Assembly (NCBI GenBank): GCA_030536655.1
Contig: JAUNPN010000003.1
Coordinates: 1 to 54,567 of the forward strand
Direction of reading: 5' to 3'
Origin: a bacterium
GTDB lineage: Bacteria; Bacillota; Clostridia; UBA1381
Length of the DNA: 54,567 nucleotides
Under the pieces are notes generated by a model. It was not told the DNA's origin, did not search any database, and was given only the letters and a program-made list of their open reading frames with translations. Position numbers and translations under genes: made by a program. This document shows, piece by piece, positions 1-54,567 of the stretch (position 1 is its first letter; each line of letters opens with the position of its first letter).

Positions 1-1
1 T

Positions 2-574
2 TCATCGGGAAGCTCCGGCAGCGGTTCATCGTCAAGCTCATCTGCGAATGCTTCTGATACCGGAGTACTGAGAACGAATATTAACTCAGTGCTTGCGATA
101 GGCGGTGAGGTTGTATATGACAGCGGAAGCGGAAGATATATTATGACCTTTACAAGCGGAAACAAGAGATACTATGCTTATGTATCGGCAGGCAGCACAA
201 CTGCGCAGATAAACGGAAAATATATGACAATAACCGCGGCGCCGACAGATGCGACATACAAGGGCTCAACCGTTTTTGATATTAAGACGCTTACAACCTA
301 TGAGGGAGATTATATTATAAAAGAATCGGGAACAAGGCTTCTTACAGAAAGCGATATTTCCGGATTCTCAAAGGATCAGCTTGCACTTGCGAGAAATGAA
401 ATATTCGCGCGTCACGGCAGACCGTTCTCAACTCATAAATATAGGGAATATTTTGAACAGAAGTCATGGTACAGCATCAATCCGAATTATAATCTTGATG
501 ATGATAAGAGTAATCTTAACGAAATTGAGTCGGCAAATGTTGAATTTCTGTTAAAGCATGAAAATAATATGTAA
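2..574 (+). CDS. YARHG domain-containing protein, C-terminal part (5' end outside window)
   Basis: The reading frame is open from base 2, so the gene starts upstream of the window. It begins in a Ser/Gly-rich, low-complexity linker, as is common between an N-terminal membrane or zinc-ribbon segment and an exported domain. A beta-rich stretch follows (roughly codons 30-95). The C-terminus (from about base 340) is a YARHG domain: an LTESDISGFSKDQL-type helix, then LARNEIFARHGRPF, and an aromatic-rich end. YARHG domains are presumed extracellular; their ligand is unknown. The stop at 574 lies only 6 bases before the -35 box of the riboflavin operon, so the two units are separate. Domain call is strong; function is unknown. 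Confidence 0.85.
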   Translation, partial: SSGSSGSGSSSSSSANASDTGVLRTNINSVLAIGGEVVYDSGSGRYIMTFTSGNKRYYAYVSAGSTTAQINGKYMTITAAPTDATYKGSTVFDIKTLTTYEGDYIIKESGTRLLTESDISGFSKDQLALARNEIFARHGRPFSTHKYREYFEQKSWYSINPNYNLDDDKSNLNEIESANVEFLLKHENNM

Positions 575-579
575 CAGTC

Positions 580-608
580 TTGACAAATCGAGCTAATCGT
601 GGTATTAT
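580..608 (+). promoter_or_regulatory. Sigma-A-type promoter of the riboflavin operon
   Basis: TTGACA at 580-585 and TATTAT at 603-608, 17 bases apart. It lies just upstream of the FMN aptamer, as expected for the rib transcript. Confidence 0.8.
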
Positions 609-621
609 TAATATAGTAAAT

Positions 622-729
622 AGTCTTCGGGGTATGTGAAATTCATAATCGGCGGTAAAGTCCGCGAGCGAAAGCATGATCCGGTGTAATTCCGGAACCG
701 ACGGTAAAGTCCGGGTGTGAGAAGATGCG
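622..729 (+). promoter_or_regulatory. FMN riboswitch (RFN element)
   Basis: All conserved RFN blocks are present in order: TCTTCGGGG at the 5' side, GTGAAATTC, GGCGGTAAAG, GCGAGC, CCGGTGTAATTCCGGA, CCGACGGTAAAGTCCGG and the closing GAAGATG. The 5' TCTTC and 3' GAAGA pair as stem P1. By family knowledge, FMN binding represses downstream riboflavin synthesis genes. An intrinsic terminator 29 bases downstream and the ribD start make this a transcription-attenuation design. Confidence 0.97.
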
Positions 730-757
730 GTTAATTTGAAAAGTTATATTAAGCGCG

Positions 758-788
758 CACCCCGAAGCAGCAGCTTTGGGGTGTTTTT
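758..788 (+). terminator. Intrinsic terminator of the FMN riboswitch
   Basis: An 11-bp stem (758-768 pairing with 773-783, one G-T wobble) with a 4-base loop, followed by TTTTT at 784-788. It lies between the aptamer and ribD, so it is the expression platform that would stop transcription when FMN is bound. Confidence 0.9.
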
Positions 789-819
789 GCACCCCGGAAC
801 AGAAAGGACGCAAAAACTC

Positions 820-1911
820 ATGGCAGCAGAATATAACAGAGAATTTATGGAGCGGGCAATTGAGCTTGCACATGAGGGCGAGGGATTTGTAAATCCAAAT
901 CCGCTTGTCGGCGCGGTTATAGTCCGTGATGGAAAAATTATAGGCGAGGGTTATCATGCGCGTTATGGAGGACTTCATGCGGAGAGAAACGCGCTTAAGA
1001 ATTGTGCTGAAAATCCGCGCGGAGCAGAAATGTATGTTACGCTGGAGCCTTGCTGTCACTACGGCAAAAATCCTCCATGTACGGAGGCGGTAATTAATGC
1101 AGGAATAAGCAGGGTTTATGTCGGCTCAGCAGATCCGAATCCGCTTGTTGCGGGCAAGGGAATAGCACAGCTGCGCAGTGCCGGAATTGAGGTTGTGGAA
1201 AATGTAATGCGAAAGGAATGCGATGCATTAAATGATATTTTTTTTCACTATATAACAACAGGACTTCCGTACGTGATTTTAAAAACGGCAATGAGCGCAG
1301 ACGGAAAAACAGCCGCGTATACCGGGCATTCTCAGTGGATAACTAATGAGAAATCAAGGGCGGATGTGCATAAAACGAGAAAGCGTGCCGCCGCAATAAT
1401 GGTTGGAATAGGAACGGTGCTTGCGGACGACCCTATGCTGAACTGCCGATATGACAATCCATCGAATCCGGTACGGATAGTTTGTGACACAAAGCTTCAT
1501 ATTCCGATTAATTCAAAAATAGTGAGAACGGCAAGAGAAATCCCTACATATATTGCGACTCAGTCACAGGATAAGGAGCTTGTTTCGGAATTGCAGATGT
1601 TAGGTGTGAATATACTTCATATGCCGACAAATACGTATGATATTGATTTAAAATATCTTATGCGTATATTAGGCAGAATGAAAATAGACAGTGTGCTTAT
1701 TGAGGGCGGCGCATCTCTGCATACATCGGCATTGAAGTACGGCATAGTAAACAAAGTACAGATATATGTAGCTCCAAAGATAATCGGACAGGAGGGCAGA
1801 AGCGCTTTCGGACCGATGGGAGTGAAAACGGTTGACGCGGCCTTTAAGCTTTCGGCTCCGAAGCTTACTATGTTTGATAATGATATATTAATAGAGTATG
1901 AGGTGAAGTGA
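820..1911 (+). CDS. ribD: Bifunctional diaminohydroxyphosphoribosylaminopyrimidine deaminase / 5-amino-6-(5-phosphoribosylamino)uracil reductase
   Basis: Carries out the second and third steps of riboflavin synthesis: deamination of the pyrimidine made from GTP, then NADPH-dependent reduction of the ribosyl group. The N-terminal deaminase half shows the zinc site HAE and PCCHYGKNPPC; the C-terminal reductase half starts near LKTAMSADGKTA and ends with a Rossmann-like segment (LIEGGASLHTSALK). The frame is open back to an ATG at 736, but that start lies before the terminator hairpin. The ATG at 820, preceded by AGAAAGGA, gives the usual length (363 aa). The stop overlaps the ribE start by one base (TGATG), suggesting translational coupling. 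Controlled by the upstream FMN riboswitch. Confidence 0.96.
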   Translation: MAAEYNREFMERAIELAHEGEGFVNPNPLVGAVIVRDGKIIGEGYHARYGGLHAERNALKNCAENPRGAEMYVTLEPCCHYGKNPPCTEAVINAGISRVYVGSADPNPLVAGKGIAQLRSAGIEVVENVMRKECDALNDIFFHYITTGLPYVILKTAMSADGKTAAYTGHSQWITNEKSRADVHKTRKRAAAIMVGIGTVLADDPMLNCRYDNPSNPVRIVCDTKLHIPINSKIVRTAREIPTYIATQSQDKELVSELQMLGVNILHMPTNTYDIDLKYLMRILGRMKIDSVLIEGGASLHTSALKYGIVNKVQIYVAPKIIGQEGRSAFGPMGVKTVDAAFKLSAPKLTMFDNDILIEYEVK

Positions 1912-2549
1912 TGTTTACCGGAATTGTTGAGGAAATAGGAGAAATTGCCGCTATATCAAAGGGCACGGACGTTTGCTCGTATACGGTCAGAGCATCAAGG
2001 ATTCTGGAGGATATGCATATCGGTGATTCGATTGCCGTGAACGGTTTGTGCCTGACAGTGATAAGCTTTAATGACAGCGGCTTTACTGCGGACGTTATGA
2101 ATGAAAGCCTGCGCAGGTCAAACCTCGGAGATTTGAAGCGCGGCAGCAGGGTTAATCTTGAACGGGCGATGGCTGCCGGCGGACGCTTCGGAGGTCATAT
2201 TGTTTCGGGGCATATTGACGGAACTGGAATAATCCGATCATACAAAAGAGAGGCGAACGCAGTCTGGGTGACTGTAACAGCGGGCGAGGAGCTTATGCGT
2301 TACATAATCATGCAGGGCTCGGTTGCTCTTGACGGGGTCAGTCTTACGGTTGCGAGAGTATACAAGGATGCTTTCGCAGTATCGCTGATACCGCATACCG
2401 GCGCTGAAACAACGCTTTTGAATAAACGAGTAGGCGACAGAATAAATATAGAAAATGACGTTGTCGGCAAATATGTTGAAAAGCTTTGCGGAGCGAAACG
2501 GACAGGCGGCGGTATAGATGAGGATTTCCTCAGAAAATATGGATTTTAG
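1911..2549 (+). CDS. ribE: Riboflavin synthase, alpha subunit
   Basis: Dismutates two 6,7-dimethyl-8-ribityllumazine molecules into riboflavin and the pyrimidine that returns to RibH. The 212-aa protein has the typical internal duplication: the first lumazine-binding domain starts MFTGIVEE and the second follows [11 protein letters not shown] at about residue 100. A GTG three bases upstream is also in frame, but the invariant MFTGIVEE start and the overlap with the ribD stop favour the ATG at 1911. Second gene of the riboswitch-controlled operon, followed 11 bases later by ribBA. Confidence 0.96.
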
Positions 2550-2560
2550 GAGAATTATTA

Positions 2561-3766
2561 ATGGAAGAATTTAAATTTAGTACGATAGAGCAGGCGATAG
2601 AGGATTTAAGAAACGGAAAAGTAATTCTCGTGACCGATGATCCGGACAGGGAAAACGAGGGTGATCTGATATGTGCGGCTCAGTTTGCAACGACTGAAAA
2701 TGTAAATTTCATGGCCAGCGCGGCGAAGGGGCTTATATGTATGCCGATGAGCAGTGAAAATATTCAAAGGCTCGGCTTAAGACAGATGGTTGCGCGTAAT
2801 ACTGATAATCATGAAACAGCATTTACGGAATCGATTGACCATATGGATACAACAACCGGAATAAGTGCGGAGGAGCGAGGATATACCGCGAGAAAGTGCA
2901 CTGAAGCCAATGCGCATCCTGCCGATTTCAGACGTCCGGGACATATGTTCCCGCTTGAAGCGAAGAGTGGCGGTGTGCTTGAGAGAAATGGTCATACAGA
3001 GGCAACGGTTGATTTATGCAGACTTGCGGGCTTGTGCGAGATAGGTCTTTGCTGTGAGATTATGGCAGATGATGGTACAATGATGCGTAAGACGGAGCTT
3101 ATAGAGTTCGCAAAGAAACATAAGCTGACGTTTATTACTATAAGGGAACTTCAGCGTTACAGGCGTGCGAACGATAAAATAATGGAGAGAATCTCCAAAG
3201 CAAAGCTTCCGACAAAATACGGTGATTTTAATATTTACGGATACCGTAACAGGATAAACGGAAACGAGCATATCGCTCTGGTTAAGGGGGATGTTGCGGA
3301 CGGCAGACCTGTGCTTGCGAGGGTACATTCGGAGTGCCTGACAGGTGACGTATTTGGCTCGAATCGCTGCGACTGCGGAGAGCAGTTGACGGAGGCGATG
3401 AAGAAAATAGAGGCGGAAGGCAGAGGAATTATTCTTTATCTGCGCCAGGAGGGCAGAGGAATTGGTATACTCAATAAGATTAAGGCATACGCATTGCAGG
3501 AGCAGGGCTATGATACGGTTGAGGCTAATGTGAAGCTTGGATTTGCTCCGGATTTAAGGGATTACAGCGAGGGTGCTCAGATGTTTAAGGATTTGGGAGC
3601 GACAAAGCTTAGAATTATGACTAACAATCCCGAAAAGATTTCGGACTTATCGGAATACGGTATCAAGTTGGTTGAAAGAATTCCGATTCAGATTCCGGTA
3701 AAGAAAGAGAATGAATTTTATCTGAAAACAAAACAGCATAAAATGGGACATTTATTAAAATATTAA
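2561..3766 (+). CDS. ribBA: Bifunctional 3,4-dihydroxy-2-butanone-4-phosphate synthase / GTP cyclohydrolase II
   Basis: Makes both entry substrates of the riboflavin pathway. The N-terminal RibB half (about 1-205) keeps the acidic metal-binding loop [11 protein letters not shown] and the catalytic [16 protein letters not shown]...GHTEA segment. The C-terminal RibA half (about 206-401) keeps the zinc cysteines in [17 protein letters not shown] and the [10 protein letters not shown]-type motif (here [10 protein letters not shown]). At 401 aa it has the length of a full fusion with both active sites intact. Start ATG at 2561 has an AGGAG site 5-10 bases upstream. Third gene of the operon. Confidence 0.97.
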
Positions 3767-3784
3767 TTGAAAGGATATAAGAAA

Positions 3785-4246
3785 ATGAAAGTATTGGAAG
3801 GAAATTACTGTGGACAGGGACTTAAGATTGGCATTGTGGCATCAAGATTCAATGAATTTATAGTGTCAAAGCTTATAAGCGGAGCAGATGACTGTCTGCG
3901 CCGTCACGGTGTAGCAGAGGAGGATATTGAATGCGCATGGGTACCCGGCGCGTTTGAGATACCTCTTATTGCTAAGAAGATGGCAGATTGCGGCAGATAT
4001 GATGCTGTAATATGTCTTGGCGCAGTAATCAGGGGAGCAACAAGTCACTATGATTATGTATGCGCTGAAACATCAAAGGGTATAGCCTTGGCGTCAATGA
4101 ACAGTGGAATACCGGTATTATTTGGCGTTTTGACAACTGACACGATAGAACAGGCGATAGAAAGAGCCGGTACAAAGGCGGGAAACAAGGGTTACGACTG
4201 CGCAATGTCCGCACTTGAGATGGTTAATCTTGCTAAGAATTTATAA
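3785..4246 (+). CDS. ribH: 6,7-dimethyl-8-ribityllumazine synthase
   Basis: Condenses the RibD product with dihydroxybutanone phosphate to give lumazine, the RibE substrate; homologues form 60-subunit shells or pentamers. Diagnostic motifs are [14 protein letters not shown] and [14 protein letters not shown] with the catalytic His. The frame extends back to a TTG at 3767, but the ATG at 3785 with GAAAGGA nine bases upstream gives the usual 153 aa. Last gene of the rib operon. Its TAA stop coincides with the first bases of a family-A repeat, which may form the end of the transcript. Confidence 0.96.
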
Positions 4247-4380
4247 GTTTGGGAAAAGATAAGCGGCGCATCTTGCCGCCCTCAGCGACTTGAAGTATAA
4301 ACATACGTCGGCGTCGCTTCTGACGGCAATCTGCTTGCTTCTCTTTTCCCAAACGCATTGGTGAAAGGAGTTCGGATTAT
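4246..4380 (+). repeat. Family-A imperfect palindromic repeat, copy A1
   Basis: About 135 bp beginning at the ribH stop codon. The outer arm GTTTGGGAAAAGATAAGC pairs with GCTTCTCTTTTCCCAAAC. An inner arm (TTGCCGCCCTCAGCGAC) pairs imperfectly with GTCGCTTCTGACGGCAA. A unique 3' tail (GCATTGGTGAAAGGAGTTC...) follows. Related copies occur at 4381, 23007 and 37790. No coding sequence is convincing in it; it probably folds as a long hairpin in RNA. Confidence 0.85.
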
Positions 4381-4450
4381 AAGTTTGGAAAAAGATAAGC
4401 ACCGCTTCTCTTTTCCCAAACGCATTGGTGAAAGAAGTTCGAATTATAAG
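4381..4450 (+). repeat. Family-A repeat, internally deleted copy A2
   Basis: Directly abuts A1 in tandem. It keeps the outer arms and the 3' tail but lacks the central inner stem, leaving about 70 bp. This shows that the repeat unit can duplicate head to tail and lose its core. Confidence 0.8.
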
Positions 4451-4473
4451 TTTAAAAGCGGAGCCGAGTTAAG

Positions 4474-4510
4474 GTGCTGTTGCAAAACAAAGTTTTGCAA
4501 CAGCACTCTT
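4474..4510 (-). terminator. Perfect hairpin after the AraC/GyrI-like gene
   Basis: A 15-bp perfect stem (4474-4488 with 4492-4506) with an AAA loop, five bases beyond the stop of the minus-strand regulator. The U-tract is weak on either strand, so termination or mRNA end protection is inferred from position. The same GTGCTG...CAAAAC arm style recurs at 50104. Confidence 0.55.
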
Positions 4511-5392
4511 TTAGTTTTTCTTTTCAACAGCAATCCATATTTCACAGGTGTAATCAGGGTTTGTAATATCCGCCGAAGGATAAGCTTCAATTTCCACTCC
4601 GCAGGGACGGTATTCGCTTGCGGGCAGAAATTCGGTACAGATATACTTATACACCTTTTGGAATGCTTCGGGCATTTTACCGATACATTTAAATACGGCA
4701 TATGTATGAGCCGGAATTTTTTCGATGGTAAGATAATCCTCTGAAATTTCACCGCCGTTGTAATGAGCGCCTATGCCATAGGGAAAATCCTCGTTCAGGG
4801 AGCTTGTTTCAGCGCCAAAGCTTACTCCGATAATGCAGTTGTCAAATATGTTATTTTTAGAAATATACTTGCACACTGCCGGAATTGTTCCGTCTTTTCC
4901 GCACTCCTCCCAAAATTTTGAGATTTCCATTGTTGTGATTTCATGCTGTTTCGGAAAACGTTTTTTTCTTATAACAACATCAAACGAATCCTTGTTTTCA
5001 ATTCTGTAGTCCATTGTAGTACCTCCGTATAATATAAGTTTTACGGAAAGGCGTGAAAAGGATTTTAATATTGCTCCTTTCCTTGCCGCCGAAGGAGATA
5101 CGCCGTGAAAACGAGTAAATGCGCGGGAAAAGCTTTCCGGTGTATCGTATCCGTATTTCAAGGCAATATCAATCACCCTTGCCTTTGAAGCCGCAAGCTC
5201 GCTGCCGGCAAGCGAAAGACGGCGGAAACGAATATAATCACCCAGACTGTATCCGCAGATAGTGCTGAAAACCCGCTGAAAATGAAAGCTTGACGAATAT
5301 GCTTGTTTTGCGGTTTCGTCGTAATTAATCTCGTCAGTGATATGATTTTCAACATAGTCAATTGCACGCTGTAGACCCTGAATCCAATTCAT
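4511..5392 (-). CDS. AraC-family transcriptional regulator with GyrI-like effector-binding domain
   Basis: The 293-aa protein has an N-terminal AraC-type double helix-turn-helix (about 1-110: YDETAKQAYSSSFHFQRVFSTICGYSLG and IALKYGYDTPESFSRAFTRFHGVSPS), the reverse of the classic AraC order. The C-terminal half (about 125-293) resembles the GyrI-like/AraC effector-binding fold, which binds small hydrophobic or cationic drugs in the Rob/BmrR-type group. It ends in EIWIAVEKKN, typical of this family. It stands alone, with no efflux gene next to it, so its target is unclear. Start ATG at 5392 follows an AAGGGAGAA-type site. Confidence 0.88.
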   Translation of the reverse strand: MNWIQGLQRAIDYVENHITDEINYDETAKQAYSSSFHFQRVFSTICGYSLGDYIRFRRLSLAGSELAASKARVIDIALKYGYDTPESFSRAFTRFHGVSPSAARKGAILKSFSRLSVKLILYGGTTMDYRIENKDSFDVVIRKKRFPKQHEITTMEISKFWEECGKDGTIPAVCKYISKNNIFDNCIIGVSFGAETSSLNEDFPYGIGAHYNGGEISEDYLTIEKIPAHTYAVFKCIGKMPEAFQKVYKYICTEFLPASEYRPCGVEIEAYPSADITNPDYTCEIWIAVEKKN

Positions 5393-5470
5393 ACTGCATT
5401 TCTCCCTTCCGTATGATTACATTATACATAAAATATAAGGATTTTTCATGACATTTTTTGCTTTGAAATG

Positions 5471-5501
5471 TCAGAAAAGGCTGCGGCGGAATTCCGCAGC
5501 C
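5471..5501 (-). terminator. Intrinsic terminator after rlmH
   Basis: GC-rich 8-bp stem (5479-5486 with 5494-5501) followed on the minus strand by TTTTC. It lies just downstream of rlmH. Confidence 0.7.
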
Positions 5502-5518
5502 TACTCAATGGTATTGTT

Positions 5519-5995
5519 TTACTTATGATAAGTTTCGTTACGGCTGATTTTAAATGCGCGGTAAATCTGTTCGCAGAGAACAACGCGCATAAGCTGATGC
5601 GGGAGTGTTATTTTTCCGAACGAAAGCCGCAGCTGAGCGCGGTTCTTTACTTCGTCCGATAAACCAAGCGAGCCTCCGATTATAAAAACAATGCTGCTTG
5701 AGGACATTGCAATTTTTTCAAGATGCTGCGACAGCTCAATACTGTCAAGCTGTTTGCCTTCAATGCACATGGCGATAACATAATCACTGTCCTTAATTTT
5801 GGAAAGTATTGCCCGTCCTTCCTTTTCTTTTACCGCAGTTTCCTCCTTTGCGGAAGCATTGTCCGGAATTTTCTCATCAGGAAGCTCTGTAATACTGAAT
5901 TTTGCAAAGCGGCTCATACGCTTTGAATACTCGGCAATCGCCGCGGTAAAATATTTTTCCTTGATTTTTCCCGCACAAATTATATTTATGTTCAT
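5519..5995 (-). CDS. rlmH: 23S rRNA (pseudouridine-1915-N3)-methyltransferase
   Basis: SPOUT-family methyltransferase that modifies pseudouridine 1915 in helix 69 of 23S rRNA. The 158-aa length is standard. The SAM-binding trefoil knot shows as IGGSLGLSDEV, followed by LPHQLMRVVLCEQIYRAFKI and the conserved C-terminal YHK. Its ATG overlaps the stop of the upstream heparinase-like gene by 4 bases (ATGA), so the two are probably co-translated, which is an odd pairing of functions. A terminator follows directly. Confidence 0.96.
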   Translation of the reverse strand: MNINIICAGKIKEKYFTAAIAEYSKRMSRFAKFSITELPDEKIPDNASAKEETAVKEKEGRAILSKIKDSDYVIAMCIEGKQLDSIELSQHLEKIAMSSSSIVFIIGGSLGLSDEVKNRAQLRLSFGKITLPHQLMRVVLCEQIYRAFKISRNETYHK

Positions 5996-7575
5996 AATCT
6001 GAATTCCACCTTAAAGCTGCTGTTTTTTACTTCAAAATCTATAAAATATACAGTTATATCTTCTCCGCCGTGCCCCTTTATTGTCTGTGAGCTTATGCTT
6101 CCCGGAATATTCGTTCGGAAAGAGCCTATTTGTATAACTCCGTCCTTGAGCTTAGGACGAATTCTTGAAATGAAGCGCTCCGTAATACTGTGACGGGAAC
6201 CGTCTGAGAATAAAAAGCTGTCCGAAAGAGCAAGTCTGTCCCTGAACAGATACAATTCTCTTTTAATATCAACCTCAGAATCATATGCATTTCCGAAATG
6301 AAGCTCAACATAATTATCCGAGCAGTTAAATTCCGTACATCGGCGTTCAGAGCCGGGAAGCTGACCGTTTCCGTCAATTATCGGCACACTGTGACCGAAG
6401 GAGGAATTGCAGAGATAGCCGTATCTCTTTGATTCGTCAAAGTAATCGGCGGTATATTCTCCGCAGCCTATGTCGCATAATACCTGACCGAACTTATCGG
6501 CAAGAATAAAGCTGCCGACGTCGTTATGATTGTGCGGTTCGGCATTGCAGCCGCCTTTTATAAATACTCCGTAGCTGCCGGTGTGTCTTATGTACCATTG
6601 GGAATCAGGGCAGCTTGCTTCAGGCTTGGCATTTTCCGACATTATCGGAGTATAGATAAATGAGCGTATATAATGCGCCCAGCGTCCGCATTCATCATTT
6701 CGAACGGGCATAACTCTCGGAGCGGAAACCTTCCCTTTGAAATGCTCGCACAAAAGTCCGGTCAAGCCGGTCAGCGGCGCGGTATCGGGCGAGGAATCCG
6801 AGCAGCTTATCGCCTCCGTGCCGAAATACATATTTTGCTGAAAGCGGGCGATCGCGAGAATTTTATCATCTGAGGTTATATCCCTGCCCGTTTTTTCAAG
6901 CAGCAGCATTGCGAAATACATAAAATATCCAAATCCGTAGCTCCAGTATCCTAATCCTTCAAGGCACACTCCGTCATTGGCAAAACCGGAGAGATAAGAA
7001 TTAAGTGCGCTGAATATTCTTTCGGGAACAGGCTTGTCGTTGTACAGGTAAATCATTCCTATACAGCTGCCGCATACGGCAGCCCAATTGTGGCGCATTG
7101 TTTCCCATGCAAAGCTGCCGTTTTCAAAAGGCTCAACTACACGGCGGTTTACCTCGCAGCGTATACGTTCCTTAATATCGTCGGGAAGCACATCGCCCAA
7201 AAGAAAGGCAATTTCGGTAAGCGACATTGCAGTTTCGGCATTAAATAAATCAATGCATCGGTAGGCGTCGTTGTTTGCGTCGGTATGCGCGGGCAGCGCC
7301 CATGTAAATTCATCGCATACCGCCCATATTAAATCGCACAGCTCCGCTAAGTATCTGCTGCCGTATGCTATGTACATCATAAAGGTTGAATTAAGACGGC
7401 GGCGGCGGTTAAAATATTGTTCCTCATATCCAACGCGCAGTCCGTTTTTTTTGAATTCGGAAAAATCCGTATACGTCATATGAGGTATCACATCTTCGTG
7501 ATACCTCGTATAATAATTGTCAATTTCATCTAACTCATAGCTGCCGAGAGCAATGAGCCGCAGTCTGTTTTTCAA
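5992..7575 (-). CDS. Heparinase II/III family protein (predicted polysaccharide lyase or hydrolase)
   Basis: The 527-aa protein has a helical toroid-like N-terminal part (about 20-310, with AETAMSLTEIAFLL and MRHNWAAVCGSCIGM) and a heparinase II/III-type beta-sandwich from about 320. The hallmark PHNHNDVGSFIL carries the metal/catalytic histidine and asparagine. No signal peptide is visible, so it probably acts in the cytosol on imported oligouronides. Substrate cannot be told from sequence. The start is a TTG at 7575 preceded by AAAGGAG; no nearby ATG fits. It is translationally coupled to rlmH. Confidence 0.85.
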   Translation of the reverse strand: MKNRLRLIALGSYELDEIDNYYTRYHEDVIPHMTYTDFSEFKKNGLRVGYEEQYFNRRRRLNSTFMMYIAYGSRYLAELCDLIWAVCDEFTWALPAHTDANNDAYRCIDLFNAETAMSLTEIAFLLGDVLPDDIKERIRCEVNRRVVEPFENGSFAWETMRHNWAAVCGSCIGMIYLYNDKPVPERIFSALNSYLSGFANDGVCLEGLGYWSYGFGYFMYFAMLLLEKTGRDITSDDKILAIARFQQNMYFGTEAISCSDSSPDTAPLTGLTGLLCEHFKGKVSAPRVMPVRNDECGRWAHYIRSFIYTPIMSENAKPEASCPDSQWYIRHTGSYGVFIKGGCNAEPHNHNDVGSFILADKFGQVLCDIGCGEYTADYFDESKRYGYLCNSSFGHSVPIIDGNGQLPGSERRCTEFNCSDNYVELHFGNAYDSEVDIKRELYLFRDRLALSDSFLFSDGSRHSITERFISRIRPKLKDGVIQIGSFRTNIPGSISSQTIKGHGGEDITVYFIDFEVKNSSFKVEFRL

Positions 7576-7650
7576 AGTTTTTCTCCTTTTTTGAGTTAAT
7601 TGAAGAATATATAATATTTATTATTCTTGGATAAATATATTTCCTTGTGT

Positions 7651-10011
7651 TTACCCTGTTGTTTTTCTCAAGCCTGAAGCGTATGACATATAGCGGAGCA
7701 TTTCTGCAAGCTCCGCGCGCTTGACAGGCTCCTGCGGCGCAAGCACGGTGCCGTCCGCGTTGGCTCTGCCGGCGATAATTCCGGTGCTGACCGCCCATTT
7801 AAAGGCGTCTGCCGCCCAGTCGGAAACCATGCCGGAATCGCTGAAGCTGTCAAATTCTTTTGCTAATGATACAGGCTCTGCTGTCAAGCCTTCGTGTTCA
7901 CAATAGCGGTATAAAATTGTAACAGCTTGCTCTCTTGTAAGAGTATCCTCAGGTCCGAAGGTTGTTGGAGTGTAGCCGTTGATAATTCCGGCGTCTGCCG
8001 TCCATGAAATAAGCGGTGAATTCGGAGCGTCTGCAAATTCTGTTGTTCCTGTCGCTTCAATCCCGGTTGTATAGGAGTTAAGCATACCGATGGTATTTGC
8101 AGCTTCACGTCTTGTGGCAGGTTCTTCAGGGCGGAAAAGAGTATTGCTGTCGCCGTTGTCAAAAAACGGCTTTGTAAATCTTGCCGAATCTACATACCAG
8201 CCGGAGTCTGCAACGTCCTCATATCCGCCGCAGTAAAAGCTGTTAAGCGTAACGGCAATTTTTATGATTTGGTTTTCGTCAAAAATATCATCAAATCCGA
8301 CAGCTTTAAGCGTTTCACGGAAGGAATCCGGATTTTTTACGGCTGTAAGCCGCATATATCGGTCAGCCGCACCGTCATAATCCTCAATGCTCTGCATCCA
8401 TAAATCAAGCGCCGCAGCGGCAGATACCGCATAGCTTATATAATACATCGGCTGCTCAAAATTATGCGGAACGAAAATCCAGTCGGACGGAGAAGCATCC
8501 AAGCCATACTGCAAGGCAAGACTGCTGTAAAGCTTGTTCATATCATCAATACTCATGCCGGGATTTTTGTAAACAGCCTCCTGCCACTCGTCATAAAGAC
8601 AGCCCTGCAATACAGAGTTAAGCATTGAGAAAAGTCTTTCCATATACAGTGAACTGCTGTCGGAAAGAGTAAATCGGTCAGTATACTTATCGGCGGCGAG
8701 AAGTTCAAGCCCCTGAGAATATACCTCCTGCAAATCAATGCTTGCCTCGCCGCTTTCACTGAACAGCTCGTCAAAGGTCAGAGCCTCATCTGCTCCGGAG
8801 CGGAGAATGGCGTTGTAATGTCCGAACTCATGTATAAGCGTGGAATAAGTGTAAGTCGGACTTAAATCCGAAGTACTGATAAAAGTATACGGAGAAGCCG
8901 AGCCGGGGATGCTTATTGTATACGCTGTACCCTGAGTGATTCGGTCTTCGTTTTCGCATATGTCAAGGAAGCCGCGCTCCGTCATAAAGTCAAAGCTTTC
9001 CTTAAGCTCCGGACTGATGCTTTCAAGGGTATAACCCGTTTCCGAAATGATTTCTTCATTGCTCAGTGAGTTGAAGAAGCTGTAATTCGAAGCCGGATAG
9101 TCTGAATACATACTGTATAAGGGTGCAATGTATTTTTTCACAGTGTCACGAAAAACAGCGGTGTCAGCCGAATTGAAATCACGGAAATAGATTTCCGAAT
9201 GAGCATAGTCGCAGTAGTTGGAATAACCCTCCTCTGCGGCAATTTCGGTTCTCAAATTGACAAGCTGTTTAAACAGACTGCCGAGTTTTTCGGAAGCTTC
9301 TTCCTGCGCTGAGTTTCCAAGAGCGGATATGCGGGCCAGCCTTGCAGTAAATTCTGCTTCATCCGGAAGTTCCCCGCTTCCTATTTCCTCAATAAGCTCA
9401 TTCATTTCATCATAAAGAGAAATCAATGTATATTCATTCCCGTTTTCATCAGTAAAAACCATTGTTTCCGGGGAATTTGCATGATATTCGCTGATAAGCT
9501 CCTGTTCACGGTTTGACAGTTCAAAATATTTGTCTGTAGGCTGCTCATTAAGCAGATCTTTCAGCATATCCTCTCCGCCGAGAATTGAAGCGAGCGCGCC
9601 CGCAAAGGCGGGTGTGTCCGCAAGCTCCGTAATAAGCTTCAATGCTTTGGAAGCCATATCTGTGGCTGAAGCATAAAGCTCGTCAACGCGCTTGTTGTTC
9701 TCTGCGGTGTTATGCTGAGAAGCCTGAATGTAGGCGAGGGTATAAGCACGTGTCTGACGTTCCGCAAGAAGGTTAATCTTGTCAAACGCTTCGGCAAGCT
9801 GCATCAAATTTGTAAAGCCGCTGCCGGAGGCGGCATTGCGTACAGCCTCGGCAGCTGCATCAAATTCAGCTGCGGTGACAGGCTCAATTGTATAATCGGA
9901 ATACAGTAAATCCGGCAGCTGAGTATTTCCATAATATTCTCCGGCAAAAGCCGTTGCCGATATAAGCGTTACGGCAGCGGCAAGCACAGCGGCAGTAAGT
10001 CTTTTTTTCAT
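7651..10011 (-). CDS. Secreted M3-like oligoendopeptidase with three C-terminal SLH domains
   Basis: Predicted cell-surface zinc metallopeptidase. A signal peptide (KKRLTAAVLAAAVTLISATAFA) is followed by a helical M3/thimet-type domain with HEFGH near residue 393, a downstream E-x-SQGLE segment, and the PHNFEQPMYYISYAVSAAAALDLW motif of oligoendopeptidases. Three S-layer homology domains follow (about 598-650, 657-708, 717-775), which by family knowledge bind pyruvylated wall polymers. An in-frame ATG lies 12 bases upstream, but its GGAG serves as the site for the ATG at 10011. Most M3 peptidases are cytosolic, so the surface anchoring is notable. Monocistronic by spacing. Confidence 0.87.
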   Translation of the reverse strand: MKKRLTAAVLAAAVTLISATAFAGEYYGNTQLPDLLYSDYTIEPVTAAEFDAAAEAVRNAASGSGFTNLMQLAEAFDKINLLAERQTRAYTLAYIQASQHNTAENNKRVDELYASATDMASKALKLITELADTPAFAGALASILGGEDMLKDLLNEQPTDKYFELSNREQELISEYHANSPETMVFTDENGNEYTLISLYDEMNELIEEIGSGELPDEAEFTARLARISALGNSAQEEASEKLGSLFKQLVNLRTEIAAEEGYSNYCDYAHSEIYFRDFNSADTAVFRDTVKKYIAPLYSMYSDYPASNYSFFNSLSNEEIISETGYTLESISPELKESFDFMTERGFLDICENEDRITQGTAYTISIPGSASPYTFISTSDLSPTYTYSTLIHEFGHYNAILRSGADEALTFDELFSESGEASIDLQEVYSQGLELLAADKYTDRFTLSDSSSLYMERLFSMLNSVLQGCLYDEWQEAVYKNPGMSIDDMNKLYSSLALQYGLDASPSDWIFVPHNFEQPMYYISYAVSAAAALDLWMQSIEDYDGAADRYMRLTAVKNPDSFRETLKAVGFDDIFDENQIIKIAVTLNSFYCGGYEDVADSGWYVDSARFTKPFFDNGDSNTLFRPEEPATRREAANTIGMLNSYTTGIEATGTTEFADAPNSPLISWTADAGIINGYTPTTFGPEDTLTREQAVTILYRYCEHEGLTAEPVSLAKEFDSFSDSGMVSDWAADAFKWAVSTGIIAGRANADGTVLAPQEPVKRAELAEMLRYMSYASGLRKTTG

Positions 10012-10094
10012 ATAAATCTCCATTCTGCCGTATCTAAGTAATCAGTGTTTCTTAAACGGCTCAAAGTATAACATGAAATTGATTTTTTTCACAT

Positions 10095-11075
10095 TTATTT
10101 CAGTTCCTCCGCGACAGCTGCAAGCAGCTTGACGCACGCTTTCAAATCGTCTGTATTTGCCATTTCGGAAGGCGAATGAATGTATCGTGTAGGGAGTGAA
10201 ATTCCGCCGGTTTTAACTCCTGCGCGTGTGAGGTGAATAGCTCCGGCGTCCGTACCGCCGTCAGACATAATCTCCAGCTGATACTTTATCCTATGTTTCT
10301 TTGCAGCTTCAATCATAGCGCAGCGAACGTCTGCATCGCACATAACCGAACGGTCCATAACCTTTATCGCCGCACCGCCGCCGAGCTTCACCGCCATAAC
10401 CGGGCATTCGGGAGTATCGCCGGTGTCGGTAACATCGACTGCAACCGCATATTGAGGATTTACCGAATAAGCCGCCGCCTTTGCACCTCTCAAGCCAACC
10501 TCTTCCTGGGTTGTAAACACAAAGTACAAGTCATTTTTAGGTTTCTTTATGCTCTGCATAGCCTTGATAAGCATATAGCAGCCGGCTCTGTTATCAAGAG
10601 CTTTAGATATTACTGTTTTTCCGGAAACGACAGCTTCACCGATAAATGCGGCGGGGGCGCCTATGGATATACGCTGTTCAGCCTCCTTTTTTGAAGCAGC
10701 GCCGACGTCGATGTAAAGCTTTGAAAATTCCGGCTTTTTGTTAAATTCCTTTTCCTCGCTGCCAATTATGCCGATAGTGCCGTTCGCAAAGCGGACGCGT
10801 CTGTGGACAAGCTCACGCACGTAAAGTCCGCCTATGGGAGAGAAACGCGCAAAGCCGTTATCGTCAATGTATGTTACCATAATGCCGATTTCGTCCATGT
10901 GCGCCGCAAGCATTACCCTTGCGCCGTCGCCCTTTTTGTGAGCAATGAGATTACCCATAGCGTCAACCTCATAATCATCGCAGCAGTCCTTGATTTCATC
11001 AATTATGACTTTGCGGATTGATTCCTCATTTCCGGAAATACCGTCAGCCGCGGTTAATTTCTTTAATAATTTCAA
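10095..11075 (-). CDS. M42-family metalloaminopeptidase (intact active site)
   Basis: Dinuclear metal aminopeptidase of the TET/CelM group, expected to form a dodecameric shell that trims peptides in the cytosol. All signature sites are present in its 326 aa: AHMDEIG, ALDNRAG, TQEEVGLRGA, VDVTDTG and RYIHSP. It is the last of three consecutive M42 genes and overlaps the previous one by 32 bases, which implies coupled translation. Peptide specificity cannot be read from the sequence. Confidence 0.93.
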   Translation of the reverse strand: MKLLKKLTAADGISGNEESIRKVIIDEIKDCCDDYEVDAMGNLIAHKKGDGARVMLAAHMDEIGIMVTYIDDNGFARFSPIGGLYVRELVHRRVRFANGTIGIIGSEEKEFNKKPEFSKLYIDVGAASKKEAEQRISIGAPAAFIGEAVVSGKTVISKALDNRAGCYMLIKAMQSIKKPKNDLYFVFTTQEEVGLRGAKAAAYSVNPQYAVAVDVTDTGDTPECPVMAVKLGGGAAIKVMDRSVMCDADVRCAMIEAAKKHRIKYQLEIMSDGGTDAGAIHLTRAGVKTGGISLPTRYIHSPSEMANTDDLKACVKLLAAVAEELK

Positions 11076-12093
11076 TTTTAAATCCTCCTCCGATAACTTC
11101 TTTGAGCAAATTCGCGGCAGCCTTCAAATCGTTAAGGCTCATAAGCGATACAGGCGAATTTGTATAGCGGCAGGGAATACCGAGAACAATAGCTCTCATG
11201 CCGCCGAATGAGCTTATCACTGCGCCGGCCTCGGTAGCATCGGGAACAGTGTGCATAAACTGAGCCTTAATATTTCTTTTTTCGGCTGCAAGACACAGAT
11301 CACCGCATAAATCCTTGTCGTAAAACCCCTTCATATCCATCAATCCGACAACTGCGCCGTTTCCGAGCATTGAGTTCACCTGATGCTGCTTTGCTCCGTG
11401 AATATCGGAAACCTCAACGGCGTCAACTATATATACAAAATCGGGACGGATTCTTTCCAGTGCAACCATTGCGCCCCTGGCGCCGATATGCTTTTGAGCA
11501 GTAAAAATATAATAGGTATCAAGAAGCGGTGTTTCGGCTATAGCCTCCTTAAGGCAGTAAATTCCCATTCTGTCAAGAGCCTTGCCTTTTATTATTCCAT
11601 CGCAGAGCTCGCCGAATTCCGTGTCAAAGGTGATGTAGTCTCCGATGTTAACCTTCTTAAGAGCCTTTTCCTTATTCTTTGCACCTATGTCAATGAAAAG
11701 ATTTTTCATTGGAACAACGCTCTCGCGCTCCTCTTTTTTCTGAAGGTGAATGGCCTTCATTCCGATTATGCCCGGAATTTTGTTAGCTCCGACCCTGACC
11801 TTTTTTGAAATAATGACGCGCGGGTCAATCGTGCCTACGGCTTCAAACTTAATAAAGCCTTTGTCGGTAATATCGCGGACAATAAATCCGGCCTCATCGA
11901 CGTGAGTGATTACCGCATTTGTCAGTTCTGAGCTTTGTCCGCGCTTAAAAAGCGTAATGTTTCCGAGCGCGTCCACCATCGGAAATTTTTCAGGTTTGTA
12001 TTCTTCAAGCAGTTCGGGAAAAAGCTGTTTCATAAGGTACATCTCATGTCCAGAGGGTGCGTCTGCCATGCTTATTCGTTTTAATGTATTCAT
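11044..12093 (-). CDS. M42-family paralogue lacking catalytic residues (probable pseudoenzyme)
   Basis: Full-length M42 protein (349 aa) that aligns with both neighbours, but key positions differ. H64 and D66 (THVDEAG), D174 and D224 remain. The catalytic Glu pair of QEEVG is replaced by K201-H202 (TAQKHIG), the asparagine/arginine after D174 is altered (ALDRMG), and the C-terminal metal-binding His of HSP is N312 (NSP). By family knowledge the Glu pair supplies the general base and a metal ligand, so peptidase activity is unlikely. The frame is undamaged and sits in the middle of a coupled operon. A structural or regulatory subunit role is inferred. Confidence 0.85.
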   Translation of the reverse strand: MNTLKRISMADAPSGHEMYLMKQLFPELLEEYKPEKFPMVDALGNITLFKRGQSSELTNAVITHVDEAGFIVRDITDKGFIKFEAVGTIDPRVIISKKVRVGANKIPGIIGMKAIHLQKKEERESVVPMKNLFIDIGAKNKEKALKKVNIGDYITFDTEFGELCDGIIKGKALDRMGIYCLKEAIAETPLLDTYYIFTAQKHIGARGAMVALERIRPDFVYIVDAVEVSDIHGAKQHQVNSMLGNGAVVGLMDMKGFYDKDLCGDLCLAAEKRNIKAQFMHTVPDATEAGAVISSFGGMRAIVLGIPCRYTNSPVSLMSLNDLKAAANLLKEVIGGGFKIEIIKEINRG

Positions 12094-13136
12094 GCGTTCA
12101 CCTCCTCAAAGCTTAAGCTTTCGGTTCCGGTAAATTCTGAAATATATGCAGTAATCAGCTTAACTACAGCCTTTACATCGGAAACTGCAAGCGTTTCAAC
12201 TGAGGTGTGCATATATTTGAGCGGGATCGACAAAAGTGCTGTCGGAACTCCGCCGCCCTTGGAGGACTGAATTTCCCATGCATCCGTGCCTGTTTCACCT
12301 CCGCAGGCTTCAATGGTATATTTTATTCCGCGCTTTTTCGCAAGCTCTATAAGCTCTTTTGAGAGCAGGGGATGGATATTGGGACCTACTGCAATGGCGG
12401 CTCCGGATCCTACCTCGAAGGCGTTGTCAGAGTTGTCCGGAGTAATCCCGTGAGTAACGTCAATGGCGATTGCCGCGTCGGGGCGAATACCTCCGGCAGT
12501 GGTTTTTCCTCCTCGGCATCCGACCTCCTCCTGAACAGCTGCAACTGCGTATACATCAGCGTTAAGCTCCATACCCTGAATATGCTCCATGACGCTTATT
12601 ATTGCCGCAACAGAAGCACGGTCGTCAAGTGTTTTTCCGCTCCACTGTTTTTTTCCGAGCGCACCGACAGACTGCGCAAAGGTTACACTGTCGCCTACGG
12701 AAACGAGCTTTTTCAAGGCTTCGGCGGGGAGCCCCGTGTCGATAACCATGTGAGCCATATCCACGGTTTTGCCGGCTTCAAGACAGCGGGAGGGGAGTAT
12801 GCCTATAACCGCGTTTAAATCCTTCTTTTTTGTGTGAACCACAACCTCCAGAGAGGGTAAGATTCTTTGGTCAACTCCTCCGACAGCCGCGAAGGTAAGA
12901 TAGCCGTCATCGGTGATTGAGGTTACGATTAAACCGATTTCATCGCAATGCGCCTCAATCATGAGTTTGGGTGCGTTTTCCTTGCCGCAGTATTTAACCG
13001 CGATAACGCTTCCTAAATTATCTATTCTGACCTCGTCCGAATAGGGCATAAAGAGGTCTGCAATTTGTTTGTTATGGCGGTATTCGAAGCCGGAGATGCC
13101 GCGCATATCGCTGAGTTTTTTTATTAAATCTCTCAA
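12090..13136 (-). CDS. M42-family metalloaminopeptidase (intact active site)
   Basis: First of three M42 genes. Metal and catalytic motifs are present: AHCDEIG, TLDDRAS, QEEVGCRGG, IDVTHG and KYMHTS. The frame is open upstream to 13271, inside murD. The best start is a TTG at 13136, 5 bases after a perfect AAGGAGG (13142-13148) that overlaps the murD stop; it gives 348 aa beginning (M)RDLIKKLSDMRGISG. An ATG at 13157 is an alternative but lacks a ribosome site. It overlaps the start of the next M42 gene by 4 bases. Confidence 0.9.
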   Translation of the reverse strand: MRDLIKKLSDMRGISGFEYRHNKQIADLFMPYSDEVRIDNLGSVIAVKYCGKENAPKLMIEAHCDEIGLIVTSITDDGYLTFAAVGGVDQRILPSLEVVVHTKKKDLNAVIGILPSRCLEAGKTVDMAHMVIDTGLPAEALKKLVSVGDSVTFAQSVGALGKKQWSGKTLDDRASVAAIISVMEHIQGMELNADVYAVAAVQEEVGCRGGKTTAGGIRPDAAIAIDVTHGITPDNSDNAFEVGSGAAIAVGPNIHPLLSKELIELAKKRGIKYTIEACGGETGTDAWEIQSSKGGGVPTALLSIPLKYMHTSVETLAVSDVKAVVKLITAYISEFTGTESLSFEEVNA

Positions 13137-13146
13137 TTTTTCCTCC

Positions 13147-14541
13147 TTAAAGCTCATTAACGAGCTTTTTGAAAAGATTTCCTCTTTCCTCAAAATTTCT
13201 GAACATATCGAAGCTTGTGCTTGCAGGTGAGAGCAGAACAATGTCGCCGTTCTCAGCAATGTCGTGAGCAAGCCTTACCGCGTCTTCATAGGTATGCACT
13301 TCGAACATTTCGGGAATATCGCTTCTGCCGGTGCTGAGAACCGCTTGTCTAATCTGACCCGCTGTCGGGTGGATTTTTTTATCCTCCTCCGTAACCGGAA
13401 TCTTGCTTATTAGGATAAGTTTTTTTACATGGTCGGCAATCGGGTTTCCGATTTCATCGTAAGGGATCCCCTTATCCTTGCCGCCGGCGAGCATAATAAT
13501 TTTCTGCTTGAAAACACCGAGCGCGTTTATTGTTCTGTTCGGGCTTGAGTCGATTGAACTGTTGTAGTAGCGTACGCCATCCTTTTCGCGTACAAGCTCG
13601 ATGCGGTGAGGAACGCCGCCGAAGGTTTTCGCCACCTTAACTATTATATCATCGCTGACAAGACCGGAAACAGCGCCGATGGCAGCCATATAATTTTCGA
13701 CATTGTGCATACCCGGAATTTTAATGTCTGTGATGTCCAGTACAGCCTCATTGCCGCGGCGGATAGTGCTGCCGTCGAGCCAGATTGAAGCTTTTGTTCT
13801 GCGTGAAAAGAATCGCACATCGACATGAGCCATCGGGAGCAGAGCGGCACTGTCAGCATTATCGGCATTCAGAACAAGGATGCCTTCACGAGGCATATTC
13901 TTGAAGATATTCGTTTTTGCATCGATATATTCGGCATAGTCGGTGTGCCAGTCGAGATGATTCGGGCTGAGATTGGTGATTACAGCTCTTTCGGGAGCTT
14001 TTTTCATTGTATGCAGCTGAAACGAAGAAAGTTCCAGAATAACCCAGTCGTTTTCGGTCATTTCGTCAGCCATGTCAAGCACAGGATTTCCAATATTGCC
14101 TCCGAGCCAGGTTTTGTAGCCGGCTTCGGACATGATTTTATGAATAAGCGTTGTAGTAGTTGTTTTGCCGTCGGAGCCGGTCACAGCGATTATGTGAGCC
14201 GGGCAGACTTCAAAGAAGGTTTCCATTTCCGAGGTAAGCACAGCACCGTTTTTAACGGCTTCAAGCAGCTGCGGCTTATCGAAGCGGAGGCCGGGAGTTT
14301 TAAATATGATTTCTCCGTCAAGGCGGTCAAGGTATTCCGGACCCAATATCATTTTAACGCCAAGCTCCTCACAAGCGGTATAATTATCGCCGAGATAATC
14401 CCTGTCGCGTGCGTCAAAAGCCGTAACATGAGCGCCGAGCTTAACAAGAAGCCTGATAAGCGGCATATTGGAAATACCGATACCGATTACGTTCACATTC
14501 TTTCCTTTTATATTCTGCTTAAATTCCTCAAGTTTAGTCAT
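13147..14541 (-). CDS. murD: UDP-N-acetylmuramoylalanine--D-glutamate ligase
   Basis: Adds D-Glu to UDP-MurNAc-L-Ala in the cytosolic phase of peptidoglycan synthesis. The 464-aa protein shows the Rossmann-like N-terminus (VNVIGIGISNMPLIRLL), the ATP loop GSDGKTTTTT, ELSSFQL and NHLDWH of the Mur ligase central domain, and the C-terminal ligase domain (LAGGKDKGIPYDEI, SPASTSFDMF). It stands outside a normal mur/fts cluster and is followed immediately by the M42 operon, with the next gene's ribosome site overlapping its stop. Its upstream region holds a family-B inverted-repeat element. Confidence 0.95.
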   Translation of the reverse strand: MTKLEEFKQNIKGKNVNVIGIGISNMPLIRLLVKLGAHVTAFDARDRDYLGDNYTACEELGVKMILGPEYLDRLDGEIIFKTPGLRFDKPQLLEAVKNGAVLTSEMETFFEVCPAHIIAVTGSDGKTTTTTLIHKIMSEAGYKTWLGGNIGNPVLDMADEMTENDWVILELSSFQLHTMKKAPERAVITNLSPNHLDWHTDYAEYIDAKTNIFKNMPREGILVLNADNADSAALLPMAHVDVRFFSRRTKASIWLDGSTIRRGNEAVLDITDIKIPGMHNVENYMAAIGAVSGLVSDDIIVKVAKTFGGVPHRIELVREKDGVRYYNSSIDSSPNRTINALGVFKQKIIMLAGGKDKGIPYDEIGNPIADHVKKLILISKIPVTEEDKKIHPTAGQIRQAVLSTGRSDIPEMFEVHTYEDAVRLAHDIAENGDIVLLSPASTSFDMFRNFEERGNLFKKLVNEL

Positions 14542-14605
14542 TGTATTAGTCCTTTCGTGAAAACATATTTTTCTAAGGAAATATTGTTTTGATTGATTTT
14601 TTCCT

Positions 14606-14782
14606 AAGGAATCACTGATTAATTATAGTTCGTAGTGAACGCAGTCAGATTTTTCGTCAGATTATGCAAAAAGCTCGAAGGCATACTTGCGTATGTCGAG
14701 AGATTTTTGTATGATATGACGGAAAATATGCAAGTTCAATGCGTGCTAAGCCATTAGGCGTTAATTAATCAGTAATTCCCTA
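14606..14782. repeat. Family-B miniature inverted-repeat element, copy B1
   Basis: About 177 bp with terminal inverted repeats: left TAAGGAATCACTGATTAATTA, right ending in TAATTAATCAGTAATTCCCTA. The interior (CAGTCAGATTTTTCGTCAGATTAT ... GAGAGATTTTTGTATGATATGACGGAAAATATG) is nearly identical to copy B2 at 35217. No coding capacity. A non-autonomous mobile element is inferred. It lies between murD and the AT-rich restriction-modification unit. Confidence 0.85.
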
Positions 14783-15121
14783 ATATATATTATATAGGAA
14801 ATATGGTGAAATGTAAAGAGAAATAAAAAAGTTTTTTCTGCCTTTTTTTGGAGGATAATCTGTGAGGAATAGTTAAATCATGAGAGAATGGGAAATTGCT
14901 GCACGGTTTTTGAATGAGTAAACAAACTATGAATAAATCGTAAACAAGGCGTAAAGAGCGATTTAAAGGTCATGATTATTTCTAAACTATGGTAAAAATG
15001 ATTATTTTATTGCTTTAGAACATAAACTTTTTTGTCAAAATATGCCACTAATTTACATCCTGTTAATAAAATTTACAAAATATCAACTCATTCAAAAGCC
15101 ATGGAAACTGCTGTAAAACTA
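14783..15121. other. AT-rich gene-free spacer before the restriction-modification genes
   Basis: No plausible gene on either strand. The only structure noticed is a TTGAATGAGT motif at 14910-14919 that recurs twice near the promoter at 15122. The AT content is clearly higher than in the surrounding chromosomal genes. Confidence 0.6.
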
Positions 15122-15145
15122 TTGACAAAATGAATTGAATGAGTT
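15085..15145. promoter_or_regulatory. Putative operator: 11-bp inverted repeat around the R-M promoter
   Basis: AACTCATTCAA at 15085-15095 and its exact reverse complement TTGAATGAGTT at 15135-15145. The right half ends at the first base of the -10 box, so a bound protein would block polymerase. A third copy (TTGAATGAGT) lies at 14910. The binding protein is unknown. Confidence 0.5.
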
Positions 15146-15150
15146 ATAAT
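15122..15150 (+). promoter_or_regulatory. Promoter of the restriction-modification operon
   Basis: Perfect TTGACA (15122-15127) and TATAAT (15145-15150) with a 17-base spacer, 50 bases before the endonuclease start. Confidence 0.85.
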
Positions 15151-15200
15151 ATTCTTGGGTAGAAAAATACTGCATTTTATTTGATTGGTGGAGATGAGTT

Positions 15201-16016
15201 ATGGAAGGGCAAAAGAAAAAAGCAATTCAAGCATTGGTGGATACTGCGGTTAGTGCATTTTCAGAGGGATTAGTATGCAGATATAGCAATGAAGTTGACG
15301 ATGTAAATGGCGTTATTAATATGAAAAAGAATAACTGTTTTATTGCAGAACTAGGAGACGAATTTATGTTTTATTCTGCTTTTGTACGGAGTTTTGACAG
15401 TAGCTTTGGCAATGTTCTTGAGAAGATGGGGAATAATATAGCAATGCTTTCTTATGAAGTTAGAGGAGATATTAATTCATTTATTCTTCCTGATCAAACT
15501 CAGCGTATAGCATCCGTATTAGATAGTTATGTTAAACGAGTGACAAATCCGGATATAGAACATTATTCTTCTTATTCGTGCATATATCCTCGTGATATAA
15601 CGAGTTATAAAAGAAATCATGTTACGGACAACTACTTTTATTCTGCTGAAAAGAATGAGCATTACTTAATTGAACTTAAAGCTTCCGGTGATTTGGATAA
15701 TAAAAAATCTCGTGCTGAAAAATCGGCTTTGTTGGAAGAATATTTTCTGCTGAAAAATCAATTAAAAGATGATAAAACAGCTAAAATAAAAATATTTTTT
15801 GGAACGGCATACAATAAATTTGGAGAAGGTAAGCCTTGGAAACAAGAAAGAGTAAAACAATTTTTTGCGGAAGGGGAGCTTTTGATTGGAAAAGATTATT
15901 GGAATTTTGTATGTGATGATGTGGAAGGGTTCGATGTTGTTTTTCAGCAATATGTAATATCTGCTGAAAAAATAAAAATTGCATTAAATAAAATAAAGGA
16001 AATGTATTTTAAATAA
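15201..16016 (+). CDS. TdeIII-like type II restriction endonuclease
   Basis: The 271-aa protein resembles the TdeIII/MjaII endonuclease family. The best-conserved part is HYLIELKASGDLDNKKSRAEK near residues 154-175, where E158 and K160 fit the E-x-K half of a PD-(D/E)XK nuclease site; a mid-protein NEHYLIELKA strand is typical. It lies 2 bases upstream of a methyltransferase gene, which supports a restriction role. Enzymes of this family for which I recall a specificity cut GGNCC, but that is not shown here. The gene is AT-rich relative to its neighbours, consistent with horizontal transfer. Start ATG at 15201 has GGTGGAGATGAG upstream. Confidence 0.8.
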   Translation: MEGQKKKAIQALVDTAVSAFSEGLVCRYSNEVDDVNGVINMKKNNCFIAELGDEFMFYSAFVRSFDSSFGNVLEKMGNNIAMLSYEVRGDINSFILPDQTQRIASVLDSYVKRVTNPDIEHYSSYSCIYPRDITSYKRNHVTDNYFYSAEKNEHYLIELKASGDLDNKKSRAEKSALLEEYFLLKNQLKDDKTAKIKIFFGTAYNKFGEGKPWKQERVKQFFAEGELLIGKDYWNFVCDDVEGFDVVFQQYVISAEKIKIALNKIKEMYFK

Positions 16017-16018
16017 TT

Positions 16019-16798
16019 ATGATTGATTTATTAAATTTACATAAAAGCGTATTGATAAACGGAGATTGCTTTTCTGTACTTAAAAATATACCTGATAACT
16101 CTGTGGATTTGATTTTAACAGATCCTCCTTATAATATTGCCAAATATAGTACGGGTAATATAAAATTTGATTGGCGAGCAGATAGAAATAATGATTTGGC
16201 TGAATGGGATTTGATGGAGTTAAATCCTAAGGATTTGGTTGATGAGTTTAAGAGAATACTATCCCCAAAAGGAAATATATTTATTTTCTGCTCATATAAT
16301 ATAATTGGTGAATACCACAAGGTTTTTGACCCGGAATTTGATACTTTTCAATTCATGGTTTGGCATAAAACGAACCCGGTTCCTAATTTTAGAAAATCAT
16401 CCTTTTTGAACAGCTGTGAATTAATTGTAAGTTGTTGGAATAAGGGGCATACGTGGAACTTTACAACACAAAATGATATGCATAATTTTATTGAATCGGG
16501 CATTTGTATGGGACGTGAACGAATAAAAAATAAAGACGGAAAAAATTTACATCCAACACAAAAACCTGTTTCTATACTTGAAAAAATAATCAAGATATCT
16601 TCAAATGAAAATGATATTGTTTTAGATTGTTTCAATGGTGTGGGAAGCACCGGCGAAGCTGCTTTAAAATTAAACAGAAGATATATAGGTATTGAAATTG
16701 ATAAAACATATATGAATGCAACCTATAAGCGGCTTTCAAAATATTCAGATGAAAAAAATGTTGATAATAGTAATGAATATGTTGCTGTGTGGAGTTAA
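16019..16798 (+). CDS. DNA methyltransferase (N6-adenine or N4-cytosine, beta class), partner of the upstream endonuclease
   Basis: The 259-aa amino-methyltransferase has the catalytic motif IV as DPPY at residues 35-38 and the SAM-binding motif I as VLDCFNGVGSTG near residue 202. This motif order defines the beta group. HPTQKPVSILEKII before motif I is typical. It begins 2 bases after the endonuclease stop with no strong ribosome site, so translation is probably coupled. It protects host DNA at the endonuclease site. The DPPY form usually marks adenine methylation, while the TdeIII-type site lacks A, so the base modified is uncertain. Confidence 0.9.
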   Translation: MIDLLNLHKSVLINGDCFSVLKNIPDNSVDLILTDPPYNIAKYSTGNIKFDWRADRNNDLAEWDLMELNPKDLVDEFKRILSPKGNIFIFCSYNIIGEYHKVFDPEFDTFQFMVWHKTNPVPNFRKSSFLNSCELIVSCWNKGHTWNFTTQNDMHNFIESGICMGRERIKNKDGKNLHPTQKPVSILEKIIKISSNENDIVLDCFNGVGSTGEAALKLNRRYIGIEIDKTYMNATYKRLSKYSDEKNVDNSNEYVAVWS

Positions 16799-16885
16799 TG
16801 CAGACGTTATGGCAACAGGTTGACTTCTGTCTGCAAAATTGATCATACAGTTCAGTGTGTCGAAAATGCAGACAACTAATAAACG

Positions 16886-16915
16886 GAGAGAGTCAATCAA
16901 ATGACTCTCTCAATT
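16886..16915. terminator. Bidirectional hairpin between methyltransferase and transaldolase
   Basis: A 10-bp perfect stem (16886-16895 with 16902-16911) lies between convergent genes, with AT-rich flanks on both sides. The 87 bases before it contain only a short TGCAGAC/GTCTGCA inverted repeat. Confidence 0.65.
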
Positions 16916-16928
16916 TATTATGACTTAA

Positions 16929-17579
16929 TTAGTTTTTCGGAACAGTAGCCCAGTCCTTGTCGAACTGTGCTATACCCGATGTTGTAAGCGGATGGTTAAG
17001 CATCTGCATGATTACCTTGTACGGTACAGTTGCGATGTCGCAGCCTACTCTTGCAGCATCGATTACGTGAATCGGATTTCTGATTGAAGCGGCGATGATC
17101 TCTGTATTGATTGTCGGATCAGCATCAAAAATGTCAACGATTTCCTCAATGAGCATCATGCCGTCACGACCTATGTCATCAAGTCTGCCTAAGAACGGAC
17201 TTACATATGTAGCACCTGCTTTAGCTGCCAAAAGTGCCTGTGCAGCTGAGAAGATAAGAGTTACGTTTGTCTTAATGCCGAGAGCGGTCATCTTCTTGCA
17301 TGCCATAAGACCTTCCTTGTTGAACGGAATTTTAATGATAATGTTCGGATGAATTGCAGCGAGAGGTTTAGCCTGCTCTACCATTTCGTCCGGATCCTTT
17401 GCTGTTACTTCAGCGCTGATCGGTCCGTCAACAATTGTAGTAATCTCTTTAACAACGTCCTCAAACTTTCTGCCGGACTTAGCGATAAGTGACGGGTTTG
17501 TTGTAACGCCGCAGATAACGCCCATGTCGTTTACTTCACGTATTTCGTCTACGATAGCTGTATCGATAAATAATTTCAT
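16929..17579 (-). CDS. tal: Transaldolase / fructose-6-phosphate aldolase-type (TalC family)
   Basis: Class I aldolase of the small TalC/FSA group, which moves a dihydroxyacetone unit between sugar phosphates in the non-oxidative pentose phosphate pathway. The 216-aa length matches. Motifs are [17 protein letters not shown], the Schiff-base lysine K83 in IIIKIPFN, and [12 protein letters not shown] perfect promoter lies at 17615-17643 and a GGAGGG site precedes the ATG. Whether it is a transaldolase or a fructose-6-phosphate aldolase cannot be settled from motifs alone. It is divergent from the TSCPD gene. Confidence 0.93.
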
Positions 17580-17614
17580 TGGAATACCCTCCTGAATTTA
17601 AAGTTTATGCTAAT

Positions 17615-17643
17615 ATTATATACAATTTTAAGGAAAATGTCAA
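17615..17643 (-). promoter_or_regulatory. Promoter of the transaldolase gene
   Basis: On the minus strand TTGACA (17643-17638) and TATAAT (17620-17615), 17 bases apart. It is only 8 bases from the divergent promoter at 17652. Confidence 0.85.
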
Positions 17644-17651
17644 TAGACTAC

Positions 17652-17680
17652 TTGAAATTCTTAAAAAAACAGTGTATAAT
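17652..17680 (+). promoter_or_regulatory. Promoter of the TSCPD gene
   Basis: TTGAAA (17652-17657) and TATAAT (17675-17680) with a 17-base spacer, back to back with the transaldolase promoter. Simultaneous polymerase binding at both is unlikely. Confidence 0.8.
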
Positions 17681-17715
17681 AGACATAAAATAGATAAAAA
17701 AGGAGGGATTTACAA

Positions 17716-17967
17716 ATGGCAAAGTATACATATACCCCAATAGGTGTTTGCAGTGTACAGATTGATTTTGAAATTGAGGATAACAAGGTCAGAAATATAC
17801 GTTTTACACGCGGCTGTAACGGAAATACCCAGGGAATTGCAAAGCTTGCCGAGGGTATGGAGGTTGATGAGGTAATCAGACGCCTTAAGGGTACGGACTG
17901 CAACGGTAAGGGAACATCATGTCCTGACCAGCTTGCGAAAGCTTTAGAGCTGGCAAAAAATCAGTAA
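17716..17967 (+). CDS. TSCPD domain-containing protein (TIGR03905 family)
   Basis: A compact 83-aa protein named after its conserved TSCPD motif (GKGTSCPDQLAKAL, near the C-terminus). A second conserved Cys lies in FTRGCNGNTQGI and a third in GTDCNGKGTSC. The domain also occurs as the C-terminal extension of B12-dependent ribonucleotide reductases. Stand-alone versions are common in Clostridia and have no assigned function. Good ribosome site AAGGAGGG before the ATG. Own promoter upstream, hairpin downstream. Confidence 0.92.
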   Translation: MAKYTYTPIGVCSVQIDFEIEDNKVRNIRFTRGCNGNTQGIAKLAEGMEVDEVIRRLKGTDCNGKGTSCPDQLAKALELAKNQ

Positions 17968-17991
17968 AAATAATCGTCATATTAAATATAG

Positions 17992-18025
17992 AATGCACAT
18001 AATTATATATTATGTGCATTTTATA
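17992..18025 (+). terminator. Terminator after the TSCPD gene
   Basis: An 11-bp stem (17992-18002 with 18010-18020) followed by a T-rich run. It covers an ATG at 18012 that would otherwise seem to start the next gene. Confidence 0.6.
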
Positions 18026-18041
18026 TTTAGGGGATGATTAT

Positions 18042-18533
18042 TTGAAACGTATTATTTTATTTACAGCTATGCTTATAACCGCAGTATTCGGTATTGTGAG
18101 GGCGCAAGCGGACAGGCCGGAGCTTGCGTCTGCGGAAATATATGTTGTAGATTCGGAATTGATGAGGCTGATTCCAGTTACGGAGCAGCTTATCAAGGGA
18201 GACGGCGAATTTATGGCGCAGCAGGCAGTTCGCCGTCTGATACGCGGTTATGACAGCAACCGTAAAATCCGGCGGCTTATCCCGGAACGGGGAGATTGCA
18301 TCAGTCTTAAGCTTAATGACAGGATTGCCTGCATAAACCTGAAAACGAAATATCTTAAGGACGAGCTTACAAGCCGTGACCTTGAAAAGCTGTTTGTATA
18401 TCAGGTGGTAAATACAGTTACCGCAGTTCCGGGCATAGATGCTGTAAAATTCACGCTTGACGGTTGTCAGACAAAGAAGCTTGCCGGATACCTTGATATG
18501 AGGGACGTATTTGTTCCTGATTATTTAATTTAG
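18042..18533 (+). CDS. GerMN-domain lipoprotein-like or secreted protein
   Basis: The start is most likely a TTG at 18042, behind AGGGGATGA, giving 163 aa that begin with an export signal (KRIILFTAMLITAVFGIVRAQA). The longer start at 18012 lies inside a terminator stem. The mature part fits a GerMN domain (FMAQQAVRRLIRGYDSN, then INLKTKYLKDELT and FVYQVVNTVTAVPGIDAVKF), found in the spore germination/sporulation protein GerM and in other envelope proteins. No lipobox cysteine is visible. It converges with and overlaps the downstream minus-strand gene by about 80 bases. Confidence 0.8.
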   Translation: MKRIILFTAMLITAVFGIVRAQADRPELASAEIYVVDSELMRLIPVTEQLIKGDGEFMAQQAVRRLIRGYDSNRKIRRLIPERGDCISLKLNDRIACINLKTKYLKDELTSRDLEKLFVYQVVNTVTAVPGIDAVKFTLDGCQTKKLAGYLDMRDVFVPDYLI

Positions 18534-19296
18534 AAATCGGAATATCATTAAATTCGGTCATGTGCCGCCAGTAACGCTTTGGCATTAATGTCATCCGGCA
18601 TTTTTCGTTATGGCGCGGCTTGATTTCCACAGTATTGTAGAACAGCTTCCAAAGGCTGCGGTAATGCGCCTCGTTCTCGCTGTAGCTTAAGCGCGGAAGT
18701 CCCTCTGTTTCACGGATAACACATTCTTTTCCGTTGTAAACCACGCACATCTGACGCTTTATGTCGTGCAGAAGAAATGCCATGTTGGAATAACGCTTTC
18801 TGAAATGCTCGGCAAGTATCGGCAGAACATTGTGCACCGGCTCAATTTCACTGTAGAAAACACCGCTGTCAAGCTCGCTGAAGCGTACGAAGCCTGTATA
18901 TTTGTGAGCCTCGTGTCCGGTGTAATATGAAGCGTTAAGAACAAAATCGACACAGGGAACAGTAAGGTAATTGTCAGCGGTTTTGCCGAATTTCAGACAC
19001 ATCCGAATATAACCGAATATATTTATTTCTCTGTGTTCATATTCGGAAAGATGGGTATAATACATATGCCTGTAGGCTTTGCCCCCGGCGCAGTCAATGA
19101 TTTTGTCAGCGACACGGCGCGCTTTTTCGGTATCTGTTTCAATACTGCGGTATTCACTGTCAAGCGTGAGCTGACCGTTATATGACGGCTCAATGTTGAG
19201 AGGACGCTCATGATTAAGATAACAGTCAAAGACGGCGGTAAGCAGTCCCTCGAAGCTTCCGTCATAAAGATATATCACATTTCTCCGGTCAGACAT
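18451..19296 (-). CDS. DUF4130-type putative DNA-metabolism protein (TIGR03915 family)
   Basis: The 281-aa protein opens with VIYLYDGSFEGLLTAVFDCY, the signature of this family, and has the C-terminal MTLMPKRYWRHMTEF segment of DUF4130, which resembles uracil-DNA-glycosylase-associated extensions. Its partner, the TIGR03916 radical-SAM protein, lies directly upstream and overlaps it by 22 bases, as in many bacteria. The pair is thought to act in DNA modification or repair, but no reaction is proven. Its 3' end overlaps the convergent GerMN gene. Confidence 0.88.
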   Translation of the reverse strand: MSDRRNVIYLYDGSFEGLLTAVFDCYLNHERPLNIEPSYNGQLTLDSEYRSIETDTEKARRVADKIIDCAGGKAYRHMYYTHLSEYEHREINIFGYIRMCLKFGKTADNYLTVPCVDFVLNASYYTGHEAHKYTGFVRFSELDSGVFYSEIEPVHNVLPILAEHFRKRYSNMAFLLHDIKRQMCVVYNGKECVIRETEGLPRLSYSENEAHYRSLWKLFYNTVEIKPRHNEKCRMTLMPKRYWRHMTEFNDIPISKLNNQEQIRPSYQGIRQASLSDNRQA

Positions 19297-20573
19297 TTTA
19301 TTTTATCCTCCTTTGTCGGCGCGTCGTCAAAAAGGCTTATCTGACCGTAGCCGCTCACATTATTGTCCGAGAGAAGCATGGGAGTGATAAGCTCCTGACG
19401 GAGCCATAGATTATTAAAGGTTCTGCCGCCGCAGGTGCAGAAGTATTTTGCGCGCTTCATGGAAATTCTCATTTTGCGCAGATCCTCAAAGCTAAGGCTG
19501 TGCGTACGGCGGCAGCGCACGATTTTGAGCGCGGATTTAATTCCTATTCCGGGTATCCGCATAATCATTTCATATGGTGCGGAATTAATTTCAACGGGGA
19601 ACAGCTCCAGATGGCGCAGCGCCCATTCACATTTTGGGTCAACGATGTTGCTGAAGCTTTCATGTTCATCGTCAAGCAGCTCATCCGCGCGGAAGCTGTA
19701 ATAGCGCAGAAGCCAGTCTGCTTGATACAATCTATGTTCGCGAAGCAGCGGAGGCGCGGAAGTGGGCAGCAGCGGATTGGTTCCCATAGGAATATATGCT
19801 GAAAAGTAGACACGTTTCAGATGAAATTTGTCATACAGGTTCTGCGAAAGGTTGAGTATGGTTTTATCGCTGTCCGGAGATGCACCGATAATCATCTGAG
19901 TACTCTGACCGCCTGGAGTGAAGCGAGGTGCCTTCTTATAGACCGTCAGTTCTTCTTTGTTGGAAATAATTCCGTCACGGATTTGGCGCATGGGTGCAAC
20001 GATATTTTGTTTGGTTTTCTGCGGAGCAAATTTTTGCAGTGCGGCTGAGGACGGAAGTTCAATATTGACGCTCATTCTGTCGCACAGCAATCCGAGCTGA
20101 GCAACAAGCTCCTTTGACGCGCCGGGGATAGCCTTCGCATGAATGTAGCCGTTGAATTTGTATTCAACACGCAGAATGGTAAGCGCACTTATGATTAATT
20201 CCATTGTGTGGTCGGGGTTCTTTACGACTGCGCTTGAAAGGAAAAGACCTTCTATATAATTGCGCTTGTAGAAATTTATCGTAAGGTCAGCAATTTCCCT
20301 CGGTGTGAAAGCAGCGCGCTCTACATCGTTGGAGCTACGGTTCACGCAGTACTGACAGTCATAAATACAATAGTTGGTTAAAAGGATTTTCAGCAGGGAA
20401 ATACATCTTCCGTCTGCGCTGAAGCTGTGGCATATGCCGCCGATTGAGGCGTTTCCTATGCCGCCGGAGGTGTTTTTTCGTCCTGAGCCTGAGGAACAGC
20501 ACGAAGCGTCATATTTTGCCGCGTCTGTGAGTATACGGAGCTTTTCTTCGATAATCGGAATGTCTGTTTTCAT
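19275..20573 (-). CDS. Putative DNA modification/repair radical SAM protein (TIGR03916 family)
   Basis: The 432-aa protein has the radical-SAM cluster motif C-x3-C-x2-C in NYCIYDCQYCVNR near residue 72, binding a 4Fe-4S cluster and SAM. A C-terminal helix-hairpin-helix (MRIPGIGIKSALKIVRCRR, about 340-360) suggests nonspecific DNA binding. A Ser/Gly/Cys-rich segment (CCSSGSGRK) near the N-terminus is typical. It is the first gene of a two-gene operon with the DUF4130 protein and has a perfect promoter at 20609-20637. The chemistry and substrate remain unknown. Confidence 0.9.
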   Translation of the reverse strand: MKTDIPIIEEKLRILTDAAKYDASCCSSGSGRKNTSGGIGNASIGGICHSFSADGRCISLLKILLTNYCIYDCQYCVNRSSNDVERAAFTPREIADLTINFYKRNYIEGLFLSSAVVKNPDHTMELIISALTILRVEYKFNGYIHAKAIPGASKELVAQLGLLCDRMSVNIELPSSAALQKFAPQKTKQNIVAPMRQIRDGIISNKEELTVYKKAPRFTPGGQSTQMIIGASPDSDKTILNLSQNLYDKFHLKRVYFSAYIPMGTNPLLPTSAPPLLREHRLYQADWLLRYYSFRADELLDDEHESFSNIVDPKCEWALRHLELFPVEINSAPYEMIMRIPGIGIKSALKIVRCRRTHSLSFEDLRKMRISMKRAKYFCTCGGRTFNNLWLRQELITPMLLSDNNVSGYGQISLFDDAPTKEDKIKCLTGEM

Positions 20574-20608
20574 GGTGAACCTCCTGCGTAAATTTCTTTG
20601 ATATATTT

Positions 20609-20637
20609 ATTATAGCATACAAAATAAGGTTTGTCAA
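20609..20637 (-). promoter_or_regulatory. Promoter of the radical-SAM/DUF4130 operon
   Basis: Minus-strand TTGACA (20637-20632) and TATAAT (20614-20609), spacer 17 bases, 36 bases from the start codon. Confidence 0.85.
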
Positions 20638-20639
20638 AC

Positions 20640-20925
20640 AAATTTTCGAAAAAATGTGAAAATTTTTGCGCTTTGGAATTGACGTTCGATATCAGAGTAT
20701 AATCGGTTGTCATTAATCAAGTGAAATTGATACCTTAATATCATATAAAAATAAAATAATTTATTGGTATATTTGTATATTGTATGTAAATAACAGTTGA
20801 AAATTATGTAAAAAAACAACAAATTTTTGTGAATATATGATACAAATAAGCGTAAAAATGCGATAAAAAGGGGGTTTTCGCCAATATGCACAAAATATTT
20901 TTTAAATTTTATTTATATTATATAC
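20640..20925. other. AT-rich intergenic region upstream of glgB
   Basis: About 285 bases without a credible gene. The only long frame is an AT-driven minus-strand ORF rich in Tyr, Phe and Leu with no ribosome site. No repeat of families A-C is visible. Confidence 0.5.
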
Positions 20926-20954
20926 TTTACTAACAAAAGATTTTGTGGTATAAT
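20926..20954 (+). promoter_or_regulatory. Probable glgB promoter
   Basis: TTTACT (20926-20931) and TATAAT (20949-20954) with a 17-base spacer. The leader that follows contains an imperfect hairpin (GGTAT...ATACC, about 20975-20998). Confidence 0.65.
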
Positions 20955-21033
20955 ATAAGCATAATACGGTAAGTGCGGTATGTTTTGGCATATACCGTAT
21001 GGAAACAATCTTAATTAGAGAGGAGAGAAAAGC

Positions 21034-23007
21034 ATGGTTGAACAAAATGAGGTTGTACAGAGTCATGCTAATATCAGTGACTTCCAGACCTATCTGTTCA
21101 ATTCCGGCGATAATTTCCGTTCATATGAAATATTCGGAACACATAGAATTGAGCTTGACGGCAGCAAAGGCTGGCGTTTTGCGGTATGGGCTCCGAAGGC
21201 TGTGTCCGTAAGAATCACCGGTGATTTTAACGGTTGGGCAGACAGCGGCTATGAGCTTTCAAAAATCGGTACGACCGGAATATGGTACGGCTTCTTTACA
21301 GATATTAAAGAGGGCTCGCTCTATAAATACGCAATCAAGGCTGAGGATGGTGAAACGTATCTCCGATGCGACCCATATGCGGTTTTCTGTGAAGTGCGTC
21401 CCGGAACCGCTGCTGTGGTAACAGAACTTAAAAAATTTAAGTGGGCGGATAAGAACTGGTTCAAGCGCCGCGCGAAAACTGACAGTATTCATTCGCCGAT
21501 GAATATATATGAGGTTCATGCCGGATCATGGAGGGTTCATGATGACGGAAGCTTCTATAACTATCAGGAGCTTGCCGATGAGCTTGTTCCGTATATGAGC
21601 GATATGGGGTATACTCATATTGAGCTTATGCCGCTGACGGAGTACCCGTTTGACGGCTCTTGGGGATATCAGGTAACCGGTTATTTCGCGGCAACCTCAC
21701 GCTACGGTACACCGGAGCAGCTTAAGTATTTTGTGAATAAATGTCATAAGGCAGGAATTTCCGTTATTATGGACTGGGTTCCCGCACATTTCCCGCGCGA
21801 CGCTCACGGTCTGCGTATGTTTGACGGCTCGCCCTGCTATGAATATGCTGATCCGAGAGAGGGAGAACATAAGGACTGGGGAACTATGGTATTCGACTAC
21901 GCTAAGTCGGAGGTAATTTCCTTCCTTACATCATCGGCTTATTTCTGGGCCGATGAATATCATATAGACGGCTTGAGAGTTGATGCTGTTTCGTCAATGC
22001 TTTACCGCGATTATTCACGTAATGACGGAGAATGGGTTGCGAACAAGTACGGCGGTAACGGAAATCTTGAAGCGGTTGATTTGTTCAGAAAGCTTAACCG
22101 CCTTATGAACAAAGAATTCCCGGGTTTTCTGATGATTGCAGAGGAATCAACGGCATGGCCGCTTGTAACGGCTCCGCCGGAAAATGACGGACTGGGTTTT
22201 AACTTTAAGTGGAACATGGGATGGATGAACGACACTCTGCGATATGTGAGCATGGATCCGTACTTCCGAAAGGACAATCATAACCTCATGACATTCCTTA
22301 TGATGTACGCGTATTCGGAGAACTTTATTCTTCCGCTTTCACATGATGAGGTTGTTCACGGCAAGCATTCGCTGATTGACAAGATGTTTGGAACCTATGA
22401 GGAAAAGTTTGACGCGTATAAGGCGTTCCTCGGTTATTACATGACAGTTCCGGGCAAGAAGCTTATGTTTATGGGCGGAGAAATCGGTCAGTTCCTTGAA
22501 TGGAGATTTGAGGAACAGCTCGAATGGAATCTGCTTGATAACGAAAAGCATAAGAAGCTTAAGAAATTCGTTCAGGAGCTGAACCATTTTTACATTGAAA
22601 ACAAGGCGTTATGGGAGCAGGAACAAAGCTGGGACGGATTTAAGTGGATAAATGAAACAGATAATGAAAACTCTGTATTCACGTATATCCGCAGACCGAA
22701 GAATGATGAGGATGCGGTATATGTCATCGCAAACTTTACACCGATAGACCGTCCGGTTTACAAAATCGGCGCGCTTATGCCGGGTGAGTATGAGGTTATA
22801 ATGCACTCGAATTCAACAAAGTACGGAGGCTCAAGGAGAATAGGCAGAAAGGCGTTTAAGACGGTTGACAAGCCTTATTCTGATATGCCGTGCACAATGA
22901 GTGTATTCGTTGACGCAAATTCCGTTATGTTTCTTAAGAAGCGTAATGCGAAGGCAAAGAAGCCTTCGAAAGTAAAAGCGCAGGCAAAGGTAAAAAAGAC
23001 AGAATAA
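21034..23007 (+). CDS. glgB: 1,4-alpha-glucan branching enzyme with Lys/Ala-rich C-terminal tail
   Basis: Forms alpha-1,6 branches in glycogen. The N-terminal CBM48 (about 45-130; WAPKAVSVRITGDFNGW) is followed by a GH13 barrel with DWVPAHFP, the nucleophile D317 in DGLRVDAV, acid/base Glu at 370/371 in AEEST, and LPLSHDEVVHGKHS. A C-terminal beta domain ends near residue 633. The last 22 residues (KKRNAKAKKPSKVKAQAKVKK plus TE) form a strongly basic tail not found in typical GlgB. Start at 21034 has GAGAGGAGAG upstream. The stop overlaps the start of repeat A3, which separates it from glgC. Confidence 0.96.
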   Translation: MVEQNEVVQSHANISDFQTYLFNSGDNFRSYEIFGTHRIELDGSKGWRFAVWAPKAVSVRITGDFNGWADSGYELSKIGTTGIWYGFFTDIKEGSLYKYAIKAEDGETYLRCDPYAVFCEVRPGTAAVVTELKKFKWADKNWFKRRAKTDSIHSPMNIYEVHAGSWRVHDDGSFYNYQELADELVPYMSDMGYTHIELMPLTEYPFDGSWGYQVTGYFAATSRYGTPEQLKYFVNKCHKAGISVIMDWVPAHFPRDAHGLRMFDGSPCYEYADPREGEHKDWGTMVFDYAKSEVISFLTSSAYFWADEYHIDGLRVDAVSSMLYRDYSRNDGEWVANKYGGNGNLEAVDLFRKLNRLMNKEFPGFLMIAEESTAWPLVTAPPENDGLGFNFKWNMGWMNDTLRYVSMDPYFRKDNHNLMTFLMMYAYSENFILPLSHDEVVHGKHSLIDKMFGTYEEKFDAYKAFLGYYMTVPGKKLMFMGGEIGQFLEWRFEEQLEWNLLDNEKHKKLKKFVQELNHFYIENKALWEQEQSWDGFKWINETDNENSVFTYIRRPKNDEDAVYVIANFTPIDRPVYKIGALMPGEYEVIMHSNSTKYGGSRRIGRKAFKTVDKPYSDMPCTMSVFVDANSVMFLKKRNAKAKKPSKVKAQAKVKKTE

Positions 23008-23142
23008 GTTTGGAAAAAGATAAGCGGCTCATTTTGCGGTTCTCAGCGACTTGAAGTATAAACATACATCGGCGTAGCTTCTGACGGCAATCTGCTTGCT
23101 TCTCTTTTCCCAAACGCATTTGTGAAAGGAATTCGGATTATA
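23007..23142 (+). repeat. Family-A imperfect palindromic repeat, copy A3
   Basis: Starts at the last base of the glgB TAA stop, exactly as A1 does at ribH. It keeps the outer arms (GTTTGGAAAAAGATAAGC ... GCTTCTCTTTTCCCAAAC), most of the inner stem and the GCATTTGTGAAAGGAATTC tail. It lies between glgB and glgC within the glycogen gene set. Confidence 0.85.
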
Positions 23143-23217
23143 AACATGGTAAATAAAAGCTTAAAAGCTTTTAATATAGCAAAAAATATTTTTTAATATA
23201 ATATAGGAGATGATAGT

Positions 23218-24429
23218 ATGATATCAAAAGACTGCGTAGCAATGATACTTGCAGGTGGTCAGGGTTCCAGACTTGGAGCCTTAACAAAGAATGTCGCAAA
23301 GCCGGCAGTTCCGTTCGGCGGAAAGTACAGAATTATTGACTTCCCGTTATCAAACTGCGTTCATTCAGGCATCGACACCGTTGGTGTGCTTACACAGTAT
23401 CAGCCGCTTGAGCTTAATACTTATATAGGAAACGGCAACCCGTGGGATTTAGACCGTTCACACGGCGGAGCGTATGTGCTTCCGCCTTATCAGAGTGCAT
23501 CGGGAGGCGAGTGGTTCAAGGGAACTGCAAACGCTATTTACCAGAACCTCGGCTTCCTCGAGGGCTTCAACCCGAAGAATGTATTAATCCTCTCGGGCGA
23601 CCACATTTATAAGATGAACTATGGCGAAATGCTTAAGGCTCACAAGGAGTCGGGCGCTGCGGCAACAATCGCTGTTATGCCTGTTCCGTGGGAGGAGGCA
23701 AGCCGTTTCGGAATTATGAATACAAATCCGGAAACAAATGAGATTACAGAATTTGCAGAGAAGCCGGCAGAGCCTAAGAGCAATCTTGCTTCAATGGGAA
23801 TCTATATTTTCAGCTATGATGCGTTAAAGAAGTATCTTACAGCTGACGAGAGAGATCCGGAGTCAGAGAACGACTTTGGTAAGAATATTATTCCGACAAT
23901 GCTTAATAACGGAGAAAAGATGATGAGCTACCGTTTCGAAGGTTACTGGAAGGACGTTGGAACAATCCAGAGCTTGTGGGAAGCAAACATGGACTTAATC
24001 GACAATCCTCCGAAGTTTGATCTGGATGACAGAACATGGAGAATCTATTCGCGTAACTTTGCTCTGGAACCGCACTATGTAGGAAAAACAGCAAGGATTA
24101 CAAATTCATCCATAACAGAGGGCTGCGGAATTCACGGTACAATCGATCATTCGGTTGTATTCAGCGGAGTTGAAGTTGGCAAGGGTACAGTTATCAAGGA
24201 TTCGGTTATCATGCCGGGCGCGCAGATCGGCGCAAATGTAACGATTGAAAAGGCAGTTATCGGTCAGAAAGCTGTTATCAAGGATAATGCCAAGATTGGT
24301 GTATCGCCGGCTGTAGACGGAAATCCGTACGCTTCAAAGTACTGCACACACGGTATCGTACTCGTTGAGGGCGGAGCCGAGGTTCCTGAGGGCGCAGATA
24401 TCCCGAAGGAAAGCATGGTTGAGGTGTAA
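23218..24429 (+). CDS. glgC: Glucose-1-phosphate adenylyltransferase (catalytic subunit)
   Basis: Makes ADP-glucose, the committed step of glycogen synthesis. The 403-aa protein has the nucleotidyl-transfer loop [20 protein letters not shown], the substrate segment [10 protein letters not shown] with the catalytic Asp, and a left-handed beta-helix C-terminus ([19 protein letters not shown] repeats). Followed 26 bases later by glgD, with which it is expected to form a heterotetramer. GGAG site upstream of the ATG. Confidence 0.96.
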
Positions 24430-24454
24430 TAATAAATAGAGGAGGATTTGTACA

Positions 24455-25576
24455 ATGAATAAAGATACAATGGGTATTATTCTGACAAGCGGTGACAGAA
24501 TTCACCCGCTTACAGAAATCAGAGCAAACAGCGCATTGCCGATAGCAGGCAGATACAGAATTATCGACTTTGTTCTTTCCAACATGGTTAATGCCGGTAT
24601 CACAAACATCGGTGTGGCAACAGAGTCAAACTATTCATCACTCATGGACCACATAAAGTCAGGTAAGCCATGGGATCTTGACAGAAAAAAGGGCGGACTG
24701 AATATTCTTCCGCCGTCGCTTGAGCAGATGAATCTCGGCGTTATCAGAGGAAATATTGATATGCTTGCAGGTATTCGCGATTACATTCACAGAAGTCCGG
24801 AGAGCTATGTAATACTTAATCTCGGAAACAATATATACAATATGGATATGGCTGCCATAGTTGACGCTCATATTAAGAGCCAGGCTGATATTACAGCTGT
24901 ATACAAGGATTATGCCGGAATAAGCGAGGAAGCAGAGCTTACAAGATATACTCTCCTTGAAATTGACGAGGAAGGCAGAGTAAGAGATATTGAGGTTCAG
25001 CCGTATTATCCGAAAACAACGACAGCTTCGCTTGATATATATGTAATGGATAAGGTTCTTCTTGAGAGCATTATTGACGAATGCAGCGCAAGAGGCGACA
25101 AGGATCTTGTAAAGGACGCTCTTGTAAAGAAAATGGGCGGAATGAGAATTTTTGGCTATAAACATGAGGGTTACTGCTACAAGGTAGATTCAATGAAGGC
25201 TTATTATGCGGCTAACATGAATTTCCTGAACGGCGCTCTCCGCAAGGAGCTGTTCAATCCGGAGAGACCTATCTTTACAAAGACAAAGGATCAGACTCCG
25301 ACAAAGTACGGCGCTGAAGCAGAGGTATACAACTGCTTCGTTTCAGACGGATGCGTAATTGAGGGTACCGTTGAAAATTGTATTCTCTCGCGCGGTGTTA
25401 AGGTTGAAAAGGGCGCTATAGTAAGAAATTCAATAATTATGCAGGACAGTATTATCGAAGAGGGCGTAGAGCTTGACTGTGTAGTATTTGATAAGGAAGT
25501 ACACATCACAAAGGGCAGAAAGCTTATAGGTCAGGAGGCTGCTCCGCTGGCTATTGAAAAGGGTACCAAGATCTGA
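24455..25576 (+). CDS. glgD: GlgD, regulatory subunit of glucose-1-phosphate adenylyltransferase
   Basis: Paralogue of GlgC (373 aa) with the same fold but a degenerate active site. The GGxGxRL loop is replaced by LTSGDRIHPL, and the GDH of GlgC is GNN (LNLGNNIYNMD), so the catalytic Asp is missing. In Firmicutes such GlgD proteins raise activity or alter regulation of GlgC. The left-handed beta-helix C-terminus is intact. Preceded by GAGGAGG. A long perfect hairpin follows the gene. Confidence 0.94.
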   Translation: MNKDTMGIILTSGDRIHPLTEIRANSALPIAGRYRIIDFVLSNMVNAGITNIGVATESNYSSLMDHIKSGKPWDLDRKKGGLNILPPSLEQMNLGVIRGNIDMLAGIRDYIHRSPESYVILNLGNNIYNMDMAAIVDAHIKSQADITAVYKDYAGISEEAELTRYTLLEIDEEGRVRDIEVQPYYPKTTTASLDIYVMDKVLLESIIDECSARGDKDLVKDALVKKMGGMRIFGYKHEGYCYKVDSMKAYYAANMNFLNGALRKELFNPERPIFTKTKDQTPTKYGAEAEVYNCFVSDGCVIEGTVENCILSRGVKVEKGAIVRNSIIMQDSIIEEGVELDCVVFDKEVHITKGRKLIGQEAAPLAIEKGTKI

Positions 25577-25597
25577 TTTTGCATTGCAGGAGATCTG

Positions 25598-25635
25598 CAA
25601 ACAAAGGAAAGCGCTCCTGCGCTTTCCTTTGTTTG
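25598..25635 (+). terminator. Long perfect hairpin after glgD
   Basis: A 17-bp perfect stem (25598-25614 with 25619-25635) and a 4-base loop. No U-tract follows, so it may act in mRNA stability or as an imperfect terminator. It separates glgCD from the glgA promoter. Confidence 0.6.
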
Positions 25636-25752
25636 GAATATAAAAGAGCATAAAAAGGTCATAAAAATCGGTACAAATACGGATATAGTTCACTATCTGC
25701 AAAGATTTTTTTGCCTGATAATTGGTCAAAACAACTTTTTTTCGTGATTTGT

Positions 25753-25781
25753 TTGACAAAACATGAAAATTATAGTATAGT
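25753..25781 (+). promoter_or_regulatory. Promoter of glgA-glgP
   Basis: Perfect TTGACA (25753-25758) and TATAGT (25776-25781), spacer 17 bases. It makes glgA-glgP a separate transcription unit from glgCD. Confidence 0.8.
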
Positions 25782-25831
25782 ATTAGGGAGGAAAGGGCAT
25801 TAATATGCCTTATTCCGGGAAGGAGTTTGTT

Positions 25832-27700
25832 ATGAAAGTTTTATTTGCCAGCTCTGAGGTTGCGCCGTTCGCAAAAACGGGCGGTCTTGGAGATGTTGCC
25901 GGTTCACTTCCGGCAGTGCTTCGTGAAAAAGGCGTAGACGCAAGAGTTATCATGCCGCTGTATGCGTGTATTCCTCAGAAGTTTAAGGATCAGATGAGGT
26001 ATCTGAACCATATCTATATTGACATGGCATGGCGCAGGCAGTATGCAGGCGTGTTTGAAATGGAATACAACGGCAGTATTATTTACTTCGTTGATAACAA
26101 ATTTTATTTTGCGGGCGATAAGCCGTATGATTATATCCATCTTGACTGTGAGAAGTTTATCTTCTTCTCGAAAGCGGTTCTTTCTCTGCTTCCGACAATT
26201 GATTTCAGACCGGACGTAATCAACTGTAACGACTGGCAGACAGGTCCTATCCCGGTATTCCTCGATACCTTCCAGGATAATCCGTTCTACCGAGGAATAA
26301 AGACAGTTATGACGATTCATAATCTTAAGTTCCAGGGCAGATGGAGCCTTAAGGGTATCAAGGACGCAATGGGTATCAGCGATTACTATTTCACACCGGA
26401 CAAGCTTGAATACTACAAGGACGGAAACCTCTTAAAGGGCGGAATGGTATACGCTAATAAGATTACAACTGTATCTGAGACCTATGCCGGTGAGATTCAG
26501 TCGCATGAATACGGCGAGGGCTTGGATGCGCTTTTACGTGCACGCAGCAACGACCTTATAGGTATTGTAAACGGTATTTCTTATACAGACTGGGATCCGG
26601 CTACCGACCCGATGATTTATGAAAACTATACCCTTGAAACACTTCAGAAGAAGGTTGAGAATAAGAAGAGACTTCAGGAGGAGCTTGGACTTCCGGTTGA
26701 CGAGAACAAGATGATGATTGGCATAGTGTCGCGTCTTACAGACCAGAAGGGCTTTGACCTTGTTGCGTACAAGATTGAGGAGCTTTGCAACGGCGGCGCG
26801 CAGGTTGTTGTTCTCGGTACAGGCGATGAAAAGTACGAGAATCTCTTCCGTCATTATGCATGGAAGTATCCGGACCGCTTCTCGGCTCAGATTTATTTCT
26901 CAAACGAAATGTCGCATAAGATTTACGCGGCATGTGACGCGTTCTTAATGCCGTCGCGCTTTGAGCCGTGCGGCTTATCACAGCTTATCAGCCTCCGTTA
27001 CGGTACGCTTCCGATTGTACGCGAAACGGGCGGTTTGAAGGATACGGTTAATCCGTATAATAAATATACCGGAGACGGTAACGGTTTCTCGTTCGCAAAT
27101 TATAACGCTGATGAGATGCTTGGAGTTATCTGGAATGCTATGGATGTTTATTACAATGACCGTGACGCATGGAATCATATTGTTGCAAACGCTATGAATT
27201 CTGATTTCTCATGGAATGTATCGGCAGACAAGTATATCAGAATGTATCAGGATTTGACGGGAATTTACGATATACCTGAAAAAAAAACTGAAAATGTAGC
27301 CGAAAAGGATGTGTTCGAGTCTACGATTGAGAGAGATTATGCCGCTTCGAACGACGCTGTTGCAAGCGCTGCGAAGGAGCCGGAAATAGTTCAGGTTAAA
27401 AATCCGTTCGAGTCCGAGGAAGAAAAGGCAGAGGCAAAACCGGAGAAAAAGGCTGTAAAAAAGTCAGCGGCAAAGAAAACAGTAAAGAAAGCCGCTGAAA
27501 AGAAGCCGGCATCCAGAAAATCGGCAGCTAAGAAGGCTGACGAGACGGAGACCGGGGAAACAGAGGCGGAGGCAAAGAAGCCGGCGGTAAAGAAAACAGT
27601 AAAAAAAGCTGCCGAAAAGAAGCCGACAGCCAAGAAAACAACCGCAAGAGCCAATGCAAAAAAGTCGGCGGCGACTCCCGCACCGGCAAAAAACGACTAA
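25832..27700 (+). CDS. glgA: Glycogen synthase (ADP-glucose) with histone-H1-like Lys/Ala/Pro C-terminal tail
   Basis: Elongates glycogen from ADP-glucose (GT5). The catalytic part (about 1-480) shows K15 in KTGGLGDV, the TIHNLKFQG motif, VSRLTDQKGFDL, and the C-terminal PSRFEPCGLSQL site with the conserved Glu. The remaining 140 residues are extra: an acidic linker (about 483-530), then a basic low-complexity tail in which KKTVKKAAEKKP occurs twice amid AKK and PAKK units. An in-frame ATG at 25805 has its own weak site, but the conserved MKVLFASSEV start at 25832 behind GGGAAGGAG is preferred. GlgP follows 23 bases later. Confidence 0.95.
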   Translation: MKVLFASSEVAPFAKTGGLGDVAGSLPAVLREKGVDARVIMPLYACIPQKFKDQMRYLNHIYIDMAWRRQYAGVFEMEYNGSIIYFVDNKFYFAGDKPYDYIHLDCEKFIFFSKAVLSLLPTIDFRPDVINCNDWQTGPIPVFLDTFQDNPFYRGIKTVMTIHNLKFQGRWSLKGIKDAMGISDYYFTPDKLEYYKDGNLLKGGMVYANKITTVSETYAGEIQSHEYGEGLDALLRARSNDLIGIVNGISYTDWDPATDPMIYENYTLETLQKKVENKKRLQEELGLPVDENKMMIGIVSRLTDQKGFDLVAYKIEELCNGGAQVVVLGTGDEKYENLFRHYAWKYPDRFSAQIYFSNEMSHKIYAACDAFLMPSRFEPCGLSQLISLRYGTLPIVRETGGLKDTVNPYNKYTGDGNGFSFANYNADEMLGVIWNAMDVYYNDRDAWNHIVANAMNSDFSWNVSADKYIRMYQDLTGIYDIPEKKTENVAEKDVFESTIERDYAASNDAVASAAKEPEIVQVKNPFESEEEKAEAKPEKKAVKKSAAKKTVKKAAEKKPASRKSAAKKADETETGETEAEAKKPAVKKTVKKAAEKKPTAKKTTARANAKKSAATPAPAKND

Positions 27701-27723
27701 AAATAAAGGGGATGTAACGAGTA

Positions 27724-30249
27724 ATGGCAGAAACAAAGAAGACTACGGCAGTTAAGGCAACCGCGAAGGCTGCAAAGGCTGCAGCTCCGGCAGTAAAGCT
27801 TACGGCTGCAGAGGAAAAGCTTAAGCGCGAGATTATCGGCAAGGTAGGAAGACATTTCGGTAAGGTTATGGAAGAAGCTACACCTAACATGGTTTATGCT
27901 GCCTGTGCGCTTACTGTTCGTGATCAGATCATGGAGAAGTGGGCAAAGTCACATAAGCAGGTTAGGGAAGAAGGCTCAAAGAAGCTTTATTATCTTTCGT
28001 TTGAGTTCCTTATGGGAAGACTCTTATGCACAAATATCTTAAACCTTATGCAGACAGCAGAGTACGAGCACGTTCTTGCTGATTTGGGATATAAGCTTTC
28101 GGATATTGCTGAGATGGAAAATGACGCAGGACTTGGAAACGGCGGTCTCGGAAGACTTGCTGCCTGCTTTATTGATTCACTCACAACCTTGGACTTACCG
28201 GCATACGGCTGTACAATCCGCTATGAGTATGGTCTTTTCAGACAGAAGATTGTAGAGGGTTATCAGACAGAGCTTCCGGATATTTGGCTTGAACATGGTA
28301 ATGCGTGGGAAGTTGCAAGACCGGACGAGGCTGTAGAGGTTAAGTTCGGCGGAAATATCGAGAGCTACTGGGATAACGGCAAGATGGTATTCAATTATAA
28401 GGATGCGGAAACAGTTCTTGCTATGCCGTATGATATGCCGTTGGTTGGCTATGATTCAAAAATTATCAACAAGCTCAGACTTTGGGGAGCGTCAATTCCG
28501 ATGGAGATTACAAGCCGCAATTACTATGACAACGGAACCTTCAATAAGATGCTTCAGGCTAAGAGTCTTGCAGAGAAGATTTCCGGCGTGCTTTATCCGG
28601 ACGATACAACAGATGATGGTAAGATTTTGAGATTAAAGCAGCAGTACTTCCTTGTTTCTGCTACGTTACAGTGGATTTTAAAGGAATTTGAGGAGCAGAA
28701 CGGCAGCGACTGGACAAAGCTTCCGGAAAAGATTGTTATCCACATCAATGATACACATCCGACTCTTGCTATTCCGGAGATGATGCGTCTGTTAATGGAC
28801 GAAAAGGGTCTCGGATGGGAAGAAGCGTGGGAGGTTGTTACACACGTATTTGCATATACAAACCACACAGTAATGAGCGAGGCTCTTGAAAAGTGGAGAA
28901 TAGATATGTTCAGAAGCGTTGTTCCGAGAATTTATATGATTGTTGAGGAAATCAACAGAAGACTTATGGAACGGCTTGAGGTATTCTATCCGGGCGACAA
29001 GGGTAAGCATGATTGGATGGCTGTTATTGCTAACGGTCAGGTAAACATGGCTAACCTTTGTCTTGCAAGCTGCTTCGCGGTAAACGGCGTTTCACAGCTT
29101 CACACAGATATTCTTAAGAGAGATATCTTCAAGGATTACTATATGATGGATAAGGAGCGTTTCCACGCTATCACAAACGGTATTACCTTCAGAAGATGGA
29201 TTGCGAACTGTAATCCGGCTCTTACAGAGCTTATCAACGAAACAATCGGCGAGGGTTGGTTGAAGGATGCGGATAGGCTTCAGGAATTAAAGAAGTACGC
29301 GAAAGATAAGGATTTCCAGAAGAAGTTCTATGAAATTAAGCGTGCGAATAAGGTTGCTCTTGCAGAGTATATTAAGGAACATAACGGTGTTGAGGTAAAT
29401 CCGGATTCAATCTTTGATGTACAGTGTAAGAGACTCCACGAGTATAAGAGACAGATGATGAATGTACTTCACATTATTGCCGAGTACAACAGAATTTTAG
29501 AGGATCCGGCATATGCGGAGAATTATGTTCCTAAGACATATATCTTTGGTGCGAAGGCTGCTCCCGGCTATGTAAGGGCAAAGCTCATTATTAAGCTCAT
29601 CAACTCAGTGGGTGATATGATTAACAACGATAAGAGAATTAATGATAAGATAAAGGTTATCTTCATTGAAAACTACGGTGTATCTCTTGCAGAAAAGATT
29701 ATAACAGCCGCTGATGTATCAGAGCAGATTTCAACGGCAGGTAAGGAAGCATCAGGTACAGGAAACATGAAGTTCATGCTTAACGGTGCGCTTACAATCG
29801 GTACTCTTGACGGTGCGAACGTAGAGATGAAGGAGCAGGTAGGCGACGAGAATATCTATATCTTCGGTCTTGTCACCGAAGAAGTTGACGCTCGTCTTAA
29901 GTATGCGGGCAGCGATGAGGTTAAGAATATTTATTCATCGAACAGAGTATTGAGACGCGCGCTTGAGATGCTTATTGATGGTTCAATTATTCAGGGTAAT
30001 ACGCAGATATTCCAGGATCTTTACCAGACGCTTCTCTTCGGAGATTACGGTTATCCGGATACCTACATGGTAATTCGTGATTTCGAAGCATATATGCAGA
30101 CGCATGAGAAGATTTCAGAAGACTACAAGAACAGGGAAAAATGGCTTGAAATGGCTATCAATAACACAGCTATGTCCGGCTTCTTCTCAAGTGACCGTAC
30201 AATCAACGAATATAATGAGAAGATTTGGAAGCTCAAGGCTATTGACTAA
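27724..30249 (+). CDS. glgP: Glycogen/maltodextrin phosphorylase with Lys/Ala-rich N-terminal extension
   Basis: Releases glucose-1-phosphate from glycogen ends (GT35). The catalytic core of the 841-aa protein shows DAGLGNGGLGRLAACFIDS, the phosphate segment and the PLP lysine K683 in GTGNMKFMLNGALTIGTLDGANVEM. Before the core, residues 2-28 form a basic Ala/Lys stretch (ETKKTTAVKATAKAAKAAA...) unlike most bacterial phosphorylases but like the glgA tail just upstream. Whether GlgP acts mainly on glycogen or on maltodextrin cannot be told. It is probably co-transcribed with glgA. Confidence 0.95.
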   Translation: MAETKKTTAVKATAKAAKAAAPAVKLTAAEEKLKREIIGKVGRHFGKVMEEATPNMVYAACALTVRDQIMEKWAKSHKQVREEGSKKLYYLSFEFLMGRLLCTNILNLMQTAEYEHVLADLGYKLSDIAEMENDAGLGNGGLGRLAACFIDSLTTLDLPAYGCTIRYEYGLFRQKIVEGYQTELPDIWLEHGNAWEVARPDEAVEVKFGGNIESYWDNGKMVFNYKDAETVLAMPYDMPLVGYDSKIINKLRLWGASIPMEITSRNYYDNGTFNKMLQAKSLAEKISGVLYPDDTTDDGKILRLKQQYFLVSATLQWILKEFEEQNGSDWTKLPEKIVIHINDTHPTLAIPEMMRLLMDEKGLGWEEAWEVVTHVFAYTNHTVMSEALEKWRIDMFRSVVPRIYMIVEEINRRLMERLEVFYPGDKGKHDWMAVIANGQVNMANLCLASCFAVNGVSQLHTDILKRDIFKDYYMMDKERFHAITNGITFRRWIANCNPALTELINETIGEGWLKDADRLQELKKYAKDKDFQKKFYEIKRANKVALAEYIKEHNGVEVNPDSIFDVQCKRLHEYKRQMMNVLHIIAEYNRILEDPAYAENYVPKTYIFGAKAAPGYVRAKLIIKLINSVGDMINNDKRINDKIKVIFIENYGVSLAEKIITAADVSEQISTAGKEASGTGNMKFMLNGALTIGTLDGANVEMKEQVGDENIYIFGLVTEEVDARLKYAGSDEVKNIYSSNRVLRRALEMLIDGSIIQGNTQIFQDLYQTLLFGDYGYPDTYMVIRDFEAYMQTHEKISEDYKNREKWLEMAINNTAMSGFFSSDRTINEYNEKIWKLKAID

Positions 30250-30269
30250 TTTGAGCAGAATTTAAATGA

Positions 30270-30383
30270 AAACCTCTCCTCCCGAAGGGGTAAGGGCTAT
30301 GGGTGCATTCCGCGCGCATACAACCCTGCGCGCAGTCAGGATATTCGGTTATCGGCGGCGCGGCTCTTTGGGCGGAGGGTTTT
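30270..30383. repeat. Long imperfect inverted repeat between glgP and the GH13 gene
   Basis: Left arm 30270-30287 (AAACCTCTCCTCCCGAAG) pairs with right arm 30366-30383 (CTTTGGGCGGAGGGTTTT) with few mismatches, and T-rich sequence follows. The interior holds a GCGCGC...GCGCGC palindrome. It could end the glgAP transcript or be a small insertion; I found no second copy in the window. Confidence 0.5.
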
Positions 30384-30406
30384 TCGGGTTTTTTAGGGAG
30401 ATTTAA

Positions 30407-32344
30407 ATGAATATAGAACATAATTCGCGTGAGGAGTTTTATCGTTTCCCGTTCGGTGCTGTTACTTGCGGGACAGATGTGCGTTTAAGGCTTGCGGTTG
30501 AGGAGATTGGCATTCCTAATGCAGTGCGGCTTGTGTATATTGAGGACGGAAAATCTGAAAAAAGAATAGATATGCCGTATATTTTCAGTCTGTCTAAGCA
30601 TAGTATTTATTCAGTAAGCATTAAAATGCCGAAAACGGCCGGACTTATCTGGTACTATTTTGAGCTTGAAACCTCAAGCGGAACAGTGTATTACGGCAAT
30701 AATTCACATAATCTCGGCGGTATAGGAGAAACGCGTTATCACAAACCCTCCAATTCGTTCCAGATAACGGTGTATAATGATTATTACAGGACGCCGGATT
30801 GGTTTAAGGAAGGTATTGCATATCAAATTTTTCCGGATCGCTTCTTCAACGGAAATGAGGACGGCTCTTTTCTTGCGGAGCGTAATGACATAATAAAGCG
30901 TAACTGGGGAGATTTGCCGTTTTATAAGGCGGAACAGTTTGGCGGTGAATATAAGGCAAACGACTTCTACGGGGGAAACCTCAAGGGTATAATAAAGAAG
31001 CTTCCGTATCTTGCAGATCTGGGAATTTCGATTATTTATCTGAATCCGATATTTCGGGCATACTCAAATCATAAGTATGATACCGGCAGCTATGAGGAAA
31101 TAGACCCAATGTTCGGCGATGAGGAAACCTTCAAGGAGCTGTGCTCTGAGGCAAAGAAGCTTGGAATAAGGATTATTCTTGACGGAGTGTTTAATCATAC
31201 CGGTTCAAACAGTCGTTACTTCAATAAGAACGGAGAATATGACAGTGTGGGCGCGTATCAATCACAGGATTCTCCATATTACAGTTGGTACAGATTCATG
31301 GATTGGCCGGAGGTATATGAAAGCTGGTGGGGAATGCAAACACTTCCGCAGATAGAGGAACACAGCGACGAGCTGAGGGAATACCTGCTTTCAGGTCAGG
31401 ATGCTATTATAAAGAAGTGGATAAGAGCCGGCGCTTCCGGCTGGAGATTGGACGTTGTTGATGAGCTTCCGGATTTCTTTGTGCGTGAGCTGCGCGCGAA
31501 TGTTAAATCAGTTGATCAGGACGCGGTTATCATCGGCGAGGTTTGGGAGGACGCTTCAAATAAGATGGCATATGGCGAACGCCGCAAGTATTTCATGGGT
31601 GACGAGCTGGATTCAGTAATGAATTATCCGATGAGAAATGCTCTTATTGACGGTGCTCTTGGAAGAATTAATTCAAAGGAGCTTGATGCAAGGCTGATGA
31701 GCCTGAAGGAGAATTATCCGCATGAGGCATATTATTCGCTGCTGAATATGGTTTCCAGTCATGATGTTGAACGTATTATGACGCTTATGGGCGGAGTGCC
31801 GTCACGTCATGAGGTAGATCGTGAATATCAGGCGAATTTTAAGTTGGATGGATATGCGCTTACGGTTGCACAGGACAGAGCAACGCTTATTATAGGCTTG
31901 CTTATGACTCTGCCGGGAGTTCCATGTATTTTCTACGGAGATGAAGTGGGTATGCAGGGCTACGGTGATCCGTTCTGCCGGGCTTGTATGCCGTGGGGCG
32001 AGTTTGACAAAATTGACCCGGACGGCAGAGTAAGAACGAGATATAAGAACATGATTGCGCTGAGGAATTTGTCAAAGGCTTTTTCCTTGGGAGAGTTCGA
32101 GAGCGTGTATACTGAGGGCTTTGTTTACGGATTTGTGCGTTATTATGATGACGATATGTACGTTGTTATCGCAAACTGCGGAAGCATGAACGAATATATA
32201 AGGCTTGACGTTGCAAAATATAATATACGCGGTTTGAAATGCGTGACTGCCGAATCAGAAGAAATAAAATCAGAGGATGGTATTTTCAGAGTAAATATGC
32301 CGTCGTTATGGATTAAGGTATACAAGGCAACAGACTTTAAGTGA
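30407..32344 (+). CDS. GH13 alpha-glycosidase (neopullulanase/cyclomaltodextrinase-like)
   Basis: The 645-aa retaining alpha-glucanase has an N-terminal beta domain (about 1-130, CBM34-like) and a GH13 barrel: AYQIFPDRFFNG, region I DGVFNHTG, nucleophile D349 in GWRLDVVDEL, acid/base E378 in GEVWED, and D453 in SSHDVERI. The GWRLDVVDE form is typical of neopullulanase and maltogenic amylase-like enzymes, which act on maltodextrins and cyclodextrins. No signal peptide, so it acts on cytosolic glucans. Its position behind glgP suggests trimming of glycogen or imported maltodextrins. Exact linkage specificity is not readable. Confidence 0.9.
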   Translation: MNIEHNSREEFYRFPFGAVTCGTDVRLRLAVEEIGIPNAVRLVYIEDGKSEKRIDMPYIFSLSKHSIYSVSIKMPKTAGLIWYYFELETSSGTVYYGNNSHNLGGIGETRYHKPSNSFQITVYNDYYRTPDWFKEGIAYQIFPDRFFNGNEDGSFLAERNDIIKRNWGDLPFYKAEQFGGEYKANDFYGGNLKGIIKKLPYLADLGISIIYLNPIFRAYSNHKYDTGSYEEIDPMFGDEETFKELCSEAKKLGIRIILDGVFNHTGSNSRYFNKNGEYDSVGAYQSQDSPYYSWYRFMDWPEVYESWWGMQTLPQIEEHSDELREYLLSGQDAIIKKWIRAGASGWRLDVVDELPDFFVRELRANVKSVDQDAVIIGEVWEDASNKMAYGERRKYFMGDELDSVMNYPMRNALIDGALGRINSKELDARLMSLKENYPHEAYYSLLNMVSSHDVERIMTLMGGVPSRHEVDREYQANFKLDGYALTVAQDRATLIIGLLMTLPGVPCIFYGDEVGMQGYGDPFCRACMPWGEFDKIDPDGRVRTRYKNMIALRNLSKAFSLGEFESVYTEGFVYGFVRYYDDDMYVVIANCGSMNEYIRLDVAKYNIRGLKCVTAESEEIKSEDGIFRVNMPSLWIKVYKATDFK

Positions 32345-32364
32345 TTTTTATAAGGAGATAAACA

Positions 32365-33069
32365 ATGACAGGTGATGTAATTCATTTATGGCTGGTATCA
32401 TGGGGCGGCGAAGGCTTTAAGGTATACCTCAGAAAGCCGCTGTCAGGCGGATCCTTCGGTGTTATGTGCAAGGGACGTATTGCCGAGGATGAGGAGCCTG
32501 CGGACGCAGCGTTCAGAATAGCTACAAGGCAGATTTCTGACAGAGTTGAAAAGAGTGATCTTGTGCTTCTTCCGGGCAGAGTAGAAGGCGAGCACGTATT
32601 CATGCTTAAGAAAAAATTCGAGCATTATAACACCGGCTCAATCAAAGGTGAGGTAACCAATATTGAGATTTCAAAGCTTTGGGATTATGTAATTGCGGAA
32701 AAAGGAGAGTATAACATTGATTTATATGAGCTTGCAATGGTAAAGACATATCTCAGAAGTGATTCACCGGAGGATGAGGAGGCTGAATTTGAGGTTGCAC
32801 AGCTGAATATGTGTGATTTGGCGAACGAGTTCAGCATGAAGAACAAGAAGCAGCTTGAAAAGAGCGAAACCTGCGGTTGTTTCGGATGTGTTCGTGTGTT
32901 CAAGCCGTCAGAGGTAGTTGAATTCCTTGCCGGCGAGGATACTGCGGTATGTCCGTACTGCGGAACGGATTCTGTGCTGGGCGATTACAGCGGGTTCCCG
33001 GTAACTGAGGAGTTCATGCAGAAAATGAATGACGAAATGTTTGGCGAGATTATGAATCAGAAGGATTAA
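32365..33069 (+). CDS. Degenerate Nudix-like domain fused to a C-terminal zinc ribbon; function unknown
   Basis: A 234-aa protein 21 bases after the GH13 gene. Residues about 5-85 look like a Nudix fold: strand LWLVSWGGEGFKVYLRKP, then G37-x5-E43-x7-R51 in the right register for a Nudix box. The box's remaining glutamates are absent (I52, R55, Q56), so hydrolase activity is unlikely. The C-terminal region has C170-G-C172-x2-C175 and C196-x2-C199 (CPYCGTDSVLGDYSG), a zinc ribbon seen in small cytosolic proteins of unknown role. Location at the end of the glycogen genes hints at nucleotide-sugar sensing, but that is inference. Preceded by AAGGAGA. Confidence 0.7.
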   Translation: MTGDVIHLWLVSWGGEGFKVYLRKPLSGGSFGVMCKGRIAEDEEPADAAFRIATRQISDRVEKSDLVLLPGRVEGEHVFMLKKKFEHYNTGSIKGEVTNIEISKLWDYVIAEKGEYNIDLYELAMVKTYLRSDSPEDEEAEFEVAQLNMCDLANEFSMKNKKQLEKSETCGCFGCVRVFKPSEVVEFLAGEDTAVCPYCGTDSVLGDYSGFPVTEEFMQKMNDEMFGEIMNQKD

Positions 33070-33148
33070 TTGTCAGCCTCCGAAAATTCTGCAATGTGGG
33101 ATTTTTGGAGGCTGTTATTGTTGGAATAGGCAGAACTGATACGAAATC

Positions 33149-33354
33149 CGTAATTAAAGAAGTGAATATTTAGAAGTCAAATTTTTTTCTGCTGCGGTTA
33201 GCTGTAAACAGCTAACCTATGACTTGCTTCGCGAGTCATCCGGTCAGATTATTCTAAAAATCCAACGCACACTGACGTGTGCCGAGAATTTTTGGGACAA
33301 TATGACGGAAAATCAGCAAACAAGATGTGCTTAATTTACAGATAGGCTCTTAAT
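33149..33354. repeat. Composite repeat: family-C ends around a family-B-like core (B3)
   Basis: The left end CCGTAATTAAAGAAGTG and right end GATAGGCTCTTAAT are family-C borders. The interior (GTCAGATTAT... and GGACAATATGACGGAAAAT) is a diverged version of the family-B core, plus a local hairpin GACTTGCTTCGCGAGTC. It fills the gap between the Nudix-like gene and the ABM gene. Confidence 0.65.
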
Positions 33355-33646
33355 ACACCGATGGTACAGCAATTATTTGCTCGATTTTCGGTTCACCTTC
33401 GCAAAGCGGTTTTATTTGGTCAAGAAATGTGAGAAAATGCGGCATTTTGTTATGCTGCTCAATCGCGACGTCATTGAGCCATTCCTCAATAAACGTAAAT
33501 TCAGAAGGCTTGCAGCGTCCCTGATAGATTTTATATGAAAGATTTCCGCGTTCCTTGCGCGTGTTCCGTACACAAACAAGCGCCAATCTTTTGAATTGGT
33601 CAACACAATCTTGTTTTACTCTGAAATTCGCAACTATTGTAATCAT
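33350..33646 (-). CDS. Antibiotic biosynthesis monooxygenase (ABM) family protein
   Basis: A 98-aa ABM-domain protein: MITIVANFRVKQDCVDQF, then a central NLSYKIYQGR and FTFIEEWLNDVAIEQHNKMPHFLTFL. This group includes YgiN-type quinol monooxygenases and many uncharacterised small dimeric enzymes. The substrate is unknown. GAGGTG site before the ATG. The 3' end runs into the composite repeat, so the repeat may supply its terminator. Confidence 0.88.
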   Translation of the reverse strand: MITIVANFRVKQDCVDQFKRLALVCVRNTRKERGNLSYKIYQGRCKPSEFTFIEEWLNDVAIEQHNKMPHFLTFLDQIKPLCEGEPKIEQIIAVPSVY

Positions 33647-33688
33647 ATTGCCGCACCTCTGTTATGTATAATGTCTATATATTTATAA

Positions 33689-33803
33689 AATTATTATATC
33701 ATAAGTGCAAAGCCGCCAATCGGCTTTGCTTCACACCGATACAATAATTACAGCATTGAAATCCGAAAGGATTTCTTCCTTGATTGTAATTATTATATCA
33801 TAA
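33689..33803. repeat. 16-bp direct repeat flanking an 83-base segment
   Basis: AATTATTATATCATAA occurs at 33689-33704 and exactly again at 33788-33803. Between them are hairpins GCAAAGCCG/CGGCTTTGC and AATCC/GGATT. On the minus strand each copy contains TATAAT, so the ABM gene may have a duplicated -10 box. No gene is seen in 33647-33875. Confidence 0.6.
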
Positions 33804-33875
33804 ATCATTTGATTTGACAATAGAATATTGAGATTTTTTTGAATAAAAATGTCCATGTTCCGCATAAAATAATTA

Positions 33876-33904
33876 TTGACAGTATGCGTAAAATATGGTA
33901 TAAT
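33876..33904 (+). promoter_or_regulatory. Promoter of the riboswitch-antiporter transcript
   Basis: Perfect TTGACA (33876-33881) and TATAAT (33899-33904), 17 bases apart, ending 10 bases before the aptamer. Confidence 0.85.
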
Positions 33905-33914
33905 ATTAGTTAAT

Positions 33915-34046
33915 AAAAGGGAGTAGCGGCATGATGCGTATGCATTATGTGTGCGGTGCGACATACCCGGCAGATGTGCCCGTATCGTAATGAAACAGCA
34001 AGACTTTTGTTGCATATTTAGACGTATGCAGCAGGAGTCTTTTTTA
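33915..34046 (+). promoter_or_regulatory. yybP-ykoY (manganese) riboswitch
   Basis: Conserved blocks: AAAAGGGAGTAGC at 33915-33927, the internal GACATACCCGGC segment, and GCAAGACTTTTG at 33998-34009. The GGGAGUAG and GCAAGACYUUUG blocks are the diagnostic 5' and 3' parts of the yybP-ykoY aptamer, which by published work binds Mn2+ and turns on metal-export genes. A terminator stem begins in the 3' block, so ligand binding would compete with it. The downstream gene is a cation exchanger, which fits. I could not fold it computationally. Confidence 0.85.
34000..34046 (+). terminator. Intrinsic terminator of the manganese riboswitch
   Basis: A 17-bp stem with three G-T pairs (34000-34016 with 34025-34041), an 8-base loop and a T-run. 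Its 5' arm is part of the aptamer's 3' conserved block, giving a switch between aptamer and terminator. Confidence 0.85.
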
Positions 34047-34083
34047 TTTTGCCGCAGCACCTTGAAAAAATACGGAGGTAAAT

Positions 34084-35010
34084 ATGTTATTAACAGTAAT
34101 TCTTTTAATCATTGGCTTTGTCCTGCTTGTTAAGGGTTCGGACGTATTCGTTGACGGAAGTTCTTCGGTGGCAAGGCTGCTGGGAATTCCGGCGGTAATT
34201 GTCGGTTTGACTATTGTTTCGATGGGAACAAGCGCACCGGAAGCGGCGGTGAGCATTACTGCCGGTATCAAAGGCTCGAATGAGATTGCGCTTGCAAACC
34301 TTGTCGGCTCGAATACTTTTAATCTGCTTATGGTAGCGGGTATAAGCGCGGTTATAACGCCGTTCGCAGTTGATAAAATAGTTGTCAAGCGTGATTTTCC
34401 GATATGTCTTGGCATAATGGCAGTGACAATCGTTATGTGCATTGACGGTACAGTGTCAAGGGTTGACGGTATCATTCTGCTTGTGATTTTTGCGGCATAC
34501 ATAGTGTATCTTATCCGCAGCGCAATTAAAAACCGCGAGGTTTCGGAGGAGGACGAGGAGCCTATGCCGCCGATGAAAAGCGCTTTATTTATACTGATAG
34601 GTATCGCTGCGGTAATCATCGGTGGGCAGCTTGTTGTAAACAGTGCAAAAATAATTGCGGCAGCCTTCGGTATGTCGGAAACGCTTATCGGTTTAACGAT
34701 TGTGGCAATAGGAACCTCGCTTCCGGAGCTTGTGACCTCCATTGTCGCAGCACGCAAGGGACAAAGCGGTATAGCTATCGGTAATGTTGTTGGTTCAAAT
34801 ATCTTCAATCTTGCATTTGTGCTAGGTATGTCGTCAACGGCCAATGCTATTGCGGTTGTTCCTGACGCAATGATTGACGCGTTTGTTATGATAGGAGCGA
34901 ATGCTCTCGGATTTATATTCTGTTTTGCCGGTAGGAAACTTACAAGATGGGAGGGTATACTGTGTGTGATGATATATATCGCATATACCGCATATCTGCT
35001 TGTGAGATAA
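34084..35010 (+). CDS. Calcium/sodium antiporter-type CaCA family cation exchanger
   Basis: A 308-aa membrane protein with about ten hydrophobic segments. The two alpha repeats of CaCA exchangers are clear: GLTIVSMGTSAPEAAVS with LVGSNTFNLL in the first half, and GLTIVAIGTSLPELVTS with VVGSNIFNLA in the second. They carry the acidic residues that bind the cation. Family members move Ca2+ out in exchange for Na+ or H+. Control by a Mn2+-type riboswitch suggests that this one exports Mn2+, or both ions. ATG at 34084 follows CGGAGG. Confidence 0.93.
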   Translation: MLLTVILLIIGFVLLVKGSDVFVDGSSSVARLLGIPAVIVGLTIVSMGTSAPEAAVSITAGIKGSNEIALANLVGSNTFNLLMVAGISAVITPFAVDKIVVKRDFPICLGIMAVTIVMCIDGTVSRVDGIILLVIFAAYIVYLIRSAIKNREVSEEDEEPMPPMKSALFILIGIAAVIIGGQLVVNSAKIIAAAFGMSETLIGLTIVAIGTSLPELVTSIVAARKGQSGIAIGNVVGSNIFNLAFVLGMSSTANAIAVVPDAMIDAFVMIGANALGFIFCFAGRKLTRWEGILCVMIYIAYTAYLLVR

Positions 35011-35134
35011 ATTTTGAATTTGTAACAATAATGCTTGTAAAATTTTGAAAAGCGCACTGCAATATATAATAGTAAGCGCAATAAATCAGGCATTCTTTAA
35101 TGGGAATATACAATTTCTTTAAATAAAGATATAA

Positions 35135-35169
35135 AAAGATGCTGTATCATCATTTGGTACAGCATCTTT
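35135..35169 (+). terminator. Terminator after the cation exchanger
   Basis: A 12-bp perfect stem (35135-35146 with 35158-35169) about 125 bases after the stop. Confidence 0.65.
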
Positions 35170-35173
35170 ACTT

Positions 35174-35216
35174 AGCGCCTAGCAGAAAAAATCCGACTTT
35201 GCAATATGCATTTCTT
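35174..35216 (-). repeat. Family-C repeat fragment, reverse orientation (C2)
   Basis: Read on the minus strand it gives AAAGAAATGCATATTGCAAAG followed by TCGGATTTTTTCTGC, matching C1 at 50173 closely. It abuts copy B2. Confidence 0.7.
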
Positions 35217-35394
35217 TAAGGAAGCACTGATTAAATATAGTACGCAGTGAACACAGTCAGATTTTTCGTCAGATTATATAAAAAGATCGAAGGCATACTC
35301 GCGTATGTCGAGAGATTTTTGTATGATATGACGGAAAATATGCAAGTTCAATGCGTGCTAAGCCGTTAGGCGTTAATTAATCAGTGCTTCCTTA
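35217..35394. repeat. Family-B miniature inverted-repeat element, copy B2
   Basis: 178 bp bounded by perfect 18-bp inverted repeats (TAAGGAAGCACTGATTAA at 35217-35234, its complement at 35377-35394). The interior matches B1 almost base for base. Family-C sequence lies on both sides (35174-35216 and GGATAGGCTCTTAAT at 35400-35414), suggesting insertion of B into C. Confidence 0.9.
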
Positions 35395-35414
35395 ATTAAG
35401 GATAGGCTCTTAAT

Positions 35415-36488
35415 TTATTTACTGTTTTTTGTGAGAGCTTCCCACAGACCATTCAGGTATGCTATGCCGAGAGCTCTGTCATAAAGACCGTAGCCGGGAC
35501 GAGCCTGTTCGCCCCAAATCATTCTGCCGTGGTCCGGGCGGATATATCCGTCAAAGCCGATATCATGATAAGCCTTCATAATCTCGTATAAATCAAGGGA
35601 ACCGTCCGATGAAAGGTGAGCGCTTTCATGGAACTGCTTCTTTCCGAAAAATTTGATATTGCGTACGTGAGCAAAGTGAATTCTTCCCATTCCGCCGAAG
35701 TAACGGATAAGCTCAGGAATATTGTTGTCCGGATTTGCACCCAGAGAGCCGCTGCAAAGCGTAAGACCATTGTACGGACTGTCAACAAGATGTATAAGTC
35801 TGTCAAGGTTTTCCTTGTTTGTTACAATTCTCGGCAGACCGTAAATATCCCACGGCGGATCGTCCGGGTGAATTGCCATTTTAACGTCACATTCCTCGCA
35901 TACCGGAATGATTTGTTCAAGAAAATATTTGAGATTGGCAAAAAGCTGCTCATGATTCATTTCGCGGTACTGTGCGAAAAGATTTTCAAGCTCTGCAAGC
36001 CTTTCCGGCTCCCAACCGGGAAGCGAAAAGCCGTTTGAATTGTCTGCTGTGCTTTTTACAAGGTCAATTGGGTCAACATTCACTACTTTTTCGTCAATGT
36101 AGCAAAGTGCATTTGAACCATCCGGCAATGGATATGCAAGGTCGCTCCTGAGCCAGTCGAATACCGGCATGAAGTTGTAGCAGATTACCTTTACTCCGAA
36201 TTCGCTCAAATTTCTGATTGTCTGCTTATAATTTTCGATGTAGCGTTCTCTTGACGGAAGTCCGAGTTTTATATCCTCGTGTACGTTTACGCTCTCAATT
36301 ACTTCAAGCTCAAGCCCTGAGGCTTTTACTGTGTTATAAAGCTTTTTTATAGCTTCTTTTTCCCATACTTCTCCGACGGGAATATCGAACAGTGCGCCGA
36401 CAACGCCGGATACACCCGGAATCTGACGTATCTGACTGAGTGTTATTGAATCATCGTTTTCGCCGTACCAGCGAAAGGTCATTTTCAT
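35415..36488 (-). CDS. uxuA: Mannonate dehydratase
   Basis: Converts D-mannonate to 2-keto-3-deoxygluconate in glucuronate catabolism. The 357-aa protein starts [20 protein letters not shown], characteristic of UxuA, and has metal-site segments [44 protein letters not shown] and [11 protein letters not shown]. It stands without uxaC or uxuB next to it, so the rest of the pathway must be elsewhere. A promoter is visible at 36520-36548. It fits with the polysaccharide-degrading enzymes in the window. Confidence 0.95.
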
Positions 36489-36519
36489 AATGGTTGCTCC
36501 TTTTTTTGATGTTGCCTAC

Positions 36520-36548
36520 ATTGTATCACAATTTAAGTAATTTATCAA
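36520..36548 (-). promoter_or_regulatory. Promoter of uxuA
   Basis: Minus-strand TTGATA (36548-36543) and TACAAT (36525-36520), 17-base spacer, in the 102-base gap between prfA and uxuA. Confidence 0.7.
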
Positions 36549-36590
36549 TGTAAATATTGACAAAAAGATTACCAATATTGCGTAGTATTA

Positions 36591-37661
36591 TTAACTGTTT
36601 CCGGAAAGCTTTACCGTTCTGTCGGCAGTAATCAGCGCGTCAATAACCTCATCAAGCGCGGCGCCGTTCAAAACCTGCTCAAGCTTGTATAAGGTAAGAT
36701 TAATTCTGTGGTCGGTAACGCGTCCCTGAGGGAAGTTGTATGTTCGAATTCTCTCACTTCTGTCACCGGAGCCTACCTGTGATTTTCTGGCATCGGCAAT
36801 TTCCTTGTGACGTGCTGCCTCCATTGCATCATAGATACGTGAACGAAGGATTTTCATAGCTTTGTCCTTATTCTTGAATTGGCTCTTTTCATCCTGGCAG
36901 GATACAACTATTCCTGTAGGAAGGTGAGTAATTCTGACAGCGGAGTCGGTGGTATTTACGCACTGACCGCCCGGACCTCCTGCGCGGAACACGTCTATTT
37001 TCAAGTCGTTCTGGTTAATTTCAACCTCAACTTCCTCAACCTCGGGCAAAACTGCAACGGTTACGGCAGAGGTATGAATTCGGCCCTGGGATTCTGTTTC
37101 GGGAACACGCTGAACTCTGTGAACGCCGCTCTCGAATTTCAGGCGCGAATACGCGCCCTGTCCCTCAACGGAAAAGCTAATTTCCTTGTAGCCGCCGATG
37201 TCAGTGGCATTGGAGTTAAGAATATCGATTTTCCAGTGATGATTTTCGGCGTACATTGAATACATGCGCATAAGGTCGGCTGCGAACAGTGCCGCTTCAT
37301 CTCCGCCTGTGCCTCCGCGGATTTCCATAATTACGTTCTTTTCATCATTCGGATCCTTCGGCAGGAGCAGGATTTTCAGTTCTTCCTCGCATTCGGCAAG
37401 CTTTTTCTCTGCTTCAGTAAGCTCCAGCTTTATCATTTCTTCAAATTCCTTTTCCTGACCCTCTTCCAGCATTTCCTTGTCATCGGAAATTGTCTGCTTT
37501 GCGCTGCGGTACTCGTGATATTTGTCGATGATAGGTGAAAGCTCAGAATGCTCCTTGCAGTAGCCTCGCCATGCATCAATGTCCGCGATTACGTCCGGGT
37601 CACTGATTTTTTCGGATACAAGCGCAAAACGATCTTCGAGTGACTGTAATTTATCAAACAT
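36591..37661 (-). CDS. prfA: Peptide chain release factor 1
   Basis: Reads UAA and UAG stop codons and triggers peptide release. The 356-aa length is standard. The catalytic GGQ lies in [25 protein letters not shown] (near residues 228-250), and the codon-recognition loop includes [23 protein letters not shown] with the P-x-T tripeptide. The segment before GGQ reads GGPGGQ rather than the more common SGAGGQ, a small variation. ATG at 37661 follows AGGGAG. No prmC, the methylase for this glutamine, is seen nearby. Confidence 0.96.
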
Positions 37662-37789
37662 TATTATATCTCCCTGTTTTTTTTTATTCTATGTTATATA
37701 TATTTTACCGTATTTTCCCGCGTCTGTCAAGTCGGAAAATCGATATAGACAAGTTCTTTGAGGGTAATAGACTATAGATATTATTATTT

Positions 37790-38040
37790 AAGTTTGGAAA
37801 AAGATAAGCGTCGCATCTTGCCGCCCTCAGCGACTTGAAGTATAAACATATGTCGGCGTCGCTTCTGACGGCAATCTGCCTGCTTCTCTTTTCCCAAACG
37901 GGAAAGAAGTAAGGATGAGCGTCGCATCTCGCCGCCCTCAGCGGCTTGAAGTATAAACATACGTCGGCGTCGCTTCTGGCGGCAATCTGCCTGCTTCTCA
38001 TTTCCCAAACGCATTGGTGAAAGGAGTTCAGATTATAAGT
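37790..38040 (+). repeat. Family-A repeat, tandem double copy A4a-A4b
   Basis: Two near-complete copies (about 37790-37899 and 37900-38040) fused head to tail at a GGGAAAGAAGTAAGGATGAGC junction. Both keep the outer arms and the inner GCCGCCCTCAGCG...GTCGCTTCTG-type stem. The right copy has the usual 3' tail GCATTGGTGAAAGGAGTTC. They lie between prfA and an AraC gene. Confidence 0.85.
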
Positions 38041-38053
38041 ATGGAACAGAGGG

Positions 38054-38839
38054 CTATTTTCTGATGTTCTGTTTCGCTTTAAATTCCGAAGGCGTCATAC
38101 CGGAGCGGGCCTTAAAAAATCGTGAAAAATGCTGAAAGGATTTGAAGCAGCAGGAATTTAGCACCCATGGGATGGAATATCCGTTTTCAAGCAGCTCTTT
38201 GGATTTTTTGAACCGCATATCATATAAATCGGCAATAGGGGTTTTTCCGTAATTTTTCTTATACTGGCGTTGAAACGTACTTACACTCATGTTGACGCGC
38301 TGCGCCATGCTGTGTATTGTCCACGGTGTTGCAAGGCTGTTCATTACGGTGTTTCTGAGTGACTGGAGATCGTCGCCGCGTTTTATATAGTATAAATGCT
38401 CGTATTCATGAATTTCGTCATGAATGAACATCAGAATTAGTTTTAGGTAAGCGTCCTGTTCATCCTGTGAAAAGCGTGATGAGGAAAGCTGTCTTTCCTG
38501 CATTTCAAAAAGCAAGCGTTCAAACTCGGATACATGAATTATTTTAATAGGCGTCATAAACGGAATATCAAGCGAGTTCATGAATTTCATTTCTGCATCG
38601 AACAGAATACAAGTGTGGATAAATGACTCTATGCCGTGGTATTTGAAATACATCGGCGTACCGGGAGGAACAATATAAACCGTATCAATATCCGCTGTGA
38701 CGTCTTTGCCGCTGCTGTCGCAGACATGAGCACACTCCTTGAAATAGTCGAAATACCACCTTTCGTATCCTTGCGGATATGATGTGTTCAGTTCATGCTC
38801 CAGCTTGAAATAAAAATATGCAAATTTTTGAACCTCCAT
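38054..38839 (-). CDS. AraC-family transcriptional regulator
   Basis: A 261-aa protein with a sensory N-terminal cupin-like region (about 1-140) and a C-terminal AraC double helix-turn-helix (MAQRVNMSVSTFQRQYKKNYGKTPI and VLNSCCFKSFQHFSRFFKARSGMTPSEFK). It is divergent from the large secreted protein at 39058, sharing a 218-base intergenic region, and is its probable regulator. In Clostridia such regulators often sense sugars derived from the target polysaccharide. The ribosome site before the ATG at 38839 is weak. Confidence 0.88.
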   Translation of the reverse strand: MEVQKFAYFYFKLEHELNTSYPQGYERWYFDYFKECAHVCDSSGKDVTADIDTVYIVPPGTPMYFKYHGIESFIHTCILFDAEMKFMNSLDIPFMTPIKIIHVSEFERLLFEMQERQLSSSRFSQDEQDAYLKLILMFIHDEIHEYEHLYYIKRGDDLQSLRNTVMNSLATPWTIHSMAQRVNMSVSTFQRQYKKNYGKTPIADLYDMRFKKSKELLENGYSIPWVLNSCCFKSFQHFSRFFKARSGMTPSEFKAKQNIRK

Positions 38840-38989
38840 GATAAACAGCCTGCCTTTTCATAAATATTATTTTGTATAAATTTTATCATTGCCGCAGAAA
38901 AATGTCAAGCTATTTTATAAAAAACTATAAAATAATGTGATTTTAAATGTCAAATTATTTACTTAAAATTTTAAAATAATTAAAATATC

Positions 38990-39018
38990 TTGAAAAACCT
39001 ATAAGCGCAGTATATAAT
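38990..39018 (+). promoter_or_regulatory. Promoter of the large secreted protein gene
   Basis: TTGAAA (38990-38995) and TATAAT (39013-39018), spacer 17 bases. The upstream 100 bases are AT-rich with several AATTATTT/AAATAATT patches, possible regulator sites. Confidence 0.75.
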
Positions 39019-39057
39019 GAATTTATACAATAAATCTAAAGAACGGAGGAATTTTCA

Positions 39058-42000
39058 GTGAAAATCAATAAAATTCTGGCAGCTGCTATTTCAACTTCTG
39101 TGCTGATGCCCGTCATGCCTGTTACACAGGCTGCGGCGGTATCAAATAAGACAAATAACAGCTGGCAGCTGTTTGAGGCACAGAAGGACAGGCAGGATGA
39201 TATTTTCCAGTATCATTTTGCGGGCGGAACAGACGATTATATTAATGGTGCATCAACATCAGGAAAAAACTATGACAGCTACTTATGGGTTCCGAATAAT
39301 GTAGCTCCGGGTGAGCTTAAGGGACTGATTGCAATTAAAGCAAATCTTGTTGAGGTTCCGTTTGCGTATTCGGCAAAGCTGAAAAATGCACTTGCCGAAA
39401 AAGGATTCGGCATATTGTTTCTTGTATTCCAAAAGGACAGCTATAGGTATAATAATACTTTTAACAGCTTTAACACCCGTACAGATTATAAGGGTACAGC
39501 AACCGGAATAAGCGCTGATGATATGACCACTGACGGCAAGGACGCAGCGGATATTATGGATGATATTTTAACAGGTATCGCAGCATCGTCAGGCTATTCG
39601 GAAATTGCGGATACAACTCCTCTTATTACTATAGGCCACAGCGCCGCATCAGCGTTCGGCTACAGAAGCGGAAACTGGAATCCTGACAGAATAATTGCGC
39701 AGGTGCATATGAAGGATGGTATGTGGGGCGATGTAAATGACCATCATACTGTACCAGGAGTGCCGTCGTTGCAGTATGCTGCACAATATACTGAGCATGA
39801 TAAAAATAAGGGCCGCGACAGATCTGTTTGTGACGCACGTTATCATATTTCTCATCAGCGTGCAAAGAATACAGATATGCTTGTTTCACACATTATTGAA
39901 TGGGGCAGCGGACATTATGACTGGTCAGACAATGCAACCGATATGATGATAAAGTACATACAGAAGGCCATTGAATACCGTCTGCCTGATAATTACAATG
40001 AAACACATAAGCTTAACGATTTGACAAGCACCGGCTATCTCATGAAGCCGTTTGAAAAGGATGGCGGCAATGAACGGGCGGCCGGGTATTATCAATCACA
40101 AGGCGGCTGGCTGTCTGACGGCAAAGCAAACAGCGGCGCATCGGAAGCGGATAAAAAAGCATCGTTCTGGTTCTTTGATGAAGAATTTGCAAAGGAAGTA
40201 AACAGCTTTACCAGTTATGCAATTCCGCCGTCACCGGGCTCAAATGATACAAAGGTTGAGGGAGCGACCTACAGCTCAATAGAACCGTATATGCTGATGA
40301 AAAATCCATCGGTATCAACATATGCAAATACTCCGGCATCGGCAATTAATGAGATTGCACCAATGACTCCGTTTAATGCTGATATGTCGCGTTACGGCAA
40401 CACTCGTTTTGTCAATTACGATAAATTGGCAAATCCGAACGGAGATGCAGCAAATAGTGCTAATTTGCAAGGATATGATACCGTTACAGCAGATACATAT
40501 TATATGAAAAAAATACCGTCTGTAACAACAAACAACGGTACAACGTTAGCATATGACGGAGCGGGAGAATACGCATATGTTCCGATAGGTACAAAAGCAG
40601 AGCTTGTTCCGCTTATGGCACCGTATGAAATTGTAAAGTCGGAAATTGTGGATATGGATGGCATGATAAAGGCAGACGGCAATGCCGAGGCTGAAGATGT
40701 AGCATCGGTGACGCGTACTACATTACGTTTCCATAATAATCGTATATATTACAGTGCAGGATGTTCTGCAATAAATGAATATAATTCACAGCTGGACAGC
40801 TTTGCAATGATACTTTCGCCGGAGATTACAGAAAACGGAACAGTTACATCGGCTTTCAAATCGACTGGTGTTCAGATGAATGTTCCGTATGTGAACAAAG
40901 GAAAGAAACAGACGCTGACACTGAATCATATTCCAAATGTAAACATTAAGGATGATAATGCAGAAACAGCATTTGACATAAGCTATACATCATCAGATGA
41001 GGATTTGCAGAAGTATACAGATGTATTTGTTGAATACGGTCCGGCAAAGGCGGTAAGAACGGCAGCTGACGACGGGTCATATAAGTGGAGAATAGAAATT
41101 CTTTCTGATGAAATTCCGAAAAATGCTGCTTATCCGATAGAGGTAAACGTGGTTGCATCTAATCTTGGAAAGTGGGAAACCACAAGCGGTGCAACCGCGT
41201 CACAGAAGTTTTATATCACCGACAGAGATATCAAGAGCGGTGTAGAACTTGACGGAGCAGCGAAAGATAACTATGATTCTGCCGTAAATTTGGCAAGATC
41301 AGATGATGCAGAGCATGTTATAACGATATATTCTGATAGTCAAACATCACAGAGAAGCAATATGGACAGTTCAGAAAATATAAGCTTTATAAATGGTGAT
41401 TTTGCTGCGGAAGTAAAGCAGACATCAAATAATATGATGTTCTTAAGCACAGGTAATTCAACTAATCCAACGCTTACATTCGGTAAACCGGAGCTTGCTG
41501 CAACAAATAAGGATACAGCGCTTACATTCAATGTGAACGGTAAAAACCGTTTTGCTGAAATTAATAAGGGTTCTGTTAACCTTTATAACGGCGCGGTTAT
41601 AACCGGCGGTAATGCAGCTCGAGGCGGTGGAATTGACTGTAAAACAGGTAGTGTATTGAATATGTACGGCGGTATTATAAGCGGCAATACTGCGACGACA
41701 GCGGCAAATTCGGACTTGGGCGGCGGCGGTGTTTCCATCGTCGGGTCAGGAGTCATGAATATGACAGGCGGCGTTATTACAGGAAACATATCTACAACCG
41801 CAAAGGGCGGCGGTGTGAGCATAATGGAGAACGGCTCAACGCTGAATATGAGCGGAGGTTCAATTATCGGAAACAGCGGATATGACGTATATATGAGCGG
41901 TAAAAATGTAACGCTTAACATGAGCGGCAGCGCAAAAATCGGAAGTCTGTTTTTTTCCGAGGGAAAGAGGGTTACGGTAAACGGCGCATTTACATCGAGC

Positions 42001-43026
42001 GGATCTCATGCGGAAATTACTCCGGCAAGATACGAGGAGGGTACGGAGGTTGTAAGCTATGCTGACGGTATATCTCCGTCCGTGTCGGATTTTACAGTAG
42101 CTGCCGACGGCGAAACTGTATGGTATACATATGCGGACGGTCAGAGTCTTAAGCTAACGACAACCGCGCCGTTTACAATAACATCCTCAAATGTAAGTGT
42201 TCAGAACTCAGCGTCAAAGGGTGAAACTGTAACAGTTGCCGTTCCGGATAATTATGTTGAAAATTCACTTGTAGTATCGGGACTGAATCCGGACGAATTA
42301 AAAAAGGTGTCGGATAATTGCTACAGCTTCACAATGCCCGGTAAGTCGGTAAATGTTTCGTGCCTTGTGAACGACAACCCGAAAAAAGTTATAGTTGTTG
42401 GAACTCATGATACATACTATGTAAGAAATGATAATTCTATGCAGGTAAGCTTTGATGTACCTGATGCGGGAAACGCTTATGTATATTCGGAGGCGGCAGT
42501 CAATATTCCTGTACGCGCATATTACGGAGGCGAGGTGGCTGCTGAAATGAACGGTGTGTCATATGCTGTGAACGGCGGAAATATAAGCGGCAGCAGCATT
42601 ATAGCAGCCGGTATAAATATTATGAGGGTTACCAATTCAAATGAGAATGGAACGGATTATTACAGCTATGTCGGGGGTTGGAACGGTTCAAGATATGATT
42701 ATCCCGTAACTGCCGAAAATCTGTCCACTCTGACGCTTACGAAGTCAGTATCGGCGAAAGCGAAAGAATTCGGAGAAGCAGAGGGAGCGGCAGATGCAGA
42801 TATAAACAGCAATGCAAAGGGGTATTTTGTTGATAACCTTGCAATTCCGTCATGGAATCCGACATTACACTGGCAGATTACCTTAAACAGCGGTGCTGTA
42901 GCAAAGAAAGAGATAAATCTGCCTGAATTAAGCGGCAAGGGCAGCATTTCAATAGGTATTGTTGTGTACGGCACAAACGGAAATGCAGACACATCTGATA
43001 TTAAAGATATAATGATTGTGGAATGA
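39058..43026 (+). CDS. Large secreted protein: alpha/beta-hydrolase-like domain plus beta-helix repeats
   Basis: A 1322-aa exported protein starting at GTG (39058) behind CGGAGGA, with a signal peptide ending near TQAAA. Residues about 30-320 look like an alpha/beta-hydrolase: nucleophile elbow G-H-S-A-A with S195, and H286 in SGHYDWS as a possible catalytic His, as in carbohydrate esterases or depolymerases. Residues about 841-965 are Gly/Asn-rich repeats (LNMSGGSIIGN, MNMTGGVITGN) of parallel beta-helix type. The remaining C-terminus is beta-rich and unrecognised. No SLH, dockerin or sortase signal is seen. A carbohydrate or polyester esterase is the best guess; the substrate is unknown. 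Confidence 0.7.
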   Translation: MKINKILAAAISTSVLMPVMPVTQAAAVSNKTNNSWQLFEAQKDRQDDIFQYHFAGGTDDYINGASTSGKNYDSYLWVPNNVAPGELKGLIAIKANLVEVPFAYSAKLKNALAEKGFGILFLVFQKDSYRYNNTFNSFNTRTDYKGTATGISADDMTTDGKDAADIMDDILTGIAASSGYSEIADTTPLITIGHSAASAFGYRSGNWNPDRIIAQVHMKDGMWGDVNDHHTVPGVPSLQYAAQYTEHDKNKGRDRSVCDARYHISHQRAKNTDMLVSHIIEWGSGHYDWSDNATDMMIKYIQKAIEYRLPDNYNETHKLNDLTSTGYLMKPFEKDGGNERAAGYYQSQGGWLSDGKANSGASEADKKASFWFFDEEFAKEVNSFTSYAIPPSPGSNDTKVEGATYSSIEPYMLMKNPSVSTYANTPASAINEIAPMTPFNADMSRYGNTRFVNYDKLANPNGDAANSANLQGYDTVTADTYYMKKIPSVTTNNGTTLAYDGAGEYAYVPIGTKAELVPLMAPYEIVKSEIVDMDGMIKADGNAEAEDVASVTRTTLRFHNNRIYYSAGCSAINEYNSQLDSFAMILSPEITENGTVTSAFKSTGVQMNVPYVNKGKKQTLTLNHIPNVNIKDDNAETAFDISYTSSDEDLQKYTDVFVEYGPAKAVRTAADDGSYKWRIEILSDEIPKNAAYPIEVNVVASNLGKWETTSGATASQKFYITDRDIKSGVELDGAAKDNYDSAVNLARSDDAEHVITIYSDSQTSQRSNMDSSENISFINGDFAAEVKQTSNNMMFLSTGNSTNPTLTFGKPELAATNKDTALTFNVNGKNRFAEINKGSVNLYNGAVITGGNAARGGGIDCKTGSVLNMYGGIISGNTATTAANSDLGGGGVSIVGSGVMNMTGGVITGNISTTAKGGGVSIMENGSTLNMSGGSIIGNSGYDVYMSGKNVTLNMSGSAKIGSLFFSEGKRVTVNGAFTSSGSHAEITPARYEEGTEVVSYADGISPSVSDFTVAADGETVWYTYADGQSLKLTTTAPFTITSSNVSVQNSASKGETVTVAVPDNYVENSLVVSGLNPDELKKVSDNCYSFTMPGKSVNVSCLVNDNPKKVIVVGTHDTYYVRNDNSMQVSFDVPDAGNAYVYSEAAVNIPVRAYYGGEVAAEMNGVSYAVNGGNISGSSIIAAGINIMRVTNSNENGTDYYSYVGGWNGSRYDYPVTAENLSTLTLTKSVSAKAKEFGEAEGAADADINSNAKGYFVDNLAIPSWNPTLHWQITLNSGAVAKKEINLPELSGKGSISIGIVVYGTNGNADTSDIKDIMIVE

Positions 43027-43042
43027 GAAGGAGTGGTTGACA

Positions 43043-43228
43043 ATGAAAAGAACTTATACTGCACCGCAAATGCGCCTTTCATATTTCGAAAGCAGAATGC
43101 ATACAGCAGACACAAGCGCAGTAGTACAAACAGACGGTGCGGACATTACTGAAAGAGCGATGAAATCACAAAAAGTGATTAGTGTAGAAAAGGTATCGCT
43201 TAACAGCCTTACGTTTGAAAATAAATAG
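43043..43228 (+). CDS. Small 61-aa protein of unknown function
   Basis: Starts at ATG 43043 behind GAAGGAG, 16 bases after the large secreted protein, and has its own terminator, so it belongs to the same transcript. The sequence begins MKRTYTAPQMRLSYFES and ends SVEKVSLNSLTFENK. No signal peptide, membrane segment or cysteine is seen. A K-x-Y-x-A-P opening is common in short clostridial proteins encoded beside secreted proteins. It could be a modified-peptide precursor or a chaperone-like factor, but no maturation enzyme is adjacent. Confidence 0.75.
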   Translation: MKRTYTAPQMRLSYFESRMHTADTSAVVQTDGADITERAMKSQKVISVEKVSLNSLTFENK

Positions 43229-43238
43229 CTTAAGCAGA

Positions 43239-43276
43239 CCGGCAAATCTCGTAAATCAAGGGATTTGCCGGCATTT
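43239..43276 (+). terminator. Terminator after the 61-aa gene
   Basis: A 10-bp perfect stem (43239-43248 with 43262-43271) with a 13-base loop, followed by CATTTTG. Confidence 0.75.
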
Positions 43277-43320
43277 TGTAGTTTATGTAAATTTATCTGA
43301 TTTCAGTATTTCGGAATACT

Positions 43321-43353
43321 ATGCACTTCTTTAATTACGGATAGACTCTAAGC
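43321..43353 (-). repeat. Family-C repeat fragment (C4)
   Basis: On the minus strand AGAGTCTATCCGTAATTAAAG then AAGTGCAT, the left border of family C. The rest of the element is missing. It lies between convergent genes. Confidence 0.6.
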
Positions 43354-43363
43354 ATAAATAGTA

Positions 43364-44155
43364 TTATGCCTTATACAGATCGCCGATGTTTTCCTTATAT
43401 TCGCGAGGGGTCATGCAGTAAATTCTCTTGAACGCACGGTTAAACGTACTCTGGCTTGTAAAGCCGGAGATTGAGCAGATGTTTGTTATAGAATCGTTGG
43501 TTGAGCGTATAAGTCCGGCGGCATATTCGGCGCGTATGAGAGAAAGATAATTCGGCAGGCTCATTTTTATCTTTTCCGAAAATGTATGCGAAATATAGAA
43601 CCGGCTGACCGAGAATTCCTTTGCCAGTGAATCAAGGGTTATTTCTTCACGAAAATTCTGACCTATGTATGTTATTATTTTGTGCGTCAAATCCTCAACA
43701 GGAACGCTGCTCTTATGCTTAAGAGTAAGCTTTTTCATAAGCTTTGCCATGATAACAAGCGACCATGCAAGCCGCTCGGAAAAATCAGTGCAGACCGCAA
43801 GTTCCCGGAAGGCAAGCGCGGTTGAAGCGTCAACATCCTTTATAATCGGAGAATTCGGAGAAAACATCGTTAAATCGGGGAACAGTCCGTGGAAAAGCTC
43901 CTGGGAAACTATTGCGAAAATCTGTTCCGTAGGACGCTGCTCATTCCTATAGTAGGTGTGTATCACATTCGGGAATATGATTGCCGCTTGTCCGGCTTTG
44001 ATTTCATAATCGGCGCCGTCAATATTTATATGCTGACCAAGCTCGAATACATAAATCAACTCAATCTGCTTGTGTATATGAGAGCGGTATTTAAGCTCTC
44101 GGTGGTTTAATATTATATTTATATCGGACGGCTGAAATTCGTAAAAAGGAATCAT
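43364..44155 (-). CDS. AraC-family transcriptional regulator with cupin sensor
   Basis: The 263-aa protein has an N-terminal cupin (HIHKQIELIYVFELGQH ... IKAGQAAIIFPNVIHTYYRN) and a C-terminal AraC helix-turn-helix pair (LAKEFSVSRFYISHTFSEKIKMSLPNY and ICSISGFTSQSTFNRAFKRIYCMTPREYKE). It is divergent from the GH3 gene at 44316 with 160 bases between, so it likely controls that gene in response to a sugar. Good GGAGGT site before the ATG. Confidence 0.9.
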   Translation of the reverse strand: MIPFYEFQPSDINIILNHRELKYRSHIHKQIELIYVFELGQHINIDGADYEIKAGQAAIIFPNVIHTYYRNEQRPTEQIFAIVSQELFHGLFPDLTMFSPNSPIIKDVDASTALAFRELAVCTDFSERLAWSLVIMAKLMKKLTLKHKSSVPVEDLTHKIITYIGQNFREEITLDSLAKEFSVSRFYISHTFSEKIKMSLPNYLSLIRAEYAAGLIRSTNDSITNICSISGFTSQSTFNRAFKRIYCMTPREYKENIGDLYKA

Positions 44156-44315
44156 TTCTTACCTCCATTAAGTTCATATGACAATCAGTGCAATTTTTGA
44201 CTGTTTTTTTTGCGTATCTGACTATTATTATACACCAAAATATGATATAATTCAAGTATGAATATAGTGCAAAAGGTAAAAATTTTACCAAAAAGAGTGC
44301 GGAAAGGAAGATTTT

Positions 44316-47300
44316 ATGAAAAGATTACTCGCATTGACAACAGCGGCGGCACTGGCTGTATCGGGAATGGCAATTCCTGCTTATGCCGCTGATTACGGTA
44401 TCGCGTCGATAGGTACAGACGGTTCCGTTACGCTTAATTTCGGAGCGGACTCAATCACGCAGAAGGGCGGCGGAAGCATTATTGATGATATTGTAAATAA
44501 TGTAAAGCGTCCGGATAATCTCAAAACAGATGACAGTAACACCGCAGTTTTGACGCTGCCGGAAATTGATCTGAACGGAACGGGCTATACAAAGGTTGAT
44601 TTGTATGCGGCAAGTAAAAATGATGCGGCTGTTACAATTAAGGTAGGTGATACGGAGGTAGCCTCCTATGCCAATGTAAACAGCGGTGCATGGGACAGCT
44701 ATGCAATATCAACGGCAAACCTTACAACTGCGGAAGCGAGCGGAAACGTTACATTGAACATAACAGGCACAGGCGCAAAAGCATATTGCGGAAATTATGT
44801 TTATGTCAGGTTCTATGGTGACGGAAACGTTGTTCCGCCGGCGGTACCGACAGTTCAGCCGACAGAAAAGCCGGAGGGACTTCTCCCGTATCAGGACGAA
44901 AGTCTTTCATTCGAGGAAAGAGCGGCAGACCTTGTTTCAAGAATGACGCTTGAAGAAAAGGTCGCGCAGCTCGGCTACACAGCTCCGGCAATACCGAGGC
45001 TCGGAGTTGCAAACTATAACTACTGGAAAGAGTGTCTGCACGGAGTTGCAAGACAGGGTAAGGCTACTAACTTCCCGGCACCGCTTGCACTTTCCAATAC
45101 ATGGAACAGAGAACTTGTTCATTCGGTTGCGGATATAACCTCGACCGAGGCAAGAGGAAAGAACAACAAGACAAATCTTTCGTATTACACTCCGACAATT
45201 AACATGGCGCGTGACCCGCGCTGGGGACGTAATGAGGAAACCTACGGCGAGGATCCGTACTTAACAGGTCAGCTCGGCGGAGAGTTTGTAAAGGGTATGC
45301 AGGGCGATGATGAAAAATATGTAAAGATCATTGCAACAATCAAGCACTTTGCGGCAAACAACAACGAAGCAAACCGCCGCGGCGGCTCGTCAATCATGAA
45401 TGAGTACAATTTCAGAAATTACTACTTAAAGGTATTCCGGAATGTAGCTGAAATTGAAATGCCCGGTTCGGTTATGTCGTCGTATAACGCGACGTCAATA
45501 TACCGTGACGGAAATCTGCTCTTTAACTATAAGCCGTCGGCGGCAAATACATATCTTCTGACAGATATTTTAAGACGTACATGGGGTTTTGACGGATATG
45601 TTACAACAGACTGCGGCGCGGGTGAGGACTTAATCAAGAATACTTCATATATGAACGGTGTTCTCGGAACCACCTCGGAAAAGAGCGGCGCGTACATTGC
45701 GGCGGCTCTGCTTGCGGGAATGGATTTGGAATGTAATCTCGGCGGGGGCAATGCCTCAGTTACAAACGGCGCCGAGGCTGTTCTTGAGGGTTATATAACA
45801 GAGCAGCAGCTTGAAACGAATATTTACCATTTATTCTTACAGCGCTTCAGAACAGGAGAATTTGACAGCAATCCGTCATACAGAGATATTACAAGCAATG
45901 TAATTGAAACAGACGAGAACGTTGCTGTTGCGGAGCAGGCAGCTGAGGAAAGCTGGGTTCTGTTAAAGAATGACAGTGATATTCTTCCGATAAAGGATAA
46001 GAAAAACATCGCAGTAGTCGGAAACATGGCAAATCTGCTTGTTCTCGGTGACTATACTGGTACGCCGGAAAAGACCGTAAAGCCGATTACGGGTATCAGA
46101 GAAGCCTTTGAGGCTGATGGCGCTGAGGTGAGCTATCTTGGTGAAATAACAGATGATGAGAAGCTCTTTAACCTTAAGAGCATGACCTTCATTATGAAGG
46201 ATGGTTCAAGAAAGACGATTGACCTTACAAAGGCTGAAAAGGTTTCCGGAATGACGGCTGCAAACGGCGGATTTACGGATATAACTCCTGCTGCGACAGC
46301 TGTAATCAAGAATGTGAACTTCTTAAATGTTGCGTCTGTTGAGGCAGAGCTTTCAACAGGTTCAAGAGTGGGCGGTTCAATAAATATTGCCTATGGACAG
46401 GGCGGTCCTACCGTTGCGTCTGTAAGCACGTCTCCGACAGCCGAGCTTGACAGCTATACAGCGTGCACAGGAGAATTTACAGGTGAGGACGGCGGCTATA
46501 ACGGCACAGCGGATATGTACATTTCAGCAAGCGCAAGAGCTGTTGAGTTCTCGGTTGAAGCATATAAGCAGCAGCTCGATGCGGCGGATGTAATTATTGC
46601 ATATGCAGGAACGATTCCGAAGCAGGATGGTATGGGCGATGCTGATTCATCAGAGTCGAAGGACAGAAAGAATATTGACCTTCCTGCACATCAGTCGCAT
46701 GTTCAGACAATATGTGATGCATATCCGGAAAAGACGGTTGTTGTTATGTCAACAGTCGGTCAGATTAATGTAGAGCCGTTCATGAATAAGTGTAAAGCAA
46801 TTCTCTGGACCTCATACAACGGTCAGACACAGGGTACTGCACTCGGAAAGGTTCTCACAGGAGATGTTAATCCGTCAGGACGCCTTACCACAACATGGTA
46901 TAAGAATGCGGACGTTCAGAAGCTTGAGCTTTCGAATACAGAACAGCAGAAGATCGGCAGCATAACCGGCAAATATACAAACTATGATATTCAGCCGACA
47001 GACACTAAGCCGGGCAATACATATCAGTATTATAACAATACACCGGTTTACCCGTTCGGCTATGGCTTAAGCTATACAAGCTTTGAATATTCAAATATGA
47101 CCATAGACAAGACGGAGGCGGACGCTAACGGAAAGGTAACGATGACTGTTGACGTAAAGAATACAGGAAACACCGGCGGCAAGGAGGTTGTTCAGCTTTA
47201 CGTTTCACATCCTCAGAGTAACAGCATGACACCTAAGAAGCAGCTTAAGGGCTTTGAAAAGGTTGAGCTGGCAGCGGGCGAAACAAAGACGGTTTCGTTT

Positions 47301-50099
47301 GCTCTTGATGTTTCCGATATGGAGCTTTACAGCGAAAAGCTTGTAAAGAACGAGGTTCCCTCAGGAACATATACAGCTTATATCGGAAAGAATGCTGATG
47401 ATGTGTCGCTGTCAAAGACATTTAACGTAACAGGCACACTGGATGCATCATTAAAGACTGTAAAGGCAATGCCGGACGGCATATCCCTTTCGGCATATAT
47501 TTCGGAGGACGGCTCAAAGCTTTCGCCGATTTATAAGATTAAAGCAAACCTTTCAGCAGTTATGAATGATGAAAGTGTTTATGACATTGCAAAGGCGCAA
47601 GTAAGCTATGCAAGCTCGAACGAGGCTGTGGCAACGGTTGATGAGGAAGGCACTGTAACCTCAGGAACAGTTGAGGGTACTGCTGTAATTACAGCAACAG
47701 TAACGATTAACGGAGTGACAAAGACAGACAGTTTCCCGGTAGTAAACGTGCTTACGGTTGCGAATGACGATATTCCATATGTAATTAGCAAGGTAACAAA
47801 TCAGAAGGACGGAAATGTCGATGTAACACTTTCGTACAGAGGCAGTGTTGCGGCTACAGATGTGACATTAAAGGCAGAGGTTCTTAACGCTGACGGAAGC
47901 GTTAAGTCAACGGCAAAATCAACCGTAAAGGGCGCAGACAAGTTCTCGGTTGCGACAGGCGCTGCTGACGGTGAAAAGGTAAGGTATACGGTAGAAAATT
48001 CGGACGGAAAGGCTCTTTCGGAAAGTTATGAATTTGTATATAACGTTCCGATTCCGAGTAAGATTGTGACATATTATCTTGAAAGTCCGGATTATGATTA
48101 CTCGCAGCTTACCGGCGGTACGGACGGAATTAAGTATGATAAAACGGTAAACGGACTATCAGGCTACGGCAGCTGGAAGCTTGACACAAAGTCAAAGGGC
48201 TCGTACACATATGTGGATACGAATGACAATGAATACAGCTATGATTTCACAAAATCGTGGTCAGCCGGCTCAGGCGGCAAGGAAAAGCGCAGCTTGTATT
48301 TCACTCCGCTGGGTGAGGGTAAGGTAACGGCGGTATTCTACGGAAGCGAGTCAATTAGAAGCATGACAATCCAGCAGGGCAGCAGGTCGGCAGTTCAGGA
48401 GGGAACCGGCGCAGTTGCGGAGGTAAGCCTTGATATAACCAATACGGCAGAGCCGGTTTATATTTACGGCGGCAGCAGCACAAAGTATCTGTATGCGATT
48501 ATCGTTGAGTATTACGGCATGGGCGGTACAGTTGACCCAAGTGCATCACCGTCAGAAACATCATCACCGGAACCGACGTCAAAACCAAAGCCGTCAGGAA
48601 CGACATATACATATACAGTTCCGGAAGCAGGTATTGCAATGGCGGCAGGAACAGCGCTTATTGATAATGACGCGGTAAAGGTATATATAACAAATGATAT
48701 AACAACAAATATAAATGACCAAAGCGCTTTTGATCAAGCAACATATTCGGCGAATATTCCGTTCCGAGGAAACGGCATTGTAAAGGCTCATCTTGATGAC
48801 CTTTCAGGCAATAACAGAGAGGGTGCGGCAAACGTTGCGGTTATACCGAAGAATGACGGAGAATTTACCGCAGCAATCGGAATTAACGCGGAAAAGACGA
48901 TGCGCGTATGGGATAATACCGACAACAAGGAGATTCAGACTGTAACATCGGTACAAAAGGGTGTATCGCAGATAAGCGCAGAAATGAAGGCAGGACACGA
49001 GTACCTCGTATATGCGGCAGGAACAACAGCCTGCATATTAAAGGCAGAGTATCTTGCATATGACAAATCGGATGTTACGTCATCACCGGATGCAACATCA
49101 CAGCCGACGTCATCACCGGATGCAACATCACAGCCGACACCATCGACTGATGTAACAACATCGCCGGATACAACGGAGCAGCCATCGGATAAGGTTACAG
49201 TAACATATGATGCGGCGGCTCAGGTAATCAATATAGACGCGGGTTCACAGAATATTGACAATGCGGCGGTAATCATTGCGTCATATGAGGACGGCAGAGT
49301 TGCCTCGGTAAAGACATATACAGCGGAGGCTGTAATTGGTAATATTGCTCTTAATGACGGTGACAGGGTTATGGTCTGGGATTCGTTAAACGGTATGACG
49401 CCGATTTCGGATGTATTTGTATACGCGGCTCAGGGTGAGCTGATGGATATACAGGCTGTAAGCTGGAACGGAGATAATGACATACTTCTCACAAAGGATA
49501 CGGTTTCGGGTGAAACAAAGATTATGCAGAAGCTCATCGGAAATCAGATGGCAGAGCTTTCGTTAGACAGCTTTTACAGTGCTGACGAGTCATACAGCTA
49601 CGGCGATAAGCTGACTGTAAATGCTCTGGCAGTGTATAAGGACAGACTGTATGCGGCTTGTGACGATGGTTATGTAGTCATGCTCACAAACTGTATCAAG
49701 TGCTATCAGTTAAAGAAACCGGTAGATTTTGACATAAAGTCGATGGAAATTGTTGACGGGAAAATGACAGTATACGATGAAGACGGAAACAGCACCGTAA
49801 TTGATATGAGCGAGCTTGGCGGCGACTCAATAGAGGCGGATGAGGCAAACGCTCTTATATCGAACGGCGCGGTTCTGATTGATGTAAGAAGTGCGGAGGA
49901 GTTCGCTGAGAAGTCTGTGGATGGCTCTGTCAACATTCCGGCAGATGAGATAGAAGAAGGAATTGCGGCTTATGATACCGATGCAGTGTTGATTTTCTGC
50001 TGCGCATCGGGAGCAAGAGCACAGGTCGCTCTTGAAAAAGCAAAGGAGCTTGGTTATACAAACGTATATACACTCGGAAGCATTGATAAGCTGATATGA
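44316..50099 (+). CDS. Secreted multidomain GH3 beta-xylosidase/beta-glucosidase-like enzyme with C-terminal rhodanese domain
   Basis: A 1927-aa exported enzyme. Order: signal peptide (1-25); small beta domain (about 26-170); GH3 N-terminal barrel from about 188 (RMTLEEKVAQLG, YWKECLHGVARQGKATNFPAPLALS, KHFAANNNEANR) with probable nucleophile Asp near 432 in TDCGAG; GH3 C-domain from about 545, interrupted by a CBM-like insert (about 620-745); Fn3-like domain (about 915-1040); BIG2-like domain (about 1095-1145); two beta domains (about 1250-1400 and 1430-1585) joined by Ser/Thr/Pro linkers; a beta-rich segment (1640-1838); and a rhodanese fold (about 1839-1927) with C1896 in FCCASGARA. TDCGA and the ECLHG motif point to xylan or arabinoxylan fragments. 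The rhodanese is unexpected. Regulated probably by the divergent AraC gene. Confidence 0.9.
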   Translation: MKRLLALTTAAALAVSGMAIPAYAADYGIASIGTDGSVTLNFGADSITQKGGGSIIDDIVNNVKRPDNLKTDDSNTAVLTLPEIDLNGTGYTKVDLYAASKNDAAVTIKVGDTEVASYANVNSGAWDSYAISTANLTTAEASGNVTLNITGTGAKAYCGNYVYVRFYGDGNVVPPAVPTVQPTEKPEGLLPYQDESLSFEERAADLVSRMTLEEKVAQLGYTAPAIPRLGVANYNYWKECLHGVARQGKATNFPAPLALSNTWNRELVHSVADITSTEARGKNNKTNLSYYTPTINMARDPRWGRNEETYGEDPYLTGQLGGEFVKGMQGDDEKYVKIIATIKHFAANNNEANRRGGSSIMNEYNFRNYYLKVFRNVAEIEMPGSVMSSYNATSIYRDGNLLFNYKPSAANTYLLTDILRRTWGFDGYVTTDCGAGEDLIKNTSYMNGVLGTTSEKSGAYIAAALLAGMDLECNLGGGNASVTNGAEAVLEGYITEQQLETNIYHLFLQRFRTGEFDSNPSYRDITSNVIETDENVAVAEQAAEESWVLLKNDSDILPIKDKKNIAVVGNMANLLVLGDYTGTPEKTVKPITGIREAFEADGAEVSYLGEITDDEKLFNLKSMTFIMKDGSRKTIDLTKAEKVSGMTAANGGFTDITPAATAVIKNVNFLNVASVEAELSTGSRVGGSINIAYGQGGPTVASVSTSPTAELDSYTACTGEFTGEDGGYNGTADMYISASARAVEFSVEAYKQQLDAADVIIAYAGTIPKQDGMGDADSSESKDRKNIDLPAHQSHVQTICDAYPEKTVVVMSTVGQINVEPFMNKCKAILWTSYNGQTQGTALGKVLTGDVNPSGRLTTTWYKNADVQKLELSNTEQQKIGSITGKYTNYDIQPTDTKPGNTYQYYNNTPVYPFGYGLSYTSFEYSNMTIDKTEADANGKVTMTVDVKNTGNTGGKEVVQLYVSHPQSNSMTPKKQLKGFEKVELAAGETKTVSFALDVSDMELYSEKLVKNEVPSGTYTAYIGKNADDVSLSKTFNVTGTLDASLKTVKAMPDGISLSAYISEDGSKLSPIYKIKANLSAVMNDESVYDIAKAQVSYASSNEAVATVDEEGTVTSGTVEGTAVITATVTINGVTKTDSFPVVNVLTVANDDIPYVISKVTNQKDGNVDVTLSYRGSVAATDVTLKAEVLNADGSVKSTAKSTVKGADKFSVATGAADGEKVRYTVENSDGKALSESYEFVYNVPIPSKIVTYYLESPDYDYSQLTGGTDGIKYDKTVNGLSGYGSWKLDTKSKGSYTYVDTNDNEYSYDFTKSWSAGSGGKEKRSLYFTPLGEGKVTAVFYGSESIRSMTIQQGSRSAVQEGTGAVAEVSLDITNTAEPVYIYGGSSTKYLYAIIVEYYGMGGTVDPSASPSETSSPEPTSKPKPSGTTYTYTVPEAGIAMAAGTALIDNDAVKVYITNDITTNINDQSAFDQATYSANIPFRGNGIVKAHLDDLSGNNREGAANVAVIPKNDGEFTAAIGINAEKTMRVWDNTDNKEIQTVTSVQKGVSQISAEMKAGHEYLVYAAGTTACILKAEYLAYDKSDVTSSPDATSQPTSSPDATSQPTPSTDVTTSPDTTEQPSDKVTVTYDAAAQVINIDAGSQNIDNAAVIIASYEDGRVASVKTYTAEAVIGNIALNDGDRVMVWDSLNGMTPISDVFVYAAQGELMDIQAVSWNGDNDILLTKDTVSGETKIMQKLIGNQMAELSLDSFYSADESYSYGDKLTVNALAVYKDRLYAACDDGYVVMLTNCIKCYQLKKPVDFDIKSMEIVDGKMTVYDEDGNSTVIDMSELGGDSIEADEANALISNGAVLIDVRSAEEFAEKSVDGSVNIPADEIEEGIAAYDTDAVLIFCCASGARAQVALEKAKELGYTNVYTLGSIDKLI
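49080..49138 (+). repeat. Tandem 30-bp repeat inside the GH3 linker
   Basis: Two near-exact copies of a 30-base unit encoding SSPDATSQPT, then a diverged third (STDVTTSPDT). It is a typical expandable Ser/Thr/Pro linker between secreted domains. Confidence 0.85.
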
Positions 50100-50103
50100 T
50101 AAA

Positions 50104-50140
50104 AATGTGCTGCAAAACATTGTTTTGCAGCACATTTGAA
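50104..50140 (+). terminator. Terminator after the GH3 gene
   Basis: A nearly perfect hairpin (50104-50119 with 50121-50136) followed by T-rich sequence, 5 bases after the stop. Confidence 0.8.
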
Positions 50141-50172
50141 TTTAGGAATACATTGTGGGAGTTTTTAGCTTA

Positions 50173-50236
50173 AGAGTTTATCCGTAATTAAAGAAGTGCA
50201 TATTGCAAAGTCGGATTTTTTTGGCGGATAGGCTCT
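50173..50236. repeat. Family-C short inverted-repeat element, complete copy C1
   Basis: 64 bp bounded by AGAGTTTATCCG (50173-50184) and CGGATAGGCTCT (50225-50236), which are inverted repeats with two mismatches. The core is TAATTAAAGAAGTGCATATT. Fragments occur at 33149, 35174 and 43321. No coding capacity. Confidence 0.75.
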
Positions 50237-50291
50237 AAATAACGGCAGTATTATAAATCGTACGATATACAAAAAAATGTAAAAATCGCCC

Positions 50292-50320
50292 TTGAATCGC
50301 AGGAATAAATATGCTATAAT
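50292..50320 (+). promoter_or_regulatory. Promoter of the WYL regulator operon
   Basis: TTGAAT (50292-50297) and TATAAT (50315-50320), 17-base spacer. A frame that starts at 50292 lies on this promoter, which rules out that upstream start. Confidence 0.75.
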
Positions 50321-50351
50321 AATTATAAAAACTGCTAAGGGGGAAATAAAT

Positions 50352-51347
50352 ATGCCGAATAAATCGGGACAAAAAATAAAGCTTTTGTATTTAAAGGACA
50401 TATTTGAGCAGAAAACAGATGAGGATCATCCGCTGAGTATAAATCAGATTATTGATGAGCTTGGGAAATACGGTGTGGATGCGGAGCGTAAAAGCCTATA
50501 CCGAGATATAGAAACCTTGCAGGAGTATGGAATGGACATCTGCTCCCGCAGAGAAAAGCACTTTGTTTATTACCTCGGCAAACGTGATTTTGAGGAGGTG
50601 GAATTGAAGCTGCTTGCCGACGCTGTTTCAGCGTCAAAGTTCATTCCGAACCGATATACCATGCAGATAATCAAAAAGCTCGGCAGACTTACAAGCGAGT
50701 ATGGCGCTGCAAAGCTTGACCGTCAGCTGTATACTGAAAAATCCACTAATGATGAAATGAGCGTTATTTACTATAACATAGATTCAATTTACCGTGCAAT
50801 TGACGGCAACTGGCAGATTCAGTTCAGATATTTTGACTATACTATGAAAAAAGCTCGTGAGCTTCGCCATGACGGAGCGTTTTATCTAATCAGTCCGTGG
50901 GCGCTTGTATGGAATGACGGAATGTATTATCTTGTGGGATATGAAAGCAAAGATAAGCAGATAAAGCATTATCGGGTTGATAAGATGCTGAAGACCACGA
51001 TTAATGAAAAGCTTCCGCGAGATGGTCAGCAGGCTTTTCTGGATTTTGATATAGATAAGTATAAGCGCAGAGTGTTCGGAATGTACAACGGAGAAACACG
51101 TGACATAAAAATGCATTGTCACAAGTCGCTTGCAAATCTTATTATTGACCGTTTTGGCAGAAAGGATATAATTATGTATCCTGTGGATGAGGAGCATTTT
51201 GACGTTCATGTAAAGGTTGCTGTAAGTCCGGTGTTCATTTCATGGGCAATGGGACTGGGTGATAAGCTTTTGGTAGTTTCACCGGAAAGCGTCAGGGAGG
51301 AAATACGTAAAATGTCACACAGGCTTATAGAGGTATATGCAGAATGA
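50352..51347 (+). CDS. WYL-domain transcriptional regulator
   Basis: A 331-aa protein with an N-terminal helix-turn-helix (about 10-70: LSINQIIDELGKYGVDAERKSLYRDIETLQEYG) and a WYL sensor domain (about 120-210: IQFRYFDY ... YLISPWALVWNDGMYYLVGYESK), followed by the WCX-type C-terminus. WYL proteins bind nucleotides or nucleic acids and often regulate stress or defence genes. ATG at 50352 behind AAGGGGGAA. It overlaps the next gene by 4 bases (ATGA), so it probably regulates its own operon. Confidence 0.92.
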   Translation: MPNKSGQKIKLLYLKDIFEQKTDEDHPLSINQIIDELGKYGVDAERKSLYRDIETLQEYGMDICSRREKHFVYYLGKRDFEEVELKLLADAVSASKFIPNRYTMQIIKKLGRLTSEYGAAKLDRQLYTEKSTNDEMSVIYYNIDSIYRAIDGNWQIQFRYFDYTMKKARELRHDGAFYLISPWALVWNDGMYYLVGYESKDKQIKHYRVDKMLKTTINEKLPRDGQQAFLDFDIDKYKRRVFGMYNGETRDIKMHCHKSLANLIIDRFGRKDIIMYPVDEEHFDVHVKVAVSPVFISWAMGLGDKLLVVSPESVREEIRKMSHRLIEVYAE

Positions 51348-53122
51348 GAACAGATATAGGAAAAATAGAAATAAAACGTGAGAACATACTGCGCGCGCTG
51401 CACTGCGGTGAGGACAGTCCCGTGTATGAGCGGATAAGCGGCGAGGTTGATAAAGTGATTAGCGAGGCGGCGCCGGAAGCAAGGGTGTATATCAGTCATG
51501 AGGATAAGCTTATTTATGTGCTTGTAACAGTCGGAAATGAAATAAGCAGATATTCGCGCGAGCTTATGGAGCGCGGAGAATGTATAGGAGGACTTGCCGC
51601 CGATACGGTCGGAGATGAAGTGCTGTTCAGCGCGGACAATCGTGTATCGGATTATCTTAAGGAATATCTTGCGGAGAAAAATCTCGGAGTTTTAAAGCGT
51701 ATGCAGGCGCCGGAGGATTTTCCGCTAAGCCGTCACGCGGAGATAATTGAAAAAACAGGAGCGGAGGACGTAGGTCTGACAGAGGCGTATATGTTTGATC
51801 CGCCGAAAACAATGGCGTATATTCTGGAGCTTACCGAGGACAGCAGAGTTTTCAAAGCACAGCATGATTGTTCGAAATGTCCGAATTTAAATTGTCCGCG
51901 CCGGTCGGTAAAAGCAGAAAAAATGGAAGCTCTGACGGAGCATGGAGAGGTCAGCTGCATCATGGTAAGAGATGTGATGTGCATTGATATAGGCACTACA
52001 ACGCTTGCGTTTGAGCGTATCCGAAACGGCAGACGAAGCACTGTTACGGCAGTAAACAGTCAAAGGCAATTTGGCGCGGACGTTATTTCAAGGCTTGAGG
52101 CCTCGAATGCCGGAAGGGGCAGAGAGCTTAAACAGAAAATCTGCTATCAGCTGATTGAAGGTGTGCGTAATCTGTACAGAGGAGGAGAGCAGCCGGAGAA
52201 AATAATAGTTTCAGCCAATACGACAATGGTTCATCTTCTTATGGGGTATTCTTGCCAAACGCTTGGAAGTTATCCGTTTGAGCCGTATAATAAGGAAATA
52301 ATTGAAACGGATTTCAAAACCCTGACCGGGAGCGGAATATGCAATGCGCCGGTTACGATAATCGGCGCGGTCAGCGGATTTGTAGGCGGCGATATAGTCA
52401 GCGGAATGTATATGTGCGATTTTGACATTTCCGAAAGGATCAATCTGTTCGTAGATTTGGGTACTAACGGAGAAATGTCAATAGGCAATGCGGAAGGAAT
52501 ACTCGTCACGTCAACCGCAGCTGGACCGGCGTTTGAGGGCGGAAGAATCTCGTGCGGAACAGGCTCGGTTGACGGAGCAGTGTATGCCGCAGATTTTGCG
52601 GAGCATAAAATAAGTACGATAAACGACAAGCCTCCTGTAGGAATATGCGGCACCGGAATAGTTGAAGTTATGGCGGAGCTTATTAAAAGCGGAGCCGTTG
52701 ATAAAACGGGGCTGCTAAGGGATGAATATTTTGAAACGGGCTATCCGGTGACGGAAAGGCTGCGGTTTACGCAGAAGGATATAAGGGAAATTCAAACGGC
52801 AAAGGCGGCTGTGCGCGCGGGAATAGAGCTGCTTATTGAACGTTACGGATGCACGTATGAGGATGTTGCAAGCGTGTATATTGCGGGAGGCTTTGGCTGC
52901 AAACTGAATATTTCGAAAGCGTGTGAGATTGGACTTATACCGCCGGAGCTTGAAATGAAATGCACTGCGATAGGAAACAGCAGTCTGGGCGGTGCGGTAA
53001 AATATGCTTTCAGTATGGACGCGGCTGCGAGAACCGGTAAGTTAAGGGGTCTGTGCCGTGAGCTTGTGCTTGCAGCGGATGAGGACTTTAATGACAGATA
53101 TTTGGAATATATGAATTTTTGA
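51344..53122 (+). CDS. DUF4445/ASKHA ATPase with N-terminal MetH-activation-like domain (corrinoid protein reactivator-like)
   Basis: The 592-aa protein has an N-terminal region (about 1-170) resembling the activation domain of B12-dependent methionine synthase, a cysteine cluster C176-x2-C179-x4-C184 (HDCSKCPNLNCPRRS), and an ASKHA ATPase domain from about 210 (CIDIGTTTLAF, FVDLGTNGEMSIG, GICGTGIVEVMAEL, VYIAGGFGCKLN). Related RamA/RACE proteins use ATP to reduce inactive Co(II) corrinoid proteins. The usual N-terminal 2Fe-2S ferredoxin is absent; the Cys cluster may bind iron-sulfur instead. No methyltransferase is adjacent, so the client is unknown. Coupled with the WYL regulator. Confidence 0.82.
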   Translation: MRTDIGKIEIKRENILRALHCGEDSPVYERISGEVDKVISEAAPEARVYISHEDKLIYVLVTVGNEISRYSRELMERGECIGGLAADTVGDEVLFSADNRVSDYLKEYLAEKNLGVLKRMQAPEDFPLSRHAEIIEKTGAEDVGLTEAYMFDPPKTMAYILELTEDSRVFKAQHDCSKCPNLNCPRRSVKAEKMEALTEHGEVSCIMVRDVMCIDIGTTTLAFERIRNGRRSTVTAVNSQRQFGADVISRLEASNAGRGRELKQKICYQLIEGVRNLYRGGEQPEKIIVSANTTMVHLLMGYSCQTLGSYPFEPYNKEIIETDFKTLTGSGICNAPVTIIGAVSGFVGGDIVSGMYMCDFDISERINLFVDLGTNGEMSIGNAEGILVTSTAAGPAFEGGRISCGTGSVDGAVYAADFAEHKISTINDKPPVGICGTGIVEVMAELIKSGAVDKTGLLRDEYFETGYPVTERLRFTQKDIREIQTAKAAVRAGIELLIERYGCTYEDVASVYIAGGFGCKLNISKACEIGLIPPELEMKCTAIGNSSLGGAVKYAFSMDAAARTGKLRGLCRELVLAADEDFNDRYLEYMNF

Positions 53123-53124
53123 AG

Positions 53125-53168
53125 AAAGGACTGAATCAAAACTCAGCTGAGCTTTGATTCAGTCCTTT
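53125..53168. terminator. Bidirectional terminator overlapping the carboxypeptidase 3' end
   Basis: A 16-bp perfect stem (53125-53140 with 53153-53168). One arm lies inside the last codons of the minus-strand M14 gene. It serves convergent genes. Confidence 0.8.
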
Positions 53169-54045
53169 CCTGCTTATTTGCCGAGCCGTTCAGCGCGCAT
53201 AGCGTGAGCCTTGCATTTTCTTCGTATATTTTGTCAAGCTGTGACATCGGCAAAGGATTTTTCCCGAAGCCTATTTCAACGGTGAAGCCGCTTTTTCCGT
53301 ATTCCTTTATGAACCAGTCTTTGCATCCGCCGAAGGCTGCTGTTCCTGCCGGAGATTTAAGCGCATAGCCGCTTTCGCTTGCCATTTGCTCTGCCAGTCT
53401 GCGTGATTTTTCGGCGGCAAGTCCGTCAAAGTCATAGTAAATTTCTCTGCCCTGCGAATGAAATGCAAGCAAAGTGTCAAAGTCGGTATTTCGTATAAGA
53501 TTTGTCACGGCACGTGTTTCCGGTTCGCTTTCAGGATATTCACCTCCGTATTTTGTCGGTGCACATTCTTCAACCACCATGCTCCATTTTGCGTCATAGT
53601 TGTGATTTAAGTCAACACCGCGCGCATTTGACTGCCACACGAGATTAAAACTGTGTATTCCTGTCATGCTGATTAGTGCCCGGTGATGAGGATTGGTAAT
53701 GTCAATGCCGTTTACCGCAATGTCTACTCCGTCAGGGTTTACCATAGGCACAAGGTATACCGAGGTATTTTTGTGTATTTCGGCAGTATCATAGCCGAAA
53801 AAGCTTGTATTTCCCAAAATATGCGCAGCATAGTCGGAAGTAAATTTTATAAGAAAAGCGGCGGTAAGATATTCAAGCCCGTGGAAGGCTCCGGCAAGCA
53901 GGATTTTCCGGCTGCCCTTGCCGATGCGCAGACAGGGAATAGGCTTCTCCATAATGCTTTCACCGATGCTGAAGCTTTCAATAAAATTAAAATTCTGCGT
54001 GAGCAGATTAATGTCATTTGTAAGCTGTGTATAGTCATAAGACAA
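53143..54045 (-). CDS. M14-family zinc carboxypeptidase
   Basis: A 300-aa metallopeptidase with zinc ligands H55 and E58 (FHGLEYL) and H196 (AFHSQG), and the catalytic Glu E257 (FTVEIGFG). The length and the RGVDLNHNYDAKW motif match the gamma-D-glutamyl-diamino acid peptidases that cut wall peptides. No signal peptide is seen, so it may act on recycled muropeptides in the cytosol. The start is a TTG at 54045 behind GAAGGGA; there is no suitable ATG. The 3' end overlaps a shared terminator. Confidence 0.9.
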   Translation of the reverse strand: MSYDYTQLTNDINLLTQNFNFIESFSIGESIMEKPIPCLRIGKGSRKILLAGAFHGLEYLTAAFLIKFTSDYAAHILGNTSFFGYDTAEIHKNTSVYLVPMVNPDGVDIAVNGIDITNPHHRALISMTGIHSFNLVWQSNARGVDLNHNYDAKWSMVVEECAPTKYGGEYPESEPETRAVTNLIRNTDFDTLLAFHSQGREIYYDFDGLAAEKSRRLAEQMASESGYALKSPAGTAAFGGCKDWFIKEYGKSGFTVEIGFGKNPLPMSQLDKIYEENARLTLCALNGSANKQERTESKLS

Positions 54046-54114
54046 AAAATCACATCCCTTCGTTTGTCATACATACGATTATATGATTGAAGGGACGTGA
54101 TTATGCGTTATTAT

Positions 54115-54567
54115 TTAATATTCTCCGAGGCACTCGTCAAGCGATGCGCAGATTGCGGCTTTATCCATCTTTCTGCCGATGAATACAAGCTTAATCATTC
54201 TGTCGCCGGCTCTTTCATCCCAATCCTTCATCAGGTCGGGATCCTGCTTAAGGAACTGCTTAAGCTGAGCGGGTGTAGCCGATGCGTACCAGCGTCCGTT
54301 TTCGTAAATTTGAACCTGCTTTCCGGCTTGCTCAAGGACGAATGACATATTGTGGTCGTTTGAAAGCCATATAATTCCCTTTGCACGGATGATGCTTGCC
54401 GGGAAATTATTGAGCCAGTTTTCAAGCTTATCCATTATGAACGGCTTCCTTCTTGTATAGACAAAGGTGCCGATTCCGTATTCCTCAGCTTCGCCCTCAT
54501 CCTCGTTGTGGTCATGGTCGTGATGGTGGTGATGGTGATGGTGTCCGTGATGCTCGTGTTCGTGCTC
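54115..54567 (-). CDS. CobW/COG0523-family GTPase, C-terminal part with His-rich metal-binding loop (5' end outside window)
   Basis: The frame runs off the right edge. It enters with a His-rich stretch (EHEHEHHGHHHHHHHH, then DHDHNEDE) and continues into the CobW C-terminal domain (FVYTRRKPFIMDKLENWLNNFP ... AKGIIWLSNDHNMSFVLEQAG ... DRMIKLVFIGRKMDKAAI). The G-domain lies beyond the window. COG0523 proteins are metal-insertion GTPases for zinc, cobalt or iron-nickel enzymes. The histidine run likely buffers or delivers zinc or nickel. An ATG at 54435 is internal to this domain and is not the start. Confidence 0.92.
   Translation of the reverse strand, partial: EHEHEHHGHHHHHHHHDHDHNEDEGEAEEYGIGTFVYTRRKPFIMDKLENWLNNFPASIIRAKGIIWLSNDHNMSFVLEQAGKQVQIYENGRWYASATPAQLKQFLKQDPDLMKDWDERAGDRMIKLVFIGRKMDKAAICASLDECLGEY

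Follow-up and report, generated by a model that had tools for sequence, protein, structure and literature searches.

Two groups of described proteins come closest to the protein analyzed here. The single-domain rhodaneses (PF00581), including PspE, GlpE and YgaP of Escherichia coli, share with it the fold signature, the DVR motif and the C-x2-G-x-R loop, and PspE is described in one account as an exported single-domain rhodanese (PMC2593051). In contrast to these proteins, the rhodanese studied here ends a large glycoside hydrolase and always stands behind a cysteine-bearing blade-like domain, which we refer to as the Cys-blade. It scored 32 bits with the PspE equivalog model of NCBIfam, for which the cut-off is 102, and also remained below the GlpE cut-off. 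The second group, the GH3 beta-xylosidases (NF041776, Xyl3A; PDB 7vc7 and 5a7m), has in common with our protein the N- and C-terminal GH3 domains, the Fn3-like domain, the active-site Asp-Cys and a second cysteine, whereas our protein possesses extra C-terminal domains and the rhodanese-containing module. For fungal GH3 beta-xylosidases, a disulfide oriented towards the xylose ring at subsite -1 has been described (PMC8913315). No description of GH3-rhodanese, GH27-rhodanese, SLH-rhodanese or propeller-rhodanese proteins was found in the open-licence PMC literature.

The DNA under study, hereafter the window, is a stretch of 54,567 nucleotides (contig JAUNPN010000003.1) from a bacterium of the class Clostridia. 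The gene of the GH3-module protein comprises the following features:

44316..50099, plus strand: whole gene, 1,927 aa (single open frame and Pfam)
44316..44390, plus strand: signal peptide, MKRLLALTTAAALAVSGMAIPAYA (read by eye, typical n-h-c pattern)
45030..45827, plus strand: GH3 N-terminal catalytic domain, PF00933 (Pfam E 3.4e-36), with the nucleophile Asp432, Cys433 and Cys473
45957..47075, plus strand: GH3 C-terminal domain, PF01915 (Pfam E 3.3e-45)
47184..47393, plus strand: Fn3-like domain, PF14310 (Pfam E 3.9e-23)
49440..49826, plus strand: Cys-blade domain, residues 1709-1837 (alignment A1, profile searches, hhalign probability 97.9%)
49827..50096, plus strand: rhodanese domain, residues 1838-1927 (PF00581, alignment A2), with the catalytic loop C1896-ASGA-R1901

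Signal peptides, here and in the relatives, were judged by eye. The original prediction of a rhodanese at the C-terminus of an exported GH3 enzyme was borne out by Pfam (PF00581 at residues 1841-1920, E 2.7e-12, 47.4 bits against a gathering score of 22.2), by the unbroken frame and by the motifs LIDVRSAEEFAEK, FCC(1896)ASGAR(1901) and LGYTNVYTLGSI, all of which are found in the protein. The catalytic cysteine had been correctly numbered as C1896. It is followed by Arg1901 in the six-residue loop, and the presence of both residues supports the earlier view that the domain may be active. With regard to its extent, the interval initially given, 49830-50099, does cover the rhodanese, but the start of the conserved unit lies some 390 bases further upstream, at 49440. 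The Cys-blade upstream, the unfused propeller-rhodanese relatives and the GH27 enzymes of the clade that end in a rhodanese had not been recognized at the time.

The protein also contains a weak Big_2 match and Ser/Thr/Pro-rich linkers. GC and GC3 are unchanged across the junction to the C-terminal module, and a terminator scan 3' of the stop codon gave nothing above chance. A single-sequence fold had a mean pLDDT of 46, which corresponds to low confidence. Elsewhere in the window, an exported 1,322-aa protein is encoded upstream of the GH3 gene (39058-43026); its N-terminal end, inspected by eye, carries motifs of esterase type, and no Pfam match exceeded the cut-off. A RACo-like corrinoid-protein activator (51344-53122; PF14574, PF17651) lies two genes downstream, past a WYL regulator. 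A glycogen synthesis and breakdown cluster (21034-32344) comprises a branching enzyme, two GlgC-like proteins, a starch synthase, a phosphorylase and an amylase, and a DNA methylase adjoins a TdeIII-type restriction endonuclease at 15201-16798.

The conserved C-terminal module spans about 220 residues and consists of the blade-like domain followed by the rhodanese; in the GH3-fused copies, a blade of about 125 residues always precedes the rhodanese. The blade motif, C-x10-C-x2-C, corresponds to Cys1782, Cys1793 and Cys1796 and is invariant in alignment A1, whose invariant positions are Y73, C76, G79, C87, K89 and C90 (Y..C..G..C.K.C). In the ten rhodanese sequences of alignment A2, twelve positions are invariant, including the Asp and Arg of the DVR motif and the Cys, Gly and Arg of the loop. 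The module has four conserved cysteines, and most copies are exported.

Approximately 30 GH3 proteins from two families of Clostridia, the family of the source genome and Monoglobaceae, were found to share this module at their C-terminus. Searching the last 284 residues against 101 relatives revealed GH3 proteins with a matching end in several genomes. The A1 profile, which covers the domain preceding the rhodanese, had hits in 10 of the 70 genomes from the same family and in 16 of 391 genomes sampled from the class. A single family, f19, accounts for nine of these 16 genomes, and almost all of the nine encode three GH3 paralogues. Loci of one member, the 2.76-Mb single-contig genome G240, which carries the fused GH3, match Monoglobus pectinilyticus records with 92-98% DNA identity, and the family is therefore very probably Monoglobaceae. 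The fused M. pectinilyticus proteins are named in RefSeq only as "glycoside hydrolase family 3 C-terminal domain-containing protein". Two of the M. pectinilyticus records (NZ_OY725741.1 and NZ_OY725729.1) are titled "plasmid" and are probably chromosome pieces, as they carry genes such as those of leu/ilv biosynthesis. Between two strains, the GH3a protein is only 74% identical, while the flanks are 92-96% identical in DNA.

The fused copies form three paralogue sets, a, b and c. Paralogue c GH3s (loci L041, L099, L111 and L112) have no signal peptide, yet keep both the Cys-blade and the rhodanese, and the compartment of the module is therefore not constant. Module-less GH3 paralogues also occur, in the source genome (G000:C238) and in genomes G043 and G046, and a scan of genome contigs with the module returned generic rhodaneses only. 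The GH3 tree separates the GH3s that adjoin unfused modules from a single group comprising the fused GH3s together with a few module-less proteins (support 80/64). As the module-less proteins of G000:C238 and G043 nest in paralogue clade b, the tree suggests that they lost the module after one fusion. The paralogue b module of genome G033 (G033:C114, L042) falls inside the Monoglobaceae clade, together with that of G196 (100/100), which suggests horizontal transfer or a binning error.

The catalytic cysteine was present in every intact rhodanese inspected in a larger set of copies, so its loss across homologues, which would have spoken against the original prediction, did not occur. The search for GH3 proteins ending in a rhodanese that had been proposed thus showed that the architecture recurs with this residue kept. 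The C-x2-G-x-R loop is conserved in all GH3-fused copies but two, in which the arginine is replaced by Lys (G240c) or Trp (G283c). One further GH3, G340c, stops after the blade, and no rhodanese remnant was found downstream. The dN/dS ratios (Nei-Gojobori) between Monoglobus-group orthologues of paralogues a, b and c were 0.18-0.19 in the rhodanese, 0.10-0.18 in the Cys-blade and higher, at 0.24-0.30, in the upstream domains. By these low ratios, the module is kept by purifying selection acting on both of its parts.

The A1 profile also matched unfused proteins of 445-531 aa in G114, G247 and G300 (two), which have an N-terminal membrane or lipoprotein anchor, Ycf48-like repeats and a rhodanese end. 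We refer to them as propeller-rhodanese proteins; the term propeller was assigned by inspecting the repeats, for which Pfam has no model. Their last repeat bears the Cys motif of the module and is followed by the rhodanese. Profile-profile comparison of the Cys-blade with this last repeat gave a probability of 97.9% (hhalign), and the module of the window matched the propeller-rhodanese profile at positions 212-380 of 383 (E 1.2e-37). Two more such proteins, in G509 and G655, came from further searches; G655 is listed under another class of the same phylum. The Cys-bearing last repeat, the rhodanese behind it and the linkage to GH3 are thus common to this group and the window protein. The propeller-rhodanese proteins differ in having a full set of repeats, a membrane or lipid anchor and a gene of their own; the window protein has the C-x10-C-x2-C repeat and the rhodanese but neither the N-terminal repeats nor the anchor, its N-terminus being that of a GH3. 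No library name was found for the group. Two families without GH3 gave weak matches far below cut-off: NF045521 ("rhoda_near_glyco") to the rhodanese part, and NF045728 ("F510_1955 family glycosylhydrolase") to the repeats of the unfused proteins. In G114, a single in-frame TGA separates the propeller from the rhodanese (L094, around 3734).

In all seven unfused loci (G109, G114, G247, two in G300, G509 and G655), which represent six families and were picked by profile score rather than by neighborhood, a GH3 gene follows immediately downstream, on the same strand in the case of the propeller-rhodanese genes. Each genome has 4-5 GH3 genes among some 2,500 genes, a total derived from genome size, and we estimate that such adjacency would arise by chance in roughly 0.2% of cases per locus. 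The neighboring GH3s, which were checked with Pfam, look exported. The neighbors also include AraC-type response regulators and, at several loci, genes of xylose-type ABC transporters, namely a XylF-like binding protein (G114), a XylG-like ATPase with a sugar permease (G509) and a GguB-like permease (G655). The G109 protein is a 319-aa exported stand-alone module encoded 13 bp upstream of the GH3 gene. Since the module tree groups it with the fused modules against the propellers (100/100), it may be a secondary split.

Because unfused copies adjoin GH3 genes in 7/7 loci, we conclude with high confidence that the module is a dedicated partner of GH3 enzymes, fused to them in the family of the source genome and in Monoglobaceae. 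The linkage, fused or adjacent, is well supported. The module would derive from an exported or membrane-anchored propeller-rhodanese protein, or share a common ancestor with one, and has been joined to the GH3 chain in these two families.

Rhodanese tails on glycosidases are recurrent in this clade, whatever their role. GH27-rhodanese proteins of about 490 aa with an intact loop occur in approximately 20 of 70 genomes of the same family, and the only other rhodanese of the source genome belongs to such a protein, a GH27 alpha-galactosidase with an intact C-terminal rhodanese (G000:C103, L001:1492-2952, minus strand). As in the GH3-module protein, a glycoside hydrolase ends in an intact rhodanese loop; in contrast, these enzymes are of another GH family and have neither a signal peptide nor a Cys-blade. 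The rhodanese is absent from GH27s of 380-400 aa. A cysteine adjacent to the GH27 nucleophile was considered as a mark of the rhodanese-linked enzymes and rejected, as it is also present in GH27s without rhodanese. In addition, proteins combining a surface-layer (SLH) anchor with a rhodanese were found in G057 and G033 (L050:2197-3090 and L047:3304-4101). The G033 reading frame overlaps the end of a GH27 reading frame and may represent a frameshifted GH27-SLH-rhodanese.

The GH3 part of the window protein is closest to beta-xylosidases, although its score with the Xyl3A model NF041776, 513 bits, is well below the equivalog cut-off of 1250. Asp432 aligns with the Asp of the TTDC/SSDC motif of fungal GH3 beta-xylosidases. 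Cys433, which adjoins this nucleophile, and Cys473 align with cysteines of the fungal enzymes and are invariant in all 29 GH3 sequences whose alignment extends to these positions; the disulfide at subsite -1 would be formed by the equivalent cysteines. The combination of a C-x10-C-x2-C blade with a rhodanese would lend itself to thiol or persulfide chemistry, for which the Cys433/Cys473 pair would be the obvious candidate target. We tentatively propose that the module performs such chemistry for the GH3, with Cys1896 and the blade cysteines acting as a relay that might set or protect the state of this pair. Several findings count against this proposal. The module-less GH3s of G000:C238, G043 and G046 have the identical pair and must therefore function without a module in cis; for the same reason the pair was rejected as a mark of module-bearing GH3s and is only a possible target. 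Furthermore, G340c has no rhodanese, two copies have no loop arginine, and the compartment varies, as a signal peptide is missing from the c paralogues.

The main rival is a structural role, in which the rhodanese fold serves binding or oligomerization, the blade is a metal- or disulfide-stabilized spacer, catalysis is incidental and the GH3 is held to the surface or to another enzyme. In favor of this role, the unfused proteins that adjoin GH3 have a lipoprotein or membrane anchor, the blade is kept in copies that have lost the arginine or the whole rhodanese, and the same family encodes SLH-rhodanese proteins. The catalytic cysteine in every intact rhodanese and the C-x2-G-x-R loop in nearly all GH3-fused copies speak against it, as does paralogue c, which retains the module without a signal peptide; we regard this role as possible but rather unlikely. 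Among the roles originally put forward, that of a partner gains support because unfused copies adjoin GH3 genes, whereas pure anchoring and extracellular sensing are weakened because the signal-peptide-less paralogue keeps the whole module. Extracellular sensing of sulfide or redox state, tuning GH3 activity or release, would be in line with the four conserved cysteines, with the export of most copies and with the arrangement in G247 and at one G300 locus, where the unfused copy has a response regulator gene on one side and the GH3 gene on the other. However, the module has no signal-transducing domain and such response regulators are common in sugar loci, which makes sensing improbable.

Rhodanese is classically a thiosulfate:cyanide sulfurtransferase, and beta-glucosidases occur among GH3 enzymes. 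The GH3 could hence free cyanide from plant cyanogenic glycosides for conversion to thiocyanate by the fused rhodanese, and rhodanese has reportedly been linked with the breakdown of such glycosides in the gut. Nevertheless, the GH3 is nearest to beta-xylosidases, several unfused loci adjoin xylose-type transporter genes, and fusions to an alpha-galactosidase (GH27) do not fit, so that cyanide detoxification is highly improbable; both it and sensing are less likely than the structural role. The 266-contig assembly of the source genome and the GH3 paralogues without a module might raise the suspicion that the tail is an artefact of assembly or annotation, or a domain carried along neutrally. 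Such an explanation is barely credible given the purifying selection and the recurrence in many genomes. Neither a frameshift nor an assembly join, either of which would have undermined the original prediction, was found, since the architecture recurs in single-contig G240, in RefSeq records of M. pectinilyticus and in other independent genomes, and an artefact was rejected on these grounds.

Returning to thiol or persulfide chemistry, the module could, more speculatively, represent an undescribed accessory class (Cys-blade plus rhodanese) specific to extracellular GH3 glycosidases, which would act in trans or as a tail and chemically control active-site cysteines. If true, this would be a post-translational system for thiol maintenance or switching in polysaccharide-degrading enzymes. 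Rhodaneses are not known as partners of glycoside hydrolases in the open-licence PMC literature, and a selected module that is fused to GH3 or adjoins it points to an unrecognized connection of sulfur or redox chemistry with the breakdown of plant fiber by Clostridia. Given that M. pectinilyticus, a cultured human gut species, carries the module, this idea is directly testable in a cultured organism.
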